Shown here piece by piece: positions 1-64,000 of a stretch of DNA of 64,000 nt. The number at the start of each line of letters is the position of its first letter. Position 1 is the stretch's first letter. Source of the stretch: a virus; IMG/VR virus record IMGVR_UViG_3300020203_000013, positions 1 through 64,000 of that record. The stretch is one strand, 5' to 3'. The notes beneath the pieces are model-generated. The model was not told the DNA's origin. It worked only from the letters and a program-made list of their open reading frames with translations, and searched no databases. The translations under genes were made by a program, and so were the position numbers.

Positions 1-157
1 ACGATCTATCTACTGGAGAGTATCCTGACGCACCAGTAACTACTCTCTTCTTTCCTGTTAAAGTATTAATTTGATAACAGTTAACTCCTTTTATGTGATG
101 AGTTCTCCAAAATAATACACTAAAAATTGATGCGAATATGTATTTAAAAAATTTCAT
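1..157 (-). CDS. Partial small protein with N-terminal hydrophobic segment
   Basis: An open frame without stops starts with ATG at 157 and runs off the left edge of the window after 52 codons. It begins MKFFKYIFASIFSVLFW, a basic start followed by a hydrophobic stretch, which suggests a signal peptide or membrane anchor. The ATG lies three bases after the RtcB stop codon, and an AAAGGA ribosome-binding site sits in the last RtcB codons, so the two are probably co-translated. I do not recognise the family; only the N-terminus is visible. Confidence 0.6.
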   Translation of the reverse strand, partial: MKFFKYIFASIFSVLFWRTHHIKGVNCYQINTLTGKKRVVTGASGYSPVDRS

Positions 158-160
158 TAT

Positions 161-1642
161 TTATTTTCCTTTAATTACTAACAGTGGTTTTAATTTAGCT
201 ACTTTTTTTGCTAGTCCAGCAATTTCTACAGAATTAATAACCTGATCAAAAGGCTTATAAGAAAAGCTGGACTCATCAATGGGATAATCTGTCCCCTGGA
301 ATATTATATCTGCATCATTCATGTCCTTGTTAACTTGCTCTTGGGAGAAGGATTTAGTGGCTGCGGTACGGGACATGATCCTCCCAGCTCCGTGATTAAT
401 GCTGTATGCAGTCTTGACTGCATTTTCTAATCCCACCATCACATAAGATCCATCTTTGGCATTTCCAGGTAATAGAATTGGGTGTCCAGTTTCATAAAAT
501 GGGGTATTCTTCAGGGAGAAGTGTTTGGCTGGATATGCCCTGGTTGCACCTTTCCTTAATACCCAAAGCTTTCTATTATCTATAATTTCTTGTCTACCTA
601 TGTTATGGCTAATGTGGTATATAAACTCACCCGTAACTCCAGGAATGACTTCCTTAATGGAGTCCAATAGTAGTTTGTTAACATATAGATGATTCATTAT
701 TGCAAAATTTGCGGCGAGTTGCATGTCTAGAATATAATCCTTAGCTTCTTGAGAATCTAAAGGAGCAAATACTAGTTCCTTATCTCCAGCTGGGTATTCT
801 TGATGCCAGGTTTTAAACCTCTCTTGTAGTCTATGAAAGTTATCGGTTGCTAAAGAGTTCCCAAAACCTCTAGAACCAAAATGGGAAAGTATTGCAGTCT
901 TGCCCTCTTTAAGTCCAAAAGCGTCGAATTCAGGCGAGTCACTTACTTTTTGAACTTCGGCCATTTCTACAAAATGATTTCCGCCACCGATTGAACCCAG
1001 CTGCCTTAATTTACTGTGTAAGGTATGTTTAAAGGTATTTTCTGATAACCAGTTATACCTGGACATAAGAAAGTCCCTCCTGTTCCCATGAGAAGAGTCC
1101 TCACACCTGTCTATCCATTCTGCTGGGATTCCTAAAGTCTTTAAGGTGAACTGATTAGCACCAGCTTGAATAGCACCTATAACGTGACTCCTAAACTCTT
1201 GATCTTCTATTAAACTTCTTGAAATAGGATTTTCTCCATCTAATCCTACTCTCTTTAATATCTCAGTAATAATCCGTCTTCTAAGCTTTTTATCTTTTAA
1301 CTCTGATGCTGGAACATCTAATTGTAACAAGGACATTGAGCAGTTAACATCAACCCCTGCTGGGGCTGGATAAATAGTCCCATCAGTAACCATTACACTT
1401 CCTACTGGAACCCCATATCCAACATGTGCATCTGGATTTAAGATTAACTCCTTCACTCCTGGGGCATTACGGGAGTTTAAAGCCTGCTGAATACACTGGT
1501 CTTCTAAACCACTCACAATGAACTCATTACCTATAATTGTGATAGGTTTACCAGCCTTACCGTGATCGAGATAAGAGATTCCAGGCTGAGAAGACGGTAT
1601 AATTTTATTTTTCATAAAAGTGCTATTTAGAGCATTAAACAT
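161..1642 (-). CDS. rtcB: RtcB family RNA-splicing ligase
   Basis: RtcB joins RNA 2',3'-cyclic phosphate or 3'-phosphate ends to 5'-OH ends, using GTP and Mn2+. The 493-residue length is normal for the family. The signature motifs occur in order: DAHVGYGVPVG (71-81), GVDVNC with metal ligands Asp98 and Cys101, GGGNHF with His223, SHFGSRG with His254, SHN with His346, and INHGAGR with His417, the histidine that carries GMP. The C-terminus IAGLAKKVAKLKPLLVIKG is typical. All known metal and guanylylation residues are kept, so activity is likely. It is the last complete gene of the left operon, which also holds a nucleotidyltransferase of the RNA-repair-associated RlaP type and a macrodomain. 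A likely role is repair of tRNA or other RNA cut by host anticodon nucleases or toxins. Neither candidate start (1642 or the ATG at codon 10) has a clear ribosome-binding site. Confidence 0.95.
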   Translation of the reverse strand: MFNALNSTFMKNKIIPSSQPGISYLDHGKAGKPITIIGNEFIVSGLEDQCIQQALNSRNAPGVKELILNPDAHVGYGVPVGSVMVTDGTIYPAPAGVDVNCSMSLLQLDVPASELKDKKLRRRIITEILKRVGLDGENPISRSLIEDQEFRSHVIGAIQAGANQFTLKTLGIPAEWIDRCEDSSHGNRRDFLMSRYNWLSENTFKHTLHSKLRQLGSIGGGNHFVEMAEVQKVSDSPEFDAFGLKEGKTAILSHFGSRGFGNSLATDNFHRLQERFKTWHQEYPAGDKELVFAPLDSQEAKDYILDMQLAANFAIMNHLYVNKLLLDSIKEVIPGVTGEFIYHISHNIGRQEIIDNRKLWVLRKGATRAYPAKHFSLKNTPFYETGHPILLPGNAKDGSYVMVGLENAVKTAYSINHGAGRIMSRTAATKSFSQEQVNKDMNDADIIFQGTDYPIDESSFSYKPFDQVINSVEIAGLAKKVAKLKPLLVIKGK

Positions 1643-1672
1643 CAGAAAGCTTACTCTACTATGCTAATTAGA

Positions 1673-1686
1673 ACACTTATAGTAAT
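1673..1686 (-). promoter_or_regulatory. Putative phage promoter motif before rtcB
   Basis: Read on the minus strand this is GTATTACTATAAGT, a variant of the RTACTATWT motif found before many genes here. It lies about 37 bases before the rtcB start in the 136-base gap between genes. It is weaker than the best copies because it has ATTACTAT in place of RTACTAT. Confidence 0.4.
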
Positions 1687-1758
1687 ACCTCCAAGCTAAC
1701 TTGGCCTGTTTTACTACAAATTTGCTTCCCCTCTAGCAGTAGTATCAGTATCGTCAAT

Positions 1759-1780
1759 AAACCTATAAAACTTTAGGTTT
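1759..1780 (-). terminator. Weak hairpin at the end of the 66-residue gene
   Basis: AAACCTA and TAGGTTT can form a 7-bp stem overlapping the stop codon of the gene at 1779-1979. No U-tract follows on the minus strand, so this may be a weak terminator or an RNA-end stabiliser. The rest of the gap to 1643 holds a small CCAAG/CTTGG hairpin and the promoter-like motif. Confidence 0.3.
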
Positions 1781-1979
1781 ATTTCTCATAGAAGTTTTCT
1801 TCAACCCAGCTTATAGAATACCAATCTACTAAATTGATGTCAAACTTTAATAGGTATTTTTGGATATTTAAGTCTATATGTATCAACTCTACTGGGGAGT
1901 CTTCTGGTAGTTCAAAGCTAGTGATACCACATAGATATCTTTTACCTTTTTTAGAGTGTAAAGTCTTAAGTGTTACCAT
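1779..1979 (-). CDS. Hypothetical protein, 66 aa
   Basis: A small acidic protein with no motif I recognise. Its ATG overlaps the end of the coiled-coil gene at 1973-2395 by 7 bases, which suggests translational coupling. It contains several Trp and Tyr residues near the C-terminus (WYSISWVEENFYEK) and no membrane segment. It lies between the RlaP-like and RtcB genes, so it may be co-expressed with RNA-repair functions. Confidence 0.6.
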   Translation of the reverse strand: MVTLKTLHSKKGKRYLCGITSFELPEDSPVELIHIDLNIQKYLLKFDINLVDWYSISWVEENFYEK

Positions 1980-2395
1980 AGGTTCTTCTTAATAGTACCT
2001 ATTTGCTCTTTAAGATCTTTTACTAGGTTATGCACCTTAAATGCTTTATTTGAAGCCGTGTCCCTCTCAGATTGTTTACCTGATACTCCCCATTGCCTGT
2101 CTCTAAGTCTGTCGCCTTCCCCTTTTAGATAAGAAGACACACTAGCCCTAATAGCTTGAGATAAAGGTAATTTACCTAGCAAGGGATCTATAACCGTTCT
2201 TAAGGTTTCTATGGAATCTTTCTGTTGAGCTAGTAGATCCTTATCCCTCTTCATACTTACTATTACTTTTTCATAAGCTATGTTAGTTTCTCTGCTTTTT
2301 TTATGGGCCTTCTTTAAGGAGTCCTTAGCGGCTAACAACTCCTGTCTCTTAACTGCCAGCTCCTCATGTAATTTTTTTCTGGTTAAGGTGCTCAT
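1973..2395 (-). CDS. Hypothetical coiled-coil protein, 140 aa
   Basis: The first 75 residues are rich in Lys, Glu, Leu and Ala with heptad-like spacing, so a long coiled coil is likely. The C-terminal half is basic and polar. The start overlaps the preceding RlaP-like gene through ATGA, a coupling arrangement. No enzymatic motif is visible. Its position between RlaP-like and RtcB genes makes it a candidate partner or scaffold, but that is inference from position only. Confidence 0.65.
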   Translation of the reverse strand: MSTLTRKKLHEELAVKRQELLAAKDSLKKAHKKSRETNIAYEKVIVSMKRDKDLLAQQKDSIETLRTVIDPLLGKLPLSQAIRASVSSYLKGEGDRLRDRQWGVSGKQSERDTASNKAFKVHNLVKDLKEQIGTIKKNLW

Positions 2396-3294
2396 AGGAC
2401 TTTATCTATTATCTTTCTAACTTCTAGTAGAGCTTGTTTGTTTTTATCACCGCTAATATCCGTATTTAGTATATCAGATAGATCTCCAAAGTGCATTGCC
2501 AAACATTTCAATAATAGATTCTTTATTTCTTCTTCTCTAATCTCATAAGGAACTACTGTTGAATCTAGGTAGATTTGTTCTAACTGTTTCTCTTTAATAT
2601 TAAACCAATTTTTAATATCTTCGACTGTCCAATTTCCTGCTCTAATGTCTTTATACATCTCTTTATCCCTTTGAAGGTCTAAATTCCCTTCAGTGAGGAT
2701 CTGTTCAGCTTGGCATAGTAGTCTAACTGTATGATACGCAAATTTTGTGTCTAACCCTTTGGCCTTTATATCTTCTTTTCTTTTTGAGGATGTGGATTTC
2801 TTACCACTACTTAGGTTCGCCATCTGACTAAATGCGAACCCCTTACAGGTATGCCAGCACTTCTTGCTAAGAAATAGTTTTCTATTCTCCCTAATAATAG
2901 TACCTATAGAGGTTATATGAGTAATGCAGTTAGCTGGAACAAATAAGGCATCTAATATGTTGGGGTTTGCATTGGCGGCCAATCTGAAGAACTTGACTAT
3001 ATTGAATACGTTTATATCGTACTCTTTTTTATCTATCTGAATATTGTGCTTTTGATAAGAGTTAAAGGTTTTAAAGTCCTCATCAAAGCCATACATTACT
3101 CCACTGGTGTGAGGGAAAACTATAGTCTTATTTGGAATGCAAATTGCCTGTACGTCATGGTCGGCCTTATCTGGATCATTACATCCGTAAGCGGTAGATC
3201 CAGTAATGCACTCATAGTGAATATTATCCTCTATGAAGCTGGGTTGATCTATTAGGTGATCGTGCTTAATTAAACGGTTGACGATTCCTGACAT
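2392..3294 (-). CDS. RlaP-like DNA polymerase beta-superfamily nucleotidyltransferase
   Basis: The N-terminus carries the nucleotidyltransferase signature: GSTAYG (32-37) followed by ADHD (44-47), with Asp45 and Asp47 as likely metal ligands. The following pattern, including KEYDINVFNIVKFFRLAANANPN in two adjacent helices and a LFVPAN strand-turn, matches the YcgL/RlaP group (PF10127) as I remember it. That family is described as associated with RNA repair, and here rtcB lies two small genes downstream. The C-terminal 100 residues are helical and charged. An AAGGAG site six bases before the ATG supports the start; the gene overlaps its upstream neighbour by 25 bases. The exact substrate (RNA or nucleotide) is unknown. 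Confidence 0.8.
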   Translation of the reverse strand: MSGIVNRLIKHDHLIDQPSFIEDNIHYECITGSTAYGCNDPDKADHDVQAICIPNKTIVFPHTSGVMYGFDEDFKTFNSYQKHNIQIDKKEYDINVFNIVKFFRLAANANPNILDALFVPANCITHITSIGTIIRENRKLFLSKKCWHTCKGFAFSQMANLSSGKKSTSSKRKEDIKAKGLDTKFAYHTVRLLCQAEQILTEGNLDLQRDKEMYKDIRAGNWTVEDIKNWFNIKEKQLEQIYLDSTVVPYEIREEEIKNLLLKCLAMHFGDLSDILNTDISGDKNKQALLEVRKIIDKVL

Positions 3295-3830
3295 TCTAAC
3301 TCCTTTTGTAGAACTTCTTTAAACTGAACCCAAATAGATTCATAAAAATTATTCAAGTCTCTATTAACGTTTGTATAGGTCTCAGGATAATCTCCGTTAT
3401 ATATGTAATCGAAGTTGGATAGATACATTACTTCTCTACAAAATGATTCAGTATTATTAAAACCCTCATCCACTAGGTTAGTAAATTCGTCCCAGAACTC
3501 TCTAGTCTTTTCTTTATTACCTCGTCCATCTCTTCTAAGTTTTAAAAGGTTCTCGTATATTCCTTTAACAGTTTTATCAAAATCAAATTCTCTTTCCAAG
3601 CCTTGACCAAGTTTACCTAAGAAGTAACTCTTATCTAGTGATAGAAGAAACTGTTTAAAGGTATCCGCTCCTATACTAGTCCAGATGTAGCCATAAGCTC
3701 CGTAGGAGGAATTAATTATAAGGCTTCCTCCACCTTCCCAGGGTTCCAGAACTATTCTTGCCCACTCACCCCTTATTTTTAAAGAGTATTGAGGAACATG
3801 CGAAAGCTTTGCTTCTAGTTTAGTATTCAT
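3270..3830 (-). CDS. Hypothetical protein, 186 aa
   Basis: The ATG at 3830 is preferred over the one at 3842, because GGGAGGAG lies immediately upstream of it and the stop codon of the preceding gene overlaps it as TAATG. The N-terminal half is beta-rich and aromatic, with SLIINSSYGAYGY around residues 40-52, and the middle is helical (LLSLDKSYFLGKLG). I associate this pattern with an uncharacterised family seen in several phages, but cannot give a function. It could be a small regulator or inhibitor. Confidence 0.65.
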   Translation of the reverse strand: MNTKLEAKLSHVPQYSLKIRGEWARIVLEPWEGGGSLIINSSYGAYGYIWTSIGADTFKQFLLSLDKSYFLGKLGQGLEREFDFDKTVKGIYENLLKLRRDGRGNKEKTREFWDEFTNLVDEGFNNTESFCREVMYLSNFDYIYNGDYPETYTNVNRDLNNFYESIWVQFKEVLQKELECQESSTV

Positions 3831-4057
3831 TACTCCTCCCACCCTATCTGCTTACTTAACCAAGGTTCCCACCCGCCCATGTCTTTGTGGAAGGTATCAA
3901 ATATAGTTTGCATTACAACAGATTGCTGTTCCCTTTCCTTTTCAAAATTAAGGTCGCTATATTTCAAGTCCGTTCCAGCACTAGGAAGGAATCTTAACCA
4001 CTTACCTAGCTGGACTTTATCTGCCTTTTTAACTTCTTCTAATGTTGGATATTTCAT
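3830..4057 (-). CDS. Hypothetical protein, 75 aa
   Basis: A small protein with the pattern LGKWLRFLP in the N-terminal half and GGWEPWLSKQIGW at the C-terminus. I recall similar short proteins in other phage genomes, always unassigned. Its ATG lies at the proximal edge of a tandem duplication of the leader (4055-4127). Its stop overlaps the next start as TAATG, so the two genes are translationally coupled. Confidence 0.65.
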   Translation of the reverse strand: MKYPTLEEVKKADKVQLGKWLRFLPSAGTDLKYSDLNFEKEREQQSVVMQTIFDTFHKDMGGWEPWLSKQIGWEE

Positions 4058-4127
4058 ATTAAGTATCTCATTCGGGTTAATTTGTAAACTTCATATTAAG
4101 TATATCGGTCAGGTTAGTTGTAAACTT
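4055..4127. repeat. Tandem duplication of a 36-37 base leader
   Basis: Two head-to-tail imperfect copies lie at 4055-4091 and 4092-4127. In gene direction each has AAGTTTACAA near its start and ends with ATACTTAATATG. The proximal copy supplies the start codon of the 75-residue gene; the distal copy has an ATG in the same context but no long frame. It may be a duplicated translation-initiation region, a decoy start or an operator pair. Confidence 0.6.
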
Positions 4128-4137
4128 TAGATTAAAA

Positions 4138-5085
4138 TTACCAATCTACACCAAAAGATAAAAATCCAAACCCTCTTACAGGATCTTCTTGTTCTTTATA
4201 ATCTCTAGTTCTCATGTTATAGATAAATCTAAGTTCATAGTTGTTATATTGAGCCCCAAATCCGCTTTCCAGGCCTCCTATAAAGGGCTCCTTATCTACT
4301 GTGTGGGGAGATTCTGTAAAGATTCCGCCATCATAGTAAATGTTTCTAAGTCTCGCGGATACATAGGGAGTAGAGAATACAAATAGACTTAGTCTATCTC
4401 TTAATAGATTATTTAAAGTAGGTAGATTATAGCCCGCCCTGGCCCCATACGCAAGGGTTCCATCTGTTTGAATGTTGCCCAGTCTTGCCAGCTCAGTGCC
4501 TTGTAAAGCGAAGCCTAGAGACCCTCTGTTAAGTCTGAGATCCTCCCAGGTCTGTTCGTGATCTATATTAACTATAGGTTCCGTGGCTATCTGATTATCC
4601 CACCCATTAGGGCGCTCGTTGAGTCTTCCTATACTACTTAAAGCTCCGTGAACTCCTATTTGGGTTTGTGCTGCCAAGGATGGTCCTCCAGACGAGCCCA
4701 CTCTGATTGTGGTCGAGGTCTTACTCGTTGTAGTCATTATTAACTTCTTCAAGTTTAAAGTTAAGGTTCCAGCATAAGGATTTTCATTTTTTATAATTTC
4801 CTCGTCTTTAATGTTATCGGGAGTGTACATATCCTGTCTTAGGCCAATCAAGTACCTACTGCTTGTTTGGTTGGGATCTAAGTCAGTTGGGACTGGTATT
4901 AATTCAAATACCTTCTGCATTGCTGCTGGAAATTTTTCTGGAGAACCTGAGTAGTTTAATCCTGCACCGTTGGTAAAGTTACCATCGGTACCAGTAAATA
5001 CATCATTCTGAAGGTTAAAAGATACATTAGAGCACCCCTGAAGGAAGAAGCTAGTCAGAGCTATCGTTATTCTTATCCTTTTCAC
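4138..5085 (-). CDS. LpxR-like lipid A deacylase, predicted outer-membrane lipoprotein
   Basis: Members of the LpxR family (DUF2219) are outer-membrane beta-barrels that remove the 3'-acyloxyacyl group from lipid A. This 315-residue protein starts with a basic, hydrophobic segment ending in LQGC (15-18), a plausible lipobox. Family features follow: QNDVFTGTDGNFTNG (26-40) with the Asn27-Asp28 pair, RQDMYTPDNI near 83-92, NPYAGTLTL near 102-110, QIGVH with His146, and NGWDNQIATEP (160-170). By my alignment these match the catalytic Asn, Asp and His of LpxR. The C-terminus alternates polar and aromatic residues and ends in W, as barrels often do. The start is GTG and overlaps the preceding gene by 35 bases. 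A phage copy could change the host surface during infection, for superinfection exclusion, immune evasion or membrane weakening. Confidence 0.85.
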   Translation of the reverse strand: MKRIRITIALTSFFLQGCSNVSFNLQNDVFTGTDGNFTNGAGLNYSGSPEKFPAAMQKVFELIPVPTDLDPNQTSSRYLIGLRQDMYTPDNIKDEEIIKNENPYAGTLTLNLKKLIMTTTSKTSTTIRVGSSGGPSLAAQTQIGVHGALSSIGRLNERPNGWDNQIATEPIVNIDHEQTWEDLRLNRGSLGFALQGTELARLGNIQTDGTLAYGARAGYNLPTLNNLLRDRLSLFVFSTPYVSARLRNIYYDGGIFTESPHTVDKEPFIGGLESGFGAQYNNYELRFIYNMRTRDYKEQEDPVRGFGFLSFGVDW

Positions 5086-5323
5086 TTCTTTCTTGACTCT
5101 TTTTGGTTTTATCTTTTAAGGTGGTTTTTATATTAACGGTTAAATTATCTTCAAATGAAACTTTATCAAACTTTTTATTATAGAAGTTAGAGTAGTCTTT
5201 CCAAGATATAGATTCTAGAAAATCCTTTACTATCTGTTCTTTATCTACTACCTCAGGGTTATAAAAAAGAGCATACTCTAATTTTCCATCTATGTAAAAC
5301 TTTCTATGCTTACCTGTAATCAT
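5051..5323 (-). CDS. Hypothetical protein, 90 aa, charged C-terminus
   Basis: The first 60 residues look like a small mixed alpha/beta domain with many aromatic residues (LEYALFYNPEVV; WKDYSNFYNKKFD). The last 25 residues are almost entirely Lys, Glu, Asp and Ser and are probably disordered. The start follows the macrodomain stop as TAATATG, and its end overlaps the LpxR-like gene. No family recognised. Confidence 0.6.
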   Translation of the reverse strand: MITGKHRKFYIDGKLEYALFYNPEVVDKEQIVKDFLESISWKDYSNFYNKKFDKVSFEDNLTVNIKTTLKDKTKKSQERSEKDKNNDSSD

Positions 5324-5324
5324 A

Positions 5325-5783
5325 TTACTTGGGCTCTACTAAATAGATGGTAAGATCTTTATTAGTTATTTTACTTAATCCTAGTATCATTTCGTCTTTA
5401 ACGTCTTCCCAGCTCAGTCCCCCTAGACCACAACCTAAGGCTGGAATAGCTATACTTTTTACAGAGTGACCATGATTTAGAAAAGGAACTAAATTTTTAA
5501 TACCCTGTTTTATCCAGATTAGTTTGGATGGATTTCTCCAATGATCCTTGGTCGCTAGGTGGTATATTATTTTTCCTGACTCTCTAGTCTCTAAAACAGT
5601 CCCTGGTTGCATGTATTTAAAATCACATTTTTCTTTATATGACTTATAAGAGTTAGGGAACTTTTTCTTAAACTCTAGAGCTAGTCCTTTACCCATAACT
5701 CCTACACAATTAACTGGGTTGACTAAAGCATCAGCATCTAATAAAAATATATTACTTTTTGTAGTCGTAATTATAAAGCCCAT
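5325..5783 (-). CDS. Stand-alone macrodomain of DarG/TARG1 type
   Basis: A single 152-residue macrodomain. The ADP-ribose-binding loop is NPVNCVGVMGKGLA (22-35); the second loop is PALGCGLGGLSW (114-125). ATKDHWR (77-83) contains Lys79, which aligns with the catalytic lysine of DarG and human TARG1 as I remember them. Those enzymes remove ADP-ribose from thymidine in DNA or from glutamate. This subtype fits the sequence better than poly-ADP-ribose readers or MacroD enzymes. DarT toxins ADP-ribosylate phage DNA as a defence, so a phage macrodomain without the DarT partner is a natural antidote. An alternative is Appr-1''-phosphate processing linked to RNA repair. The ribosome-binding site AAGGGG supports the start. 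Confidence 0.88.
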   Translation of the reverse strand: MGFIITTTKSNIFLLDADALVNPVNCVGVMGKGLALEFKKKFPNSYKSYKEKCDFKYMQPGTVLETRESGKIIYHLATKDHWRNPSKLIWIKQGIKNLVPFLNHGHSVKSIAIPALGCGLGGLSWEDVKDEMILGLSKITNKDLTIYLVEPK

Positions 5784-5803
5784 GTTTTAAAGTACCCCTT
5801 AAT

Positions 5804-6142
5804 TTATGGACACACCTGATGGGACCCATCTACCATAGCTTGAGCCTCCATGCTTGCTAAGACTCTATTTAACTTTTTTGCACTAACTGATCCCGCTGGA
5901 ACTATCCTGTTTAGCATAGAGAACTTTTCTGGAAAAATACGTTTGCCCGCCTCGTAGGATACTGCATCATCTAGGGTGAATTTATACTTAGTATAATCTC
6001 CTCTAGAATGATCCTTTACTGTTTTTATATTGACCCAAAACTTATCACTGGTCCAAGGTTGCCACCCTTTAGCTTTAATAAGCTCTTCTTTAGTAGATTT
6101 AGACTGCTTGAGTATTAAGTTTAATAACTGATCTGTATACAT
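5804..6142 (-). CDS. Hypothetical protein, 112 aa
   Basis: A small soluble basic protein. The middle holds WQPWTSDKFWVNIKTV, and the C-terminal half is helical (SAKKLNRVLASMEAQAM). The ATG sits one base after the TAG of the preceding gene, so the two are probably coupled. No domain recognised and no signal peptide seen. Confidence 0.6.
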   Translation of the reverse strand: MYTDQLLNLILKQSKSTKEELIKAKGWQPWTSDKFWVNIKTVKDHSRGDYTKYKFTLDDAVSYEAGKRIFPEKFSMLNRIVPAGSVSAKKLNRVLASMEAQAMVDGSHQVCP

Positions 6143-6143
6143 A

Positions 6144-6347
6144 CTAGTGAAAACAAAATATTAAGATTCCAATTATAACGGGTAATCCTATAGATATTGC
6201 AAAAACAATAAATCCATTTCTGTAGAACAGACGTGCATGTTCCTGGCAGTACAGCCAAGATTGCATATTCTCGGGCTGAGTTTCTGGGACTAGTTGAGTT
6301 ACTTTTTTGGTCCCTACTAGATTGCATCCTCTCTTTTCACAGGTCAT
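6144..6347 (-). CDS. Small tail-anchored protein with CX4C...CX2H cluster
   Basis: A 67-residue protein with Cys3, Cys8, Cys34 and His37, spaced like a small zinc site, followed by a hydrophobic helix at about residues 45-65. This gives a tail-anchored topology with a cytoplasmic metal-binding head. The start overlaps the preceding gene through ATGA. A competing 68-residue frame at 6121-6327 shows no such pattern and is treated as a shadow. Function unknown. Confidence 0.6.
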   Translation of the reverse strand: MTCEKRGCNLVGTKKVTQLVPETQPENMQSWLYCQEHARLFYRNGFIVFAISIGLPVIIGILIFCFH

Positions 6348-6724
6348 ATAAATCCTTTAAAAATGTTTCTTATTTGTTTAAAATTATTTAAAAACCCACT
6401 TGGAGTTGTCTGAGTTTTTACCAGATCCTCTGTGCTGGCTTTAAGCCTGTCTAAAGATTTTTCAAGTTCGGCTTGGAGTTTAAAAGGCTTTTCTTTCTGA
6501 AGTTTGGCCGTTTTCTCTGAAGGACTTCTAATTAAGTAATTATCTTTAAACCAAGCCTCAAAAGCTACTTCTTCTATTTCTGGATAGCACTCTGATTCGG
6601 GATCTTTGTCCTTATTATCCTCTAAGACCATGTCTATGTAATCATTAGTAATACCACACATAAAGGCATTATGTATTAATGACCTTTCTCTGTTAGTTAC
6701 AGCTGTTCTTTTAATTTTACTCAT
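6344..6724 (-). CDS. Hypothetical protein, 126 aa
   Basis: A mostly helical protein with an acidic segment near residues 33-48 and a Lys/Glu-rich possible coiled coil at 70-105. The N-terminus (MSKIKRTAVTNRERSLIHNAFM) is basic. It overlaps the next gene through ATGA. No function can be assigned. Confidence 0.6.
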   Translation of the reverse strand: MSKIKRTAVTNRERSLIHNAFMCGITNDYIDMVLEDNKDKDPESECYPEIEEVAFEAWFKDNYLIRSPSEKTAKLQKEKPFKLQAELEKSLDRLKASTEDLVKTQTTPSGFLNNFKQIRNIFKGFI

Positions 6725-6756
6725 ACAATACCTTATCGACTGATTAATTTAAAACT

Positions 6757-7401
6757 TTAGATAAAATATGATGTTGCGGTTTTAGGATCAGCCACATGGT
6801 TCAAGAATTTATTTAATATAAAAGTCATTATAGGGTTCCTATATATTTTCCAAAGACGGTCAGATCTTTGCTTCCAGTTGGGTTTTCCATCTTTATATCT
6901 GTTCTTATGAAAGATACTAGTACTTATAAATGTATAAAATAATCCAGCACTTATGTACAACTTTAACCTATCAATAAAGGTCAAAGGAGTCAGTATGTAT
7001 GCCCTACTATAACAAAATATAACTTCTGGGTTTCTATGTACTTTAGAGTAATCTAAGACTTTACAGTTTTGTGGTATGTAAACAGTGTAAGGAAATTCAT
7101 AAATACTTTTATCTTCCAATGCCTTATTCAGTTCTTCTTCATCTTTACAGTTGTAGTAATTTAATACATCTTGTAAGTCTTGACCTTCTACTGAATCCCA
7201 ATAACCATCAGTGACTGAATTAAAGTAATGTACTTTTCCAGTAATTTTATTTCTACAGACTCCTGATAGAGGTCCGTCATAATACTTTAAATGCCAAAGT
7301 ATTTCTACATCTTTCCTATCAGTCTTTGGCAGTACTTTACCAGTTTCTTTTAGAATTGCTTCCTGTATTAACTCAAAGTCTTTTCTAAATAAAGGGTCCA
7401 T
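6757..7401 (-). CDS. Hypothetical protein, 214 aa
   Basis: An aromatic-rich protein. The N-terminal half carries short motifs such as YYDGPLSGVC and VHYFNSVTDGYW, suggesting a compact beta domain. A moderately hydrophobic stretch near residues 145-162 (LYISAGLFYTFISTSIF) could be a membrane-associated helix. The C-terminus is basic. I do not recognise the family. The preceding RHH-like gene ends 11 bases upstream of its ATG. Confidence 0.6.
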   Translation of the reverse strand: MDPLFRKDFELIQEAILKETGKVLPKTDRKDVEILWHLKYYDGPLSGVCRNKITGKVHYFNSVTDGYWDSVEGQDLQDVLNYYNCKDEEELNKALEDKSIYEFPYTVYIPQNCKVLDYSKVHRNPEVIFCYSRAYILTPLTFIDRLKLYISAGLFYTFISTSIFHKNRYKDGKPNWKQRSDRLWKIYRNPIMTFILNKFLNHVADPKTATSYFI

Positions 7402-7412
7402 AGGTTTTTAAT

Positions 7413-7625
7413 TTAACTTAATTTAACTATCTGAATTACTTTTTTATCTTTCAAGATAGCTACTTCATGTCCAGACTCTGAAGCAGTATTAAAGTGATCT
7501 AACAAGGCGATAGCTTTATTGACTACACTTACCTTATTTAGATTAAGTTTCTTGCCTAAGTTATTAGCTAAAGCTGTAACCTGGGGTGTAAGCTCTACCT
7601 TAAATGGATGTTCTTTTTTTGACAT
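7413..7625 (-). CDS. Putative ribbon-helix-helix-like small protein, 70 aa
   Basis: The pattern of a beta strand (FKVELTP) followed by two helices (LANNLGKKLN and VSVVNKAIALLDHFN) fits the ribbon-helix-helix fold used by small DNA-binding regulators, in which the strand contacts the DNA major groove. A C-terminal beta hairpin follows (HEVAILKDKKVIQIVKL). It lies directly after the VOC-like gene. It could be a regulator of this operon or an antitoxin-like protein; no toxin partner is apparent. Assignment rests on secondary-structure pattern only. Confidence 0.5.
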   Translation of the reverse strand: MSKKEHPFKVELTPQVTALANNLGKKLNLNKVSVVNKAIALLDHFNTASESGHEVAILKDKKVIQIVKLS

Positions 7626-7626
7626 A

Positions 7627-8181
7627 TTATTTTAAATCCTTAGTAGATTCCATTAGCTGTTTAACATTTGCGGAGCAGAATCCATGTTGCCCTCTTTTAA
7701 TAAACTCTATAATTACTCCAGTAAACTTATTTGGTTTAGTGAATACCTGGTCTAATTCATCTTCTGGGCAGGTTAAGATGTCTTTAGTTGTAAATTCAGC
7801 CCACCCTTTAGTTTGCCATTCAACCATCTTAGCTCGTACATCTTCTACCTGGAAGGCACAATGGTGAAAGCCTCCTATTCCTCCTCTAGCCTGAACCCAG
7901 AGGTCTACGACTGACCCTGGTTCCCCTTCTGAGATAAAAATTTCAGGGGCCATATGATATTCATTTCCAGTTGGGAAACCATCTAGTACTTGCGGTAAGG
8001 CCCACTCAAAGGTTAAAGAGTTTACCTTTTCTGGAGGCTCCATAGCTGTACAGACGGCTTTAGTACCATCATCAAATACAACTTCAAACTCTTGTTGAAT
8101 TTTGTATCCAAAGGCTTCCATATAAAATTGAACTGCTTCTTGTCTATTAGGAACCCTAAGAGCTATATGGTCTAAACGCAT
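7627..8181 (-). CDS. VOC family protein resembling 4-hydroxyphenylpyruvate dioxygenase C-terminal half
   Basis: A vicinal-oxygen-chelate protein of 184 residues with two paired beta-alpha-beta modules. The putative metal ligands are His5 (DHIAL), His106 or His107 (GFHHCAF) and Glu159 (GVIIEF), the His-His-Glu set of the family. The C-terminus GQHGFCSANVKQLMES resembles the end of 4-hydroxyphenylpyruvate dioxygenases, where a helix closes the active site. It is half the length of those enzymes, so the substrate is probably different. Its start overlaps the preceding gene as TAATG. A host-derived metabolic or resistance gene is likely; such genes are unusual in phages. Confidence 0.75.
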   Translation of the reverse strand: MRLDHIALRVPNRQEAVQFYMEAFGYKIQQEFEVVFDDGTKAVCTAMEPPEKVNSLTFEWALPQVLDGFPTGNEYHMAPEIFISEGEPGSVVDLWVQARGGIGGFHHCAFQVEDVRAKMVEWQTKGWAEFTTKDILTCPEDELDQVFTKPNKFTGVIIEFIKRGQHGFCSANVKQLMESTKDLK

Positions 8182-8444
8182 TAATGAACCTTTTTCTTCT
8201 TTTCATCTGATAAGACATCGGGAAAAGATTCCCTAAGTTTATCTTCCAGTTCTGGAAATATATCTTTTAAATAATCAAATGTGTCACTCTCTATTAAATT
8301 AGACAGCTCTCTTAACTTTGTTAGAATAGGTTTGGGCATTTCAGATGGTAGTTCTTTAGAACTTTTAAATAGAAAACTTTCTAGGTATATTCTAACAAAC
8401 TCAATAGTCTCTAAAATCTCTATTTCTTTTTCAGGTAAAGACAT
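8181..8444 (-). CDS. Hypothetical protein, 87 aa
   Basis: A small acidic helical protein (KEIEILETIEFVRIYLESFLF at the N-terminus in two short helices, then KLRELSNLIESDTF) ending in a basic tail. It lies two bases after the GroES gene stop, so it is co-transcribed with GroES. No motif recognised. Confidence 0.6.
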   Translation of the reverse strand: MSLPEKEIEILETIEFVRIYLESFLFKSSKELPSEMPKPILTKLRELSNLIESDTFDYLKDIFPELEDKLRESFPDVLSDEKKKKVH

Positions 8445-8446
8445 GT

Positions 8447-8737
8447 TTATTCCTCTATGACTGCTAGTACATCCTCTTCGTGCATAATTAAAACCTTTTG
8501 AGTTCCATCATTAACTTCCGCGCCTGAGAATTTTGCAAACAGAATCTTGTCTCCTACTGACACCTTAACTGGTGCAATTTCTCCAGATTGTAATAACCTG
8601 CCCTCTCCAATAGCTAATACTAATCCTTTTTGTGGTTTTTCTTGAGCGTCTTTTACTAAAATGATTCCACCAGAAGACTTCTCGTCTGATTCATCTCTTT
8701 TAACTACAATTCTACCGTAAAGTGGTCTAAAACCCAT
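8447..8737 (-). CDS. groES: GroES-type co-chaperonin
   Basis: The 96-residue length and order of motifs match GroES: N-terminal strand RPLYGRIVVKR (4-14), a mobile loop around residues 17-34 containing the hydrophobic GGIIL that docks on GroEL, a GKGLVLAIGEG-like strand here KGLVLAIGEG (37-46), KVSVGDKILFAKFSG (58-72), and the C-terminal EEDVLAVIE (87-95). Phages use such proteins (T4 gp31 is the model) to let host GroEL fold their large capsid protein. No GroEL partner is seen in this window. An AGGAGA ribosome-binding site precedes the ATG. Confidence 0.95.
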   Translation of the reverse strand: MGFRPLYGRIVVKRDESDEKSSGGIILVKDAQEKPQKGLVLAIGEGRLLQSGEIAPVKVSVGDKILFAKFSGAEVNDGTQKVLIMHEEDVLAVIEE

Positions 8738-8819
8738 ATAAAATATCTCCTAAAAAATGACTATACCAAATTAAATTAAAGATGTCTAATCTGAAATAAT
8801 AACTTAAGTAGTCAATTAT

Positions 8820-9107
8820 TTAATTGGAGGGGCTAACTTGAGAATACGGCATGAGTAGCATTTGACCGCTATTGCCGGATATTAGTAGGGCTGGATTTTC
8901 TGGAGAGCCTAGTTGAGTAACAGTGACTCCACCTAGCTTTTTAGTAACGTTACGTTTATAAATGGCTTTGATAATTCCTTTAGAGCTAGTTGTCGGGCCC
9001 CAAGCTACATTCTGACCTACCTTAAACCCAGCGGCAATAATCTTAATGGTTGTCTGGGCTAATTCAATCTTATTATCTAATAGTTCTAGCAGGTTATCAA
9101 TATCCAT
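8820..9107 (-). CDS. Hypothetical SH3-like protein, 95 aa
   Basis: After an N-terminal helix (about 1-25) the protein has a beta-rich part with FKVGQNVAWG, KGIIKAIYKR and a central glycine-rich turn, a pattern typical of small SH3-like barrels. The ATG at 9107 lies only about ten bases from a promoter-like motif, and no ribosome-binding site is visible, so translation may be leaderless or start differently. Function unknown. Confidence 0.5.
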   Translation of the reverse strand: MDIDNLLELLDNKIELAQTTIKIIAAGFKVGQNVAWGPTTSSKGIIKAIYKRNVTKKLGGVTVTQLGSPENPALLISGNSGQMLLMPYSQVSPSN

Positions 9108-9110
9108 GTA

Positions 9111-9141
9111 AATTATATAGTATTCTAGTTAAAGTTTTCAA
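9111..9141 (-). promoter_or_regulatory. Divergent promoter region
   Basis: On the minus strand TTGAAA (9141-9136) and TATAAT (9117-9112) are separated by 18 bases, a sigma70-like arrangement. The same segment contains ATACTAT (9123-9117), the hexamer shared with the phage promoter motif. It would start transcripts at the ATG of the gene ending at 9107 or just inside it. The plus-strand MazG gene begins at 9165, so the 57-base gap probably serves both directions. Confidence 0.45.
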
Positions 9142-9164
9142 GGTACTGTGTCGATAAAAAGAAT

Positions 9165-9452
9165 ATGAAATGGAACGTTGATACACTGTTAAAGGGTTAT
9201 TTTCACAAGGCTACTGTTGAGTGGGGCCAACCTGCTCAAATGTTGGTTGCAGTAGAGGAGATGGCTGAACTAACTAAAGAAATTGTAAAGAATTTAAATC
9301 GGGGCAAAGAGAATGAGGAAGAGATAATAGAAGAACTTTCTGATGTTATTATAATGTGTTTACAGTTAACTGAAATATATGGTGGACAGAAGGTTGAAGA
9401 TATGATAAATAAAAAATTAGAAAGATTTAAAGCTAGGATAGATAATATATGA
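9165..9452 (+). CDS. MazG-like nucleotide pyrophosphohydrolase
   Basis: A 95-residue single-domain MazG-type protein. The metal-binding helices carry EEMAEL (31-36) and EELSDV (56-61), the ExxE and ExxD motifs of the all-alpha NTP pyrophosphatase superfamily. These enzymes hydrolyse (d)NTPs to monophosphates, and phage copies are thought to adjust nucleotide or alarmone pools. It is the first gene of a three-gene plus-strand island, unlike its neighbours on both sides, and overlaps the next gene by ATGA. Confidence 0.85.
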   Translation: MKWNVDTLLKGYFHKATVEWGQPAQMLVAVEEMAELTKEIVKNLNRGKENEEEIIEELSDVIIMCLQLTEIYGGQKVEDMINKKLERFKARIDNI

Positions 9453-9835
9453 AAAACTTAACACTACTGACTCTAATTTTGCTGCTTAATTTTGCTACCG
9501 CTAATGCCGACTGTATTTCTGGGGCCAAAAATAAAACTGAGTTTAAATTAAGGTTTAATACGGGAGATATTCTCCTAACTGGAGGAATAGGTGATGATAT
9601 CTATGTTACTACCTATTCGCTAATATCACCAAACTCATCTCTCTCCGTGGTGGAAGATTCTTTCTGTAGTTTTGATAATAACGCTATACGAGTGGATGGA
9701 AGACTTATCTCGATAACCTCTGTATTTTATTTTAATCTTTCCGCTAGCAATGCTCAAGGGAACTACATACGTTTACAGAGTAGTTATAACACCCTAGTCG
9801 AATCTTATAATCTAAGTCTAAAAAGAATTAAATAG
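9449..9835 (+). CDS. Secreted hypothetical protein, 128 aa
   Basis: The N-terminus MKNLTLLTLILLLNFATANA is a clear signal peptide with a cut site after ANA. The mature part of about 108 residues is beta-rich with two cysteines (CISG and FCSF), which could form a disulfide in the periplasm. The start overlaps the MazG stop through ATGA. Function unknown; a periplasmic or surface role during infection is inferred. Confidence 0.65.
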   Translation: MKNLTLLTLILLLNFATANADCISGAKNKTEFKLRFNTGDILLTGGIGDDIYVTTYSLISPNSSLSVVEDSFCSFDNNAIRVDGRLISITSVFYFNLSASNAQGNYIRLQSSYNTLVESYNLSLKRIK

Positions 9836-9878
9836 GTCATAAAATTTTAATATCAAATGGAAATGGTAGAAAATCTAT

Positions 9879-10088
9879 ATGAAGAGTCTACTAAGACGTG
9901 CCTTTCATATCTCATTAATAAGTCTTGCAGGTACTTCTATAAATATAATCCTAATTAGTTTTTATACTAAGTTAGTTCCTGACTTACATTTACTTTTAGA
10001 TATACCTACCTTAATAGTTATAGTGTTAATATCTATAGAGATATCCGTTAAGTCAATAGATGTCATCTTTACTAAGAAGGATTTTTAA
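9879..10088 (+). CDS. Small membrane protein, 69 aa, two predicted helices
   Basis: Two hydrophobic segments are visible at about residues 10-30 (ISLISLAGTSINIILISFY) and 37-55 (LLLDIPTLIVIVLISIEIS), joined by a short polar loop, with basic ends. Size and topology would allow a holin or a superinfection-exclusion protein, but no sequence feature decides between these. It is the last gene of the plus-strand island. Confidence 0.5.
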   Translation: MKSLLRRAFHISLISLAGTSINIILISFYTKLVPDLHLLLDIPTLIVIVLISIEISVKSIDVIFTKKDF

Positions 10089-10172
10089 TTATGGATCTTA
10101 AGGTGTCGGTAAAATAAAACCCTCAGTGTGTTGGATAAGACATATTTAACTGTTCAGGTAATAATTTTAGTA

Positions 10173-10205
10173 TCTATTCTAGCTTAATAGAGTTATTATA
10201 TTTTT
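10173..10205 (+). terminator. Weak possible bidirectional terminator between converging genes
   Basis: TCTATT (10173-10178) and AATAGA (10186-10191) form a 6-bp stem with a T-rich stretch after it on the plus strand. It lies in the 136-base gap between converging transcription units, where a terminator is expected. The stem is short and AT-rich. I see no other feature in this gap. Confidence 0.3.
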
Positions 10206-10224
10206 AGATAAAAGACTAATGTAA

Positions 10225-11769
10225 TTAACTGAAGTCGTAGAAAATACGATAAACAATTGAAGGATTAGATCCAGTTTCTAATGCATCTAGCCTAATAGCT
10301 AAGTGAATAAAATCCGTGGTCATTTCCCCAGGAGCTACCCCAACTGCAATAGAGTCTAGAGCCGTAGATACTTCTGGCATGTTGTCTTCTGTAGAAAAAA
10401 GATATGCAGGAGGTACGTCAGACGATAGGTCTGTACTGCCTACTACTGCTTTTCTCCACTCAGTCCCATCTGATGCAGGATTTCCTCTTCCAGAGAAGCC
10501 TACAGCGAATTTAGTTCCGTTTCCGCCAGCATAGTGGTTCTGCGCGGTGCCATTAGAGTTTAATCCAAATCGAGGGCTAGATAAAACCGTTGCTCCGCTG
10601 AGGAGATCAAACCAAACCGATTTAGTAGAGCTGTAGGTGGAAACAGTAACTGCCCCAAAATTTAAAACCGTTACTCCTATTGTAGTTGGAACTGGTCCAC
10701 CTGCAATAATTTCAAATCTATCTCTTCTAGTTAAGTTACCTGAGTTAGAGAATGCAATGGTTAGTCCTTTATTTCCAACTGCGGTTCCAGTTACCTGGGA
10801 AACAGTTGAAGCGGAAGATTTACCTTCTCTTAGGCTAGACCAATGGTATCTTGCTGTTCCAACAGCTGAAGATGTTACAGCACCTGAAGAAAATTGTATA
10901 GCTGAACATGTAATTCCAAATAAATCACTATTACCAAATGGGCTGTCTGTAAATCTAATTCGTAACCCTCTTGAGCCTACTGCATAGAAATAATCCGAAT
11001 ACAGTAATTGAACGGCTGCACCTGAGTTATCACCTGATGTAGATGTCCAAGTCATTGTAGGAACGTTTCCAGCTCCGTTATTCATTACTGAGCCTGCGGC
11101 TGTATTAATAGTAACTGTATAAGTTTCATCAAAGGCTTCATTCCATGATCCTGTTGAAGTGCCAGAACCTGTGTAAACGTTTCCGCCTGTCCCAGATACT
11201 ACACCTATTGGGTGAACTGTTCCTACAAGTACTGTATAAATATCTGTAAACTGTCCTTTATAGACTCCACTTAAAGATACTTGTCCAGTAAAAGATCCGT
11301 TATTAGCTGAAGCTAACCCGTTAACTGTATTTACAGTTAAAGATCCGCCTTGCGAAGCTGCCATTCCTAGTAAATGTAAACAATCGTTAGATCCATTATC
11401 TACAGCTACTGTAGAGGCTGTACCTAAAGTACTTGACCAAATTCTAAATTTATTATTTAAATATTCAACTCTACAGTTATCAAATTCTGTTTGAGGTAGT
11501 TGTTTTAGTTTCCATTCAATGTCTCTAGCAACTGCTCTAGCATCCATTGTGGACCCAGAGGTTAGAGTTATTTGCTGTAAAGCATTTCCATCTATAGCTA
11601 CTTGCATTTGATCAGCCGCGCCAGCGGTAATAGTAAACGTCCCTGAAGTAGCTGTCGAAGCTTCTACATATCCCCTAGATCCTGTACCACTAACTGTTTG
11701 ATTAGTGGCATGGGAATAGGTAGTATCTGTGTTAGGATCGAAATAGCACCAACGTGAAATGGACGGCAT
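10225..11769 (-). CDS. Putative tail fibre or receptor-binding structural protein, 514 aa
   Basis: A Ser/Thr/Gly/Ala-rich, cysteine-poor beta protein typical of phage adhesins. Residues about 40-150 follow the order short strand, helix, strand with DGNALQQITLTSG, DIEWKLKQLP and RIWSSTLGTAS, resembling the beta-alpha-beta repeat found in flagellar hook-associated proteins and some phage tail proteins. The rest is repetitive beta structure. TGAGGAG lies before the ATG, and a promoter-like motif lies 26 bases upstream, so it can be transcribed on its own. It is the last gene of the tail-tip region, a usual place for host-range determinants. Confidence 0.6.
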   Translation of the reverse strand: MPSISRWCYFDPNTDTTYSHATNQTVSGTGSRGYVEASTATSGTFTITAGAADQMQVAIDGNALQQITLTSGSTMDARAVARDIEWKLKQLPQTEFDNCRVEYLNNKFRIWSSTLGTASTVAVDNGSNDCLHLLGMAASQGGSLTVNTVNGLASANNGSFTGQVSLSGVYKGQFTDIYTVLVGTVHPIGVVSGTGGNVYTGSGTSTGSWNEAFDETYTVTINTAAGSVMNNGAGNVPTMTWTSTSGDNSGAAVQLLYSDYFYAVGSRGLRIRFTDSPFGNSDLFGITCSAIQFSSGAVTSSAVGTARYHWSSLREGKSSASTVSQVTGTAVGNKGLTIAFSNSGNLTRRDRFEIIAGGPVPTTIGVTVLNFGAVTVSTYSSTKSVWFDLLSGATVLSSPRFGLNSNGTAQNHYAGGNGTKFAVGFSGRGNPASDGTEWRKAVVGSTDLSSDVPPAYLFSTEDNMPEVSTALDSIAVGVAPGEMTTDFIHLAIRLDALETGSNPSIVYRIFYDFS

Positions 11770-11789
11770 AATTTATAAAACTCCTCATG

Positions 11790-11803
11790 TATAAAATAGT
11801 ACA
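11790..11803 (-). promoter_or_regulatory. Phage promoter motif before the 514-residue adhesin gene
   Basis: Minus strand: TTGTACTATTTTAT, one of the best copies of the shared motif, 26 bases before the ATG. A second, partial copy (ATTACTATGGTAC) lies just upstream at 11809-11820. No -35 box is apparent. Confidence 0.6.
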
Positions 11804-11854
11804 AGTCGTACCATAGTAATCTTTAGATCTATATTAGTTAAATAGTCCTAAATA

Positions 11855-13759
11855 CTAATTATTAGAGATATTAAATTTGTAAGGGTATATTAACTTATTA
11901 CCTGCAAAATCACTTACTTCTAAGACTAAATTCATAGTCTTACCATACTCATAAAATGGATTGTTTGAAGTAAGATTAGCTATTAGGTTGCCAGTTATGA
12001 TGTCTATACCTGTTATTTCAGCACTTAAGTTGTTTTTTGGCATAGAAACGGTTTTAAAGGAAGTTACCATCTTAGTGTCCTCTTGAGTATCCCCTACATC
12101 ACTTACCTTAATGGCTACTGTTATATCTGTGTCATAAGTTAGGTTATTATCAGGATCGTAACAATATTCAGCCCCCCACAGAAGTTCTGAGTAGAAATCC
12201 CTATAAACGGTATTTCCAGACACTAAGGTCTCTTGAACTACGTGAAACTGTAAATCTGCATCAGTTAGGTAGTTCGGGGTTAGCTGGAAAAATATATCAT
12301 ATTCAATTCCAGAAATTACAGGAACTATGGATACCCCTGATAAGGTTTGTCCATTTAAATTTATATAAGAACCTGAAGCACTAATACCCAGACCATTAAA
12401 GTTATAAAACTTTGTTTTAAAATTGTTAGACCCTGTAACAGTAGTATAGGACTGTAACAGATTTAAGTCGGTATAAACTGCATCTATTTCTATCTGTAGT
12501 CCTGATATAGATAGGTGACTATTAGTTAGTGTTAGGAAGCTAGAGCTATAAGTTAAGTAGTTAGGGGCTGGTACATATAAATCACTTGCTCCTACTTCTA
12601 TATTAATTACTTCCTGAGGGCCGAACAAGTTATCTGGATTAATTAAATAACTTCTTCCTCTTCCTCCACTTATGTTTGTAATAGATAATGCATAGTCATT
12701 ATTTATTAGAGCGCCAGCTGAAATTACAACCTCATCTTCAATAGTGATATTTACAGAATTATAATCTAGTCCAGTATGCTCATCTACTATGTCTATTTGA
12801 ATATTAGTATCAAATCCTACCTGAGTTTGTAAGTGAGTTGGAGTTATGAAAGAAATAAAAGGACTTTGGCTATCTGGTAGTCCTAAAATGGTCGCACCCA
12901 GATTGCCTTGGTCCCAAACTTTGTAGTTATAATTAAATAACGATAAGTTGCCTGATGGAGCTGTCGTATCTCTGGCTTGCCCTGAGACGGTTACAAAGCT
13001 TCCTAAATTGAAAGTTCCTGATGGAGTAAAAGTAAATTGATAAAAACTAGGACTAACTTGTGTAAAAGTTGTTAAACCAATCCCTGATGGGGATATTGCC
13101 AATCCTGAGTTTACTACTTGAATTCCATTTACATAAAAACTTACACTTGTATTGTTTATTGAAGTTAACTCTTGGTCTTTTAAATCAAAAGATATCCCAG
13201 CAAAAGGGTTATTATATGTAGATCCGCTACTAGGTATTATATTAAATAACCTTGGTCCACTTACGTCTTCTGCTACTGCACTTATCGTAGTAACAAACCC
13301 ACCAGTTGCTGTAGCTAAAAAAGTGCCAACCTCTGAGTGGTATTTAGAATACCCCAAAACATTTATATTATTAATAATGGAGTTAAAGTGCTGAGACCCT
13401 ATTAAGGATAATATAACTTTATTAGGATTTTCTGATGGATGTAAGTCTCCTACCACAGCCCTTAAAGATAAGTTTGCTATGGACTCTGTAAAGTCTTGTA
13501 CCTGTATATTTAATATCTTAGTAGGTTCATAAGAGGCTAGGGCTGATATGTTATACTTTAATGAGTTGCTGTCTACAATTACTGTAAAAAAACTATCAGG
13601 TGCTTCAAAAGATGCATAGGCAGATAAATTGTTAACTACAGCCTCTTCAATAGTTTGGAAGGTTCCGATTTGAGTTTTACCTCTAAATCTAGAATTAAAA
13701 GTTCCTATACCTGTAACTGAAGAGTAACTACTTAAACTTATAGAAGATGTAATAGGCAT
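11855..13759 (-). CDS. Structural protein with tandem Ig-like domains, 634 aa
   Basis: The sequence contains at least three beta-sandwich units that open with a proline-containing strand and contain a conserved polar turn: SGPRLFNIIPSSGSTYNNPF (near 190), SPFISFITPTHLQTQVG (near 300) and later units. Similar domains occur in the 791-residue protein upstream. There are few cysteines and no enzymatic motif. It is in the same reading frame as the two genes before it, separated by one TAA and three codons. Probably a tail fibre or tail-surface decoration for host binding. Confidence 0.6.
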   Translation of the reverse strand: MPITSSISLSSYSSVTGIGTFNSRFRGKTQIGTFQTIEEAVVNNLSAYASFEAPDSFFTVIVDSNSLKYNISALASYEPTKILNIQVQDFTESIANLSLRAVVGDLHPSENPNKVILSLIGSQHFNSIINNINVLGYSKYHSEVGTFLATATGGFVTTISAVAEDVSGPRLFNIIPSSGSTYNNPFAGISFDLKDQELTSINNTSVSFYVNGIQVVNSGLAISPSGIGLTTFTQVSPSFYQFTFTPSGTFNLGSFVTVSGQARDTTAPSGNLSLFNYNYKVWDQGNLGATILGLPDSQSPFISFITPTHLQTQVGFDTNIQIDIVDEHTGLDYNSVNITIEDEVVISAGALINNDYALSITNISGGRGRSYLINPDNLFGPQEVINIEVGASDLYVPAPNYLTYSSSFLTLTNSHLSISGLQIEIDAVYTDLNLLQSYTTVTGSNNFKTKFYNFNGLGISASGSYINLNGQTLSGVSIVPVISGIEYDIFFQLTPNYLTDADLQFHVVQETLVSGNTVYRDFYSELLWGAEYCYDPDNNLTYDTDITVAIKVSDVGDTQEDTKMVTSFKTVSMPKNNLSAEITGIDIITGNLIANLTSNNPFYEYGKTMNLVLEVSDFAGNKLIYPYKFNISNN

Positions 13760-13768
13760 TTCATTAGG

Positions 13769-16378
13769 TTAATCCGAAACTGTAACTTGTACTTGAATCG
13801 CACCCGCTGTATTGCCTACCGTTAGAGCAGTAGTTGCCACACCGCTTGCGTTAGTAGTTGCGGTTGGAGGGGCTACTACGGAGTCCCCTTGAATAACTTG
13901 AAAGTTAACTGATTTACCTGCTAGAACTTCTCCCCAAGAATTGATTACTTCTGCGGTAATGTTTCCAATCTCACCTGTTCCTGCCTGTAAGTTATAGTTA
14001 TCTATGTTTACAGAGGTAAATGCTGTAATGTTTGGGTCTAAGTTAAACTGTAATAACTCTGCATTAGATGAGATACTGTAAGTTAAACTTGGAGCCGTAG
14101 TCCAGCTTGTTCTAGGAGTTAGAGGTGTATTAATTAAGTTGCCTGAGATAACAGGACCAGCTAAGTTTAATACAGTATTATTAGGAATTGCGGTTACTAT
14201 GTATGTTCCAGCATTTGAAGCTGTCGAGACGGTGCATAGGTCTCCCTTTTTAACGTTTAAAGTGTTAAAGTTTTTAGTAACATCAGTAAAGCTTTGGGAT
14301 GCTGAGACTACAGCTCCAGCTGTTCCTGTAGTTTTAACGGAATTAAGTCCTGCATTTCCGTTCTTTCTTAAGTAAAATAAACTAGTCCCGTCATTTGCTA
14401 ATGTATAAAATTGATATGGAACTCCATCTGAGGTTTTAACTTCATTGTAGTCAGGGACCTCAAGGAACGCCTGTCTCGTCTGAACTGTTGGAGGGTTAGT
14501 ATCATTTAGAGTCTTCAATCTAATCTCTCCAAGAAAATCATCAAACTCGATATACCCTAAAAATCCTCCAGACTCTTCACTGAAGTGAAAACTTGATATT
14601 CCGAAAGATGGGACAATTCCCGCCGAGGTAGTAGTCACTCCACTTCCAGGAGGTGTGAGTACTCCTGTCAAGTTAGTTGATCCTGAGAAGGTGTAAATTT
14701 TATCAAATACTTTTAAATATACGTCATCTGCCCCATTCACTGCAAATTGAACTGCTCCAAATGGTATTTGATTATACGCAGTTACTCCATTAGAAGCTAA
14801 TACATCTAAACCAGATATAATGTTATTTGTAACTTGAGCTTGATTGTTTATTCTCTCTACAGTTAATACTGGGTAATTAGAATAAGAATGATCACCAGAT
14901 GTTTTATCAAAATTATCCGCCGTAATATTCATAGCACCAGTTGTGGTTGCAAATAACTGACTCTTAACTGGATTAGATGTTAGGGTCTCATCAAAAAGGG
15001 CGGAATTAGACGAGGTGTAAAAGTTGGAAGCAGACTTCTGTAAGTTTATTGTTCCACTAGCACTTGCTCTGGTATCTGTCTCATAATCTACTATAAAGTT
15101 AATATTGTTATTTATTGCTACGTTTTCTGTAGCTAGTATTTCAAAATTAATATGGGAGTTTAAATAAGTTGTGATATATCCAGTAGCTGTAATTGAAGGT
15201 TGAGATCCGTTTATTGATCCTACTACTGAGAACAGTTTGTTTGCTCCAGAGGCTCCCGTATAAGTTACGGTCCAGGTTTCAGCTCCAGATTGAACTGTAC
15301 GTAATGTTGCTCTTAATCTTCTTAGATCGAAACTACCACCCGTATTATTTGAATAAGATTTGACGGCGGCTTTGTAGAAGTTACTTCCCCCGCGAGAGGT
15401 TACTCCAACACCATATATAAGGTTCTGATTGACTTGATCTACTGCATGTAAACCAAAAAAAGAACTTGATCCAGTAAGTGTAACTGCATTAAAATCAACC
15501 TGCCATTGAAAACTTGAACCAGTATAATCGGCATTAGAGGTTAAAGACCCTACCCCTGAGGTAGTTGAAAAAACTAAATTATTATTAGATATAGATCTAA
15601 AGAATGAAGAGTCTATGAAGTCTTCTGTCCACCTAATAGAGTCAAAAGAACTAGATCCAGAGGGTGTAGAAAAATTATCATCTGGGTTAAATAAGTCTGA
15701 AGTTATATTTCTATACCTTACAGAGTAATAACGTCCATTAGCTGGATTGTAACACATATCGATAAGCTGAGCTTGTTCAGCTGTAAAACTAGACTTCTGA
15801 ACTCCATCGGTTCCGTAGTATACTACGTTACTTTTTGGGTATGAATCTCCAACTATAATCTCTGAAATAGTGTTATAGGCTTCTACTGGAGTAGCTAAAG
15901 AGATTCTAATCTCCTGTAAGGATGTGTTGGCAAAATTTAATGTATGCTCGTATTGAGCCGGACTCAGGTCGTTTCTAAAAGTCGTTACTCTACTTGTTAC
16001 AGTTATACTAGCAGAGTTAGTAGCTAAGGTAATAGCATTTAAAGAGGCTGAGATTATTTCTTGAGAGCTATAAAGCTTGACCTTATTTATTACAATAGGC
16101 CTTGAACATTTAATTCTATAAACGTAGGTTAAAGCATTAGTACTAGGAGAAGTATATAGACCATCTGTTAGATATCTTGCTACGTCATACTCCCTAGGAT
16201 TTAAAGTTGCTGGGTTGGTAACAAAGATTCTTGCAGCTTCCGTAACTTCAAAATACTGAAGTCTACATTTTAAAATATCAGTACCATTGTGGAACAGTCT
16301 GTCGATTCTATCATTATTGATAGTTTCAAAAGTGACACTAGTATTCGCTGGGGATAATTGATCTTGTTGTACTGGCAT
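13769..16378 (-). CDS. Large putative adhesin with C-terminal bacterial Ig-like domain, 869 aa
   Basis: An extended beta protein. Residues about 240-430 have an aromatic beta pattern (FQWQVDFNAVTL; FFGLHAVDQ) that could be a lectin-like sandwich; this is uncertain. The last 95 residues have the features of a Big_1/invasin-like Ig domain: ITAEVINSWGEVLAGKSVNF followed by TNASGVATTALTVG. The ATG follows the TAA of the 791-residue gene directly and in frame (TAAATG). No strong ribosome-binding site is visible, so translation may depend on the upstream gene. Likely part of the tail tip or fibres. Confidence 0.6.
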   Translation of the reverse strand: MPVQQDQLSPANTSVTFETINNDRIDRLFHNGTDILKCRLQYFEVTEAARIFVTNPATLNPREYDVARYLTDGLYTSPSTNALTYVYRIKCSRPIVINKVKLYSSQEIISASLNAITLATNSASITVTSRVTTFRNDLSPAQYEHTLNFANTSLQEIRISLATPVEAYNTISEIIVGDSYPKSNVVYYGTDGVQKSSFTAEQAQLIDMCYNPANGRYYSVRYRNITSDLFNPDDNFSTPSGSSSFDSIRWTEDFIDSSFFRSISNNNLVFSTTSGVGSLTSNADYTGSSFQWQVDFNAVTLTGSSSFFGLHAVDQVNQNLIYGVGVTSRGGSNFYKAAVKSYSNNTGGSFDLRRLRATLRTVQSGAETWTVTYTGASGANKLFSVVGSINGSQPSITATGYITTYLNSHINFEILATENVAINNNINFIVDYETDTRASASGTINLQKSASNFYTSSNSALFDETLTSNPVKSQLFATTTGAMNITADNFDKTSGDHSYSNYPVLTVERINNQAQVTNNIISGLDVLASNGVTAYNQIPFGAVQFAVNGADDVYLKVFDKIYTFSGSTNLTGVLTPPGSGVTTTSAGIVPSFGISSFHFSEESGGFLGYIEFDDFLGEIRLKTLNDTNPPTVQTRQAFLEVPDYNEVKTSDGVPYQFYTLANDGTSLFYLRKNGNAGLNSVKTTGTAGAVVSASQSFTDVTKNFNTLNVKKGDLCTVSTASNAGTYIVTAIPNNTVLNLAGPVISGNLINTPLTPRTSWTTAPSLTYSISSNAELLQFNLDPNITAFTSVNIDNYNLQAGTGEIGNITAEVINSWGEVLAGKSVNFQVIQGDSVVAPPTATTNASGVATTALTVGNTAGAIQVQVTVSD

Positions 16379-18754
16379 TTAAGTTTTTCTATAAACCTTT
16401 GGATTAATTACATACGTTACGTCTTTGCCATCAACATTAAACTCCAAAGAATCTAGGTTGATGCCGTCTTCAAGACCGAAAGCTTCAACACAAAAATTAG
16501 TATCCAATGGAACTAGTTTATCGCATGACTCTGGGTCTACATTAGTAAATAGTACTCCTGAAGAGTCTTTAATATTAAAATTCCATACTCCTAGGGTCTT
16601 ATTACCACTATCGTCAGATACTAGGATTGATGCCCCTATTTGGGACTTATAAAAGTAAGTGCTATCTGTTTGGTAGGAAACTTTGAACTTCTGGTTCCCT
16701 AGATCTTCAATTGTTGGTGCAATCAACTTACCTTCTATGAACATCTGGATTGAATTTAGGTCTACAGATGTCTCCAAGTCCTGGATAATAGCATATACCT
16801 CTGTCAGTGGCAAGTTGTCTACAGACTGATCTGGAGGGTAAAATTCTAGTATTATTGGCTTTTTAAGGTCTGGAACTATACCAAAGGTGTAATAAGTAGA
16901 GACTGTTCTAGGAATTAAAGCTGTATCGTCTATACTAATCTCCACTGTAACCGTGGACGCATAGGAAAAGTTTAATATTGGGTTATAAAATAACTCTAGT
17001 CCTGCCCCGAAGGAAGTGATTACAACTTGACTAGTTACGTTAATTCCATTGACTTTAAAAATCAAAGTTGAAGAGTTTAAAGGCGTAGACCCGAATCCAA
17101 TAATCCTGACTAGAATGTTAGTATTCACTGGGTTTTTAATGCTATACGGTAGAGGTAATGCAAAGATTAAAAAATCGTATTGAGTTACGATTGTAGTTTC
17201 TTCTATAGTCCCATCTTGTTGTATTAAAGTAGTTTGCGCTAGTAAGGGATCTTGCTGAACTAACACTACTGATTCCTCTAAGTACTGCTCTACAGTAGTT
17301 ATTTGGTTAGGTATCGTAGACTGCTCTATTGGAAAGGAGTTACTAGTCGCCCCCTGCTCTAGGTTAGTTAGACTTGATAGACTGTCCTGTACAACAAAAC
17401 AGGCTGTTGGGGAGGTCTGTCTTTGCTCTACTGTAGAGGAGCCTGGTGCTGAGGGTAACTGATCGACGGCTATGTTAGCCCTAAACAATGTTCCTAAGTC
17501 AATTGCGGTTACCGTGGGTTGTCTAAAAGTTGGTGTAATTCCTGAGTTATATCTAGTATTTCCATTTCCGCTAACATTTGTAGTAAAGGACGTAAGTCCA
17601 GGAGTAATAAAGCCAGAAGGATCATCGTCATTTACTGAAAAAGATCTACCAAAAATTGAAACATTGTATTGATCTCTTACATTTATAGTTAAATCTGCTG
17701 TAGCACTTATACCAAATAGAACGGATATATTCCTTTGTGCAGTTATACTACTTACTTTTGGAGTAATTAACTCCTGCTCAATATCTAGTTTATCACTAGT
17801 AGATGTTACATCAGAGTATATGAAACTTATGGTATCAAATTGGTGCTGTTTACTTTGTAGTTTATAAACATTACTAGCGTCTATTTCTATATCTTCTACT
17901 TTTATTATAGTTTGATTATCTACTTCTACATTATTTAGTATAGCAGAGTTTTGATAACCAGTGTTAGCCCCGAAAAGCTTATACCTTAATAGTTGAAAAT
18001 TTCTAACAAAGCATAGGTTACCTGAGTTAAATGTGGCGGCGGTAACATGTTTCCACTCAGTACTACTATAAGTCGAAACTATAGATCCATCATAAGAGTT
18101 TATCTGTATAAGACTTCCAGTTTCTGATGCTAAATGTTTATCATTAAAAAACCATAAGTTTCTGCGATATATTACCTTGTCGTTATTATTAAAATTAACC
18201 CCCAAAGGTGCGTTTAGAGTTATATTATTTCCAGCTATACCCGTTATTGTTCTTTCAATTATTTCCCCCGAACTTGCTGTAGAAGGGCCGATGTAGAGGG
18301 ACATTCCTAGTTCTAAAAACTGGGTTGAAGAAATCGGTATAATAGTGTCGGTAGCAATCTTTGAACTTGTTAAGTTAGTTACATACCTCTCTGCTGAAAA
18401 AGCTTGTCCACTGTAAGTAGTTAAACCTGCATTAAGTAGGATTATCTCATCTCCAGGACTTATTTGTTTGATTAAATTACTACCACTAAGTAACCATTTA
18501 GTAATACTTACTCCTAAAGTTCCCCCAGCCCCTAGCTTACTCAAGGCATAAAAATAGAATCCGTCATACTCTAAAGACTCTACTTGATTAAATATACCTA
18601 CATTTAAAGGGATAGTAGCTACTAAGGTACCTGCTAAAGTCTTTACGGTCATTACATCTGTTGAGCTGTCTATGGAGTAAGCCCGACCTGCTACAGGTCC
18701 AAAGGAAAAATTTGGAGAGGTTTGCTCAAGGGCTATGTTTGAAAAAGCGACCAT
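16379..18754 (-). CDS. Large putative adhesin, paralogue of the 431-residue protein, 791 aa
   Basis: The N-terminal 420 residues share an architecture with the protein at 20294-21589: a beta-propeller-like repeat region, then LYIGPSTASSGEIIERTITG (against LQIGPSTFTGFEGQAEEVTV), a W-FN strand, and an Ig-like domain with INVRDQYN (against ASVRDQFD). Then comes a Gln/Thr-rich linker (about 430-510) with repeated QQD, VEQ and LEQ elements, followed by two or more Ig-like domains. A promoter motif lies 22 bases before the ATG. Receptor-binding or fibre role is inferred from composition and location. Confidence 0.6.
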   Translation of the reverse strand: MVAFSNIALEQTSPNFSFGPVAGRAYSIDSSTDVMTVKTLAGTLVATIPLNVGIFNQVESLEYDGFYFYALSKLGAGGTLGVSITKWLLSGSNLIKQISPGDEIILLNAGLTTYSGQAFSAERYVTNLTSSKIATDTIIPISSTQFLELGMSLYIGPSTASSGEIIERTITGIAGNNITLNAPLGVNFNNNDKVIYRRNLWFFNDKHLASETGSLIQINSYDGSIVSTYSSTEWKHVTAATFNSGNLCFVRNFQLLRYKLFGANTGYQNSAILNNVEVDNQTIIKVEDIEIDASNVYKLQSKQHQFDTISFIYSDVTSTSDKLDIEQELITPKVSSITAQRNISVLFGISATADLTINVRDQYNVSIFGRSFSVNDDDPSGFITPGLTSFTTNVSGNGNTRYNSGITPTFRQPTVTAIDLGTLFRANIAVDQLPSAPGSSTVEQRQTSPTACFVVQDSLSSLTNLEQGATSNSFPIEQSTIPNQITTVEQYLEESVVLVQQDPLLAQTTLIQQDGTIEETTIVTQYDFLIFALPLPYSIKNPVNTNILVRIIGFGSTPLNSSTLIFKVNGINVTSQVVITSFGAGLELFYNPILNFSYASTVTVEISIDDTALIPRTVSTYYTFGIVPDLKKPIILEFYPPDQSVDNLPLTEVYAIIQDLETSVDLNSIQMFIEGKLIAPTIEDLGNQKFKVSYQTDSTYFYKSQIGASILVSDDSGNKTLGVWNFNIKDSSGVLFTNVDPESCDKLVPLDTNFCVEAFGLEDGINLDSLEFNVDGKDVTYVINPKVYRKT

Positions 18755-18770
18755 AATTTAATACTTTCTA

Positions 18771-18784
18771 TGTACCATAGTACA
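18771..18784 (-). promoter_or_regulatory. Phage promoter motif before the 791-residue adhesin gene
   Basis: Minus strand: GTGTACTATGGTAC, 22 bases before the ATG. It shares ACTATGGTAC with the partial copy near 11813. No terminator precedes it after the phosphohexomutase gene. Confidence 0.55.
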
Positions 18785-18814
18785 CCTAACCCTCTGTAAA
18801 AACTGAGATTTTTA

Positions 18815-20254
18815 CTAGAAAATATCTTTAGATTTCAAGTAGTTGATGGCTTTTTGAAGGAGTAATAAAGAAGAAAACTCGTCTTTAGCCTCCACATATA
18901 CTCTAAGTTCTGGAGCATTTCCTGATAATCTAAAGTGGATAATTGTATTATCTGGTAAGGTTAACCTAAGACCGTCTAATCGATTTTCTGACCCGCCATA
19001 CGTGTCCAATAACTCCGAACAACTAAGTAACTTATTGATTTTACTAGGGTTTATACCCCTCAACATTCCAGAAGCATTAACCGATCCCAAGTCGTACCAA
19101 GGCTTTTCTATTTTGGTGCTTTTAAGAAAGAATAGATAAGAGAGAATTGGTAATAAAGAGTCCCTAGTTAGAAGTGGTTTTAAGCTTCCCAGTGGGTATA
19201 TTAGCTCATCTCTATGTATGACCCCTCCGTTAGCTTCAAAGCCTACTGTGTTCTTATCTTGAGGCGCTGAGAGCATTTCTTGAATAACGTAAGGTGAGCC
19301 TATCTTAGTCCTTATCACCTCATATTGGGCTATTGAACTAGTCAGGCCATAGTTTTCCAGTTGAGAGTTAACTGTTATTGGGCAAACAGCTATCTTAGCT
19401 CCTGTAAAGATAAGAGATAGTCTTCCTAAGTAATCTCCAGGTAGTGGGTCTCCCTTACTTGTGAACACTAAGGGTCTATCAGCGTCTCCATCAGCAGATA
19501 TAACGCAGTCCACCTCGTTAAGGTTTAGCCAACCTCTAACAGTAGCAAGCGCTTCTTTATTTAAATCTTCTGTGTCTATTGCCATGAAGCTGTCCGATTT
19601 ACCGAAGGCTACTGGGGACGCGCCTAACTCCTTCAATATATCAAAAAATATATTAGCCCCAACACAGCTATGTTTGTATATTCCTACCCTCAATCCCGAT
19701 AAAAAGTCTTCCCCAAATACCCTAGTATACCTATTTCTATACTCAAGAAGGACTTTAGGGTCTTTTTTATTGGACTCTTGAACCTTTAATGTTCCTGACT
19801 TGTTAAACCCTGCCAGGTCTAAAGTAACTGCTTTATTTAAAATGCCCTGCTCATCTGATTTGTTTATTTCTCCATCTAGTTTAAAAAACTTAAGACCATT
19901 TCTATCTTCAGGAATATGACTACCTGTTACCATTATTCCTGGGCACCTGTGATTACTGCAATAGTAGCCTAATGCTGGGGTTGGACAGTCTCCTCCATTT
20001 ATAGGCGTAAGGTCTAGTTGTCTAATGCCGTGTAAAACTGCATTTAAAATTCTAGGACTAGATGCCCTAAGATCTTTTCCAACAACCACTCTTTTAAATT
20101 TAAATCCTGAGTCTTTTAAATACGTTAAAAAGGAAATAGTAAAGCTGGTAACTAAAAAATCATCAAAATCTTTTACTAAGCCCCTCAAACCACTGGTGCC
20201 AAACTTGATATCTTTATCTTTTAGAAGGGATTTTGGAACAGTCTTTAACCGCAT
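18815..20254 (-). CDS. Alpha-D-phosphohexomutase (phosphoglucomutase/phosphomannomutase)
   Basis: A complete four-domain enzyme that moves phosphate between C1 and C6 of a hexose through a phosphoserine. Numbered from the TTG codon at 20269, motifs are FGTSGLRG (23-30), catalytic loop MVTGSHIP with Ser117, metal loop DGDADRP, sugar loop FEANGG and C-terminal phosphate loop RLSGNAPELRVY. TGSH matches the bacterial AlgC-type form more than TASH. All catalytic parts are kept. I prefer the ATG at 20254, five codons into the frame. The gene sits between paralogous adhesin genes, a strange place for a metabolic enzyme; it could supply sugar-1-phosphate for glycan modification or be a recent acquisition. 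Confidence 0.92.
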   Translation of the reverse strand: MRLKTVPKSLLKDKDIKFGTSGLRGLVKDFDDFLVTSFTISFLTYLKDSGFKFKRVVVGKDLRASSPRILNAVLHGIRQLDLTPINGGDCPTPALGYYCSNHRCPGIMVTGSHIPEDRNGLKFFKLDGEINKSDEQGILNKAVTLDLAGFNKSGTLKVQESNKKDPKVLLEYRNRYTRVFGEDFLSGLRVGIYKHSCVGANIFFDILKELGASPVAFGKSDSFMAIDTEDLNKEALATVRGWLNLNEVDCVISADGDADRPLVFTSKGDPLPGDYLGRLSLIFTGAKIAVCPITVNSQLENYGLTSSIAQYEVIRTKIGSPYVIQEMLSAPQDKNTVGFEANGGVIHRDELIYPLGSLKPLLTRDSLLPILSYLFFLKSTKIEKPWYDLGSVNASGMLRGINPSKINKLLSCSELLDTYGGSENRLDGLRLTLPDNTIIHFRLSGNAPELRVYVEAKDEFSSLLLLQKAINYLKSKDIF

Positions 20255-20293
20255 AATTTGATTATACAATAACTCTATCAGAAGAGCAAAGAT

Positions 20294-21589
20294 TTAAGTA
20301 CTGGAAACTATAGTAACAGTGTTTGGTATTGTTCCGGCTCGATAGGCTACCGTTGCGGTCCCTGAAGAAGATGTCGTTGCACTAGTCGGTAACATTACTC
20401 CCGCTGGAGCCCCAGTTGAATCCGTATCTGTAAAGGATACTAATCTACTTGCAACTGGTTGATCAAACTGATCTCGAACTGATGCCTGTATATTAGCAGT
20501 ACTCACCCCATCTGCCGATATTATTGCAGGGTTTGCAGTTAGAGAGATAGATGTTGGTATTCTCTGCATAGTAGCTAGTTGGTAGTTGTATTGAGGTGTC
20601 CAGTCTTCTGTAGTGAAAGTTACACCATTTCTAAAAGTACCCTTCTGCTGTAATCTAAAGATTGTATTACCTTCTATAGCTAAATCAAGGATAGGAATTA
20701 CTGTTGAAGTAATTTCTTGATTATTTTGGGCGGCACTTTGGATAGTTAATAAGAAGTTAGGATTGCCTACTTCTACCTCTAAAAATAAAATATTTGTTTG
20801 GTTTGCATAAGCTAAAAACTCTCTAGCCCCACCAGGGTAAAAATTATCTCTAATAAAAGTAGAAGCTAAAACACTTCTAAATTCATTTCCAGCTTTACGT
20901 GGAATAACTGTTGTAACAATCTCATTTAAGTTAAACGAATACAACTGCCCAGTACCACTTACTACATCAAGATCTGATGGTCTAAACTTATTAAACAGCC
21001 AACAATTTTTGGCAAAACTAACTTTATTACCAGTATTATAGGATTTAGTTAAATTGGTGGTTATTCCTGTAAGGCCTCCACCAGATACTGCTAGTACTGT
21101 TACCTCTTCCGCCTGCCCTTCAAATCCTGTAAAAGTAGATGGACCTATTTGTAAAACATCACCTGGTTGTAATCTAGAATTAGAATTTAATATTAAAGAG
21201 CTACTTCCACTATTAACGGTACCACTAACTGTTCTTGAATAGCTTTCAATAGAAAAAGAGTTAGAATCATACTTTTGTGATCCTATACCATTCAAAGTAT
21301 AAGTTCTTTTAAGTTTTAAAATAAAATCTTCTATTTTCCACTTTTTAACAAGTAGCTGACCATTGTTAGTATTGGCTGTAGTATTATTTTCTAGAGTATA
21401 AAAGAATGTTGTATCTGTTTGAAGACACTGAACTGGATTTACAATATCAGTATCTAGGGGCCAGGAGAAAGAGTTTGATCCGTCATCTGTGCGTCTAATT
21501 AAAGTATCAGTAGTGTTACTTAATGTGAAGAAATAACCAGAGTCCCGACAAAGATTTGGCACCCCAGTAAGTTTAAGATTGGTTGGCAA
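20294..21589 (-). CDS. Putative adhesin with C-terminal Ig-like domain, 431 aa
   Basis: Paralogue of the 791-residue protein. Both have LxxGxxLxIGPST followed by a W-FN strand, and this protein ends in a Big_1-like domain (SISLTANPAIISADG, ASVRDQFDQPV, SSSGTATVAYRAG). It may be a shorter fibre subunit or tail-tip decoration. A promoter motif lies 35 bases before the start, just after the terminator of the upstream gene. Exact role unknown. Confidence 0.6.
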   Translation of the reverse strand: MPTNLKLTGVPNLCRDSGYFFTLSNTTDTLIRRTDDGSNSFSWPLDTDIVNPVQCLQTDTTFFYTLENNTTANTNNGQLLVKKWKIEDFILKLKRTYTLNGIGSQKYDSNSFSIESYSRTVSGTVNSGSSSLILNSNSRLQPGDVLQIGPSTFTGFEGQAEEVTVLAVSGGGLTGITTNLTKSYNTGNKVSFAKNCWLFNKFRPSDLDVVSGTGQLYSFNLNEIVTTVIPRKAGNEFRSVLASTFIRDNFYPGGAREFLAYANQTNILFLEVEVGNPNFLLTIQSAAQNNQEITSTVIPILDLAIEGNTIFRLQQKGTFRNGVTFTTEDWTPQYNYQLATMQRIPTSISLTANPAIISADGVSTANIQASVRDQFDQPVASRLVSFTDTDSTGAPAGVMLPTSATTSSSGTATVAYRAGTIPNTVTIVSST

Positions 21590-21618
21590 TTTATTAAGTT
21601 CCTATACGTTGTTCTTAA

Positions 21619-21632
21619 TAGAACATAGTATA
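21619..21632 (-). promoter_or_regulatory. Phage promoter motif before the 431-residue adhesin gene
   Basis: Minus strand: AATATACTATGTTC, 35 bases before the ATG and about 24 bases after the intrinsic terminator at 21650-21679, so a clean terminator-promoter junction. Confidence 0.6.
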
Positions 21633-21649
21633 TTTAGCCCATAGTTCAA

Positions 21650-21679
21650 ATAAAAAGACCCAGGACTAGTCCCAGGTCT
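21650..21679 (-). terminator. Intrinsic terminator after the cysteine-rich protein gene
   Basis: On the minus strand AGACCTGGGAC and GTCCTGGGTCT form an 11-bp stem with two G-U pairs, followed directly by TTTTTATTTG. It closes the gene at 21703-23778. Confidence 0.85.
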
Positions 21680-21702
21680 TTCTAAGTCATTTTACCCTAT
21701 TA

Positions 21703-23778
21703 TTACTTACAAACTTTACTTTTAGAGTGACACTTCTCTATATCATTATCTAACTTATTTTTCAATTTGTTAGTGGTATCGTTACCCTTTCCTTTCGTCT
21801 TGCAAGCAATCCTAGCTTTATGTTGTGCATCTGATGCGTACTCATACAAAGTCTTATTAAGTCTTTGCAGTAAGTCTAGCTTATCTGATATAAGTAGATT
21901 TACACACTCTCCCTCACACACTTGGACTTCTGTAGGAATTGAATTTACAATTTCTACGTAAGTGTTAAAGGTTTGAGTTGCCCCTTTAACTTGCCTCGTA
22001 ACTGTGTTTTTGGCTTTACGATTACAGCCTTGAAACTTTTTATAGTAACTAACTGTTTTAGTATTAAAGATTACTCTGGCTTGTTTAATAAGGTCCACCT
22101 TACTAATTCCAGTTGTAATCAGACCACAAACTTTACAGCTTGATCCATCGCCACCACACACTCCACAAGTATCGACTAGTGCTCCACCATTAGGTGTGCC
22201 AGCGCAGTCTAGACAGTTGTTAGTTCCATTACAGACTCCACATGAATCCGTAAAGCTTGAACCATTTGGGGTACCAGAGCAGTCCTTACATGAACTACTA
22301 TCACCGCCACAAACACCACACTTGTCTAATGTTAGACCTCCATTAGGATTACGAGCGCAATCCAAACAAGATGTCCCGTCACCGCCACAGACTCCACACT
22401 GGTCAACTGTGAGGCCACCGTTTGGCGTACCTTTACAGTCTAAACAGCTCTGTCCATTTCCACCGCAAATTCCGCATTGGTCAACTTGATGTCCACCATT
22501 AGGGATACCAGCGCAATCTAAACAAGTGTTATTTTGTCCTTTACAGACACCACACTGATCAATCTTTGCATCACCTTTTGGTCTTCCTGAACAATCTAAA
22601 CAAGACGTTCCGTCTCCTCCACAGATTCCGCAAACATCGTTCACGGATTTTCCTTTAATACTTCCATAGCAATCTTTACAGCTTTGATCTCTATCGGAAG
22701 ATGTTTTTGGAAGACAGACACCGCATTGGTCAAATGTATTTTGTCCGTTCGGTGTACCAGCACAGTCCTTACAGGTAGAGTTATCTCCACCGCATTTACC
22801 GCACTGATCTACTACCGCACTTCCAAGTGGAACTCCGGCACAGTCTTTTTTACAGACAGTAGCTGTACTTACTGGACTGTTATGCCAAGCCAATAACCTA
22901 CTTCCGCCATTAAATCCTGTGTTGTTATATCTAACTCCACCTTTAAAGCTAGTGATTACTGTTCCAGTAAACGCATCAACTTGAGTAGCGCATGGAGGGG
23001 TTTTAACGCATAGAGTTACAACATTTTCTTTTTCGACCGTTTTGGAATCATCTGGTATTAAAATTGCTGTAGTACTATCGAATAATACTTGTGACTCTAG
23101 GTCGTCAGGTACAGTAAACACCGAGTAAGATGCTAGTCCTACTCTCTGAGAACATAGGCCTGAGTTTGGAGTTAAAGTAAATGTTGTACAGCTTTTTCTA
23201 TCTGGTGCAACTGTTGATGGAACCACACTTCCCAACAATGTCACCACATTTTTTGGATTGATGGCTTTAGCAGTTACTGTTAAACCGTTTAACGTCCAAG
23301 CTAGTGTAGTCGCATTTGTAAAGTCTAGTTGTAGTGTGGTTTGACCTGAGGCACTTGAATCTGATCCAAATACCCAAGCTTCACTGGAATCTTTTGTATT
23401 AAACTTTGTTCCTTGTCCTCTTTGCTCTGGGAGCGGGGAGAATTGATTCTTACTACCAATTGCGATAGTATCTTCTCCACCTACAAAGCTGAAGCTAGCT
23501 TTTTGAGATCTGTTGGAGTTATCTGTAACGCAGTTAAGTATAGGGATGGCCGTTGGCTTTGGTGTCGGAGTAACCGTTGGCTTTGGTGTCGGAGTAACCG
23601 TTGGCTTTGGTGTCGGAGTAACCGTTGGCTTTGGTGTCGGAGTAACCGTTGGCTTTGGTGTCGGAGTAACCGTTGGCTTTGGTGTACAAGTTGGTTTAGG
23701 CTTGGTGGCAAAAGCTAGGCTAGTACAGCAACAGACTAAAGCTAAGCAACAAATAAAACAATTAATAATATTTCTCAT
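21703..23778 (-). CDS. Secreted protein with Pro-Thr linker and nine cysteine-rich GxCGGxGxSC repeats, 691 aa
   Basis: A signal peptide (about 1-25, ending LAFA) is followed by a proline/threonine linker (about 28-78) of five to six PTVTPTPK repeats, then a beta-rich domain of about 220 residues. Residues 310-551 are nine repeats of about 26 residues following DCxGxPNGxxxxDxCGVCGGDGxSC, each with four to six cysteines, probably disulfide-bonded rods outside the cytoplasm. The last 140 residues are helical and basic with further cysteines. Similar repeats occur in ADAMTS-type animal proteins and in exported proteins of some Gram-negative bacteria. A signal peptide on a protein lying among virion genes is odd: it may be displayed on the host surface or released. 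Flanked by its own terminator. Confidence 0.75.
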   Translation of the reverse strand: MRNIINCFICCLALVCCCTSLAFATKPKPTCTPKPTVTPTPKPTVTPTPKPTVTPTPKPTVTPTPKPTVTPTPKPTAIPILNCVTDNSNRSQKASFSFVGGEDTIAIGSKNQFSPLPEQRGQGTKFNTKDSSEAWVFGSDSSASGQTTLQLDFTNATTLAWTLNGLTVTAKAINPKNVVTLLGSVVPSTVAPDRKSCTTFTLTPNSGLCSQRVGLASYSVFTVPDDLESQVLFDSTTAILIPDDSKTVEKENVVTLCVKTPPCATQVDAFTGTVITSFKGGVRYNNTGFNGGSRLLAWHNSPVSTATVCKKDCAGVPLGSAVVDQCGKCGGDNSTCKDCAGTPNGQNTFDQCGVCLPKTSSDRDQSCKDCYGSIKGKSVNDVCGICGGDGTSCLDCSGRPKGDAKIDQCGVCKGQNNTCLDCAGIPNGGHQVDQCGICGGNGQSCLDCKGTPNGGLTVDQCGVCGGDGTSCLDCARNPNGGLTLDKCGVCGGDSSSCKDCSGTPNGSSFTDSCGVCNGTNNCLDCAGTPNGGALVDTCGVCGGDGSSCKVCGLITTGISKVDLIKQARVIFNTKTVSYYKKFQGCNRKAKNTVTRQVKGATQTFNTYVEIVNSIPTEVQVCEGECVNLLISDKLDLLQRLNKTLYEYASDAQHKARIACKTKGKGNDTTNKLKNKLDNDIEKCHSKSKVCK
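22126..22851 (-). repeat. Nine 26-residue cysteine-rich coding repeats
   Basis: The coding segment repeats a unit of about 78 bases with well-kept GGT-GGN-GAT and TGT codons. Protein identity between units is high at Cys, Gly and Asp and low elsewhere, so the duplication is old enough to have diverged. Confidence 0.8.
23551..23685 (-). repeat. 24-base tandem repeat coding for PTVTPTPK
   Basis: Five identical copies of a 24-base unit run from 23551 to 23670, followed by a partial sixth to 23685. Perfect identity suggests recent expansion by slippage or recombination; linker length probably varies between isolates. Confidence 0.95.
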
Positions 23779-23821
23779 GTTATTCTAAAAAATTACAAAT
23801 TAATAAAGCACAGTAAAAATG

Positions 23822-23832
23822 ACTGTAACAGT
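23822..23832. promoter_or_regulatory. Perfect 11-base palindrome in the leader of the cysteine-rich protein gene
   Basis: ACTGTAACAGT reads ACTGT-A-ACAGT, and another ACAGT lies just to its left, so alternative small hairpins or a dimeric operator are possible. Degenerate promoter-like hexamers (TACTGT near 23829-23834 and TACTAA near 23859-23864) are the only promoter candidates in this 118-base gap. Confidence 0.3.
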
Positions 23833-23896
23833 ATTATCGTCACAAATCAAAAAAACCTTTAGTATTATTATTCTAGTAATTAACTAGTTGATATTA

Positions 23897-24547
23897 TTAT
23901 AATGGTATGTAAATTGGGGTGTAGGGTATGCTTACTGAGGCGTTTCCATCTCGCCCATCTGACTTACTGGTCCCGCCACCTACTACTTGAACCTCTCCAA
24001 ACTCCATGGAATTTGCTCTCCCTATTCCTGGACTTCCAGCAGTAACTTCAACGGTTTGTCCGTTTACTGTAGGACTTGGTAAAAATACAACTCCAGTATC
24101 AGCTCCACCATCTGTAGTCGTCTGACCTTCGGCTACTCCTCTAATCATTCTAGTTTCTACTCCATCTCCGCCGCCTATAACCGTAGGTCTATTTATCAAA
24201 GAGTATGTCTCTAATCCCCATCCTTGAATCTCTTTTTGATAAGAATAGGATGTGATAAAGAACTCATCGGTTAGATCGACTACCCCGCCCGCACAATTGC
24301 TAGCGAAAATGCTGAGAACTAGAGGATCTGGCTCAACGCAATCTATAGATGCTTCTACGTTTTGGGGTGTTCCAGGGGCATACCTAGTTATACTTAAGCT
24401 GGCCTGTGTAATGAGGTTTTTATCGTAGGGTACTGGAGTTCCTAACTGGTAAAGTCTTTGGATTTGAGGGTTAAGGGTAAAATTTATAGATTGAATTCCA
24501 GCCCCAAAACCAGTGACAACAGTTCCCGCTGATATAATGAATGGCAT
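23897..24547 (-). CDS. Putative structural protein, 216 aa
   Basis: A beta-rich, glycine-rich protein without cysteine motif. The N-terminal half (VVTGFGAGIQSINFTLNP, then LSITRYAPG) resembles tube or baseplate-wedge folds in general pattern, and the C-terminal part is glycine-rich (VVGGGTSKSDGRDG). It follows the fibre gene with a terminator and its own promoter motif between them. Probably a virion protein of the tail tip; no family recognised. Confidence 0.55.
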   Translation of the reverse strand: MPFIISAGTVVTGFGAGIQSINFTLNPQIQRLYQLGTPVPYDKNLITQASLSITRYAPGTPQNVEASIDCVEPDPLVLSIFASNCAGGVVDLTDEFFITSYSYQKEIQGWGLETYSLINRPTVIGGGDGVETRMIRGVAEGQTTTDGGADTGVVFLPSPTVNGQTVEVTAGSPGIGRANSMEFGEVQVVGGGTSKSDGRDGNASVSIPYTPIYIPL

Positions 24548-24580
24548 CTTTTCCCTTTTAAGCTTTCGCTTCCTTACCCT

Positions 24581-24594
24581 TTAAAAATAGTATA
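24581..24594 (-). promoter_or_regulatory. Phage promoter motif before the 216-residue gene
   Basis: Minus strand: TTTATACTATTTTT, 40 bases before the ATG. It abuts the U-tract of the preceding terminator, so no -35 box is possible outside the terminator hairpin itself. Confidence 0.65.
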
Positions 24595-24621
24595 AAGAAA
24601 AGGGGAGGTGTAACCTCCCCT
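24594..24621 (-). terminator. Intrinsic terminator after the tail fibre gene
   Basis: AGGGGAGG and CCTCCCCT form a GC-rich 8-bp stem, extended by one T-A pair, with a three-base loop; TTTCTTT follows on the minus strand. Confidence 0.9.
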
Positions 24622-24629
24622 AAATACTA

Positions 24630-26264
24630 CTAGAATATAGACAATGCTACTCGTTTCCAGCTGTTAGTGCCTACACAGATATACACGTAGTCGTCTGACC
24701 ACCTTGCTTCTCCTGTAACACCTGATGCTGAAATTGTAGCAGGCTCAGATCCCGAAGCCAATACTATTGGATTTAGGAAGGTCTTATTTCCACTAATGCT
24801 TTGATCAACGTTCGCAGTTCTTACTACATCGGTCCCAGAAAGATCAAGTACTATTTGAGCTTCACCTGAGCCTGATATAACATCGAATCCAGCACCGAAG
24901 TCTAACTTAACTGCTCCAGAATAAACTAGAGAGTTATTTTCTTCTACTATTAAAAACCCTGAAGCTGATGAAACTTGGGAATCAACATAGAATTTATTAG
25001 CGGCGTGGCCTGAAGCTGTAGGGTCTGCATTTAGAACCAAGAAGCCAGTCATTGTGTCGCCAGCGACATCTACGAACTTAGCGTCTGCTGCTCCAGAGTA
25101 TGCAGAAAGTGCAGCGGTAGCTGTGGCAGCAGTTGCAGTATCCCCAGCATCGACATAGAATTTATTAGCAGCATGTCCAGAAAGAGTTGGAAGACCTGCT
25201 AGAATCAAATTTCCAGTCATAGTATCGCCAGCTCTTAAAACACGAGAACTAATATCAGTTTGAAGGTTACCAGAAACTGAGTTTAAATCGGATTGAAGAA
25301 TAACCGTCTCTAGTGAGCCTGATATTCCAGCTTCAAACCTATCGCTAGTTTCATTCCAAAGTAAAAGAGCATCAGTAGATGTTCCTCTTTCAATTTGAAG
25401 GCCAGAGTCCAAAGATGGAGCACCAGTTACTGTTGCATTTAAAGTGATGATATTATCTTCAACTAGAAGTTGTTCTGTATTTAAAGTTGTAGTTGTTCCG
25501 TTAACTGTTAAATCACCTTGAACAATAACATTATTATTGAAGGTTTTATTCCCAGAGATACTTTGATCTCCTGTTAGGAACACTACGCTTAGGAATTCAG
25601 ACTCATTTACTGCTACTTGAGCTTCACTAGCTCCAGATACAACGTTTAGTCCAAATCCAAAGTCTAATTGGCCTGGTCCACTGTAGACTGTAGAGTTATT
25701 CTCTTGTACTGAAATGTTTACTGAACCTACTTGTGAATCAACGTATGCCTTATTAGCGGCGTGGCCTGAAGCTGTAGGGTCTGCATTTAGAACCAAGAAG
25801 CCTGTCATTGTGTCGCCAGCGACATTAACGAATTGGCTTTCTGCAAATCCAGAATATACTGTTAGAGCTGAGGCTGCTTGTGCTGCACCAGAAGCTGCGG
25901 CAGAAACGTCTCCAGCATCAACATATTGCTTAGTGGATGCGTGGCCTGAAGCTGTAGGGTCTGCATTTAGAACCAAGAAGCCAGTCATTGTGTCGCCAGC
26001 GACATCTACGAACTTAGCATCTGCTACTCCAGAGTAGGTTGAAAGAGCTGAAGCTCCTGAAGCTACTGCGTTTGCGTCTCCTGCATTAATTGCAGATTGA
26101 AGAGCGCCTGATAGGACTGATTGATTACCTGAAACTGTAAATCCAGTTGCGGTGGCGCTAACTGAAACACCGTCAGCTCCAGAAATAGAAAGAACTTCTT
26201 CTTGGAAGTTACTTCCATCCCAACGAGAGATGAGCCTATTATTAGTTGTAAAAGTAAATGGCAT
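24630..26264 (-). CDS. Tail fibre protein with GDTMTG repeats, 544 aa
   Basis: Four copies of a fibre repeat of the form AGDTMTGxLxLxxxPTxSGHAxxKxYVD are present, the motif seen in many T4- and lambda-like long tail fibres. Two copies each of EENNSxVYSG and SISGNKTF alternate with them. The C-terminus GEARWSDDYVYICVGTNSWKRVAL is a small beta cap also seen at the end of the protein at 49683-50381. Expected to form a trimeric fibre. GAGG precedes the ATG. Its leader holds a promoter motif and two hairpins. Confidence 0.85.
   Translation of the reverse strand: MPFTFTTNNRLISRWDGSNFQEEVLSISGADGVSVSATATGFTVSGNQSVLSGALQSAINAGDANAVASGASALSTYSGVADAKFVDVAGDTMTGFLVLNADPTASGHASTKQYVDAGDVSAAASGAAQAASALTVYSGFAESQFVNVAGDTMTGFLVLNADPTASGHAANKAYVDSQVGSVNISVQENNSTVYSGPGQLDFGFGLNVVSGASEAQVAVNESEFLSVVFLTGDQSISGNKTFNNNVIVQGDLTVNGTTTTLNTEQLLVEDNIITLNATVTGAPSLDSGLQIERGTSTDALLLWNETSDRFEAGISGSLETVILQSDLNSVSGNLQTDISSRVLRAGDTMTGNLILAGLPTLSGHAANKFYVDAGDTATAATATAALSAYSGAADAKFVDVAGDTMTGFLVLNADPTASGHAANKFYVDSQVSSASGFLIVEENNSLVYSGAVKLDFGAGFDVISGSGEAQIVLDLSGTDVVRTANVDQSISGNKTFLNPIVLASGSEPATISASGVTGEARWSDDYVYICVGTNSWKRVALSIF
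25005..26037. repeat. Three near-identical direct repeats inside the fibre gene
   Basis: Segments starting at 25005, 25761 and 25941 are identical over about 65 bases apart from one or two changes; the first and third stay alike for about 95 bases. A diverged fourth copy lies near 25163-25220. Nucleotide identity higher than protein conservation needs suggests recent gene conversion. Confidence 0.9.
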
Positions 26265-26278
26265 TAGTTATTACCTCG

Positions 26279-26315
26279 ATATAAAATTTTTATATTAATA
26301 ACCAAAAGGCTATTA
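26279..26315 (-). promoter_or_regulatory. Two hairpins in the fibre gene leader
   Basis: TAATAGCC-TTTT-GGTTATTA (8-bp stem, one G-U) is followed by the AT palindrome ATATAAAA/TTTTATAT, just before the GAGG ribosome-binding site. They lie downstream of the promoter motif, so they are in the 5' leader and may affect mRNA stability or translation. Confidence 0.45.
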
Positions 26316-26319
26316 CAGA

Positions 26320-26333
26320 TTATAAATAGTATA
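26320..26333 (-). promoter_or_regulatory. Phage promoter motif before the tail fibre gene
   Basis: Minus strand: TATATACTATTTAT, a near-consensus copy, 62 bases before the ATG. Confidence 0.65.
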
Positions 26334-26355
26334 TAACTAGATAATATAATTGGTC

Positions 26356-26577
26356 TTATTGTAATTTATTTTGACAGGTTGGGCAGATTATAGATATGGT
26401 TTTAGTACCACAGTTATTACACTGGCGGGCTATATACCCAGCGGGGGCTCTATTAGATTTAGATGAAGTATTTGGTATAAAAACACTAGGTTGACCTTGA
26501 GTTTGGTTCTGTTGGTTTACCCTATCAATAATTTTCTGTTGATTTTTATCTGGAATTACCTTTCTACAGCATGTCAT
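26356..26577 (-). CDS. Small zinc-ribbon protein, 73 aa
   Basis: The frame extends to 26640, but the ATG at 26577 is preferred because AAAGGA precedes it and the longer form would overlap the upstream gene. The C-terminus has CNNCG and CPTC, a two-knuckle zinc ribbon; two more cysteines (TCC) lie at the start. The middle is polar and low-complexity. It is encoded between tail-tip genes. It may be a minor virion protein or a small transcription-related factor. Confidence 0.6.
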   Translation of the reverse strand: MTCCRKVIPDKNQQKIIDRVNQQNQTQGQPSVFIPNTSSKSNRAPAGYIARQCNNCGTKTISIICPTCQNKLQ

Positions 26578-26602
26578 AATATATAAAATATAGTCCTTTT
26601 GT

Positions 26603-26875
26603 CTAACATATTTCTCCTCTTGCTGTAATATTATGTTCAAAGTAGTCTGAACCTTCTAGTTTTCTAGGAACATCTGACTCTATAAATCCCCTAAAAACAT
26701 TACCACTTAGTTGGAAAGTATAACAGGAATTAGTTATAGGGTCAGTTTTTTTAGTTAAAACTGTTATTTGCAGTGTTGCCATGCCCTGATTGTCTAACGT
26801 AATGCTCATAGTAGATGTATCAGTTATAACATCTGGCACTCCTGAGCTTGTTCTGGATAGACAACCTATTGACAT
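26603..26875 (-). CDS. Hypothetical tail-region protein, 90 aa
   Basis: A small beta-rich protein with cysteines at both ends. Its start overlaps the preceding stop as TAATG, so it is coupled to the 117-residue gene. The composition (Thr, Ser, Ile; TMSITLDNQGMATLQITV) suits a structural beta-sandwich. Probably a tail-tip component by position. Confidence 0.55.
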   Translation of the reverse strand: MSIGCLSRTSSGVPDVITDTSTMSITLDNQGMATLQITVLTKKTDPITNSCYTFQLSGNVFRGFIESDVPRKLEGSDYFEHNITARGEIC

Positions 26876-27228
26876 TAAATATTAAAATCTCCTCTTAAGG
26901 ATCTGGAGGTGTCTATATTTACTGAACCTGGTTGACATTTAGGGTAGGTATTTGTCCTAATAAGGTCCTTAGTTAGGACAGAGTTAAAAACTAGCCGTCC
27001 ATTTACCTTTCCTGGAAGTGCTCTGTAGTTGGCCGAAAAGTAAAATCCGCCTCTCATGCACATGTCTTTAGACCCTACAACCTTGTCATCAGCAGAACAG
27101 CTTATAACTTCTTGAGTTTCAGTTCCAAAGGTAAAAACTACGTTTCCTTTAGAAGCATCTTCAGGTTTATCACATAAGATAGGTATAGCATTTCCTACTC
27201 TAACTTTATATGTAATTAATTTAACCAT
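26875..27228 (-). CDS. Hypothetical tail-region protein, 117 aa
   Basis: A beta-rich protein with several cysteines (ILCDKPED; SCSADDKV; DMCMRGGF) and a C-terminal segment ending RSLRGDFNI. It lies in a run of small genes following the large tail genes, each nearly touching the next. No family recognised; a baseplate or tip protein is inferred. Confidence 0.55.
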   Translation of the reverse strand: MVKLITYKVRVGNAIPILCDKPEDASKGNVVFTFGTETQEVISCSADDKVVGSKDMCMRGGFYFSANYRALPGKVNGRLVFNSVLTKDLIRTNTYPKCQPGSVNIDTSRSLRGDFNI

Positions 27229-27246
27229 GCTTTTATATAGTCCTTA

Positions 27247-27888
27247 CTACTGATCTATTGGAAAATCAAAACTATAAGTAATAGTTGCGGGAGAGGGGTA
27301 GTCTACACTAACATTTACAGAGTTTATAAATCCATTATTTAATACCTGACCCTGACCTAAGTCTACTCGCCACGCTGTTAAATCTGGTACAGTAATTGGA
27401 ACTGGAAAACCACTATAATTAAATATGGCTCCGATTTCTACACTCTCTTCTGTAGTAATAGATGTTCCGTTCTGTGATTGGCTTGAGGCGGCGCTTCCCA
27501 TAAAAAAAGTCTGACCAAGTGAAATTTTAGCTGGATTACCATTTACTGATGGACCTATTACACCATTAATTTGTGCTCTATGCACTTTAGTAGGTATAAA
27601 CCACCATTTATCGGTTGTAAAATCATACCTTTGAATGTTAGTTTGACCTGCTTGAGCCGATCCTTTACATCTACTATCTAACCACTTATCTTCTCCTGGG
27701 CCAAATGCATAGGAAACAAATTGCACGTTGACTACTCCAGGTCCTGAAATATATTGATTTGATCCGCCTCCGACAACACAGCTATCATCATCTACTGGTC
27801 TAACTGATGAGTTAGGAGAGACGGATACAGAAATTAATCCGACAGAGTTGTTACAGTTAAATGCCGAACATCGTATGCAAAATCCCAT
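27247..27888 (-). CDS. Putative tail-tip protein, 213 aa
   Basis: The N-terminus contains a CIRCSAFNC cluster that could bind zinc or form disulfides. The rest is Ser/Gly/Val-rich beta structure (VNVQFVSYAFG; ITYSFDFPI). It begins two bases after the stop of the preceding gene. Position after tail hub candidates suggests a tail-tip role; no known domain recognised. Confidence 0.55.
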   Translation of the reverse strand: MGFCIRCSAFNCNNSVGLISVSVSPNSSVRPVDDDSCVVGGGSNQYISGPGVVNVQFVSYAFGPGEDKWLDSRCKGSAQAGQTNIQRYDFTTDKWWFIPTKVHRAQINGVIGPSVNGNPAKISLGQTFFMGSAASSQSQNGTSITTEESVEIGAIFNYSGFPVPITVPDLTAWRVDLGQGQVLNNGFINSVNVSVDYPSPATITYSFDFPIDQ

Positions 27889-27889
27889 A

Positions 27890-28591
27890 TTATTTTACTC
27901 CAAAAACACTATAGCTAGGGCCACCGGCATGTGGTCCTGATATATCTAATGAAGAGTGGTCATGTAATATGAATCCACTTCCTCCACCTCCGGCCCCTAG
28001 ACTTTGTCCCGCGTTATTTATAGGATCTGCTATTTTAGTCCAAGGGTGTAATGATCCTGTAGTATTTTCATTGCCGATACCAAATTGAGTATGCTCTCTA
28101 AAATTAATTGTATGAGTTAAGTACCCCACTTCAGATGCACTATTAAATATATTATGCCTACTAGGGGGATCATCAAATCCTGGACTAGTTCTTTTATGTA
28201 CTGAGGTTATAAAGGCCATTGGCCCAAGACCAGCTAATTTTTGTCTTCTAGTTATACTTCTATTCTCTAACTTATGTAATATGTCTTCTGCTTGTATTTT
28301 TACTAACACACTCCCTGCACACCTTAAGGATGGTGATATGGATAGCCTTTTTACTACTCCCACCCATACAGACTGATCATAAAGAAAAACTGCTATTGGG
28401 GCCCCCGCTGGTGCGCTAAATTCTCCATTAAAGATAAAGGATACGGAGCATGAGCTTACTAGTTGACCTCTTGTCCTACTTACACTTATCGATTTTAAAT
28501 CTGGTGTCCCAACTCTTATATCCCCTATTCTTATCAACCCAGAAGCAGGTACAGTTGTTAAACCACAAACATTAAAAGACGTTGTTGCCAT
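27890..28591 (-). CDS. Putative tail hub-like protein, 233 aa
   Basis: Residues about 30-110 follow the pattern of the first domain of phage tail hub proteins: SVSRTRGQL, a strand SCSVSFIFNG, PAGAPIAVFL and WVGVVKRLSIS, that is, a strand pair with a glycine turn and an outgoing VGxVxxxxxS strand. The C-terminal part is Gly/His-rich (GAGGGGSGFILHDHSSLDISG), perhaps a flexible connector. It follows the 678-residue tail gene by two bases. Confidence 0.55.
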   Translation of the reverse strand: MATTSFNVCGLTTVPASGLIRIGDIRVGTPDLKSISVSRTRGQLVSSCSVSFIFNGEFSAPAGAPIAVFLYDQSVWVGVVKRLSISPSLRCAGSVLVKIQAEDILHKLENRSITRRQKLAGLGPMAFITSVHKRTSPGFDDPPSRHNIFNSASEVGYLTHTINFREHTQFGIGNENTTGSLHPWTKIADPINNAGQSLGAGGGGSGFILHDHSSLDISGPHAGGPSYSVFGVK

Positions 28592-28593
28592 AT

Positions 28594-30630
28594 TTAGTCT
28601 AACTCCACTGGTACGTTCATTAACTTTACTTCTACTTTGTCACCTGGGTAAATAGTCTGTAGATCCCCGTTAATTGCTTCATATCTTCCCAGACCTGCAA
28701 CGTCCACGATGAAAGTTCCAGATGAATTGTCTCCCGCAACCACCCAAGCGTCTCTAGAAAAAGATTCAGATCTTTTTACGTACTGAGAGTCTCCATAACT
28801 GCCTACAGGGTAATAGAGTGGGCCTGTGGTTATATTCGTAGAAATCGATTCACCATCGTTGTAGGAGAATTCTATAGTTTGAATAACTCCTTCAGGTATC
28901 CTCATTCCAGGCAAAAGTTTATATCCCCCTGCTCTATAAGTCAATGTAGTTGTTTTTCCATTATCGCCATTTATTAGCGTAGATATTTTAGAGGCTAATT
29001 TTACGACCCCAGCTTCCCCTAAATAGGGAGCAGCTATATCCATTACGGTTCCTTGAAGCTCTTCAATGGGTGACTCCACCTTAGTTGGTATGCCTTCAGT
29101 ATCAGGTGGAGCTACTGGATATACTACTATTGTTCCTTCGCTACTGGCCCATCCTGTTGGAGCTGGAGGATCTGCAACTACGATAGGATCGTAGGTTACT
29201 CCTCCAGTCAATCTAGAGGCAATAAATGCTGCATCTCCGTGTGGAGATTTAACTGCTATAGATGCCTGTGAGACGGTATAGGCCAGATCTAAACTCCCTA
29301 TTTCCGTACCATTATTACCGCCAATACCTTCTACAATGGTTCCTCTGTTTCTATTCGTGTCTGCTCTCCCGTTTAACGTGTTAAATATTTGTCCTGGTGC
29401 GGGCGAATCGTTAGTACCTATAGAGGAAGTAACATAATCTTTTATATTTGCAATTCCACCATCCTTCCTTCTAAAGTAATTAATACTCTGTGCATCCAAA
29501 TTAGAAGAAAAGTTGCTAAATGCTTTTTCTGCATTTAAACTAGAGGCTCCCCTTCTTAACTGTAAAGAGGCATTGTTTCCTCCGGCAGAAGACAGAAACC
29601 AATTAGTTCCTCTACTAATGGTTATTAGACCACATTGATGATCTAACAGGCAGTAAAAATCATTATCGGTGAATTTATAATTAGACGATGCTGTTTCAGC
29701 TCCAACCCCTGATATGTCATCCATTAAGTTTGCAACGGTAAATGTAGGGGGGTCGGTCTGTGGAACCCCTGATACTGAAGTTCCTTTTGTAACAAAAACT
29801 CCAGTAAAGGACTGCCTTAAATCGGAACCTTTGACTAAATCTAATACGGCCGCTCCCGTAGCATTTAATGCAGATACATCCACTATACCTCCACCATCTG
29901 GAAAACTAGCTCCCAGGTTTAAAGTATAGACGGTATTAAAATCAGAGCTAAATGGTATATTAATAGACCTAGGAGTCGATTGCGATAAACTGATTGAAGC
30001 ATAAGAAGGTACATCTGCGAATCTAACTTTATATCCCACTAGATTTTCCCATTGAGATCTTCTAACTGCTGCCTTTAACGAGGCTTGAATAGCGGGTGAC
30101 TGTAGGGAGCTGCCAAACCCAGCCCAAGCCTCTTGACCAAAGTCCTTCGAGGCAAAGGTATTCCCCGTTATACATGAAGGTGGGCTTGGGTATACAGCTC
30201 CTCCCCCCATCACATTTATCGCACCTTTAGTATATCTATAAGGTAATGGATCTTTTCCTTTTACCAGTACGTGATCTATTTTATTAACAAAATTTGAAGT
30301 TTCTACTTTTAATAGGCACTGCTTTAATCCTAAATCCTTTATGTCTTTTCCTGCTATTACTTTAATTGCAAATCCAGCGTAATCTGTATATATTTCTGGA
30401 AACCCTTCTTCAGTCCCATCTGCTAATAGAGACAGCTTAAGCATAGCTATACTTTCCTGTGATTTAATATCGTACCCAGGCAGAGAAGATCCTCCTACAC
30501 TCTCTCTAAATGGAATATCATTTCTTCTTAGTATCAATTCAGCTATGCTGGTAAGTGGTGCTAAAGATGACCCTACAAAGTCACCATATTTATTATTCAA
30601 AAATCCTGTAAAATCACTTCCTCTTGCCAT
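28594..30630 (-). CDS. Large tail protein downstream of tape measure, 678 aa
   Basis: A long beta-rich protein with no cysteine cluster. The N-terminus (LAPLTSIAELILRRNDIPF) is helical. The gene overlaps the tape measure gene by one base as TAATG, the usual place for the distal tail or tail-hub protein. The C-terminal 130 residues contain GGYKLLPGMRIPEGVIQTIEF and YEAINGDLQTIYPGDKVEV, patterns of a small barrel. Assignment as tail-tip or hub comes from synteny and composition. Confidence 0.6.
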   Translation of the reverse strand: MARGSDFTGFLNNKYGDFVGSSLAPLTSIAELILRRNDIPFRESVGGSSLPGYDIKSQESIAMLKLSLLADGTEEGFPEIYTDYAGFAIKVIAGKDIKDLGLKQCLLKVETSNFVNKIDHVLVKGKDPLPYRYTKGAINVMGGGAVYPSPPSCITGNTFASKDFGQEAWAGFGSSLQSPAIQASLKAAVRRSQWENLVGYKVRFADVPSYASISLSQSTPRSINIPFSSDFNTVYTLNLGASFPDGGGIVDVSALNATGAAVLDLVKGSDLRQSFTGVFVTKGTSVSGVPQTDPPTFTVANLMDDISGVGAETASSNYKFTDNDFYCLLDHQCGLITISRGTNWFLSSAGGNNASLQLRRGASSLNAEKAFSNFSSNLDAQSINYFRRKDGGIANIKDYVTSSIGTNDSPAPGQIFNTLNGRADTNRNRGTIVEGIGGNNGTEIGSLDLAYTVSQASIAVKSPHGDAAFIASRLTGGVTYDPIVVADPPAPTGWASSEGTIVVYPVAPPDTEGIPTKVESPIEELQGTVMDIAAPYLGEAGVVKLASKISTLINGDNGKTTTLTYRAGGYKLLPGMRIPEGVIQTIEFSYNDGESISTNITTGPLYYPVGSYGDSQYVKRSESFSRDAWVVAGDNSSGTFIVDVAGLGRYEAINGDLQTIYPGDKVEVKLMNVPVELD

Positions 30631-33600
30631 TACCGTTGATTACCCCACGCTTGAGTTGCTAAACCGTAGGCTGAGTTAGCTATTGCTTTAACTTCATTCA
30701 TTGTTGATTCAATAGATGGTATTCTAGTTTGTGATTGAGTACTTCTAGAGTCTGCACTAGTTGCTAATTCATGGGCTTGATTTACTTTTGCAGATAGGTT
30801 ATTAAGGTCAGCGGAAATTATATCTAGCTTAGATTGTGCGTCATTTTGATTTCCACTTTCTATGCTGGACTTTAACTCTTCATACTTTGCTTGTACGTCC
30901 AGTAGACCCTGATCTAAACTACTTTGAATGTCTTCTAGTTTTTTATCATTGGCCGCCTCTAATTCACTTACTCTGCTTGTAAGCATAGTCATTAAGGTTT
31001 GTTGGTCTACCGTATCGCCTCCAACCGATTTTGATTGACTAGACATTGCGCTTACTAGTGTTGAGAACGCTGATGAAAGACCCGCCACACCTTCTGACAG
31101 TGCCGATGAAATACTACTTCCTACGATTGCTGCTCCAGTTGCAAAGTCCGCTAAGAAGGAGGTGTCTACTTTTATTGGAGCTACTGATTCTTTGGCTGAA
31201 GATACTGATTCCTTTATATCTTGTTTTGTATTGGTACTGTTGCCCGTACTAACTCCTTCTTTAGATATTAAGGTATCTCCTTTCATTACACGAGAGAATA
31301 GGCTAGTATCTGGGTTTTTAGTTATTGTAGTTTCTGGATTCTTAAATACGGACGACTCTTGAGAAGTAGGTAAAGCTTGTGAGAACATTTTGTCTTTATA
31401 AAACTCCTTATCTATTCCAGTCCTTGCTCTTTTTTCATCAGCAGCCGAAGCACTATAAGTATTAGTGAAATCGTCCCTGATTATCCCATTTCCCATGCTG
31501 GTTATTGATCCAGCTAAATTATCATTACTAATGACTCCTGTCAGATCATTTCTAGTTCTCCCATTTCCTAAGCTAGTTATTGAGTTATCTATATTGGGAG
31601 TAATAATCTCTTTGCGTGTATCTGAATTGTAGAGTTTTCCATTAGCACTTATAATAGACTCTGGTTGAGTAGGGAGAGTAGGTTGAGTAGTTCTTGACTC
31701 TCTCTTAGCCTTTTCTATTCTTAGTGTTTGCTCTTGCGTTGCTGATGATTTAGATAAAGATTCAGCAGAGGATAAGTCTGTTATTATAGGACTACCACTG
31801 ACCCCTGAGAGAGGGAGAATGGATCTTGTACCTCGTCCTGGAGAAGGACTCAGCAGTCCTCGAACGGCTTCGGTTGCTGACTGTCCTTGATTTCTTGCAT
31901 CAACTGTTTGAGCCTTTAGTGCGTCTATAGGTGGCGTTGTACCGGCTTGTGAGAGTAGGGGAGTTACTTTACTTAGATCAGAGACACCAGCAGTTTTACC
32001 TCCCGTATTTGCTGCTATCTGTGCTAGGTATGTATTACTTTGACCAACTGCTTGCACTACTGATTGCTGTGCGTCAGTTGCTTTAGCGGCTTCGGGAGAT
32101 ATTGCTCCTGACTGTAACAACTGCTTCTTCTGATCTTCAGTTGAGTTTTTAAATATATTACTTTGAACATCTTGAGGTAATAAGGAGTTAATTCTATTTC
32201 CTAGGTTTTTTAGTATGTCGAAGGGCTGAAGATTAACTCCACCTCTAGGATTAGTAAATGCTTTTTCTGGCTCTTTGGATAGTCCAATTAATTGATCTTG
32301 TATTCCTTTTAATCCGCTTTTAGCTTTGGGTGTAAGTTCTTTATTTGCTAAAACTTCATCAATTGACCCAATAAATTGAGTAGCGACTTGTTGACGTTCT
32401 TGAAGGACCTGCCTTTGTCTGCCCAGCTCTTGTGCTTTCCTAGCATCCTTCTCTTTTCTATCTACCTGAATTCGTGCATCAGTGGCTTCATCTCTTGTCA
32501 GAGGGGTAAATAAATTCGAAGACTGTCCATTAGAATCTGTAATTTTATCTCCTCTAGACCTTCTGTTTATTATGTCTCTTTCTATTTCAAACTGATTCTT
32601 GTTAGAGAAGTTAATAGCGGTTTTTCTACCAGAACCTCCGGCACCTTGAGACTGAGTAAATAACTCTGGTCCACCTCCTGGACCTACAACTCCAAGAGGT
32701 CCTTGCCCAAGTGCTCTATTTAAATTATCAAATCCTTTAAATTTCTCTATTAAGGTTAGAGACCTGGCAGCACCTTCGGCTGCTGTTCTGAGTTGCATTA
32801 AAGTATTAGCAGTTACTAAGTCAGTTTCCGCACCCTTATTAAAGCTTTTAAGCGGAGAAGCTGATGAAGTTAATCTCTCTCTTAAAGAGTTAAAAGCTTG
32901 CTGTACTACTGCTGTTAAGTTTCCTACCACTTGATCTCTATTCTGTGAAGTACCCTCGGGGTCGAGCTGAATTAAACTACCTAATGTAGTTTTTAGGTCA
33001 TCAGGGTTAGCTCCAGTAGTAGAGGATAAAATCTTTGAAAATTCTTCGGCGTTTATGGGAGCTAGGGCTTCAGTTCTAGAGGAATTTAAAAACCCTAACA
33101 ATTTTTCTTGTTGGGTGTCTACCTGGTTAGCTTGTTCCCCTAAAGAGCTTAGCCTGAACTGAGACTCCTGTAATCCTTTTGAAGTATTAGGTAGTGCCAA
33201 TTTAGATAAGTCTAATGAACTTAGTTCATCTCTTTGTGCCGGTAAACTAAATTGTGGAATCGCTGCTCCAAACTCTTTTGCTAATCTTCCTGTTTGAACT
33301 GGAGAAAACTCTTTTGCGTTTTTTTGTTCAATCTTAAAATTAGATAACTTCTCTACTGAAGCATCAAAGGACTTAAATACTCTACCTAAAGATTCTACAG
33401 CTTTTCCTAACACAGCTCCGCTTTCTATTTGAAGTTTTGCTTCATTAATCTGACCAACAGTAGAAGTAGTTTTTAGTCCTTGTTCATCAGTCTTAGTACC
33501 CGCATTTATGTCGTTTTGAGTTATCTGTAATCTAGAAAATATATCTTGTAGGTTAGTGTTAAATGTTCCCTGTCCAGATTGATCAAATCCTGAAAAAGTC

Positions 33601-36600
33601 CCTGCGGTTAGATCTGAAAAATCTTGTAAGTTATTAGGTCCAGAAGAGAAGGATTGAAAGTCTGAGGAAAGAGTTTTTCCTGCCCCAAACCCAGCACTAG
33701 TTAATCTAGGATCAAAGTCTATTAAGGATTGTTTTGATGTAGGGGGTTTAAATAGGTTAAAGTTTGTTGCTGTTCGAAGTAGGGTACTTAAAGACTGTGT
33801 AGCTGATTCAGTTACTGTCGTAGTCCCAGAATTCCTTATTTCTGAACCTTGAGTTAGCGACTTAACAAATTTCTTTCCTGACTCTTCAAATACTTTACCT
33901 ACTCCTTGTTTTCCTTGGTCATCTGTAAAGTTTACTACATCTCCTGGTTTTGCCAGTGTCCGTATGAGGTTAATAGACTCGGCTTTTGTTAATGCGTTGG
34001 CGTAATCACTAGAGGTGCTTGTGCCTCTATTTAAGCTGGTTTTTGCGAGATCTGGATTGTCTGTTTGATCAGAAAGACTTTTAAATAAGTTTTCTTTTAT
34101 CAGTCTTACTACATCATTTGGTCCTTCTTTTGCTTTTTGCATCTCCCTGTAAACGCCGAGCCCCCCGCCCCCTAGCTCTCCAAAAAGGCTTCCGGTAGTA
34201 GGGATTTCAACTGCATTGGCACCTTTGCTTTTTACTAAAAGAGATTTAAGTGCATCCGAAGATGCAGAAGGTAATTTCTTAACAACGTCAGTTAGTAGGG
34301 CTTCTCCACCTGGTTGATTTAGAACTTCAAGAGCTTTATTACTATCTCCAGATAAAAAATCGTTAATAATTTTACTTTGATTATTTTGTAATTCTCTAGA
34401 CTGTGCCTCACCCAGTTTTTCGTTTCCTGATCTTCCTGTTAATAACATTGCTAAGTCTGATTGTGGGGTGTTTGTTTCTTGTGCAAGTCTTTCTGGTAAT
34501 GAATCTAATCCTGCCGCCAAGTCGGTAGCCACCTTTTCTCTAGTCTCTTGCTTCTTCATAGCTTTATTTAAATTTTTGGAAGCGGATTCACTATCCTGAG
34601 TATCAGCTAAGGTTCCTGTGTCATCTGCGAAGAGTATCTTATTATCTCTAGTAATAATGCCCCCAACTTTTTTAACCTCTTTCTCGTTAGATATTAGTAA
34701 AGACCTTTGTGATTTTTGAAGTTCTAAAATTCTTTTTTCTGCCTCGGGCGCTGTTACCTCTAAACTACCCTCAGAGACCGCCGTTAGTTGGCTAGAAAGG
34801 GGTCCTACAGATCTAGCTTGATTAGCAAATCCCCTGTTATTTTTAATATTTTCTTGAATAGCTTCTAATTTAGATACAGACTCTAAAGTTTCTTTAGCAT
34901 TTGAGTTTTGGTCTGTAACTCCAGTCCTATCTAAACGATCTTTTGAGCTTTCAAATTGTCTTCTAATTGCTTGTTCCAGAGCGGCTGCGATTGCTGTACT
35001 AATAACAAATCCTATAGGAGTTGCTAGTGCCCCTAAACCCATTCCAAGTCCTCTGATTCCGGCTCCTACCATTCCTATTGCTCCAGATTTTAGAGCTTGA
35101 CTGCCCATTACACCAGCAGCGGTTGGGGCTGCTGTGGCGACTTTTGGTATAAAACCAGATAGAGCCCCTCCCAAGCTTTTTACGGCAGTGGTTACTGAAG
35201 CTCCTGTTAGAAGTCCTACTGCGGTTTTTCCTAGTCCATTAGATACTATTGACGATAGAATTCCTTTAGATAGTGCTGCTCCTATAGCAGCTCCCCCTAG
35301 AGTTGATACTAAATTTCCCCCACCTAGCGTTCCCCCTACTACTCCACCCGCTGTTGATGCTACGACTGCCGCCAATATTCCGGCGGGCTTACTGAATTTA
35401 GTTATTAAAGTAGCTAGGGGTCCTAAGGCAGAACTAGCCGTTGCCATGCCTGTAGCACCTCTAACTGCTCCAAGTCCAGCGCCTACTGCTGTGGCTCCTG
35501 TTGCGACCCCCGCTGCGGTTGCGACTCCTGAGCCTAGTAGTTTTTTTCCTACAAATCCAGCAGTCCCTATTGCCGCTCCAGCAGATACAATGGAACCTAA
35601 AGATCCACTCTGTCCGCCACCTAGGATAGATATCTTTGACATACTCTCTAAAACATGAAGTGACTTTTCTAAAATTTTTAGAAGAGTCATTGCAGGTTGA
35701 ACTAGATTTCCACCACTAGATAAGGCAAAACCTTCAAAGGCAGCTCCTGTTTTTTCAAACTGTTTTTGCAGAGATTGCATTACTATTTGGTTTCTTTTAA
35801 ATGACTCTCCACCTGCCCCCTTTCCAATGTTAATAATCTGTTCTCCTTCTCCTTGAGAAAGGCCAGTTAAAAGCGCAGTAGTTCTAGAGCTAAACCTGGT
35901 GTCTCCAATTTCTCCAGATATTTTAGCTTGTTTTCTTCTAGAAAGCGATGGAAAGGATTTTGAAATATCTCGTAACACGGAGTAAGGATCTCTAAGATCC
36001 CCTGTTTCATCTGTAAATTTTAAATCTGGTAAGATCTCCTTTAGAGACTTCTGAGTAGTGGAAGATTGCAGGTTTTTAATTACAAACCTTAGTGCTGTCC
36101 CAATTTCTCCAGACTCTGATCTAGTCCTTTCTTTTATGATAGTAGTTAAAGCGTTTAACTCGTCAACTCCTATACCAGCAGACTGAGCTTGCGGTCCTAC
36201 TCTCTTAAATACGTCTGCTAAGTCTCCCTCCGAAACTGCTCTTGCACCTTCAACAGCTAAAAACTTATCTACTAGTTTAAGTCCGTCTGCTCCAACCTCA
36301 GCTTTACCAAAGGTTTTAATACCTGCGGTTATTAATTCTGACAGTCCTTCCGTCCCGAAACTAGATACATTAGATGCTAAAGCTACAGCCTTACCATACT
36401 TAATTACCTCATTGGTAGGTAAACCTTGTTGGGCGAAAACTTTAAATCCTTTTAATACTCCGGTAGTAGACTTACCAAACTCTTGGGCCGTAGATACGGC
36501 AGCAGACTTTAAGTTATTTAAATTCTTTTGAGAAGTATTTAATACCTTATTCATCTGTTGCATTTCGTTTTGAACTTCTGTAACAGTATTTACACCTTTT

Positions 36601-37067
36601 GAAAATCCACTAAATAGAGTATTTACTGCTGTGGCTGCTATTCTGTATTCAGCTACTGAAGCTAATCTACCTGCAAAATCTTGACGATCTCCTCTAGCAT
36701 TAGACCCAAAGGTGCCTGCGGGAGGACCAGACTTACCTCCGCCTGGCGGTGATGAAGCTGGTGGTTGGTTGCCTGACCCTCCGCCTGGAGGTTGATTATT
36801 ATTATTATTATTATTATTTTTCCGAGTATTCTTACCCATTGATGCGATCTCTGACTTTAGACTTAACATCGCATCAGCGAGTCTATCACTAATCGTGTTT
36901 GCTTGAGTTGAGGATGAGGCAGTTCCAGGCCCTTTGGAGGCAGGTCCTGTCCCCGTAGATTTACCGACTTGTGCTTCTAGATTAGAAAGAAAGGCACTAA
37001 CGTCAGAGGCAGCCTGAGTAGTATCAATTTGTATTAATATAGGAATTTTTATACCAGTAAACGCCAT
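30630..37067 (-). CDS. Tail tape measure protein, 2145 aa
   Basis: By far the longest gene. The N-terminus is a short domain, then a low-complexity stretch with poly-Asn and Pro/Gly. Residues about 130-440 match the phage minor-tail/tape measure domain: long helices with RIAATAVNTLFSG, MNKVLNTSQKNLNNL, and GLSELITAGIKTFG. Hydrophobic Gly/Ala-rich segments occupy about 480-720. The middle is helical and polar; the C-terminus has a coiled coil (SELEAANDKKLEDIQ). With the usual 1.5 angstrom per residue the tail would be about 320 nm long. Start overlaps the preceding gene as TAATG. Confidence 0.93.
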   Translation of the reverse strand: MAFTGIKIPILIQIDTTQAASDVSAFLSNLEAQVGKSTGTGPASKGPGTASSSTQANTISDRLADAMLSLKSEIASMGKNTRKNNNNNNNNQPPGGGSGNQPPASSPPGGGKSGPPAGTFGSNARGDRQDFAGRLASVAEYRIAATAVNTLFSGFSKGVNTVTEVQNEMQQMNKVLNTSQKNLNNLKSAAVSTAQEFGKSTTGVLKGFKVFAQQGLPTNEVIKYGKAVALASNVSSFGTEGLSELITAGIKTFGKAEVGADGLKLVDKFLAVEGARAVSEGDLADVFKRVGPQAQSAGIGVDELNALTTIIKERTRSESGEIGTALRFVIKNLQSSTTQKSLKEILPDLKFTDETGDLRDPYSVLRDISKSFPSLSRRKQAKISGEIGDTRFSSRTTALLTGLSQGEGEQIINIGKGAGGESFKRNQIVMQSLQKQFEKTGAAFEGFALSSGGNLVQPAMTLLKILEKSLHVLESMSKISILGGGQSGSLGSIVSAGAAIGTAGFVGKKLLGSGVATAAGVATGATAVGAGLGAVRGATGMATASSALGPLATLITKFSKPAGILAAVVASTAGGVVGGTLGGGNLVSTLGGAAIGAALSKGILSSIVSNGLGKTAVGLLTGASVTTAVKSLGGALSGFIPKVATAAPTAAGVMGSQALKSGAIGMVGAGIRGLGMGLGALATPIGFVISTAIAAALEQAIRRQFESSKDRLDRTGVTDQNSNAKETLESVSKLEAIQENIKNNRGFANQARSVGPLSSQLTAVSEGSLEVTAPEAEKRILELQKSQRSLLISNEKEVKKVGGIITRDNKILFADDTGTLADTQDSESASKNLNKAMKKQETREKVATDLAAGLDSLPERLAQETNTPQSDLAMLLTGRSGNEKLGEAQSRELQNNQSKIINDFLSGDSNKALEVLNQPGGEALLTDVVKKLPSASSDALKSLLVKSKGANAVEIPTTGSLFGELGGGGLGVYREMQKAKEGPNDVVRLIKENLFKSLSDQTDNPDLAKTSLNRGTSTSSDYANALTKAESINLIRTLAKPGDVVNFTDDQGKQGVGKVFEESGKKFVKSLTQGSEIRNSGTTTVTESATQSLSTLLRTATNFNLFKPPTSKQSLIDFDPRLTSAGFGAGKTLSSDFQSFSSGPNNLQDFSDLTAGTFSGFDQSGQGTFNTNLQDIFSRLQITQNDINAGTKTDEQGLKTTSTVGQINEAKLQIESGAVLGKAVESLGRVFKSFDASVEKLSNFKIEQKNAKEFSPVQTGRLAKEFGAAIPQFSLPAQRDELSSLDLSKLALPNTSKGLQESQFRLSSLGEQANQVDTQQEKLLGFLNSSRTEALAPINAEEFSKILSSTTGANPDDLKTTLGSLIQLDPEGTSQNRDQVVGNLTAVVQQAFNSLRERLTSSASPLKSFNKGAETDLVTANTLMQLRTAAEGAARSLTLIEKFKGFDNLNRALGQGPLGVVGPGGGPELFTQSQGAGGSGRKTAINFSNKNQFEIERDIINRRSRGDKITDSNGQSSNLFTPLTRDEATDARIQVDRKEKDARKAQELGRQRQVLQERQQVATQFIGSIDEVLANKELTPKAKSGLKGIQDQLIGLSKEPEKAFTNPRGGVNLQPFDILKNLGNRINSLLPQDVQSNIFKNSTEDQKKQLLQSGAISPEAAKATDAQQSVVQAVGQSNTYLAQIAANTGGKTAGVSDLSKVTPLLSQAGTTPPIDALKAQTVDARNQGQSATEAVRGLLSPSPGRGTRSILPLSGVSGSPIITDLSSAESLSKSSATQEQTLRIEKAKRESRTTQPTLPTQPESIISANGKLYNSDTRKEIITPNIDNSITSLGNGRTRNDLTGVISNDNLAGSITSMGNGIIRDDFTNTYSASAADEKRARTGIDKEFYKDKMFSQALPTSQESSVFKNPETTITKNPDTSLFSRVMKGDTLISKEGVSTGNSTNTKQDIKESVSSAKESVAPIKVDTSFLADFATGAAIVGSSISSALSEGVAGLSSAFSTLVSAMSSQSKSVGGDTVDQQTLMTMLTSRVSELEAANDKKLEDIQSSLDQGLLDVQAKYEELKSSIESGNQNDAQSKLDIISADLNNLSAKVNQAHELATSADSRSTQSQTRIPSIESTMNEVKAIANSAYGLATQAWGNQR
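36795..36819. repeat. (ATT)n microsatellite coding for poly-Asn in the tape measure protein
   Basis: About eight ATT/AAT units encode an Asn run close to the N-terminus, followed by a Pro/Gly-rich linker. This is a slippage-prone tract that keeps frame. Confidence 0.85.
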
Positions 37068-38131
37068 TACTTACTATTAACCTTTGCTAACTTTCTTTTG
37101 GCCTCTTTAATTTGTTCGCCTTCGTTAATTCCTGTGGTTTCATTTCCCCCACTCATCTCTTTTGGATCGCTATACATACCTTGTTTATGGAAGCTAACAA
37201 AATTTCCTGACTCAGGGGTTACTACTGAGTGGTTATGTTGTAAAGCCTTACTGTCCTTAGTTTTAGATTTTTGTCTTTCTAGTTCAATTTCAGCTTTTGT
37301 CTTCCTATTGTACTCCTCAAGGTAATTATCCAGAGCATCGTCATCTTCCAATATATCTTCGCTGGGGCGATCCCTAGGCGATAGTTGATATATATCGTAA
37401 TAGTAATTAGACCAGGATAGTAATCTTAACTGGTCAGATGATAAGTCTTCAGTTTTGCTACTAAAAAGGTCTAGATTAGCTCTCTCACTATTTATATAGT
37501 AATTTCTCCATATAGGGTGTCGAGCAATTTTTCTTAGTACTTTATTGTCAAAACCAAAGTAAAACCTTAAATACTCATTAAGTAGCTCTTCGGCTAAGGG
37601 TAAAGACTGTATATTAGTTAGAAGATCTTTTCTATTCTTCCAAATAATCTGTCCATCCAAGGTTAAACACCTTTTAGATACCATTTCATAATACTTATCT
37701 TCTCTGGCTTGATACTCTGCTGTAATAGACTTTACTATTGATTTTTTTGACACTATAAGGTCTCTTTCCAGGCTCACGTCAGATAGTTTTTTACAATCTT
37801 CCAAGTACTGAATAGACCCCTTGATTCTTTTCTTCATCAAGAATTTGTAAGCTTTTATTTTTGACTCTACTTGTTCTAGTTGGTCTTGATCTTCTGTAGA
37901 AAAAAACTCCGCTCTTATATCTTCAGTTAAATCTTCTTCTGAAGTAAACCCTTCTTTTTTATAAACTAATGCTAGTTGTTTTTCTAGACAATCTAGTTGT
38001 AGTCTTTCTAACGCTATTGGGTATTTAAATAGGTAGTAAGTTTGATTCGTGTCTAGAAAAAATACCCTCTGAGCTGAGAGTATTTCTAATATATAGGTGT
38101 TGACTGCGTTATCATCTAACGTCTCTAACAT
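37067..38131 (-). CDS. Putative tail assembly chaperone extension, 354 aa
   Basis: A helical, charged protein in the slot just before the tape measure gene, where phages encode tail assembly chaperones. It is in the same frame as the gene before it (38144-38872), with only a TAG stop and four codons between; no ribosome-binding site precedes its ATG. Readthrough or reinitiation could therefore produce it. The C-terminal 90 residues are Lys/Glu-rich and probably disordered. No specific family recognised. Confidence 0.6.
   Translation of the reverse strand: MLETLDDNAVNTYILEILSAQRVFFLDTNQTYYLFKYPIALERLQLDCLEKQLALVYKKEGFTSEEDLTEDIRAEFFSTEDQDQLEQVESKIKAYKFLMKKRIKGSIQYLEDCKKLSDVSLERDLIVSKKSIVKSITAEYQAREDKYYEMVSKRCLTLDGQIIWKNRKDLLTNIQSLPLAEELLNEYLRFYFGFDNKVLRKIARHPIWRNYYINSERANLDLFSSKTEDLSSDQLRLLSWSNYYYDIYQLSPRDRPSEDILEDDDALDNYLEEYNRKTKAEIELERQKSKTKDSKALQHNHSVVTPESGNFVSFHKQGMYSDPKEMSGGNETTGINEGEQIKEAKRKLAKVNSK
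38061..38084 (-). terminator. Terminator-like hairpin early in the 354-residue ORF
   Basis: On the minus strand AATACTCTC-AGCTCA-GAGGGTATT is a 9-bp stem with one G-U pair, followed by TTTTTT, beginning about 60 bases after the amber stop at 38144. Within a coding region it could act as an attenuator or as a recoding element. Confidence 0.45.
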
Positions 38132-38143
38132 TTTTAAAAGAAA

Positions 38144-38872
38144 CTACTTGCTACCGGCTTTCTTTGGCTTGGGCTTTTTAGCCCTGGTAACATCCTTTTT
38201 AGTTTTCTTTACCTCTTTAACTATCGGAAGTGTTGACTTATCCCTCTCAAGCCTTAGGTTTTGGGCTTTTATTATAAGAGCCTCAGATGCGGGATCAACT
38301 GGTGTTGCATCTGGAGATAGTCCGTAAGTCCAACAAATAACTTGATACTTACACAGCTCTAGCAGTTCAAAGTTATTATCATTTAAAAAATCTTCTGTGG
38401 ACTTCCAAAGTTTATTACCAAATTCATCTACTATAAGCTCTGAAGTTAAAAAATTAATCTTATCTTCTTCGGCTATTTGGTCTGCTGTATTAGCAAATAC
38501 GTTATTCATAGATAAATCTTCTTGAATAACTCTTTGTTTATAAATAGTTAATAAGTTGGCATAGGTTTCTAGCTCTTCTGGGCTGTTAGTTAGTTCGGAT
38601 TGATCTTTAGCTAGATTATATTGATTAAGTAACTCGGTTCGTTTAATAATATAATCTTCAATTACATTTATTTCACCAGACTTAAGTACTAGTTCTAACT
38701 TCTTCTTAGTATATATTCCACGTTTAATAGCTTCAGTGAAGCTTTTAGTATTTTCCATTTTTGCTTCCCTAATTACTTTAGGGGAGGGCTTAACCATCTT
38801 TAAAACTTTATCATTGAATTTGAATTCAAATACTACATTTAAAACTGATGTTGACTGTGTTGTGTTTTCCAT
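38144..38872 (-). CDS. Putative tail assembly chaperone, 242 aa
   Basis: The first 25 residues form a beta hairpin (VVFEFKFNDKVLKMV), after which the protein is helical with a Lys/Pro-rich tail (KKPKPKKAG). Position between the tail tube candidate and the tape measure gene, followed by an in-frame second ORF, fits the G/GT chaperone arrangement known from lambda. In lambda the extension comes from a -1 frameshift; here the two ORFs already share a frame and are split by one TAG. Confidence 0.55.
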   Translation of the reverse strand: MENTTQSTSVLNVVFEFKFNDKVLKMVKPSPKVIREAKMENTKSFTEAIKRGIYTKKKLELVLKSGEINVIEDYIIKRTELLNQYNLAKDQSELTNSPEELETYANLLTIYKQRVIQEDLSMNNVFANTADQIAEEDKINFLTSELIVDEFGNKLWKSTEDFLNDNNFELLELCKYQVICWTYGLSPDATPVDPASEALIIKAQNLRLERDKSTLPIVKEVKKTKKDVTRAKKPKPKKAGSK

Positions 38873-38874
38873 AA

Positions 38875-39198
38875 TTACTTACCTGTTCCTAGTTTTCCAT
38901 CTTCCCTGCGAGATGCTATTTCTGGGGCTGCCAGTTTTGTGGTAGCGAGGCGGGGAGATGGCTTTATCTGTACAACGTCTTCTCGAATAACAGAAGGTTC
39001 ATACTTTAAATTGTAGTTGGTTTCTAGCTCAGACTCAATATCCCTGAGGAGGTCATTAGTGGACCCTAAAATCTTTGACCGAAACTGTATATAGTTATCT
39101 TGAGGTACTACAACCTCTGACAGGTCTAATACTCTTTTTTGAAGTGACTTTATTTGTTTTTCAACGAAGTCTAAAAACTTTTCCTTGTGCTTATCCAT
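38875..39198 (-). CDS. Hypothetical protein, 107 aa
   Basis: An N-terminal helical half (EKFLDFVEKQIKSLQKRVLDL), probably a short coiled coil, is followed by a polar half with proline. It is the first gene after a promoter motif and begins the transcription unit that includes the tape measure gene. Likely a small tail-assembly protein by position. Confidence 0.55.
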   Translation of the reverse strand: MDKHKEKFLDFVEKQIKSLQKRVLDLSEVVVPQDNYIQFRSKILGSTNDLLRDIESELETNYNLKYEPSVIREDVVQIKPSPRLATTKLAAPEIASRREDGKLGTGK

Positions 39199-39243
39199 AA
39201 CCTTTACCTTTTACTCTATAGCTAACGCCCTAGAATCCTTACT

Positions 39244-39257
39244 TAAAAAATAGTACA
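39244..39257 (-). promoter_or_regulatory. Phage promoter motif before the tape measure operon
   Basis: Minus strand: AATGTACTATTTTT, 52 bases before the ATG of the first gene. It lies immediately after the homing endonuclease gene. Confidence 0.6.
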
Positions 39258-39270
39258 TTACGTATTTATA

Positions 39271-41010
39271 CTAGATAGTAAGAGAGAACTTTATTTTTCC
39301 ACAATCCCATATTCTTCTATACCTGGTGTAGTTAAATACTAACTCAGATTCAGTCAAACTAGAATCATATTTATCCCCTAATAATACCTTAAGTCTCTTC
39401 TTTTGGAAAGCCCTTCTGTGAAATAATTTCTTCCCTAAGACATAATAATATCTGGGATCTACTAAGGATTCCTGGGTAAACCCTAAAGTCTTATATAGAT
39501 TACCACTAGAATACCTTAAATCTGCAAATGAAACTATTTTTACTGGTTTATAGTTGTTTTTGAAATAAGAAAGGAGTTTGCCCGCGCCCCCTTGAACCCT
39601 ATAACTACTTAGACTGCAAAACCTAACTAACTCCCAATTGCCATTTTTAGTATCTGAAAAGCTCATTACAGAGACTAACTCCTCTTTAAAATAGAGTCCT
39701 AAGTGGGTAGTGGCCTTACAATACCCCTGAAGGTGGTTTAAATTATAGAAATTTCTAGTGCAGGTTGAATCTCTTATTTCCAGTACTTGGCACTTTCTAG
39801 CATATATCGAAGGCAGGCTATTAGATACTTTATTTTTAAGTATATTCATCCAGATAGTCTTCTTACTGGAATCTAAAATCTCTGATTCAAGGACTGTTAA
39901 CAGCTCAATTCCCTTTTCTCTACAAAGTTTGGTTTTTTTAGAGGACGCTCTTTTTTCGTCAAGAGTTTCCTGCCTGTTAAATGAGTGCCAGTACAGGCCA
40001 TTGATCTCTATTGCTAGGTTTTTCTCTGGAATAAATAAGTCCAGTTCTCCGTCTATAATGTCCCTGGTGTTTGTTTCTATATTTGTAATTCCGAGAGATT
40101 TTAAATAAGTTTCAAATTCTAACTCATAAGAGGACCTAAAAAAGTACTCTACTTTTAATCCAAAGTCAGAGAAGTCTCTTATAACTTTAGTAGCAGATAC
40201 CCCTAATATACCTGCTATAGAGGTCAAATCCCTCTTTAGGGTATTATGCATTATAAACAACCACTTCTTATACTTTGACTTATTTTCAAGAAACTTAAGA
40301 ATCTTAAGGTCTATATGTTTTTGTTTAAAGTTTTTAACTCCATAGTTACTTATTGATGTTTTCTTTGATTGCTCTTTAAACTTATCAGATAAGACGTAGT
40401 AATTTACTCCATATTTAAGATTAGTAGTACTCTTCTTTTTACTCTCGTACTGTTCCTTTTTAACAGGATCTTGCATGGTTTCTTTAAAGGAGTTTGCTGC
40501 TTTCTTTTTTAGTTCTTCACTCTTTAAAGGACTTTCTACTCCATGGTTGCGTATCATAGAGGACTTAAACTTTTCCTTAATTCTTAAACTTCTTAGTGCA
40601 GATTTAACTCCATGATTTGAATATAAAGTATCTAAAGATTTGCTATAAAACTCTGGTACTTGCAAGGCATGTTCTGTATGATACCTCTCTAACATGGTTA
40701 ACTTCATTCTTGACATGTTAGCTTTTCTAGACTCGGTGCAGTTGTTGCTACAGAATTCATTATATACGCCTGCTCTCCAGTAATTTACTAACTTTCCACA
40801 TTTACATATCGGTGCGCTGAGCTGGTCATTAAGGATGCAATATACCCTTTCAGATATACTAGAGGTAGAGGATAAAAAACTAGTCTTTTCAAGTAGTTCT
40901 GAGTATAACTTAGGTTCATTGGCTTGGAGATAGGATTTTACGCATCGTGAACGATACAACGTACCATCCTCTCTGACCATCTTAGCCTTTAATTCTTCTT
41001 TAAAACTCAT
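39271..41010 (-). CDS. Free-standing homing endonuclease-like protein, 579 aa
   Basis: The N-terminus has a possible zinc knuckle, CKCGK (69-73) with FCSNNC (86-91). About residues 125-230 hold four repeats of N(Y/H)GVxxxxxS type, DNA-binding repeats common in phage mobile endonucleases. A PD-(D/E)XK or Vsr-like core follows: GELDLFIP, AIEINGLYWHS (about 313-335) and a later KGIELLTVLE. The C-terminal third resembles an N-acetyltransferase-like domain also seen in these large phage proteins (LGLYFKEELVSVMSF; GGAGKLLSYF). It lies alone between a terminator and a promoter, with no visible promoter of its own. Expected to be a selfish gene moving between phages. Confidence 0.8.
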   Translation of the reverse strand: MSFKEELKAKMVREDGTLYRSRCVKSYLQANEPKLYSELLEKTSFLSSTSSISERVYCILNDQLSAPICKCGKLVNYWRAGVYNEFCSNNCTESRKANMSRMKLTMLERYHTEHALQVPEFYSKSLDTLYSNHGVKSALRSLRIKEKFKSSMIRNHGVESPLKSEELKKKAANSFKETMQDPVKKEQYESKKKSTTNLKYGVNYYVLSDKFKEQSKKTSISNYGVKNFKQKHIDLKILKFLENKSKYKKWLFIMHNTLKRDLTSIAGILGVSATKVIRDFSDFGLKVEYFFRSSYELEFETYLKSLGITNIETNTRDIIDGELDLFIPEKNLAIEINGLYWHSFNRQETLDEKRASSKKTKLCREKGIELLTVLESEILDSSKKTIWMNILKNKVSNSLPSIYARKCQVLEIRDSTCTRNFYNLNHLQGYCKATTHLGLYFKEELVSVMSFSDTKNGNWELVRFCSLSSYRVQGGAGKLLSYFKNNYKPVKIVSFADLRYSSGNLYKTLGFTQESLVDPRYYYVLGKKLFHRRAFQKKRLKVLLGDKYDSSLTESELVFNYTRYRRIWDCGKIKFSLTI

Positions 41011-41029
41011 ATGTTACGTAGATGATAGC

Positions 41030-41060
41030 AAAAAAAAAGAGCCAGGTCTACACCTAGCTC
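41030..41060 (-). terminator. Intrinsic terminator after the tail tube gene
   Basis: GAGCTAGGT-GTAG-ACCTGGCTC is a 9-bp stem with one G-U pair, followed by nine T residues on the minus strand. It separates the tail tube gene from the homing endonuclease. Confidence 0.92.
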
Positions 41061-41084
41061 TTTTTTCAGTCATGCGATTAGAAA

Positions 41085-43400
41085 TTACTCGCCTTGTGAT
41101 TCAATAGTTTTAGTTACTAAATCTACTTCCGCAAATCCTCTAATTACTGTTACTTCGTTAGTTCCCCTGAAAGCAAATGTCTGAGTAGCGTTTCCTTCTA
41201 GAGGTGTATTTGTATTTTCTTCAGTAATTCTGAGATTATTACAAACAACAGTCTTTATTGGGTACTCTCTTAAAGAACCATCAGTAACGTCATATATACG
41301 TTTAATTCCGTTAACATAGTATTCATCACCAAACATATCTGGAGATAGAACTTTTCTGTCTAGCCCCGAACCACCAGCTTCCTGGTCAGTTTGTTGGTAA
41401 ATCATAACTACTGCTGTAAGATTACTCTTAGCAAATAAGTCAACAATAGCAATGTCTGTTAATGTTCCAGACTTGTATTTATTAAGCTTTCCTGCAAAAG
41501 TGGCATACTGCTCTAAGTCACTTGCTGTAGCGTCCAAACTTACTGTAAACTTGATAGGCAAAGTCAAAGGTCTAGCGTAGTTGTTTAATCTACCTAGCTC
41601 TTTTAAAGGCTCTCTAGTTAGGCTTGAAGTAATAGTAGCTGTTTGAAGTCTTAATGCAGCCTCATAATCCCCAATTAGGATTGTTGAGTTTACAGTAGGA
41701 GATGTATTTACTAATACCGCACTTCCGTCATCAATTGCTCCAGAAGCCGTAGTAGACAGATCGATTCTTCGACTAACTTCAGAGACTCCAGATATTGTAG
41801 TATTGAATGCGTTTCCTGATACCAATACTGTAATTGCTGATCCTACGTAGTCAGCGTCAACTCCGCACAAGCTATTAACAAATGCTCCTGATGCTGTAGA
41901 AACTGCTGAACTAGATTCCCCTAGTCTTAGGTTCGGCCAAACCGAGCCTCCTAAGGTGATACTTCCATTATTAAAGTTACCTGAAAGACTATTGCTTGCG
42001 CCGATAATCTCTCTAGATGGTCCATTTTTACCTGGGCCGTCTACAACTCTAACTTTTAATCCTACGAATCTACCTAGATCTACTTTACTTTCAACGGTAT
42101 TGTTAAAAGTAATACTTGCTCCACTGATTGCAGCGCCAGTTAGTACAGACTTAAGGAGTAAATCTGGATCTACTAAGTAGACTTCAATTTGTCCTTGTCT
42201 TACTGAACCGACATCTTCTACGTCATCAGATGAGATTGGGGCAAAATATTTAGCTGAGACATAGCTAGAGTCTGCACCGCCTGGTCTCCCTGCTTCTCCA
42301 ACTTCAACGGCATAACCGTTGGCAGCATAGAAAGCAAAAACTTTATCGCTGTTTTGAAAACTAGATCTTCCTGCTGGAAGAACGTTAGATAAAGCTGAGT
42401 TTGTACCATTTGAGTAAAAGGCTAAGGTATTTACACTAGAATCGTACAAAAAGTATTCAGTTACGTTTGTTGGAATACAATCATTTAAATCAAATACAGG
42501 AATGGCTTTACTTTCTCCAATGGCTAATCCACCAGTGGCAGAAAAGGTAAGGAGAACTGAAGGTCTACCTGCTAGATCTTTCTTTAAAAATCCTAAAGTT
42601 TTATTGTCTAACTTAGGTACAGCCAAAGGAGATGCAAGAGACATCTTTAAAAATGTTTTTGCTCCTAAAGTAGCTGCTAGTATTTCTCCAGCTGCTGAGT
42701 TAGCTCCAACTCTCCACTCTTCCCACGAAAGGAATCTTGCAGAGTTAAGTAACCACTGTTTTTGCTCGGACTCAGCTGCATAGTCTTCGTTAGCCATGTC
42801 TGAGGTAGAGTAAGTTAGTGTAAGGTTGTTAACAAATACGTCTTTTAGAAGTTTAGTGAATTCAATACTATCATTGGCAGAACCTAAAGAACATTCAGAT
42901 TGAATAGGACTCCAGATATCTACACCTTTAGAGATTCCGCACTCTCTACCAAAATCTGGTAGTGCTACTCCGTGAAGGTATGCTAAGGCAGTTCCACCAG
43001 GAGAGTCTTTAATGACGATGTTTGCTTTACCTGTGCCAGATGCAGCAGGTAATCCAGAAAAAGCGGTGGCATTTAAGTCACCCTCACTGGTATCTCCAAA
43101 TCCACCAACAGTACCATTAAAGGTAACTCCATCAGATTGTCTGATGTTGTGATTAAGATTTTGAGTTGGCACTTTTGCTAAAGTCGCCATTGTATAAATT
43201 GATCCGTAATCGTGCCCTTCCAAAGTTATTGCAACTTCTGGAGAGTCATCAACGATGTCTGTTAGATTGAGGTCTCCTAACTGAAACACGTCCTCAGTAT
43301 TAAAGGTTGTTGAACTTCCAAGAGTTCTAATTCTGTAAAGAATTCTACCTTCTGCTTGTACGGACTGAGAAGCATAAATAATCCTAGTTCTTCTTGCCAT
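41085..43400 (-). CDS. Putative major tail (tube) protein with large insertion, 771 aa
   Basis: The N-terminal 100 residues (DSPEVAITLEGHDYGSI) and C-terminal 200 residues (LPIKFTVSLDATASDLEQY; NATQTFAFRGTNEVTVI) show the strand patterns of tail tube proteins; the 450 residues between are probably surface-exposed beta domains. Position before the tail chaperones and its strong terminator suit a highly expressed structural protein. A contractile sheath is an alternative, but no sheath motif is visible. AAGGAG lies upstream of the ATG. Confidence 0.6.
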   Translation of the reverse strand: MARRTRIIYASQSVQAEGRILYRIRTLGSSTTFNTEDVFQLGDLNLTDIVDDSPEVAITLEGHDYGSIYTMATLAKVPTQNLNHNIRQSDGVTFNGTVGGFGDTSEGDLNATAFSGLPAASGTGKANIVIKDSPGGTALAYLHGVALPDFGRECGISKGVDIWSPIQSECSLGSANDSIEFTKLLKDVFVNNLTLTYSTSDMANEDYAAESEQKQWLLNSARFLSWEEWRVGANSAAGEILAATLGAKTFLKMSLASPLAVPKLDNKTLGFLKKDLAGRPSVLLTFSATGGLAIGESKAIPVFDLNDCIPTNVTEYFLYDSSVNTLAFYSNGTNSALSNVLPAGRSSFQNSDKVFAFYAANGYAVEVGEAGRPGGADSSYVSAKYFAPISSDDVEDVGSVRQGQIEVYLVDPDLLLKSVLTGAAISGASITFNNTVESKVDLGRFVGLKVRVVDGPGKNGPSREIIGASNSLSGNFNNGSITLGGSVWPNLRLGESSSAVSTASGAFVNSLCGVDADYVGSAITVLVSGNAFNTTISGVSEVSRRIDLSTTASGAIDDGSAVLVNTSPTVNSTILIGDYEAALRLQTATITSSLTREPLKELGRLNNYARPLTLPIKFTVSLDATASDLEQYATFAGKLNKYKSGTLTDIAIVDLFAKSNLTAVVMIYQQTDQEAGGSGLDRKVLSPDMFGDEYYVNGIKRIYDVTDGSLREYPIKTVVCNNLRITEENTNTPLEGNATQTFAFRGTNEVTVIRGFAEVDLVTKTIESQGE

Positions 43401-43430
43401 TTTGTATAAATGTACTCCTTAGCCTAAAAT

Positions 43431-44477
43431 TTACGATGTCTGTCCCTTCACTATTAATGAATCCAGACCTCCTGGAGCTGCATCTAACCCATTAAATTTA
43501 CCTACCAACTTGGGATCTCTATCTGTTTTAGAGCAAGTAGTTAAGCGAATTTTTCCCATGTGTCTCATTGAGTCAGACATATTTCCACGAGGACTAGTAT
43601 CGAACAAGACCTCTACTTTAATAAAGTACAATAAATTCCCATTACCAGGATTTAAAGTCAGGTAACTTCTATATGTTTTTCCATTAAAGTGAATGTCTTT
43701 TATAAAATCTTCATTGATTACCCCGTGTTGTTTTAGGGGTTGTCCAGATCTGTTAAAGTCTATGACTGGGGAGTGCTTGTTAAACAATCCAGACTCTATA
43801 ACATCCAATAGGCTTCTCCTATTGGCTAAACTGGTAGCAAATACGTCTATACAGTAGCTACGTTCAAATTTCACCCCTGGTCCAATTTGAAACCCGTGAA
43901 GTCCCTGTTTTTCAGGATATACTGCCACTATAGGGATGTTGGGGGTATTTTCTTGAGAAGGCCATCCGTCCAGGACAGCTACCATGTGAAATGAAAAATC
44001 TATACTGGTTGGGGTCAAAGTTGCCGCGATTCCTGATGGAGTCGTTGGGGCTGGATATCTTACCCTACCCTTTTCATAGTCTATTTGATACCAGGACCTG
44101 TCCATCTCAGAACCTGACTGGTCATAGACCTTTATAGAAGTCAGCTCCCTTTCTGTAGGTATTGAGTAAGAGCTTTGGTCAAAAGGGGTCCCGTAGGTGG
44201 AGACATAAGCACTAGTAGTTACTTCATAAATATCACAAGAATTAATTGGGGACCTTTCAAAACTATTTAGACCTCTACCTTTGGTCTTATATAAAGAACC
44301 AAAGGGATTGCTGGGATCTATTACTTTATAATCTGTTCGTTGAATTCCATTATAAAGTTGGGAATCATAGACTAAAGGTACATTCTGTACTTCTTGACTA
44401 AATTCTGGAGCTAGTATAGCTTCTTTTATATAGGAAATTAGTGATAGATGTTCTAGTTCTGTTCTGCTTAAGGACAT
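43431..44477 (-). CDS. Putative tail completion or head-tail structural protein, 348 aa
   Basis: A mixed protein with a helical N-terminus, beta-rich middle (FHMVAVLDGWPS; VDYE-like YQIDYEKGRVRYP) and a C-terminal half containing SYCIDVFATSLANRRSLLDVIESGLF, a strand-helix pattern common in tail terminator or minor tail proteins. It lies just before the tail tube gene. No certain family. Confidence 0.55.
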   Translation of the reverse strand: MSLSRTELEHLSLISYIKEAILAPEFSQEVQNVPLVYDSQLYNGIQRTDYKVIDPSNPFGSLYKTKGRGLNSFERSPINSCDIYEVTTSAYVSTYGTPFDQSSYSIPTERELTSIKVYDQSGSEMDRSWYQIDYEKGRVRYPAPTTPSGIAATLTPTSIDFSFHMVAVLDGWPSQENTPNIPIVAVYPEKQGLHGFQIGPGVKFERSYCIDVFATSLANRRSLLDVIESGLFNKHSPVIDFNRSGQPLKQHGVINEDFIKDIHFNGKTYRSYLTLNPGNGNLLYFIKVEVLFDTSPRGNMSDSMRHMGKIRLTTCSKTDRDPKLVGKFNGLDAAPGGLDSLIVKGQTS

Positions 44478-44483
44478 TTACCT

Positions 44484-44843
44484 TTATAAAACAACTAACT
44501 TTATAACGACTACTGCAATTCCTGCTGCTGTCGTATACAGTGTAATTCTTCTCCACTTAGCTGCTGATGCTTTATATATTAAAACATCTTGCTTAGCTGA
44601 GATTAACTGATCAGTTAAACCCTTAGCTTGATTATCTCTTTCATCCAGTTTGGAGTATAAATCCTTAACCAGTAGTTCACAAGAACTTAAGGTAGATAAA
44701 TCCCTTTCGGAAGCATCAAGTAAAGTAATTACATCTATTGAGTCTGAGTCTTTAATACAGACCTCTGCGTTAGCTATTCCTACTCCTATTTGATTTATCA
44801 AAAACAATACTAATATACTGTAAATAAAGTACTTTTTGGCCAT
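44484..44843 (-). CDS. Small exported membrane protein with C-terminal anchor, 119 aa
   Basis: An N-terminal signal-like hydrophobic segment (YFIYSILVLFLINQIGVGIANA) with a plausible cleavage after NA, a periplasmic coiled-coil-like middle (KLDERDNQAKGLTDQLISAK), and a C-terminal helix (TTAAGIAVVVIKLVVL). This topology could suit a spanin-like or envelope-associated protein. It belongs to a run of small membrane proteins at 44484-47095. Confidence 0.55.
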   Translation of the reverse strand: MAKKYFIYSILVLFLINQIGVGIANAEVCIKDSDSIDVITLLDASERDLSTLSSCELLVKDLYSKLDERDNQAKGLTDQLISAKQDVLIYKASAAKWRRITLYTTAAGIAVVVIKLVVL

Positions 44844-44844
44844 A

Positions 44845-45294
44845 TTAGTCTTTAATTCCTCGTTTAGCTTTTATACGTTTAACGTCTTCCAACATTTTAT
44901 CCTTTAATTCTTTAGATGTCAGTTTAGATAGGGACTTTCTAAGAACACTATTAGCTAGTGCATCTAACTTCTTTTTACCATTTAAAGTATTAATTCTAGA
45001 TAATAATAGTTCATTATCTTTCTTATTTTGATCTAAGGCCTGTTGTAGTATTTGAATTTGTCCCGCCAAAGCCTGAGCTTCTAGCTCTTTTTGATTCATA
45101 TAAAGACTTAAGGAGTATAACCCTAAGGTTATTACTACAGTTAAAGCTATCCAGTTAGTTAGAGCCCACTTAATCAATACCCCAAAGAAGGTAGAATTTT
45201 CTATATTAATAATTGCTGACTGTCTTCTAGTTTCAACAAAGTTGGAAATCTTTGACGATGGTTTTATGTTACTTGGTGTCTTTTTGGTGGCCAT
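44845..45294 (-). CDS. Membrane-anchored coiled-coil protein (i-spanin-like), 149 aa
   Basis: A cytoplasmic N-terminus of about 43 residues, one membrane helix (WIALTVVITLGLYSLSLYM, about 47-65) and a long coiled coil after it. Inner-membrane spanins have this order, though usually with a shorter N-terminal tail. It lies directly between another membrane protein and a two-helix holin-like protein, which strengthens the lysis idea. No outer-membrane spanin lipoprotein is obvious here. Confidence 0.55.
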   Translation of the reverse strand: MATKKTPSNIKPSSKISNFVETRRQSAIINIENSTFFGVLIKWALTNWIALTVVITLGLYSLSLYMNQKELEAQALAGQIQILQQALDQNKKDNELLLSRINTLNGKKKLDALANSVLRKSLSKLTSKELKDKMLEDVKRIKAKRGIKD

Positions 45295-45296
45295 TT

Positions 45297-45710
45297 TTAT
45301 TTACCCTGCTTTGGTAGAAATTTCTTTAAGTCTGCATTGGAAGTACCAGTATCCAACTTCTTAATTACTTCTGAAGTGGATTTTCCGTCTGTATAATAAC
45401 TGACACCTTTAATAGCTAAGATTCCTGTAATTACTGCTGTAGAAAATAGTAGCACATGGGACAAAGCTGAGTCGTAAAGAACAGTCTCGGTGTGGGTAAT
45501 AATTGTCGCTAGGCCCTCTTTGGTCAGGTACCCTAGTTTATATAAGGCAGTTGATCTCTCTATTACTTCTAATAGGATCACTTTTAAACTTAGCCAAGCT
45601 CCGATCAGTAAAAATATAAAGGTCCAAAAGGCCAAGAACTTAAAGGATATTAATTGCCATTTAAGTTTACCTAACCAGTTAGTCCAATCTTCCTTATCTA
45701 GTAGAGACAC
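45297..45710 (-). CDS. Two-helix membrane protein (holin-like), 137 aa
   Basis: Membrane helices at about residues 27-48 (LAFWTFIFLLIGAWLSLKVIL) and 84-103 (SHVLLFSTAVITGILAIKGV) are joined by a polar loop, and the C-terminus is charged. Size and topology would fit a holin. The stop of the preceding gene touches its start. No endolysin is encoded nearby. Confidence 0.55.
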   Translation of the reverse strand: MSLLDKEDWTNWLGKLKWQLISFKFLAFWTFIFLLIGAWLSLKVILLEVIERSTALYKLGYLTKEGLATIITHTETVLYDSALSHVLLFSTAVITGILAIKGVSYYTDGKSTSEVIKKLDTGTSNADLKKFLPKQGK

Positions 45711-46693
45711 TAATACTTAGAAACGTCACGAATCCGCTTCTCTAACTCCTCTACAGTGTGTTGGTTTCCATTATCTGAATGGAAAACTCTGGCCATCTTA
45801 AGAACTGATTTGTCTCCACACATTCCTATCAACCTAGACAACTCTTTATGATCTTTTTCATTTATTAAATCTTGAATGAATACTTCTCTTTTAACTGAAG
45901 CAGATGTCTGAGTCTGTGTGTACTTATTAACCTTTGTAGGGTCGTAGTTAACTCCAGCCGCGCTGGGGGCTTTGGATTTTTCGTCAGATCCAGAGACTAC
46001 TTGAGATCCTTCCCTTGTAAGTTCGGGCGTTAGAACGTGGTGTCTTTTACTTAGATTTGCAGATTCGGCATTTCTTAAAGCTTGCTCTTCCTTAGAATTA
46101 ACAATCCTAGTAACAGGTTCTCCATGTTCTGAGAGCATAATCACTCCAGCTTTTTTAGTACTTTTTGATGCCTCTCTGCCTCTTTGTAGATCATCACCGC
46201 TGGTGACTTTAGCTGAGTCTAACTTGTTAGTTTCAACTAACTGTCTAATAGGATCTTTAGTTTGAATTGAATTATCAGGGTCTCTTTCTATAGACCCTAC
46301 TGCATCTGGATGTCTCATTTTTCGAAGATTTTCTGTGGCATTTTTAGCAGATGTTGCTTTTTTCAAAGATCCTGACTCTAAAGTTATAAGCTTTTTGCCT
46401 TTTACCTTAGGTTTAACAATTCCACCTTCATTCTCCTCAGTATCTTTTCCAGCCACGTCCTCATCATCTGCGATAGTCGAATTAGAATTTTCAACTAGAA
46501 AATCTTTGTCTGAAATAAAGTCAGATAGCCAAGTATTAAAGTCTGATCTGCTGATTCCCTTTTTTACAGAAGCTGTGACATGTTCGAATATAGACTCCAG
46601 AGACCTTGCTTGGCCCGATGCCCATTCTAGTTTTAATGACACCATAGGGAGGTTGCCAATAAATCTTAAATTCGATGTTGTACTTGTATGCAT
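45710..46693 (-). CDS. Hypothetical protein, 327 aa, disordered centre
   Basis: An N-terminal domain of about 75 residues is followed by a long Lys/Glu/Ser-rich, probably disordered region, and a C-terminal helical domain (SASVKREVFIQDLINEKDHKELSRLI). It overlaps the next gene by one base. It lies between membrane protein genes. Function unknown; perhaps a scaffold- or assembly-related protein. Confidence 0.55.
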   Translation of the reverse strand: MHTSTTSNLRFIGNLPMVSLKLEWASGQARSLESIFEHVTASVKKGISRSDFNTWLSDFISDKDFLVENSNSTIADDEDVAGKDTEENEGGIVKPKVKGKKLITLESGSLKKATSAKNATENLRKMRHPDAVGSIERDPDNSIQTKDPIRQLVETNKLDSAKVTSGDDLQRGREASKSTKKAGVIMLSEHGEPVTRIVNSKEEQALRNAESANLSKRHHVLTPELTREGSQVVSGSDEKSKAPSAAGVNYDPTKVNKYTQTQTSASVKREVFIQDLINEKDHKELSRLIGMCGDKSVLKMARVFHSDNGNQHTVEELEKRIRDVSKY

Positions 46694-46711
46694 AAACTAT
46701 ATTACCTTATA

Positions 46712-47095
46712 TTAATCTTCTCTAGATGTCCTATTATAATCAATTTTCTTCTTTAAATCAATATTATCAATTATAAAATGTAGAATATTACTAATCCTCT
46801 GACTTACTAGTATTATTACGAATAAGTTCAATGGGTTATAATTAACTAACTGAGGTAGCTCATCAAAGTACCAAAAAATTACGGACCAAATTAAAGAAAC
46901 CCAGAAGCTCTTACAGTATCCACAGAATAATAAATAAGTTAAGTAATCGTTTAATTTCGTAAACCTTGTAGTTATATTTAATATAAAAGTTATAACTGGT
47001 TGAAATATAACACTTTTAGTTACTGAAACACTTATCTCTACTAAAAAAGATAGAAGGAGTAAACTACTTACTATTTGCATATCGGGCTTGAACAT
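46712..47095 (-). CDS. Multi-pass membrane protein resembling DUF1360, 127 aa
   Basis: About four hydrophobic helices are visible. FCGYCKSFWVSL in the middle resembles the C-x-x-C-x-x-F/W signature of the DUF1360 family of membrane proteins found in phages and bacteria. The end is charged. It overlaps the preceding structural gene by 32 bases; an internal ATG at 47080 is a possible start. Function unknown. Confidence 0.6.
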   Translation of the reverse strand: MFKPDMQIVSSLLLLSFLVEISVSVTKSVIFQPVITFILNITTRFTKLNDYLTYLLFCGYCKSFWVSLIWSVIFWYFDELPQLVNYNPLNLFVIILVSQRISNILHFIIDNIDLKKKIDYNRTSRED

Positions 47096-47831
47096 ACTTT
47101 ACTGCGTTTTCTACTGCGGGTTGTATTACCATGGATTGAATTTCTTCCTCACTTAATACTCCCGCAAACCAGTTTTTTCCTGCCTTACCTGACTGTGGGT
47201 GCTTCAACTGCTCTAAGGAGTAGGAATATCCTGCTGACTTTAACCTAGAGTTTATACTCAACTTTTCTTCTCCAGATGTAATGGTCCATAAATGTCCATC
47301 TCCAAATCTCCCTAGCTGTCCTGGAGAACGACCTTTTATTGCTTCATAAGCATCTAAACTAATCCAATATAGATCGTTTCCAAAAGAACCGACTAAGAAG
47401 TAAACTAACCACTGTATTGGAGCCGTTCCAGTTACATCCCCTTCTTTTCCAAAACCGCAAAATCCATCCGATAACAGGACTAATTCTAACTCTGAGTCTG
47501 GAGACACGCTAGTAGCGGCTAGGGCAAAGTTATTCCTAATTTCCGTCTCTATAGAACTTATATACCCTCCTTGTAAGAAGGACGTTGGATCTTGTGAGGC
47601 TACAACACTGGAGCTAAAGTACTCCGCTTGTATTTCTGCAAAGACCTGTAGAGTTTTTGATATAAAATAGTTTTGGACAGATGAAGTTAATAACTGCTTC
47701 TTTAACTCAGCGATGTAGGTAGTTTTAAGAGTTTTTTCTATGTCTTTGATGAGGGTATTTATTTGGCCGCCAATCGCTGCCTCTGCTTTTGTAGCATTTG
47801 CTTTTAATTTAACTTTAATTCCACTTACCAT
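47064..47831 (-). CDS. Putative head-tail connector protein, 255 aa
   Basis: A helical N-terminus (KATKAEAAIGGQINTLIKDIEKTL) precedes a mixed domain. The centre contains WLVYFLVGSFGNDLYWISLDAYEAIKGR and GRFGDGHLWTI in separate segments. Order after two neck-protein candidates fits a tail completion or HK97 gp10-like protein. It overlaps the upstream gene by 7 bases. Family uncertain. Confidence 0.55.
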   Translation of the reverse strand: MVSGIKVKLKANATKAEAAIGGQINTLIKDIEKTLKTTYIAELKKQLLTSSVQNYFISKTLQVFAEIQAEYFSSSVVASQDPTSFLQGGYISSIETEIRNNFALAATSVSPDSELELVLLSDGFCGFGKEGDVTGTAPIQWLVYFLVGSFGNDLYWISLDAYEAIKGRSPGQLGRFGDGHLWTITSGEEKLSINSRLKSAGYSYSLEQLKHPQSGKAGKNWFAGVLSEEEIQSMVIQPAVENAVKYVQARYANSK

Positions 47832-48568
47832 ATGTCGTCACCAGAAGTTATTGGTGGAACTGTCGGTGTAACCACTGAGGCTTGATTAGAAACTTGCCCC
47901 TGCTCCGCCACATTTATTCTTGGATCTGCATCATAGCCCGTATCAACGCTTGAGTCAACCTGGGTTGTAGATAGGTATAACTGAGTAATATGTTTACTAC
48001 CAAGGCCTTTTAGGTATGCAGGCACTTCGACTTTATAAGTTACTCCGTCAATTATGAATGACTTAGCATCTCTACAGATGGGGTAGTGCTTTTCATAAGT
48101 TTTAAGTCTGGTTATTTGCATTCCATCTCTTCCAGCAGGCAAGTCTTCGAATCCAGGACTGTCCACTCCCCTAGATAATTTGTTTTCAGTAACTACGGCT
48201 TTTATGCATATGCTATTTGGGGACGTTAGTACTCCCGCGCCCGCACATACTGGACAAACGGCGGTGTTTAATACTCTAGGATTGGGAATGCTAGGATTAT
48301 ACTGTACACCACTGGCCGTTACTACGTTAAATGGTTGGGGATAAACGGTTGAAGCAAATCCAGTTGTAGGAAATATAGTTACTGGTCTTAAAAAGTTACT
48401 ATCCCAGTTATTAGTTGAAGAATTCTGAATGTTATCAAATAAACAGTTTGGGCATTTAACAGAGTAAGGCTCTAAGTTAACCTGAATCTTTCGACCCATT
48501 TTATCTATGTACTCATTAAATCCTACCTTAAATTCCTTTTTAAGGGAGGTAGGTATATTTAAAGACAT
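47825..48568 (-). CDS. Putative neck protein with two CxxC knuckles, 247 aa
   Basis: CPNC (about 39-42) and CPVC (about 109-112) could form one zinc site. The N-terminus is polar; the C-terminus is proline-rich and probably flexible. I recall similar zinc-knuckle proteins in the head-tail region of some large phages. It lies two bases after the 209-residue gene. Connector role inferred from synteny. Confidence 0.55.
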   Translation of the reverse strand: MSLNIPTSLKKEFKVGFNEYIDKMGRKIQVNLEPYSVKCPNCLFDNIQNSSTNNWDSNFLRPVTIFPTTGFASTVYPQPFNVVTASGVQYNPSIPNPRVLNTAVCPVCAGAGVLTSPNSICIKAVVTENKLSRGVDSPGFEDLPAGRDGMQITRLKTYEKHYPICRDAKSFIIDGVTYKVEVPAYLKGLGSKHITQLYLSTTQVDSSVDTGYDADPRINVAEQGQVSNQASVVTPTVPPITSGDDIW

Positions 48569-48570
48569 AA

Positions 48571-49200
48571 TTATTCTACCTTGTATACAGGTAGTGACAT
48601 AATTTTACACTTCAATCTGACTTCAATAGATTCTTTAAGCTGTCCACTTATTAACTTCATTAAATCAAGTAAAGTATTTGGTCTCCTAGACGCATCGAAT
48701 TTAGAATCTGAATCCTCTAGACTAACTGCTGCATTTATATAGTTTTGTAATTTTTTGCTCATCAAAATGTAGGCAGTAGCTAATAGTAGTAACTCGGGGC
48801 CTAAATCAGTAAAAGTTAAACTGCACTGAGATGTTAAGTAAGTTAATGCAGAAGAGTCGTAGGTGTCTAGTATCTCTAAATCAGAGTTATCAAAGTGATC
48901 ATAGATGATTACTAAGCTGGAGTTGAGTCCAATAGTTCCAGGTTGGAATCTTATGTACTTATACCCCATTACTTGTGCTCCAGGAGATCCACTAATCTCT
49001 ACCCCATCGACATATATTTCTTTAGGATAGCCTTTTGGCTCTTGGAGAGCGTATATAGTCCCACTGGCTGTTAAATTTCCACAGGCAGTTGCATTATCAA
49101 ACGAGTCTATAAATATCTCTTTAGTATCAGATATTAACTGTCTTATACGGAATATTATTTCTTGTTCCTGAACCTGAAAGATTGCTTCTGGTATATACAT
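48571..49200 (-). CDS. Putative head completion/neck protein, 209 aa
   Basis: The N-terminal helix (VQEQEIIFRIRQLISDTKEIF), a beta-rich middle with EIYVDGVEISG and YKYIRFQPG, and a helical C-terminus (ELLLLATAYILMSKKLQNYI) together resemble adaptor proteins bound beneath the portal, which typically combine helical bundles with a small beta domain. Position supports this. Confidence 0.55.
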   Translation of the reverse strand: MYIPEAIFQVQEQEIIFRIRQLISDTKEIFIDSFDNATACGNLTASGTIYALQEPKGYPKEIYVDGVEISGSPGAQVMGYKYIRFQPGTIGLNSSLVIIYDHFDNSDLEILDTYDSSALTYLTSQCSLTFTDLGPELLLLATAYILMSKKLQNYINAAVSLEDSDSKFDASRRPNTLLDLMKLISGQLKESIEVRLKCKIMSLPVYKVE

Positions 49201-49207
49201 ATATATA

Positions 49208-49645
49208 TTAAAGACCCAATACTCCTTTAAAATCTGTTGCTATTGCACCTGCGCCTGCTAAAGCTCCCGTAAGTACTAGAGCTATTACTTTTATTATAAA
49301 CATCACGTTATTATCTACTTTTGAATTAAAGCTATTTAGTTGTGCTTGCATCTCTGTTTGTTTCTCTGCTGATTCGTCTTTTGCATCTCTAAAATCTGTT
49401 TTGAAGTCTTCAAGATTTTCTTGAACAAATTTAATACTGTATTTGAGTCCGTCTAGCTGATCTTGCATTCTTGCCCTGTCATATTTTGACTCTAACACAC
49501 TCTCTCTGGCTTGGTCATTTCTATTACTAGATTCTGTTAGAAGCTGGTGAGTGAGGGATCTCTGCTCAGTTACTATATCCGAAAGATGAATAATCTGTTC
49601 TTCTACTCTAGCTAATGATACTTTAAGATCGTCAGATTCGGCCAT
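49208..49645 (-). CDS. Coiled-coil protein with C-terminal membrane helix, 145 aa
   Basis: A long coiled coil (about 5-105) precedes a hydrophobic helix (MFIIKVIALVLTGALAGAGAI, about 114-135). This resembles XhlA-type haemolysin/holin accessory proteins in general plan. It is the fifth small membrane protein within 5 kb of structural genes. Role in lysis or in membrane contact is possible but not shown. Confidence 0.55.
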   Translation of the reverse strand: MAESDDLKVSLARVEEQIIHLSDIVTEQRSLTHQLLTESSNRNDQARESVLESKYDRARMQDQLDGLKYSIKFVQENLEDFKTDFRDAKDESAEKQTEMQAQLNSFNSKVDNNVMFIIKVIALVLTGALAGAGAIATDFKGVLGL

Positions 49646-49682
49646 TTACAAATACCTACCTATGCCTTTTAGTTTAAACTAT

Positions 49683-50381
49683 TTAAAAGTAGTTTAAATT
49701 TGTTCTGGCCCATCCTTGAGCTGTTTTTATATATAAAAAACTGTCATCCCATCTAAACTCTCCGATAGTACCAACTGCCCCTGAAGTAGCAGGAGGTAAT
49801 CCTGGTGGTAAAACTACTGAACCACTTACGGTAAGTCTATTTTGTATAGAAACATTAACTCCATCTGACCGAAGTCCAGTATTTGGAGCATAACTTGTTC
49901 CGTTATAGTAGACGGTATCTGTAAAAATACCAGACCCAGTTATACTTCCGGTTATTCCTGAGATAGTAGATAGAAACTCATTTACAGAATCAACAGCATC
50001 TGCTATAGACCCGCTAGGGTTAATAGTGGCTGCACCATCGACATAACTTCCATCCGTAGGGAGTCCTATAATTCCAGCCCCGCCTAAACCACCTGTGATT
50101 GTTGCGGACCCTGAAGGTGCATATACTAACCACCTGTTATTTGCAGGATCACTGACCTCTAAACACAGAGTATCCTTATTTAAGATTACTATTCCAGGGG
50201 GAACATCTATTAGATTGGGTTTATCTAGTTCAGGAAACTCTTGAATTAAACCAATAGACTCTTTAGATGTTCCAGTTTGAGCATAAGCGAATCCTCGATC
50301 TGAAAATTTAACGTCTGAGGTTTGTTTTACTGAAGATTTTCTTTTTTTTCTAGTAGTATTGTTAGGACTTTGTTCTGACAT
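49683..50381 (-). CDS. Putative fibre-like structural protein, 232 aa
   Basis: A Lys/Arg-rich N-terminus is followed by Ser/Gly/Thr-rich beta repeats. The C-terminus GEFRWDDSFLYIKTAQGW corresponds to the C-terminal cap of the tail fibre (GEARWSDDYVYICVG). It is the first gene after the capsid terminator and its own promoter. A head fibre, whisker or neck appendage is likely. Confidence 0.6.
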   Translation of the reverse strand: MSEQSPNNTTRKKRKSSVKQTSDVKFSDRGFAYAQTGTSKESIGLIQEFPELDKPNLIDVPPGIVILNKDTLCLEVSDPANNRWLVYAPSGSATITGGLGGAGIIGLPTDGSYVDGAATINPSGSIADAVDSVNEFLSTISGITGSITGSGIFTDTVYYNGTSYAPNTGLRSDGVNVSIQNRLTVSGSVVLPPGLPPATSGAVGTIGEFRWDDSFLYIKTAQGWARTNLNYF

Positions 50382-50407
50382 TAATCTAAGGCCTTTTCGT
50401 TGTTTAA

Positions 50408-50430
50408 TAGTTCATAGTATCTATAGTATA
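50408..50430 (-). promoter_or_regulatory. Two tandem copies of the phage promoter motif
   Basis: Minus strand: AATATACTATAGATACTATGAAC, with TACTAT hexamers at 50423-50428 and 50414-50419, 42 and 33 bases before the ATG at 50381. It lies 32 bases after the major capsid terminator. Confidence 0.6.
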
Positions 50431-50461
50431 TTCAGTCTTTTTTGATTACCCAAAGTCTAAT

Positions 50462-50488
50462 AAAAAAGCCCCGACAAGCGGGGCTTTT
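50462..50488 (-). terminator. Strong intrinsic terminator after the major capsid gene
   Basis: AAAGCCCCG-CTTGT-CGGGGCTTT followed by T-rich sequence on the minus strand; a GC-rich stem with symmetrical A/T flanks that may also work in the other direction. Confidence 0.95.
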
Positions 50489-50513
50489 AAATAACTTAGT
50501 AAACTAAATTATA

Positions 50514-51593
50514 TTATAGTGAGCGGTCGATAATACCCATAACGATCATTCGTGTATCAAGTACTGCCATTCCAATTTCTTCCCAACCATAGAAACCTTG
50601 TTTCTGTGATCTGTGAAGAGCTGGATCTTCAAACAATTCTAAGTCAGCTCTAATAGGCATAACAAGTGAGTCATTAGCTGTTAGATCAAAACCATAGATT
50701 TGTGTTTCTCCTGCTGTAGTTACAAACCCGTCTGAATTTACTACGTTAGCATTACTAGGTGTATAGTCGTTGAACGATCCACCTGTTCCTACTTTGAATA
50801 GACCGAACTGAGATGAGTTCGAGTTGATGTTGTACTTTCCAGCTGCACCTAGATTGTGCAATGGATGAAGTTTAACACCATAGATTTCAGAAGTTCCACC
50901 ACTTACATAGATTTCTCTACGTGTGACGTTATCTACTTGGGATTCTCCCCACTCTCTTACATCAGCTAGATCTTCTGGTGATAAATAAACATCAGTCAGA
51001 GTTCTTCGTTGACGTTCCATCTTAACAATCATTTGATTAAGGAGTTCTTTACTGAAAAATCCAGCAGAAGGACCACCATTAATTTCTACGATTGGAGCTG
51101 GACGTGGGCCCAAAAGGGCTTTACCCGCAAATGCAGAAGTAGCCGCTGGAGCCAAAAGTCTCCAAGCTGATTCTTCTTCATAGTCAATGATCGCACGAGC
51201 AGCGTTTCTCATAGCTCTCTGTGCAATATCGATTCTTCCGTCTCTTGCATACTGCAAAGACCAGTCAAATGCTGTTCCGATTTTAAATGTCGGTACAAAC
51301 ACTTCTTCACCTGGAGCTTCGATGTAGTTCTGAGGAACTTGACCTAGCTTAGGTAGAATAAATACTGGAGCTTCAAAGTCATCTGCAATTGGATAAGAAG
51401 CTTGAGCACCAGGCTCAAGGTTCTGAGTTGCAAACAACTGTCTTGCAACAGATTGATCACGTACTTTCTGTAGGATAGGTACAGTGATTGCTTGTGCAAC
51501 CGCTTTTTGTACTTCGGGTGACTGAACGGCACCTTCGGAAGCAGTTGCTTTTAGGAGTTCTTTTAACTCTTCTTTAATAACTATTTCATTCAT
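50514..51593 (-). CDS. Major capsid protein (HK97 fold)
   Basis: The frame extends to 51692, but the ATG at 51593 is chosen because GGAGGCG precedes it and the extra 33 residues overlap another gene. The 359-residue product has a helical N-terminus rich in Glu/Ala, then IADDFEAPVFILPKLG and VPTFKIGTAFDWSL, and a long spine helix region (RIDIAQRAMRNAARAIIDYEEESAW), as in HK97-type shells. It is followed by the strongest terminator in the window, as expected for a highly expressed protein. GroES encoded at 8447 may help to fold it. Confidence 0.85.
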   Translation of the reverse strand: MNEIVIKEELKELLKATASEGAVQSPEVQKAVAQAITVPILQKVRDQSVARQLFATQNLEPGAQASYPIADDFEAPVFILPKLGQVPQNYIEAPGEEVFVPTFKIGTAFDWSLQYARDGRIDIAQRAMRNAARAIIDYEEESAWRLLAPAATSAFAGKALLGPRPAPIVEINGGPSAGFFSKELLNQMIVKMERQRRTLTDVYLSPEDLADVREWGESQVDNVTRREIYVSGGTSEIYGVKLHPLHNLGAAGKYNINSNSSQFGLFKVGTGGSFNDYTPSNANVVNSDGFVTTAGETQIYGFDLTANDSLVMPIRADLELFEDPALHRSQKQGFYGWEEIGMAVLDTRMIVMGIIDRSL

Positions 51594-51613
51594 ATTAATA
51601 TATCGCCTCCGTA

Positions 51614-52099
51614 TTATAGTGCCAACTTGATAACTAGATTCTCGCCTGCTGCTGCTTGTGCCGCACTCAAAGAATTTTGAGCAATGGCGCAAACTTTAGG
51701 TACTCCACCTTCAAGAGCGCCTGAAGCAGATACGTTAGTAAGTCTGCCTTGAGTTGCACTTGCATAAAGTGGGGCACCGGCTGCTAGCGAACCTGATACC
51801 AAATAGTGTGTTGTTTCAAAAATTCCACCGGATTGGAAACATAAAACTGGGTCACCTACGTGAGCGTCAGAGTTTCCGATCTCTCCTGGAAATTGAAAGT
51901 TTTGTGGAAGACCTGCGGCTTGTGCCTTAACTCTCTGAGCAAGTAGAGCATAAGGTGCTCCACCTGAGATGCTAGTAATAGCAGCTAATTTATTTTCTCC
52001 TGAAAGTCTTACGATAGCACCTGCCTCGGCAGTTCCACTGTTCTCGTCATGACGACAGAGAGCATTTTCTTGTACGATGTGTCTTGGGGTTAAAGCCAT
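51614..52099 (-). CDS. Putative capsid decoration protein, 161 aa
   Basis: An Ala/Gly-rich beta protein (GAIVRLSGENKLAAITSISG; VGDPVLCFQSGG) located between scaffold and major capsid genes, where decoration proteins of the lambda gpD or similar type are encoded. One or more beta-tulip-like segments are plausible. It starts six bases after the scaffold gene stop. Confidence 0.6.
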   Translation of the reverse strand: MALTPRHIVQENALCRHDENSGTAEAGAIVRLSGENKLAAITSISGGAPYALLAQRVKAQAAGLPQNFQFPGEIGNSDAHVGDPVLCFQSGGIFETTHYLVSGSLAAGAPLYASATQGRLTNVSASGALEGGVPKVCAIAQNSLSAAQAAAGENLVIKLAL

Positions 52100-52105
52100 A
52101 GCTTA

Positions 52106-52846
52106 TTATAACCATCCTTTATTTTTGCTATCTTGTTTTAATTCGGCAGACATAATCTTTTTAAAACCCTCGGTCATGCGTAGAACGTCTGACTTTGAGT
52201 TTACGGTAGATGCTGCCTCTTTAGAAGACATTTCTGTCTTCTCTTCTGTCTCAGCAGCCGCTGGTTTAGCTAAACTTTCTAGTACTTTTGATACTAGATT
52301 ATCTTCGCTAACAGATATACTCTCTGATGCTACAACTTCTTCTGCCTTAACTGCATCTGTAGCTTCTACGTTCTCTTGAACTACTTCTACTGGTTTAGTA
52401 AAAGAATTGACTGTTTGAATTTTTACATCAAGTAAATCTTCTAAGTAGGAAGTAAAATCTTCCTCAGTCATAGCTCTTACCTTTTCAGCTTGTTTAATTC
52501 GAGAACTTTCTTCTGTCTTAAGAAGGCCTTCGCCCTCTAGTTTAGAAATTCTTTCTCTCAGCATTGCTTCTTCTTTCATCTGATTAATCTCAGATTGTGC
52601 TAACTCACGTGCTTTTTCGGCATCTGCAAGTTTGGTGTTCAAAGACTCATTCTCTGAACGAAGTGCTGCTAGTTCCTCTTGAAAGGCTTTTTCCTGCTCA
52701 AGTGCTACAGTATGTAGATCTTCAACTTCAGCAGCGCGATCTAGGATTGCGGCCTTTAGTTGTTCAACTTGTGCTGCGGTTTCACTAAGGTTATCCTTAG
52801 TCATGCCCTCAGGGGTAATCTTATCTTCGTTATTAGTTTCACTCAT
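52106..52846 (-). CDS. Putative capsid scaffold protein, 246 aa
   Basis: Acidic and rich in Glu, Ala, Lys and Ser with a long coiled coil (about 18-115), no cysteine, and a basic C-terminus (KKIMSAELKQDSKNKGW). This is the usual look of a scaffold protein that directs capsid assembly and is then removed or cut. It precedes the decoration and capsid genes. AGGAGG lies before the ATG. Confidence 0.75.
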   Translation of the reverse strand: MSETNNEDKITPEGMTKDNLSETAAQVEQLKAAILDRAAEVEDLHTVALEQEKAFQEELAALRSENESLNTKLADAEKARELAQSEINQMKEEAMLRERISKLEGEGLLKTEESSRIKQAEKVRAMTEEDFTSYLEDLLDVKIQTVNSFTKPVEVVQENVEATDAVKAEEVVASESISVSEDNLVSKVLESLAKPAAAETEEKTEMSSKEAASTVNSKSDVLRMTEGFKKIMSAELKQDSKNKGWL

Positions 52847-52883
52847 TAAAAGAAACCTCCTAGTCGTCTATCGCAAAAAGTAT

Positions 52884-53207
52884 TTATAAATACTGACCGT
52901 ATTTAGTCTTAAATCCCATAGTACATATTTTAAATTTATCAGCATGGGATAGTATTTTATAGAATGCTTCCTTTTTTTCGTCTTCTGAGCAGGAGGCAAC
53001 ATTTCCAAAATGGTTTAATGCTGATAGAATCTGTCTGTCACTTTCTAGAGGTAGTTTCCTCAGTCTGGCAAAGGCATAGGTTTGATTTGGGCTTAAGTTC
53101 TTACTTTTATTGGGCTTATTAGGTTTATTAGATTTAAAGCCTGTTAGCTTACTCTGCATTACTTGGTCTTGTAATTCAATAGGAAATAGGTCAAAAAGTT
53201 TGGTCAT
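52884..53207 (-). CDS. Small protein carrying one copy of the head-protein C-terminal repeat, 107 aa
   Basis: Residues about 48-99 (LRKLPLESDRQILSALNHF, then EAFYKILSHADKFKI) match a unit that occurs twice at the C-terminus of the protein encoded just upstream. The unit resembles the DUF6582-type domain found in phage head proteins. The N-terminal 40 residues are Lys/Asn/Pro-rich. Probably arose by duplication and could bind the same partner in the head. Confidence 0.65.
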   Translation of the reverse strand: MTKLFDLFPIELQDQVMQSKLTGFKSNKPNKPNKSKNLSPNQTYAFARLRKLPLESDRQILSALNHFGNVASCSEDEKKEAFYKILSHADKFKICTMGFKTKYGQYL

Positions 53208-53219
53208 TTTTAGGAATCT

Positions 53220-55328
53220 TTAATTGGAGGGTCTAGCTTTAGTCCTGAACGAGCTGGTATCGATATGGAATTTACCTGCTGCCCTGAGAATGCTTGCTAT
53301 CAAGTGGGCCTTCTCGTGATCTGTAATTTCGGATTTTAGAAAAGAGTATCTACTCATTGCAGCTAATACTTGTTCTTTGCTGTTTAAAGGGAACTGCTTT
53401 AACCTAGGTATTCCGTAATCTTCGGAAAACTCTAATCCAGGTTTAATGGAGAATCCTAAAGACTTTCCTTGCTTTTCGAAGTCCTCTGTGGAGACTCCTA
53501 GGCTATCAGATGCCAGTAAGATGTTCTTGTAGAGTTCCTTTTGTTCTTTAATTTTTAGAGTCTTAGTAGCTCCAACAAACATCTGCATAGTAGAAGCTAC
53601 TGACTCTTTAGAGTGGATTGGAAATTTTCTAGATTCTGGTAATCCAAAGTCTTTATTTGATAGAGATTTCCTAGCTTCAAAGCTAATTGAAGCTACTTGT
53701 ATAGGAAACTGTTTAGCAGGATCAGTAATAACTAATCCTTTTTTAGATTTAAATAATACACCTTGAGGTATAAACTCACTATCTGTGATTAAAACTCCTG
53801 GAGTATTTAAATCATCCTTAATCTTATTAGCTGCTGGACCTTGTTTTATTTTAGAAGGTAAGGGTTGAGAATCAACGCTTGGCTTGTTGTTTAATATTTG
53901 TTGTTCTGTGTCAGTACTTGGTAACTCATCTGAGCTTAATAGTTCTGTATCTCTTAAGTCTACTCTAGGGTTATAAGGTGCCGGACGAATTGCATTTCCA
54001 TGAAGATTATCATCTTTAACTAGTCTGGAGTATTTATTCCTTAAACATGAGGAGTCATGTGCATCAGCGCCCAAAACTGGGCAAGACTTGTTAAATAGTT
54101 TACACCAATGTGTAGCAACTATCCTTCCAGGATTTGGATTATTAGGGTACTGTGTTACATATTTTTCAAAGCTTATACATATTCCAGCTGACTGCTCTGC
54201 TGGTCCGTATTTAGCGGCTAGGAATGATTTTTCTTTATTAGCTAATCCAAAAGAGTGAACCTCTAATACATCGCCTTTATCGTCTGTTGAGTAGAGCACA
54301 GCATCACTAGATTGGTTAATTGGAGTAATTGATTTAGGTGTGAAAATGCTATTCGCTGCTACAATTAGGAACTTAGAACTCTTATTTTGTGCGGAGAGTT
54401 TTATTGCTTCCTTGGAGACCGTGTTATAGTTAGAGTCAAAAACACCATCTACTAACTTCGATTCTCCTGACTCGGAAACTTCTAGTAGGTAATAACCTGC
54501 TGCTTCAATCTGAACTACTTCATTTTTAATTGGGTTTGGAATTTGAGTAAAGCCTTCTGGATTCTCTGTTACACTGGCAGTTGCTTGGTCTAACGATTCC
54601 ATTGTTTTTTCTAGATTCATGGAAGCAGCTTCGACAATGATTGATCTTTCGTTAGCTGGATTTTTTACAATCCCTACGCCACAGAATCTAATATCTTTTA
54701 ATACTCTTGACACTTGGCTTGTTCCTATGGATTTTCCCGATAGAACTAAGCTTAAGTCTGTTTCCTCAGCTTTGCTAAGTTTTACTAATTTTTTAGCTAC
54801 CAGTTGTTTTGGAATTACTACACTTCCTATTTTAAGATCATAGTCCTCATAGTAGCACTCCATTGAAACTTTCCATTCGCCTTTTTCAATTTCGGCGGCT
54901 AGGTCTGGAAATCGGTCTTTATAAATAACAGACACAATTCCTATGTCCATACTCATATCGTCTAGTGTTTTTGCTACTTCTGAGGCATTTTCAGAATTCG
55001 ATAGCTCTTTATATAAATCTTCATCGTCTATGACATTACCTGACCAGTCCATATACATGGCTGAAGCTATGTGTCCGATAATTTCTTGTTCTTTATGTTC
55101 TAGGTTAACAGCTTTTTGAGATATACTATCTCTAGCTTTAATTAACTCTGACCCTATAAACGTGGCCCCGTTTTTATTAGTCCCTGTTGATACTAAAATA
55201 GCAGACATGAATAAAAGATCTGCTTGATCATTTTCCGGTAGGGATAGTTTACTAGCCATTGCCTTGGCTTGTGCAGGCTTAAGCCTTCTTAGAACTAATG
55301 GGGCTTCTAGTAATATCTTATGTTTCAT
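53220..55328 (-). CDS. Putative prohead protease with extended C-terminus, 702 aa
   Basis: The first 250 residues fit a capsid maturation protease: NKNGATFIGSEL, then NLEHKEQEIIGHI with His78, and KVSMECYY with Ser155, possible catalytic residues, and GVGIVKNPANERSI. The middle is disordered with a cysteine group (THWCKLFNKSCPVLGADAH). The last 140 residues contain two copies of a roughly 52-residue repeat (KFPIHSKESVASTMQ; QFPLNSKEQVLAAMS). At 702 residues it is far longer than a plain protease; it may be a fused core protein. It overlaps the upstream gene as TAATG. Confidence 0.7.
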   Translation of the reverse strand: MKHKILLEAPLVLRRLKPAQAKAMASKLSLPENDQADLLFMSAILVSTGTNKNGATFIGSELIKARDSISQKAVNLEHKEQEIIGHIASAMYMDWSGNVIDDEDLYKELSNSENASEVAKTLDDMSMDIGIVSVIYKDRFPDLAAEIEKGEWKVSMECYYEDYDLKIGSVVIPKQLVAKKLVKLSKAEETDLSLVLSGKSIGTSQVSRVLKDIRFCGVGIVKNPANERSIIVEAASMNLEKTMESLDQATASVTENPEGFTQIPNPIKNEVVQIEAAGYYLLEVSESGESKLVDGVFDSNYNTVSKEAIKLSAQNKSSKFLIVAANSIFTPKSITPINQSSDAVLYSTDDKGDVLEVHSFGLANKEKSFLAAKYGPAEQSAGICISFEKYVTQYPNNPNPGRIVATHWCKLFNKSCPVLGADAHDSSCLRNKYSRLVKDDNLHGNAIRPAPYNPRVDLRDTELLSSDELPSTDTEQQILNNKPSVDSQPLPSKIKQGPAANKIKDDLNTPGVLITDSEFIPQGVLFKSKKGLVITDPAKQFPIQVASISFEARKSLSNKDFGLPESRKFPIHSKESVASTMQMFVGATKTLKIKEQKELYKNILLASDSLGVSTEDFEKQGKSLGFSIKPGLEFSEDYGIPRLKQFPLNSKEQVLAAMSRYSFLKSEITDHEKAHLIASILRAAGKFHIDTSSFRTKARPSN

Positions 55329-55603
55329 TATTTACTTGCTTTAGCTTTATCTATACTAGCAAATACTTGAACTTTTATATCTTCTATAACTTGATACATT
55401 TTATCTAAGTCCCTGTATGCTTGGGCTATTTCATTATTTATACTCATTTGGTGCTCTAAAAGCATATTAATTGAATCACTTCCGAGTGGTGGCAAATATA
55501 CTCGATCCATATCATTGGCGAGCGCAGCGGCAACGGAGTTAAATATTACATGCATTGCCTGCAACTGTTGGTTTAATTTATAGATTTCATCACTCAGAGC
55601 CAT
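55328..55603 (-). CDS. Hypothetical helical protein, 91 aa
   Basis: Almost entirely helical with heptad-like spacing at both ends (DEIYKLNQQLQAMHVIF; AQAYRDLDKMYQVIEDIKVQV). It lies between portal and protease genes. It may be a small internal head or portal-associated protein. No family recognised. Confidence 0.55.
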   Translation of the reverse strand: MALSDEIYKLNQQLQAMHVIFNSVAAALANDMDRVYLPPLGSDSINMLLEHQMSINNEIAQAYRDLDKMYQVIEDIKVQVFASIDKAKASK

Positions 55604-55625
55604 ATAACTTAAATAAAGTACAATA

Positions 55626-57743
55626 CTAATCTAAAATCTCATCTAAAGTCGATTTAGAGATATCTACTTCTGTTCCTTCTTCTATTGTACTTTTGTCTGC
55701 TTTTATAGACAATCTTTCTTTTAATTCTGTTAGGGAGACTGGATCTAGAGATCTTAAGATGTCAATTAACTCGTCTACTCCAAGGCTAGCCTTACTAGGC
55801 GCTTTAACTTTAGTGGTGTCCTTCACTACCTTGACTGAATCTATTGGTTTTTGGGCTAGAGGGGGTTGTCCTACCGGCCTTCCAGAGTCTCCCGAAGGAG
55901 ATGTTGCTACTTGATTGTAAGGGCTTCCTGCTCTTAAAACGTCTTCTTGGATGAGAGGAAGTTCTTCTCTTAATCTTTGCAACTCTGTATCATAATCGAA
56001 GTCCATCTCTCTCATGTACGATTGCACCGATATTGCCTTTCTATCTAGCATCTGCATAAAGGAGGCACGAGTAACTGCGTCACTGTCTGTACTAATCACT
56101 GATTCTTTCCATCTTACGACTGGATAAGAGTTAAATCCTGCCAGCTTAGCAAGCTCTCTGTACTGACTGTAAACCCAATCTTCTACTTTAATTCTTGCTG
56201 CTGTTATTTCACTCTTTAAGCTTTTAGTAACTAATACCCCGCCATCTCCAGATAAACCCTTGCCGTCAATTAAGACCCTAGAAAACCCTAGAGAGTTTGT
56301 AATTTCATCATCTACTGGCTCGTACTTAGCTTTACCTAGTATTTCTCCAACATCTCCAGCTGAAGTTATCTTTTCAATCTTAAGAGTGTCGTTCCAAACT
56401 ACTGTAAACGCTTTTTGAGGGGTGTTAAAAGCTTCAGCTAAATCTGCTAATACCTTTTCATCCTGAATAGGTCTCTCCGCGTCTCCGACAGTTACTTTTA
56501 AAATATAATTGGTAATGCCATCAATAGTGGCATAATCTGCTTTCTTAAGCTCATCCCTATAATCAAAAGCGTCAAACGCTCTTGAAGCTCTGGGCTTGGC
56601 ATATACATCAGAGTCTCTCTTCCTCAAAAAGATTACAGAAACTTCTTCGTCTTTAAAGGTGTACTCTTGGTTGCTCTGAGCTGCTGTTTTCATTCCAGAC
56701 GGTATATTAGTTAAAGAATCTTTTACTGACTTAGATACTTTACTAGGATCTGATTTAATCTTCTCTAATATCTTTTTAAGAGGTAGGAGGCCTTTTTTAG
56801 TTATGGTAAGGCTTGTTCCACCAAAAAATCCTGAGGAATCTAACCTAATCTCTTCAGGAGGCAGTAGCGTATAGGCTATAGGATAGCCACCTGCTGCGGC
56901 AGTTTCAGAGGTAAGAGACTTATATTTGGTAGAAAATTTACTATAGTCTAGGTCTTTCCCTAATTCGGCCCTAATTCTCTCTTTAATTAGATGGGCTAAT
57001 TGAGCTTTTTTACCCGCCTTAGTATTTGAGGGGGCTCTTCCTGGTATGGATGATATTCCATCTGGATGGGCCTCATATGGGCCTTTAGCGTTTAAGATAT
57101 AACAAACGGAGTATTTAAATAGATCATTAAAAATTTTACTAACTACTCCAGTAAATCCAGTATCACGAGTCCAAGCATCATAAAACTCTTTAACTTCCTG
57201 ATCATTGATTTCATTATAAAACCCTGTAGCTGAGAAGTTAGATAGAACATCTATTTGAGTTCCATATATTCCTGTCCTGTAATACTCTTCATTAGATCTA
57301 GTATATAATTTTAAGGCTGCAAGTTCATCTGAAGGCTTTCCTCTTAAATCTAAATAAGAACTATCTAGTGCATCTCTATACTGAGTGTTTAGTTTGGCTG
57401 TTTCAATTCCTTTAGTACTAGTCTCCACTCTAGCTTTTTCTCTAAGAGCTTCTAGTTTTTCATTTAAATTAAAAAGTTCTTTTTCAGCCTGTAGCTTACC
57501 CATCAAGGTATTGGAGTTATTAATAGGTTTAATTCTGGAGCGGAAAGTTTCTTTCTGATCTGTGGGAAAGAAGAGCGCGTCGATAGTTTCTTCACTCGTT
57601 TGAACGGTTAGCTCATACTTTCCATCTTTCGTCTTAGTAGCCTCAAGGAATTTGGCGTTACCTTTGGTAATCCGACTGTTTAGCTGATCTACTAGCTCTG
57701 GGGCTGGTCCTGCGGGCTTATTAATATCTTTTCTTCTTGCCAT
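55626..57743 (-). CDS. Portal protein, 705 aa
   Basis: It follows the large terminase, overlapping it by 23 bases, and precedes the protease and scaffold genes, the standard portal position. Features include a long helical N-terminus, SNEEYYRTGIYGTQIDVLSN and FNDLFKYSVCYILN, a PPEEIRLDSSG strand, and a C-terminal disordered acidic tail. The size fits large-phage portals. The ring-forming core is recognised by pattern, not by an exact motif. Confidence 0.8.
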   Translation of the reverse strand: MARRKDINKPAGPAPELVDQLNSRITKGNAKFLEATKTKDGKYELTVQTSEETIDALFFPTDQKETFRSRIKPINNSNTLMGKLQAEKELFNLNEKLEALREKARVETSTKGIETAKLNTQYRDALDSSYLDLRGKPSDELAALKLYTRSNEEYYRTGIYGTQIDVLSNFSATGFYNEINDQEVKEFYDAWTRDTGFTGVVSKIFNDLFKYSVCYILNAKGPYEAHPDGISSIPGRAPSNTKAGKKAQLAHLIKERIRAELGKDLDYSKFSTKYKSLTSETAAAGGYPIAYTLLPPEEIRLDSSGFFGGTSLTITKKGLLPLKKILEKIKSDPSKVSKSVKDSLTNIPSGMKTAAQSNQEYTFKDEEVSVIFLRKRDSDVYAKPRASRAFDAFDYRDELKKADYATIDGITNYILKVTVGDAERPIQDEKVLADLAEAFNTPQKAFTVVWNDTLKIEKITSAGDVGEILGKAKYEPVDDEITNSLGFSRVLIDGKGLSGDGGVLVTKSLKSEITAARIKVEDWVYSQYRELAKLAGFNSYPVVRWKESVISTDSDAVTRASFMQMLDRKAISVQSYMREMDFDYDTELQRLREELPLIQEDVLRAGSPYNQVATSPSGDSGRPVGQPPLAQKPIDSVKVVKDTTKVKAPSKASLGVDELIDILRSLDPVSLTELKERLSIKADKSTIEEGTEVDISKSTLDEILD

Positions 57744-59544
57744 TGCTTAGAATTAGTCCTCCCCCTCTTATAGTAATAACATTTTTACTAGAATCCCCAT
57801 TCATTGTATCAACACCTGCCGATCTAGTCAAGGTCGGGTCTATTGAGACTACTTGATTCCTTTGTGTTGGGCTAATCTCTTGTATTACGCCTCTCTCTAC
57901 TGCGGGAGTTACCTCCCTGTGTTTCCATTGAAGGTCATAAACACACTTACAGGCTAGAATGAAAGAGGTATATAAATCCTTCTTTTTAGGTTTTCCTGAG
58001 TTAGTTGACCCTTTAGGTAGATCATAGTGCAGTTTACCTGTTGTTGTTTGAGTAACTACTATAGAAGATATTTGGTTTATAAGCTCTTGAACTAGATCGA
58101 CTTCTTTACTCTGTCCTTTAAGATTAGCTTTTCTATGGCCATCAATTGGATTAGATGCAGATGGTATCTTTATGGCTCTCTGCTCTAGTAAGGTTTTAGT
58201 GTTGTTATTAGCATCTTCAATAAATACTGGGTTAAAGTTACATAGGGTTAATATCCTAGATCCTCTTAAGTTAGGAGCTGAGTCTGAGGTTATTACTGTT
58301 TCAGTTACTGAATATCCAACTGTAGAGGGATCTGCTAGATGATCTCTGATAGTTTGGCCTCCGCCGAATTCATCCATATAAATTGCTACTGGATTAAATC
58401 TCCTTATTAAATCGAAGATGTGTTTCGATTGGTCTTGAAAACGGGTCTGCTCAAGTTCTGATATAAAAACTAGTTTACTTGGATACCCTAACTCAACTAC
58501 TGTAACAGCTGTGGAGTCTCTTTCTCTTGCTACGTCAATTCCAAAAACGTATTTCTTACCTTTATCTGTATCGGGATCTCTACCCATCTTAGGGATTACT
58601 TTATCGTCTCTACAGGACTCCAATAAGCTCATCGGAAAAGCTCCATCAGAGTCTGATATCCATTCCGCCATCCACTCTGTCAAGAACATGTGGCGAGGTG
58701 CATTTATCTGAGCGTCTGTAACAGTATCTACGTCATAAAACCCATCTGGTAGCTCTAAGTAAGGAGTGAATCTTAGGTTATAGTGCTTAGACCCCTTCTT
58801 TATTTGGTCATAGAAGTTTAAAATTTCTTGCCACCAATAGTTGAATTGATAATATCCAGATGTAATTCCAATATATCCGTTATCACTTAGGATAAGATCT
58901 TCTGGTATTATTCCACCATATTGTTCTTTTAATTTCTCAAGTTGTTTAACCTTTTGCATTGGATTAACAGCTGTACTCATCATAGGCTGAATTGAGGACC
59001 TGAATATTATTTCAGGCATATGTGGGATTTCATCTAATATGACTTTTCTAAAACGCTCCCCTCTTATTTTTCCTCCATCAGATCCTACTGGCAAGGCTTT
59101 AATTTCACTGGGGGCTAACCCTCTACCTGTAGATTTAAAAATACATAAACATTGATCATTCTGTTGAGTCGGATCTTTGTCTACTGCCTCTTGAAGCAGA
59201 GGACTCTCTGCATGTAATCTAGTAAATTCTTTAAAGATAAGTTTAGATTGACGAAATGCTGGAGCAAAGATTCCTATCTTAGTTCCTGGATATAAAGTAG
59301 CCTGTAAAGAGGCATAGACTGCGGCCAAAAAAGACTTACCCATACCTCTGGAAGCGGTATTTAATGAGAATTTAGAATACCACCATTCCGTAAGAACTAT
59401 CTCTTGAATAGGTGCTAAAGTTAATGGTTCACCATCTCTTTTAAGTAAATGATTAGCAGCAATAACTGGATTCTTTCTCCAGTAATCTACTATACTACTA
59501 GAGTATTTTTCATCTAGTTGTTTATTTATTTTTATTAGAACCAA
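57721..59544 (-). CDS. Terminase large subunit, 607 aa
   Basis: The DNA-packaging motor ATPase and nuclease. Walker A is SRGMGKS (65-71), Walker B is KVILDEIPH (167-175) with Asp171 and Glu172, and the coupling motif is GITSGYY (226-232). The nuclease domain starts with FGIDVARERDST (334-345), Asp337 being a metal ligand, and AIYMDEFGGG supplies the next acidic residue. It lies upstream of the portal gene and after a small-terminase candidate. Confidence 0.95.
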   Translation of the reverse strand: MVLIKINKQLDEKYSSSIVDYWRKNPVIAANHLLKRDGEPLTLAPIQEIVLTEWWYSKFSLNTASRGMGKSFLAAVYASLQATLYPGTKIGIFAPAFRQSKLIFKEFTRLHAESPLLQEAVDKDPTQQNDQCLCIFKSTGRGLAPSEIKALPVGSDGGKIRGERFRKVILDEIPHMPEIIFRSSIQPMMSTAVNPMQKVKQLEKLKEQYGGIIPEDLILSDNGYIGITSGYYQFNYWWQEILNFYDQIKKGSKHYNLRFTPYLELPDGFYDVDTVTDAQINAPRHMFLTEWMAEWISDSDGAFPMSLLESCRDDKVIPKMGRDPDTDKGKKYVFGIDVARERDSTAVTVVELGYPSKLVFISELEQTRFQDQSKHIFDLIRRFNPVAIYMDEFGGGQTIRDHLADPSTVGYSVTETVITSDSAPNLRGSRILTLCNFNPVFIEDANNNTKTLLEQRAIKIPSASNPIDGHRKANLKGQSKEVDLVQELINQISSIVVTQTTTGKLHYDLPKGSTNSGKPKKKDLYTSFILACKCVYDLQWKHREVTPAVERGVIQEISPTQRNQVVSIDPTLTRSAGVDTMNGDSSKNVITIRGGGLILSNGKKKRY

Positions 59545-59549
59545 GTAAT

Positions 59550-60203
59550 TTAATCTTCTTCTTTTATAAGGTTTATAGTAGAGCCTATGTGATCTTCCAT
59601 GTAATCAGCAGTATTCGTAAAATGTTTTTTATTCTGTGTAATTAATAGTTGTTTTTCTCCAGCTTCTATCTCAAATGATTTTTTATCTTCAACATACTTA
59701 CCAATTAATTCCATTAAAGTTCCAACATTACTTTCTTTTCTTTTTTTACCCCTGTCAATGAATCTAGAACCTAGGTTAGTTTTTCTTTGTTCTAGTCCTT
59801 TATTTAATTTCTCCAGCTGTAAGACCATTGTAGAGTCCATGACTCCATCAGCTTGAGCAAAAGATTCGTACATCTTATCGCAGTAAATTCTATCCCTATA
59901 GTATAGGGTAATTTCTTCTAAATCACTTTCAGACACTGAGTCGGACCCTAAGTCCTTTATCATAGCATCACATAAGTTTATATACCTATCTAAGTCGCTA
60001 GTTGGTATGGTGTGCTTGGGAACATAGTTAAATATGTCGTCTTTTGTATACTTACCATTTTTTAAAGTCTGATCTACTTTGCGCCAGCCTTTTTTCTTTC
60101 CACCTATCCTAGCTTGTTTAGGTTTATCTAATGGGTTTGTAATTGCAGGAGATCCGGCAACTCTACTATCTTCTGGCTCTAAATCGTTGTTTTTATTTGA
60201 CAT
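59550..60203 (-). CDS. Possible terminase small subunit, 217 aa
   Basis: Located immediately before the large terminase. It has a basic N-terminal region (GGKKKGWRKVDQTL), a helical core (SDLDRYINLCDAMIKDL; ITLYYRDRIYCDKMYESFAQ) and a helical C-terminus. This general plan suits DNA-recognition subunits, but no helix-turn-helix is certain. Assignment is by synteny. Confidence 0.5.
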   Translation of the reverse strand: MSNKNNDLEPEDSRVAGSPAITNPLDKPKQARIGGKKKGWRKVDQTLKNGKYTKDDIFNYVPKHTIPTSDLDRYINLCDAMIKDLGSDSVSESDLEEITLYYRDRIYCDKMYESFAQADGVMDSTMVLQLEKLNKGLEQRKTNLGSRFIDRGKKRKESNVGTLMELIGKYVEDKKSFEIEAGEKQLLITQNKKHFTNTADYMEDHIGSTINLIKEED

Positions 60204-60206
60204 CTA

Positions 60207-60548
60207 TTAACCAAACTTTTTAACAGTGAATTCTTCTGTTAGTCTATCTACTGTTACAAAATATCCTGTTTTACAATTACTGCACTGTATAGAAGCAGTA
60301 TTCCTATTAACGGGCATTGAATTACTACAGCCCTCGGCCTCACAAAGAAATCCTCCAATACTTAAACCACTAGATATTTTGGACTTTCTAGGATCTGTAA
60401 AATCTATTTTATGGTACATAGCCCCTGTCTTAGGGTCTCGGGTTCCAACTTTTTTATCATACTCTTTGTTCTGTTTCTCGACGCGAGCTTGATATTTTGC
60501 TGGACCTAGGTCCTGCTTTAGGACACTTTCTGGTACTCTCTTAATCAT
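60207..60548 (-). CDS. Small zinc-binding protein, 113 aa
   Basis: Cys69, Cys74, Cys89 and Cys92 (FLCEAEGC and QCSNC) form a CX4C-X14-CX2C site. The N-terminal half is charged. It precedes the terminase genes and is separated from the next gene by a double stop, TAATAG. It could be a DNA- or RNA-binding accessory. GAGAGG lies before the ATG. Confidence 0.6.
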   Translation of the reverse strand: MIKRVPESVLKQDLGPAKYQARVEKQNKEYDKKVGTRDPKTGAMYHKIDFTDPRKSKISSGLSIGGFLCEAEGCSNSMPVNRNTASIQCSNCKTGYFVTVDRLTEEFTVKKFG

Positions 60549-60569
60549 AAGTTATAGCCTCTCACTATG

Positions 60570-60583
60570 GGTTATATAGTATT
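60570..60583 (-). promoter_or_regulatory. Phage promoter motif before the packaging/head operon
   Basis: Minus strand: ATAATACTATATAA, 28 bases before the zinc-protein ATG. It would drive terminase, portal and head genes down to the capsid terminator. Confidence 0.55.
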
Positions 60584-60609
60584 ATAGAGGTTAGACGTGT
60601 AATTGTCTA

Positions 60610-61242
60610 TTAATTGTGCTCAGATTGGGTGAGCTTTTTTGAACCACTCTCTAGGGCCCCATTAGATGGGGTATATTTAGCACTTTCACAACGGCCCCAG
60701 ATTACATTATCATGGCGGCCATTGCCGTCACCAGTTTTTAGATCTAGAAAATAATGCCCTAGTTCGTGCCTAAGTATTTCACTTTGATCGTAGTTTTCCA
60801 CAATAAACATGGTTTTAATCTGATCTTCATAGAATCCTAAAACTCTATCTAGGTTTAAGAAGGTAGGACTTATATAACTAAAAGACTTATCTTCTGACTC
60901 CATGACATCTGCGGAGCTTGTCTTGATGACGTAGCATTCTGGAATTGGTGGGTCGATTAACTTATCTTCTGGAAATCCCACTTGATTGAAACAGGACAAG
61001 GCAGTTAAGTACTCAGTTTTAAAGTCAAATACATCCTGACACCTAACTAGGTCTGATTTTTTAGTAAAAGGGATTAAATAATGAGCCTCATAGTCTCTAA
61101 AAATAACCTTTATAGCTTTGTAGAAATCTCTTTTAGTTAGGGTTGAGGTGTGTAGGTTACTTGTTATTGATGTAGGACTGAATTTAGATGGACCTGAAAA
61201 GGACAAAACTAAAGTAACATATAAAAGAGAAAAAAACCTCAT
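60610..61242 (-). CDS. Secreted zincin-like metalloprotein, 210 aa
   Basis: A signal peptide-like N-terminus (FFSLLYVTLVLSFSG) is followed by a soluble domain. RHELGHYFLDL (158-168) supplies the HExxH zinc motif with catalytic Glu160, and His177 (GNGRHD) is a possible third ligand. Four or five cysteines fit an exported enzyme. Possible roles are host envelope protein cleavage, lysis or defence against predators; the motif alone does not say which. A weak promoter-like hexamer (ATACTAC) lies 33 bases upstream. Confidence 0.65.
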   Translation of the reverse strand: MRFFSLLYVTLVLSFSGPSKFSPTSITSNLHTSTLTKRDFYKAIKVIFRDYEAHYLIPFTKKSDLVRCQDVFDFKTEYLTALSCFNQVGFPEDKLIDPPIPECYVIKTSSADVMESEDKSFSYISPTFLNLDRVLGFYEDQIKTMFIVENYDQSEILRHELGHYFLDLKTGDGNGRHDNVIWGRCESAKYTPSNGALESGSKKLTQSEHN

Positions 61243-61286
61243 AATATTACAAAGTACTGTAATTAATGAAGTTTGTAGTATTTTTA

Positions 61287-61520
61287 CTATGCTCTAGACG
61301 AGCCGACTCGTTTTTGTCTTGCATTTTCGGTCGTTGGATAGTCACCTGGGCTAACTATTCTATAATCTACAGCCCCCGAATAAGCTGCCAGAGATGAGAG
61401 ATTAATATTTTGACCGTCAATTACTATAACCCCAGATACTGCTAGAGGTGGAGGTAAGATTCCTCCGTATTCACTGGAGTTTACTCCAGAACTTACTAAA
61501 AAATGGAACGCTGCTGTCAT
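61287..61520 (-). CDS. Hypothetical small structural-like protein, 77 aa
   Basis: A Ser/Gly/Ala-rich beta-type sequence (VSGVIVIDGQNINLSSLAAYSG) with a basic C-terminus. It is preceded by a near-consensus promoter motif at 41 bases and thus is probably made late. The composition resembles phage fibre fragments. Confidence 0.5.
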   Translation of the reverse strand: MTAAFHFLVSSGVNSSEYGGILPPPLAVSGVIVIDGQNINLSSLAAYSGAVDYRIVSPGDYPTTENARQKRVGSSRA

Positions 61521-61554
61521 GTATTATACCTCTAACTTTTAACTGTTTTCCTTA

Positions 61555-61568
61555 ATATAAATAGTATA
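61555..61568 (-). promoter_or_regulatory. Phage promoter motif before the 77-residue gene
   Basis: Minus strand: AATATACTATTTAT, identical over 12 bases to the copy before the fibre gene, 41 bases before the ATG. Confidence 0.65.
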
Positions 61569-61575
61569 TTAACTA

Positions 61576-62190
61576 TTACTTAAATTTTCTCTTCCTTATA
61601 GCCCCGTTTGGAAACCTAACTTTAGGTTCAGTTGGGTTATCAAACTCTGGCTTAATGAGCCACTCAAATCTACCTACATTTGGGTTATAAGAGTAGATAT
61701 AATCGTTCTTAGGTCTCTGACTCTCAGTTCTAGTGTTATTGGCTATTATAAACTCGGACGATGGGGAGTTGGATACATCCTCAAAGTCGGTAATAGTGTT
61801 AGGGTTATCAGAGGGTGGACCCTGAGTGAAGGGGACAAAATCTATAGGAAAAATACCACTCTCCGTAGCGTAAAACCCTTGAGGCACATTACTAATATTT
61901 GGAGCATTATTAACATAGCGGTACTTAGCGTCCATTATCGTTAGGGGTCTTCTCGTAGATAGGTTAGCGTAATCTACCCCGTCTCCAGGTAGATCTCCCC
62001 TATAAGACCTAGCGTAGTCTTCGGATCTATAATCTAAGTTAACCGCTTTGCGATCATCAATTAAAGGGAATTTAACCTTAATTCTTTCGTATTTAGAAAA
62101 TTTTACATCCTCGTGCCAAGCCTCTGCCCACGAGGAGTCGGTGGAAGAATACTCTGGTCCATCCTCAAAATTTCTTTTAGCCACTATCAT
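61576..62190 (-). CDS. Hypothetical protein, 204 aa
   Basis: A polar protein rich in Asp, Asn, Pro and Tyr with little hydrophobic core, ending in basic residues (GAIRKRKFK). It may be partly disordered or a minor virion protein. The start is held in a 9-bp hairpin that covers the ribosome-binding site (62193-62217), so translation may be regulated. Confidence 0.55.
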   Translation of the reverse strand: MIVAKRNFEDGPEYSSTDSSWAEAWHEDVKFSKYERIKVKFPLIDDRKAVNLDYRSEDYARSYRGDLPGDGVDYANLSTRRPLTIMDAKYRYVNNAPNISNVPQGFYATESGIFPIDFVPFTQGPPSDNPNTITDFEDVSNSPSSEFIIANNTRTESQRPKNDYIYSYNPNVGRFEWLIKPEFDNPTEPKVRFPNGAIRKRKFK

Positions 62191-62192
62191 AC

Positions 62193-62217
62193 CTCTAATG
62201 TGTTGTATACATTAGAG
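62193..62217 (-). promoter_or_regulatory. Hairpin sequestering the ribosome-binding site of the 204-residue gene
   Basis: On the minus strand CTCTAATGT-ATACAAC-ACATTAGAG is a perfect 9-bp stem with a 7-base loop. The 3' arm includes the GAGG ribosome-binding site, two bases before the ATG. The promoter motif lies just upstream, so the hairpin would be near the 5' end of the mRNA. Confidence 0.6.
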
Positions 62218-62227
62218 AAATAGTACT
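62214..62227 (-). promoter_or_regulatory. Phage promoter motif before the 204-residue gene
   Basis: Minus strand: TTAGTACTATTTCT, 30 bases before the ATG. Confidence 0.6.
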
Positions 62228-62230
62228 AAG

Positions 62231-62908
62231 TTAGGTGTGCAAGGTAGCAAGTAAGGATGTTACTTTGTCTCCGAAGCTCACTAAAGTGGAATTATTATCT
62301 AGGGTATAATGCCACTTAGAGAATGTATTCAAATCATTTTCACTAATATCATTAGCACCAGATCTGGCTATTACATCTCTTTTAATATTAATTAATTTTA
62401 AATCTATATCTGGTCTTGTTTCTGACCAGCGTAATGCAACGTCTGCTTCATTTCTAAATCTAAAATCTGTTATAACAATTTTGGTATGTCCTTGGGAAAT
62501 CAACTCTGGAACTTTGGTATTAAATATGTAGGATGCCCATATGTCTGGAAATAGTTTTCTTTGATCTTGTCCAAAAATCTGAAGAACCCTGCGGGGAGTT
62601 AAAAACTTCTTATAGTCTGGGTTGGGAATCTCAATGGGCGGGCCAACTCCCCTAACCCCTACCCCTAAGTGACCAAAAACTGTTATTGTCTTGGGGTCTA
62701 CTAGATTCAGGTAACGAGTATCCTCCACGTCCTTATAATCCCCATGCATCTGCTCATGTGAAAAGTTATACAAGTCTGCTACAGTATCTTTAAGGCAGTC
62801 AGCAAATGCTAATCTTTTATAGTCTAAGTCTTTTGCGAAAGAAAAGAATGTATCTTTTCCTGTTAAAGACCTGTACCCTAGCATAATTACTGTAGTCTTA
62901 TTACTCAT
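62231..62908 (-). CDS. Deoxynucleoside monophosphate kinase (T4 gp1-like)
   Basis: A P-loop kinase of 225 residues. GYRSLTGKDTF (11-21) is the nucleotide-binding loop, LAFADCLK the lid-proximal substrate region, and PRRVLQIFGQD with TDFRFRNEAD are the family's conserved segments. It converts dNMPs to dNDPs for phage DNA synthesis. Several large phages carry it, often to handle modified nucleotides. It is apart from any other nucleotide-metabolism gene except the MazG-like protein. Confidence 0.85.
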   Translation of the reverse strand: MSNKTTVIMLGYRSLTGKDTFFSFAKDLDYKRLAFADCLKDTVADLYNFSHEQMHGDYKDVEDTRYLNLVDPKTITVFGHLGVGVRGVGPPIEIPNPDYKKFLTPRRVLQIFGQDQRKLFPDIWASYIFNTKVPELISQGHTKIVITDFRFRNEADVALRWSETRPDIDLKLINIKRDVIARSGANDISENDLNTFSKWHYTLDNNSTLVSFGDKVTSLLATLHT

Positions 62909-62909
62909 A

Positions 62910-63140
62910 TTATTTTTGTACCTTTCTTATAGCCTCGGTTAGGCTTTTTAACTCTCGTTTAATTTTTCTAGTGTGATCAATTATAGCATTTTTTAATCCT
63001 GCATGTCTATCTTCTTTAATAATTTTTATTGAAATAATACAAAGTTTTTTATCCTTGGATTCATTGGGATTTGTAGTGATTACAGGATGAACTAAGTCTT
63101 CATTCCAATAGCCTACAAATTTTATATCTTCTTCGTCCAT
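62910..63140 (-). CDS. Hypothetical protein, 76 aa
   Basis: A small basic protein with a beta-type N-terminus (DIKFVGYWNEDLVHPVITT) and a helical, Lys/Arg-rich C-terminus (LKNAIIDHTRKIKRELKSL). It lies one base from genes on both sides. No family recognised. Confidence 0.55.
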   Translation of the reverse strand: MDEEDIKFVGYWNEDLVHPVITTNPNESKDKKLCIISIKIIKEDRHAGLKNAIIDHTRKIKRELKSLTEAIRKVQK

Positions 63141-63521
63141 TTAAGCTCCAGTAAAGACTTTTTCGTATTTAAGTATTTTATCCTGTACTTCCTCTATTAG
63201 TTTTTTAGTGGTAACTAGCCTAACTACTTGATCCGTAGTGGTTAGAGATATTAAAGTGAATAATACTTTTTGAATGATAGTAGCCCTAAAGTCTTTAAAG
63301 AATAGTAAATTTTCTGGGCTTTGCCCACTTACTAAACTACTTATTACATCTAACTCTCTAAATACAGATTCAATAGTAGCTTGAACAGTGCTAGATAAGG
63401 CTTCAATATACTTTAACTCTTCCTTAGAGGGTGAAGTATTTGATTTAATTGATAAAAGTAGTTGAAGGTAATTAGATAAGTTACTTATATGATAAGATAA
63501 GTGATGAAGGGCTAGTAACAT
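63141..63521 (-). CDS. Hypothetical helical protein, 126 aa
   Basis: The frame can be read back to a GTG at 63551, but that codon lies in the stem of a terminator, so the ATG at 63521 is preferred. An AGGAGG directly touches this ATG, with no spacer, which is unusual. The protein is almost all helical and Leu/Ser-rich. Function unknown. Confidence 0.5.
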   Translation of the reverse strand: MLLALHHLSYHISNLSNYLQLLLSIKSNTSPSKEELKYIEALSSTVQATIESVFRELDVISSLVSGQSPENLLFFKDFRATIIQKVLFTLISLTTTDQVVRLVTTKKLIEEVQDKILKYEKVFTGA

Positions 63522-63541
63522 CCTCCTATTATACACAAAAT

Positions 63542-63566
63542 AAAACCCCACATCAAGTGGGGCTTT
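63542..63566 (-). terminator. Intrinsic terminator after the 109-residue gene
   Basis: AAAGCCCCAC-TTGAT-GTGGGGTTTT forms a 10-bp stem with one G-U pair, followed by a T-rich stretch on the minus strand. Confidence 0.9.
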
Positions 63567-63594
63567 ATTATACAGATCCTAACTAACTTAAGTT

Positions 63595-63924
63595 CTACTT
63601 AGCGATAGTTGATGGACTGGTTCTAACCGAACTCGTTGGAGCTGGGAAAGGGTTACTCATTGGGGCAGTTGTTTGGGCTGTCTTTTGAATCATTCCACGT
63701 CCTGAAACGTTTCCTGAACGACCTTTACCTGTAACTGGACCAGCAAGATTTGGCTTTGCGCCCATTGCGCCCATTGCGCCGTCTGGGTTACCAAACATAC
63801 CGAAATCTTGAGCTTGTAAAAGCGCAGTACCTGGCGCTGTAGCCAAGTTTTCGATTCCGAGTTGGTTATCTGATCCGTCTAATTCTACGACTGAACCTGA
63901 TTTATGTGGTTTTGCAACAAACAT
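63595..63924 (-). CDS. Hypothetical Gly/Ala/Met-rich protein, 109 aa
   Basis: A low-complexity protein with GAMGAMGAKP and a Ser/Thr/Pro-rich tail, no clear fold. It has its own strong terminator and an AGGAG ribosome-binding site, so it is probably expressed well. It may be a virion or DNA-associated protein. AGTATAATATAA about 20 bases before the ribosome-binding site could be its promoter. Confidence 0.55.
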   Translation of the reverse strand: MFVAKPHKSGSVVELDGSDNQLGIENLATAPGTALLQAQDFGMFGNPDGAMGAMGAKPNLAGPVTGKGRSGNVSGRGMIQKTAQTTAPMSNPFPAPTSSVRTSPSTIAK

Positions 63925-64000
63925 ATTTATATATCTCCTGTTAACTTTATATTATACTTCACCTTAAGGTATCACGGATAGATAATTAGCCTATCCACCT

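Follow-up and report, generated by a model that had tools for sequence, protein, structure and literature searches.

An LpxR homologue encoded by a phage: conserved catalytic residues and a putative lipobox

The stretch of DNA analysed here (the window) covers positions 1 to 64,000 of the virus record IMGVR_UViG_3300020203_000013, which has 102,268 bases in all. Genes for a terminase, a head protein and a tape-measure protein (Table 1) mark the record as that of a tailed phage, so the phage origin claimed by an earlier reading of the letters (the sequence-only reading) holds. We did not find an integrase (PF00589) in the 102 kb record, which is linear and may be incomplete, nor any tRNA gene, and the genes examined have no lambdoid features. 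Beyond the window, at about 77103-87456 of the record (L002:17103-19243 and L003:300-7456), there are genes of the LPS or O-antigen sugar type, encoding a DegT aminotransferase, a WavE-like protein, a PglD-type acetyltransferase, a C-methyltransferase, a PfkB kinase and a protein with a C-terminal RpiB-type isomerase domain. Other features of the window are a perfect 24-base tandem repeat (23550-23685; 5.7 copies) within a large ORF (21703-23778), a gene for a large homing or HNH endonuclease-like protein (39271-41010; phrog_3339, E 2e-115) inside the structural gene region, and a small plus-strand island among minus-strand genes (9165-10088), which encodes a MazG-like protein, a protein with a signal sequence and a two-helix membrane ORF (holin-like by eye, without a Pfam match).

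Table 1. Features of the LpxR locus and of the phage genes in the window (positions are those of the window)
Feature	Position	Strand	Evidence or remark
RtcB RNA ligase	161..1642	-	PF01139, E 3e-102
RlaP, RNA-repair nucleotidyltransferase family	2392..3294	-	PF10127, E 3e-19
Phage protein, downstream neighbour	3270..3842	-	phrog_13202; between LpxR and contig end
LpxR-family protein	4138..5085	-	315 aa, GTG start; PF09982, E 5e-57; AlphaFold2 12-strand barrel; 3FID Z 27.9
His146, equivalent of catalytic base H122	4648..4650	-	aligned to 3FID H122
Thr38, taken as T34 (Ca2+ ligand)	4972..4974	-	motif; homologue column T/S
Asn27-Asp28, equivalent of N9-D10 of Salmonella LpxR (Ca2+ ligands)	5002..5007	-	structural offset 19 to 1; invariant
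Cys18 (lipobox L-Q-G-C), putative lipidation site at +1; Ser at +2	5032..5034	-	sequence, pattern counts
Putative signal peptide, codons 1-17 (MKRIRITIALTSFFLQG)	5035..5085	-	sequence; model helix 2-15
Upstream ORF, 90 aa	5051..5323	-	no Pfam or PHROG match
Macro-domain protein	5325..5783	-	PF01661, E 1e-15
GroES-like co-chaperonin	8447..8737	-	PF00166, E 4e-28
Tape-measure / minor tail protein, 2145 aa	30630..37067	-	PF10145, E 2.5e-24
Major head protein	50514..51692	-	phrog_2522, E 4e-18
Portal protein, weak match	55626..57743	-	phrog_2739, E 3e-4
Terminase large subunit	57721..59544	-	phrog_2, E 3e-23

The sequence-only reading had proposed an LpxR-type lipid A deacylase. An open reading frame lies exactly where it was proposed, on the minus strand (no strand had been given), and its product matches the Pfam family PF09982 far beyond chance (193.6 bits for a cut-off of 26), with residues 19-314 aligned to positions 21-322 of the 323 in the profile; the family is matched only once in the whole 102,268-base record. 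The upstream ORF extends 35 bases into the gene, which suggests that the two are co-transcribed; promoter-like and terminator-like sites around the gene are not commoner than in shuffled sequences. Between the stop codon and the next start there is a 37-base unit in 2.3 copies (4053-4135), two copies of which end in ACTTAATATGA, and an exact copy of that end is absent elsewhere in the window. The protein has no match in PHROG or NCBIfam, its single sequence has none in the PDB by phmmer, and used alone as a query it found no relative in the viral and genome collections; relatives were reached only via tblastn against plasmids and via profiles built with plasmid homologues (A1 and A2). Scans of IMG/VR with the profiles gave six further phage copies of LpxR (in the records L015, L016, L017, L098, L099 and L100).

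The structure was predicted with AlphaFold2 from alignment A2, which holds 53 sequences (the window protein and 52 relatives from the fetched loci). The model has 12 strands (pLDDT 91.3, pTM 0.87) and an N-terminal helix at residues 2-15 that is compatible with a signal peptide. The top PDB match in Foldseek is Salmonella LpxR (3FID; E 1e-16, TM 0.73/0.78), which leads the next entry by eleven orders of magnitude (1e-16 versus 1e-5). VIA-align also places 3FID first (Z 27.9, rmsd 2.3, 261 aligned residues), with BrkA second (Z 18.2). Thus the 12-strand barrel, on which the sequence-only reading had staked its proposal, is recovered by prediction and by both structure comparisons; among the matches to the BFVD viral models none is LpxR-like, the best being a DUF481 barrel with a TM of 0.32. 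The alignment pairs residues 19..315 of the model with 1..296 of 3FID, and since its first pair is residue 19 with residue 1, the mature chain would start where Salmonella LpxR starts.

The residues that had been named as the LpxR pattern (Asn27, Asp28 and His146) are at the places claimed for them, and all three are invariant in alignment A2. Among the 151 distinct homologues that have both columns, the Asn-Asp pair and the His are present in every one (151/151). Thr38, which we pair with T34 of Salmonella LpxR by motif, falls in a column that holds Thr in 144/151 and Ser in 7/151 of the homologues. His146 lies inside a helix of the model (138-150), just as its counterpart lies inside a helix of LpxR. 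In the Salmonella enzyme N9, D10 and T34 bind Ca2+, and H122, in the L3 helix (110-126), is the proposed base, according to a passage in PMC6260217. The window gene therefore encodes an LpxR homologue with an intact catalytic set, carried by a phage.

The N-terminus is different from that of other members of the family. The string LQGC, seen by the sequence-only reading as a possible lipobox, is found at residues 15-18, so that Cys18 is 9 residues ahead of Asn27 and immediately before the equivalent of residue 1 of Salmonella LpxR. With a basic n-region, a hydrophobic stretch and MKRIRITIALTSFFLQG-C18, the protein fits a lipobox rule modelled on the PROSITE pattern PS51257. Across the full 102,268 bases of the record, 193 ORFs reach 60 aa or more and 3 of them pass the rule; by eye, the LpxR gene product alone among these three begins like a signal peptide. 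The lipobox recurs in the same position in 3/7 of the IMG/VR phage copies (window, L098 and L099), where it precedes the catalytic Asn by 9 residues in the window, 10 in L098 and 9 in L099. The +2 residue is Ser19 in the window, Thr in L098 and Ser in L099; none is Asp, and a +2 residue other than Asp means Lol sorting to the outer membrane. Gln at lipobox position -2 is uncommon.

Of the 146 distinct non-phage homologues among the matches listed, none (0/146) has a lipobox 20 residues or less from the catalytic Asn. This set was made up of the best 80 of 234 confirmed genome-contig relatives, four clade searches (at most 30 matches listed for each, two of the searches covering largely the same genomes) and 4 plasmids, with sequence duplicates removed. 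By alignment column the lipobox is found in 2/5 phage sequences and 0/146 others among the matches listed (Fisher p 0.0009, ignoring relatedness); L099 (split in two), L100 and L202 were left out of this count, as the column is missing in them. Three non-phage sequences with an apparent lipobox (L047, L159 and L161; 3/144 in a string-anchored count) were rejected: the ND or DD on which the count was anchored is not the catalytic pair.

It may be argued that the lipobox arose by chance, and that the protein is an LpxR of the plain kind, exported with a standard signal for signal peptidase I and behaving just like the LpxR of Salmonella or of phage 434. No lipobox is found at this place in the phage copies L015, L016, L017 and L100 either, and its lack in all 146 non-phage homologues means that the LpxR family does not need one; cleavage by the type I enzyme after Gly17 or Ser19 is conceivable. 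Chance, however, does not readily account for the same feature 9-10 residues before the catalytic Asn in three phage proteins, each of which has Ser or Thr at +2, and we regard a plain LpxR as unlikely, if to be taken seriously. The window LpxR is probably a lipoprotein, judging by its N-terminal sequence. The claim that a lipobox on a beta-barrel enzyme is atypical stands for the LpxR family (among the matches listed); for barrels at large, lipidation has precedents in CusC and OprM.

The closest relative found for the window LpxR is that of L098 (38% identical). The two form a clade with SH-aLRT support of 99 in a quick tree (63 rows) and 100/99 in a careful tree (54 rows; ten near copies removed and the phage 434 row added). 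The careful tree adds L099 to this pair with support of 90/73, but L099 falls outside it when the signal region and five long rows are removed, so a clade of three lipobox proteins is not firm; gain of the lipobox takes one change on the careful tree and two with the reduced alignment. Several of the phage rows are long branches, which makes their deeper placement unsure: as to a single origin of all phage LpxR, 6 changes were counted on the tree, and one clade of all eight phage rows was not rejected (AU p 0.16). The phages themselves share little, as only 4 of the 193 ORFs match between the window phage and the L098 phage (LpxR is the best, with E 4e-64), and the portal and head proteins of the latter are assigned to phrog_213 and phrog_138, which we take to be the T4-type proteins. 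Given the identity and clade support of the two LpxR proteins, the enzyme has been kept across otherwise different phages. LpxR is absent from five records whose terminases are related to that of the window phage (47-100% identity; possibly fragments), and therefore the gene is probably accessory.

Two of the relatives deserve separate mention. The LpxR gene of L100 (8001-8882) contains 4 TAG codons, of which three coincide with conserved Gln positions, and its frame stays open only when TAG codes for Gln, as in a phage of code 15. In L016, a 476 kb phage record, an RtcB-like ORF (5059-6327) is close to the LpxR gene (8001-8981), and in the window RtcB forms, together with RlaP, an RNA-repair pair in a phage. 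We rejected a functional link between RtcB and LpxR, as RtcB is found in only 1/6 of the other LpxR phage records; RtcB is common in large phages, and its closeness to LpxR in both records is probably a coincidence.

On balance we favour the view that, while infecting its host, the phage produces an active lipid A 3'-O-deacylase of the LpxR type from this gene, with a mechanism of five steps. The N-terminal signal, as far as its sequence tells, would lead to Sec export. The protein would then probably be processed as a lipoprotein and acylated at Cys18, after which Lol would carry it to the outer membrane, as Ser at +2 suggests. The mature chain is predicted to fold into the 12-strand barrel, its C-terminal aromatic residue suits insertion by BAM, and the topology would put the lipid in the inner leaflet beside strand 1. 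Near the outer leaflet, Asn27, Asp28 and Thr38 would hold Ca2+, His146 would activate water and lipid A would lose its 3'-linked acyloxyacyl chain, as the conserved residues and the mechanism proposed for LpxR suggest. In the last step, which is the weakest, the altered LPS would benefit the phage, most likely by a change in receptor or surface such that fewer further phages bind; the LPS-sugar genes about 77-87 kb along the record fit surface remodelling. The sequence-only reading had offered a block to superinfection, altered receptor use and a weakened envelope as conceivable benefits. The protein is most likely an outer-membrane barrel with a lipid anchor, which strips 3'-acyl chains from the lipid A of the host.

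A more far-reaching idea, possible though doubtful, is that in one phage lineage the LpxR barrel became an outer-membrane enzyme with a lipid anchor: Lol would bring the N-terminal strand to the inner leaflet and hold it there, allowing fast BAM insertion and LPS editing within one infection, and this form would have spread among unrelated phages and be absent from bacterial LpxR.

The benefit to the phage might instead come at lysis: late in infection, deacylated LPS would make the outer membrane weaker, either in addition to spanins or in their place. The genes from terminase to RtcB are mostly on the same strand, which makes late expression of LpxR plausible, and the L098 record has a small lipobox ORF beside a small membrane ORF nearby, which look spanin-like by eye. 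But no lysis gene is recognised near the window LpxR gene, and both Salmonella and E. coli tolerate the loss of a single acyloxyacyl unit from their LPS; a role as lysis helper is therefore unlikely in our opinion.

Another alternative is that the barrel was kept and the substrate changed, to another glycolipid or a phospholipid of the host. The Asp-Arg pair of 3FID (D76-R77) is replaced by Glu101-Asn102 in the window protein, and the L098 protein has Val at the place of R77; the pair is typical of the family (D in 60/65 and R in 61/65 rows) and is not known to be catalytic. The Kdo-binding K67/R68 of Salmonella LpxR correspond to I92/K93, so that only the place of R68 is still basic (Lys). 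The column of K67 holds Lys in 8/65 rows and Ile in 43/65: most of the family also has Ile there, and the basic pair that holds Kdo is a Salmonella feature rather than one of the family in general. Glu-Asn in place of Asp-Arg, and the loss of one of the two Kdo-binding basic residues, count against full activity. The loops are divergent as well, the branch of the window and L098 proteins is long (1.1-1.3 changes per column), and the window protein scores 193 bits with PF09982 versus about 300-400 for most full-length bacterial members. On the other side, all Ca ligands and the catalytic His are retained, and we consider a changed substrate improbable; activity of the window LpxR on lipid A is what its residues probably indicate.

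Finally, it is very improbable that LpxR is a host gene in a mis-assembled or chimeric contig: it lies about 4 kb from one end of the linear record and its RtcB, RlaP, macro-domain and GroES neighbours occur in bacteria too, but a PHROG-matching protein separates it from the contig end, it is on the same strand as its neighbours with overlapping genes, its nearest relative found is in the T4-like phage L098, and a single-sequence scan of species genomes gave no relative.

The sequence-only reading held a phage-encoded LpxR to be uncommon, and as a novelty this does not survive: the lambdoid coliphage 434 (OL657226 and OL657227) is already annotated with LpxR, and prophages have LpxR beside Q. 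A 2026 preprint (PMC13192938) treats LpxR and phage Q as conserved neighbours of sRNA genes in the lambdoid prophages of E. coli; for >98% of the PasD1 and PasD2 hits, both genes lie no farther than 10 kb away. In INPHARED, a query with Salmonella LpxR matches 2 of 50,697 records (both phage 434), and queries with the single window sequence and with L098 match none; our literature search for DUF2219 together with phage found no paper. Since carriage by phages is known from phage 434 and E. coli prophages, what looks novel is the N-terminal variant. A search for LpxR with a lipoprotein signal peptide found no paper describing a lipid-anchored form, and the lipobox N-terminus looks new, as judged by sequence. 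If our reading is true, non-lambdoid phages edit host lipid A via their own outer-membrane enzyme, a monomeric outer-membrane barrel enzyme uses the lipoprotein pathway, and a lipid-anchored form, unseen in the 146 bacterial or plasmid homologues among the matches listed, is common to two or more phages that are otherwise nearly unrelated. It would also offer a testable case in which a phage controls how lipid A is acylated, whether to ward off superinfection or for receptor use. The precedent of phage 434 limits the surprise, but it makes an isolated phage and laboratory E. coli available for testing the idea.

Several known systems can be compared with the window protein. PagP and PagL differ from LpxR in their folds and acyl positions. 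They resemble it as outer-membrane enzymes that modify lipid A acyl chains (as a passage in PMC6260217 states). CusC and OprM are outer-membrane barrels with a lipidated N-terminal Cys in the inner leaflet (as described in a passage of PMC3017539); they are, however, trimeric efflux channels rather than enzymes, and are unrelated in sequence. LpxR of Salmonella Typhimurium (3FID) has the 12-strand barrel with the same start and end, the Ca ligands and the catalytic His, whereas the window protein is only 17% identical to it over the structural alignment, has a lipobox before residue 1 and a replaced D-R pair, and is encoded by a phage. The LpxR of phage 434 is likewise borne by a tailed phage; it is 75.7% identical to the compared part of Salmonella LpxR, its N-terminus has no lipobox by pattern, unlike that of the window protein, and its gene is on the opposite strand beside Q, like genes of the lysogenic-conversion type, in contrast to the window phage with its lack of lambdoid features. 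The nearest case is L098 (IMGVR_UViG_3300043411_001118): its LpxR gene has a GTG start and a lipobox before the Asn-Asp pair, and its protein is the tree sister of the window LpxR, but it belongs to a T4-like phage that is nearly unrelated to the window phage.

Follow-up and report, generated by a model that had tools for sequence, protein, structure and literature searches.

A stand-alone DarG-type macrodomain in a phage contig without DarT: a candidate eraser of DNA ADP-ribosylation

Results

Genomic setting of the macrodomain gene

The stretch analyzed here (the window) is the initial 64 kb of a linear virus record of 102,268 bases. At positions 5325–5783, exactly where a sequence-only reading of this DNA had placed it, lies a macrodomain gene (P0001) encoding 152 amino acids from an ATG start. 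The gene is on the minus strand, which the earlier reading had not specified, and frame 1 of the plus strand across the same positions is packed with stop codons. The ORF list of the window includes phage structural genes (portal, capsid-like and tape-measure), and the 102,268-base contig encodes a terminase whose nearest counterpart among named phages shares only about 28% identity. None of the five phage records found through terminase similarity, some of which may be fragments, carries a homologue of the macrodomain over the cut-off, and the gene thus looks accessory.

The gene sits in a closely spaced minus-strand run (161–9107) that is presumed, from gene order and gaps, to be a transcription unit. 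A one-base gap separates its stop codon from the next gene, and a gene at 9165 on the plus strand is divergent from the run. Members of the run with a possible bearing on RNA are RtcB, a tRNA-splicing/RNA-repair ligase (161–1642, minus strand; PF01139, E 3.3e-102), and RlaP, of an RNA-repair nucleotidyltransferase family (2392–3294, minus strand; PF10127, E 3.2e-19). The run also encodes a glyoxalase-like protein, a GroES-like ORF identified by reading the sequence, and an LpxR-family protein (4138–5085, minus strand; PF09982, E 5e-57) of the lipid A 3′-O-deacylase family. No counterpart of the LpxR gene turned up in 50,697 phage records, and one single-protein scan of viral contigs, within its sensitivity, gave none either; it would be unusual for a phage to encode lipid A remodelling.

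Several further features were observed outside this run. An actin-like Volactin-family gene (L002:948-2000; PF25216, E 1.6e-59) lies on the same phage contig, outside the window. Clusters of sugar-nucleotide, aminotransferase, glycosyltransferase and acetyltransferase-like ORFs, recognized by eye (L002:13204-18782 and L003:795-4557), suggest surface-sugar remodelling. At L003:6881-19289 small ORFs follow one another on the minus strand in a long series, and by eye many of them begin alike (MNxLLxKxYxK) and end alike (TWWI); a profile search seeded with one such ORF gave no confirmation that they form a family.

Sequence and predicted structure point to DarG

By sequence, the 152-residue protein matches the Pfam Macro domain far better than chance would allow (E 9.5e-16). 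The DarG models of NCBIfam (E 9.5e-50) and PADLOC (E 1.1e-52) match over only positions 1–146 of 338 and the initial 143 of 329, respectively, and the NCBIfam score (NF048014) of 169.8 bits falls below the cut-off of 250 bits. The phrog_335 profile, which describes a single-domain phage protein, matches residues 4–150 (E 1.9e-32), and in the viral library the macrodomain protein from Vibrio phage VAP7 matches best. Among proteins of solved structure, the best relatives are the DarG macrodomains of M. tuberculosis and T. aquaticus (E 4.6e-30 and 1.1e-28; profile scores of 207 and 198 bits), then the DarTG structure 7omu, and then TARG1 (E 6.1e-9; 71 bits). Profile scores are lower for SCO6735 (5e3b, 37 bits), for the MacroD-like models of PRK00431 (33 bits at best) and for AF1521 (23 bits), and the Poa1p phosphatase is a far weaker match than DarG in both sequence and fold.

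An AlphaFold model of the protein (mean pLDDT 96.6, pTM 0.91) superposes on DarG (PDB 5m31/5m3e for TaqDarG, 5m3i for MtbDarG) with TM-scores of 0.90–0.92 and an rmsd of 1.5–1.8, compared with 0.76–0.80 for TARG1 and about 0.73–0.80 for the other macrodomains listed. DarG therefore ranks first and TARG1 second in both sequence and predicted fold, in line with the DarG/TARG1 type that had been proposed. Membership of the DarG-type subclass, rather than of MacroD or AF1521, is well supported by the sequence scores and the model.

The active-site features named in the sequence-only reading are all present. Loop 1 (VNPVNCVGVMGKG, residues 21–33; 5685–5723, minus strand) contains Asn25 and Lys32, the equivalents of TaqDarG Asn22 and Lys29, for which the TaqDarG mutants N22A and K29E have been described (PMC5179494). 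Loop 2, the ADP-ribose-grasping loop, reads GCGLGGL (residues 117–123; 5415–5435, minus strand). Between them lies ATKDHWR (residues 77–83; 5535–5555, minus strand), in which Lys79 aligns with the catalytic Lys80 of DarG. Over the N-terminal part, TaqDarG residues correspond to those of the phage protein as N8=N11, L9=I12, T20=P23, N22=N25, K29=K32, V31=L34 and Q34=E37; further on, the pairs are T79=T78, K80=K79, H82=H81, W83=W82, G117=G117, G119=G119, N120=L120 and G121=G121. Lys80 is essential in DarG and Trp83 has been proposed to stack with thymine, whereas TARG1 has Ala90 at the latter position (PMC5179494). In lone viral copies, that is, those with no adjacent DarT, Lys79 is kept in 75 of 75 and Trp82 in 74 of 75. 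Given this conservation and the DarG-like predicted fold, the data do not fit a MacroD or AF1521 protein with Lys79 outside the active site.

Absence of DarT and of the DarT-binding domain

The observation that the window holds no DarT-like gene is correct and extends to the whole contig: neither PF14487 nor our own DarT profile found a match in the 102,268 bases, so that a DarT located elsewhere on the contig was rejected. A profile built from 62 DarGs likewise detected no DarG C-terminal (DarT-binding) domain in the 102 kb, which leaves the antidote domain only, as had been suggested, and which also disposes of a split or hidden C-terminal domain in neighboring genes. Neither KptA (PF01885) nor NADAR was found in the contig. 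Since it has neither the DarT-binding domain nor the toxin partner, the two defining features, the protein is not a DarG antitoxin proper.

Distribution of lone and DarT-paired relatives

To place the protein among its relatives, we ranked loci by similarity to the 152-residue protein and took the top 80 from bacterial and archaeal genomes and the top 80 from viral contigs. The viral-contig relatives were retrieved with an alignment query, a single-protein scan of viral contigs having given none, and many records in the sample may be fragments. An adjacent DarT was present at 71/80 cellular loci vs. 13/80 viral loci (Fisher p 2e-21). The DarG C-terminal domain was absent at the loci of 74 short lone viral copies (66 from viral contigs and 8 from named phages) and present in all 15 viral DarT-paired copies, and no DarT was found in 50 whole records carrying lone copies. 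Homologues of the protein occur in 372 of 50,697 named-phage records; E. coli phages with a relative include Kuravirus SU10, Bas90 and Bas91. Lone DarG-type macrodomains are thus a common phage gene class, of which the protein described here is one member. Related lone copies in phrog_335 and its kin, such as those of Vibrio phage VAP7, Kuravirus SU10 and Eowynvirus, share at most about 45% identity with it and carry annotations that range from phosphatase and Appr-1-p processing protein to hypothetical protein.

No conserved partner gene was found beside the lone copies; the commonest neighboring family, with one DNA-methylase-like example, occurred at 11/74 loci. In phylogenetic trees the lone copies are diverse. 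P0001 was placed outside the cluster holding all DarT-paired DarGs with an SH-aLRT of 91 in one tree and 61 in another, and because of this disagreement the placement is not relied on here. Apparently complete DarTG pairs were also seen in phages, namely in Thermus phage phiMa (L010:3276-5032) and on a gut phage scaffold (L013:5980-7008 together with the upstream gene); these pairs are annotated as hypothetical or ADP-ribose phosphatase related, or carry no annotation.

A proline in place of DarG Thr20

One pocket residue departs from DarG. Pro23 (codon at 5715–5717, minus strand) occupies the position of Thr20 in TaqDarG, a residue that contacts ADP-ribose. This position is Thr in 86/86 DarT-paired DarGs and Pro in none of them, while Pro occurs in 47/75 lone viral and 6/9 lone cellular copies; the DNA patterns used to scan for relatives permitted both residues. 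Because a phylogenetically independent test of Pro23 against DarT absence rested on just 3 supported pairs, we treat Pro23 as a lead and not as a proven correlate of DarT absence.

Discussion

We propose that the protein, a phage-encoded macrodomain of the DarG subclass, is an ADP-ribosyl hydrolase which, with no DarT of its own, removes ADP-ribose from thymidine in phage DNA and thereby counters DarT. We give this reading a probability of roughly 0.55. Enzymatic activity, thymidine as the substrate and a benefit against DarTG hosts are each plausible by analogy with characterized relatives. By itself, the macrodomain of TaqDarG can rescue cells from DarT toxicity, unlike its K80A mutant (PMC5179494), the DarT-free homologue SCO6735 also neutralizes DarT (PMC9411070), and DarTG is a phage defence against which phages evolve antagonists (PMC11481870); together these findings argue that a 152-residue protein of this type may erase the DarT mark. 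If active, it would work like the catalytic half of DarG. The enzyme would bind ADP-ribose on thymidine of single-stranded phage DNA, Lys79 would attack C1″ of the distal ribose and Trp82 would stack near the modified base; release of ADP-ribose would then allow replication to proceed. It would be a catalytic eraser, and toxin sequestration is not expected because the DarT-binding C-terminal domain is missing.

Comparison with known systems helps to delimit this proposal. With DarG the protein shares its predicted fold, the catalytic Lys, the equivalents of N22, K29, T79, H82 and W83 and the ADP-ribose loops, but it differs in the missing C-terminal domain and darT and in the Thr20-to-Pro change. 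TARG1 (C6orf130) is likewise a stand-alone macrodomain with a catalytic Lys and a similar fold, although it is a much weaker sequence match and has Ala90 where the phage protein has Trp82. SCO6735 of Streptomyces coelicolor resembles it as an unpaired macrodomain, of the ALC1-like class, but uses Gln85 instead of Lys and has a longer loop. The proposed outcome, phage escape from DarTG, is that of the anti-DarT factors AdfA and AdfB (PMC11481870). AdfB, however, is a protein of 77 residues that probably binds DarT itself, whereas the phage macrodomain would erase the product of DarT.

The idea that phage macrodomains oppose DarT is already published as a possibility. According to Iyer et al., macrodomains occur in about 40% of phages of medium size and in 56% of jumbo phages; these authors argued that most of them target soluble ADP-ribose derivatives and considered removal of ADP-ribose from DNA conceivable for some (PMC9503650). 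A survey of viral protein structures has also recorded matches that cover the macrodomain of DarG but lack its C-terminal region (PMC12487901). Within a literature scope that excluded preprints and most subscription journals, we found no demonstration of a phage DarG-type macrodomain countering DarTG.

Another nucleic-acid substrate for the same class of enzyme, either RNA (at uracil bases or terminal phosphates) or DNA ends modified by host transferases other than DarT, is a possible but unlikely alternative. TaqDarG and TARG1 both hydrolyze ADP-ribose linked to uracil in RNA, which counts against the thymidine reading, but TARG1 is the more efficient of the two on uracil adducts, while they are comparable on thymine (PMC13036486). 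TARG1 in addition acts on phosphate-end adducts (PMC11833690), yet the overall match of the phage protein is to DarG and not to TARG1 or SCO6735. An RNA role is conceivable since RtcB and RlaP lie in the same run as the macrodomain gene, though relatives lack this neighborhood: among the relative loci screened, RtcB occurred at none and RlaP at 5, of which 4 are from closely similar phages, and RNA repair was rejected as a family-wide context.

The alternative of another substrate also draws on Pro23, which distinguishes many unpaired copies. As this residue replaces a Thr that is never Pro in the 86 DarT-paired DarGs, the pocket may suit another substrate. Tentatively, and with low probability, unpaired DarG-type macrodomains could form a separate phage enzyme class in which the Thr20-to-Pro change has shifted the pocket from the DarT thymidine adduct to the mark of some as yet unrecognized host defence; a mark on RNA, for example, would fit the RtcB and RlaP neighbors.

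The general proposal for phage macrodomains (PMC9503650) would instead have the protein clear soluble ADP-ribose derivatives, such as immune signals or toxic metabolites of NAD-based defence, O-acetyl-ADP-ribose, or ADP-ribose-1″-phosphate from RNA repair of the KptA type. The proximity of RtcB and RlaP counts in favor of this reading, but the contig has no KptA, the MacroD-like families and Poa1p match much more weakly than DarG, and the base-stacking Trp of DarG is retained in nearly all lone copies; we regard this explanation as improbable for the present protein. Loss of darT and truncation could have occurred, given the complete DarTG at 15 viral loci, but a degenerate toxin-antitoxin remnant with no present function is very improbable, because the ORF and its key catalytic residues are intact, Lys79 is invariant in lone viral copies, and the single-domain form is common to 74 viral copies whose diversity indicates that it has been maintained.

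If the protein does erase the DarT mark from thymidine, phages would have a way past DarTG that repairs the marked DNA enzymatically, in addition to antagonism of the toxin as with AdfA and AdfB. Because lone copies occur in many cultured phages, E. coli phages in laboratory collections among them, one experiment could give a function to a gene that is annotated as a phosphatase or as hypothetical. The Thr20-to-Pro difference offers a testable lead to substrate choice.
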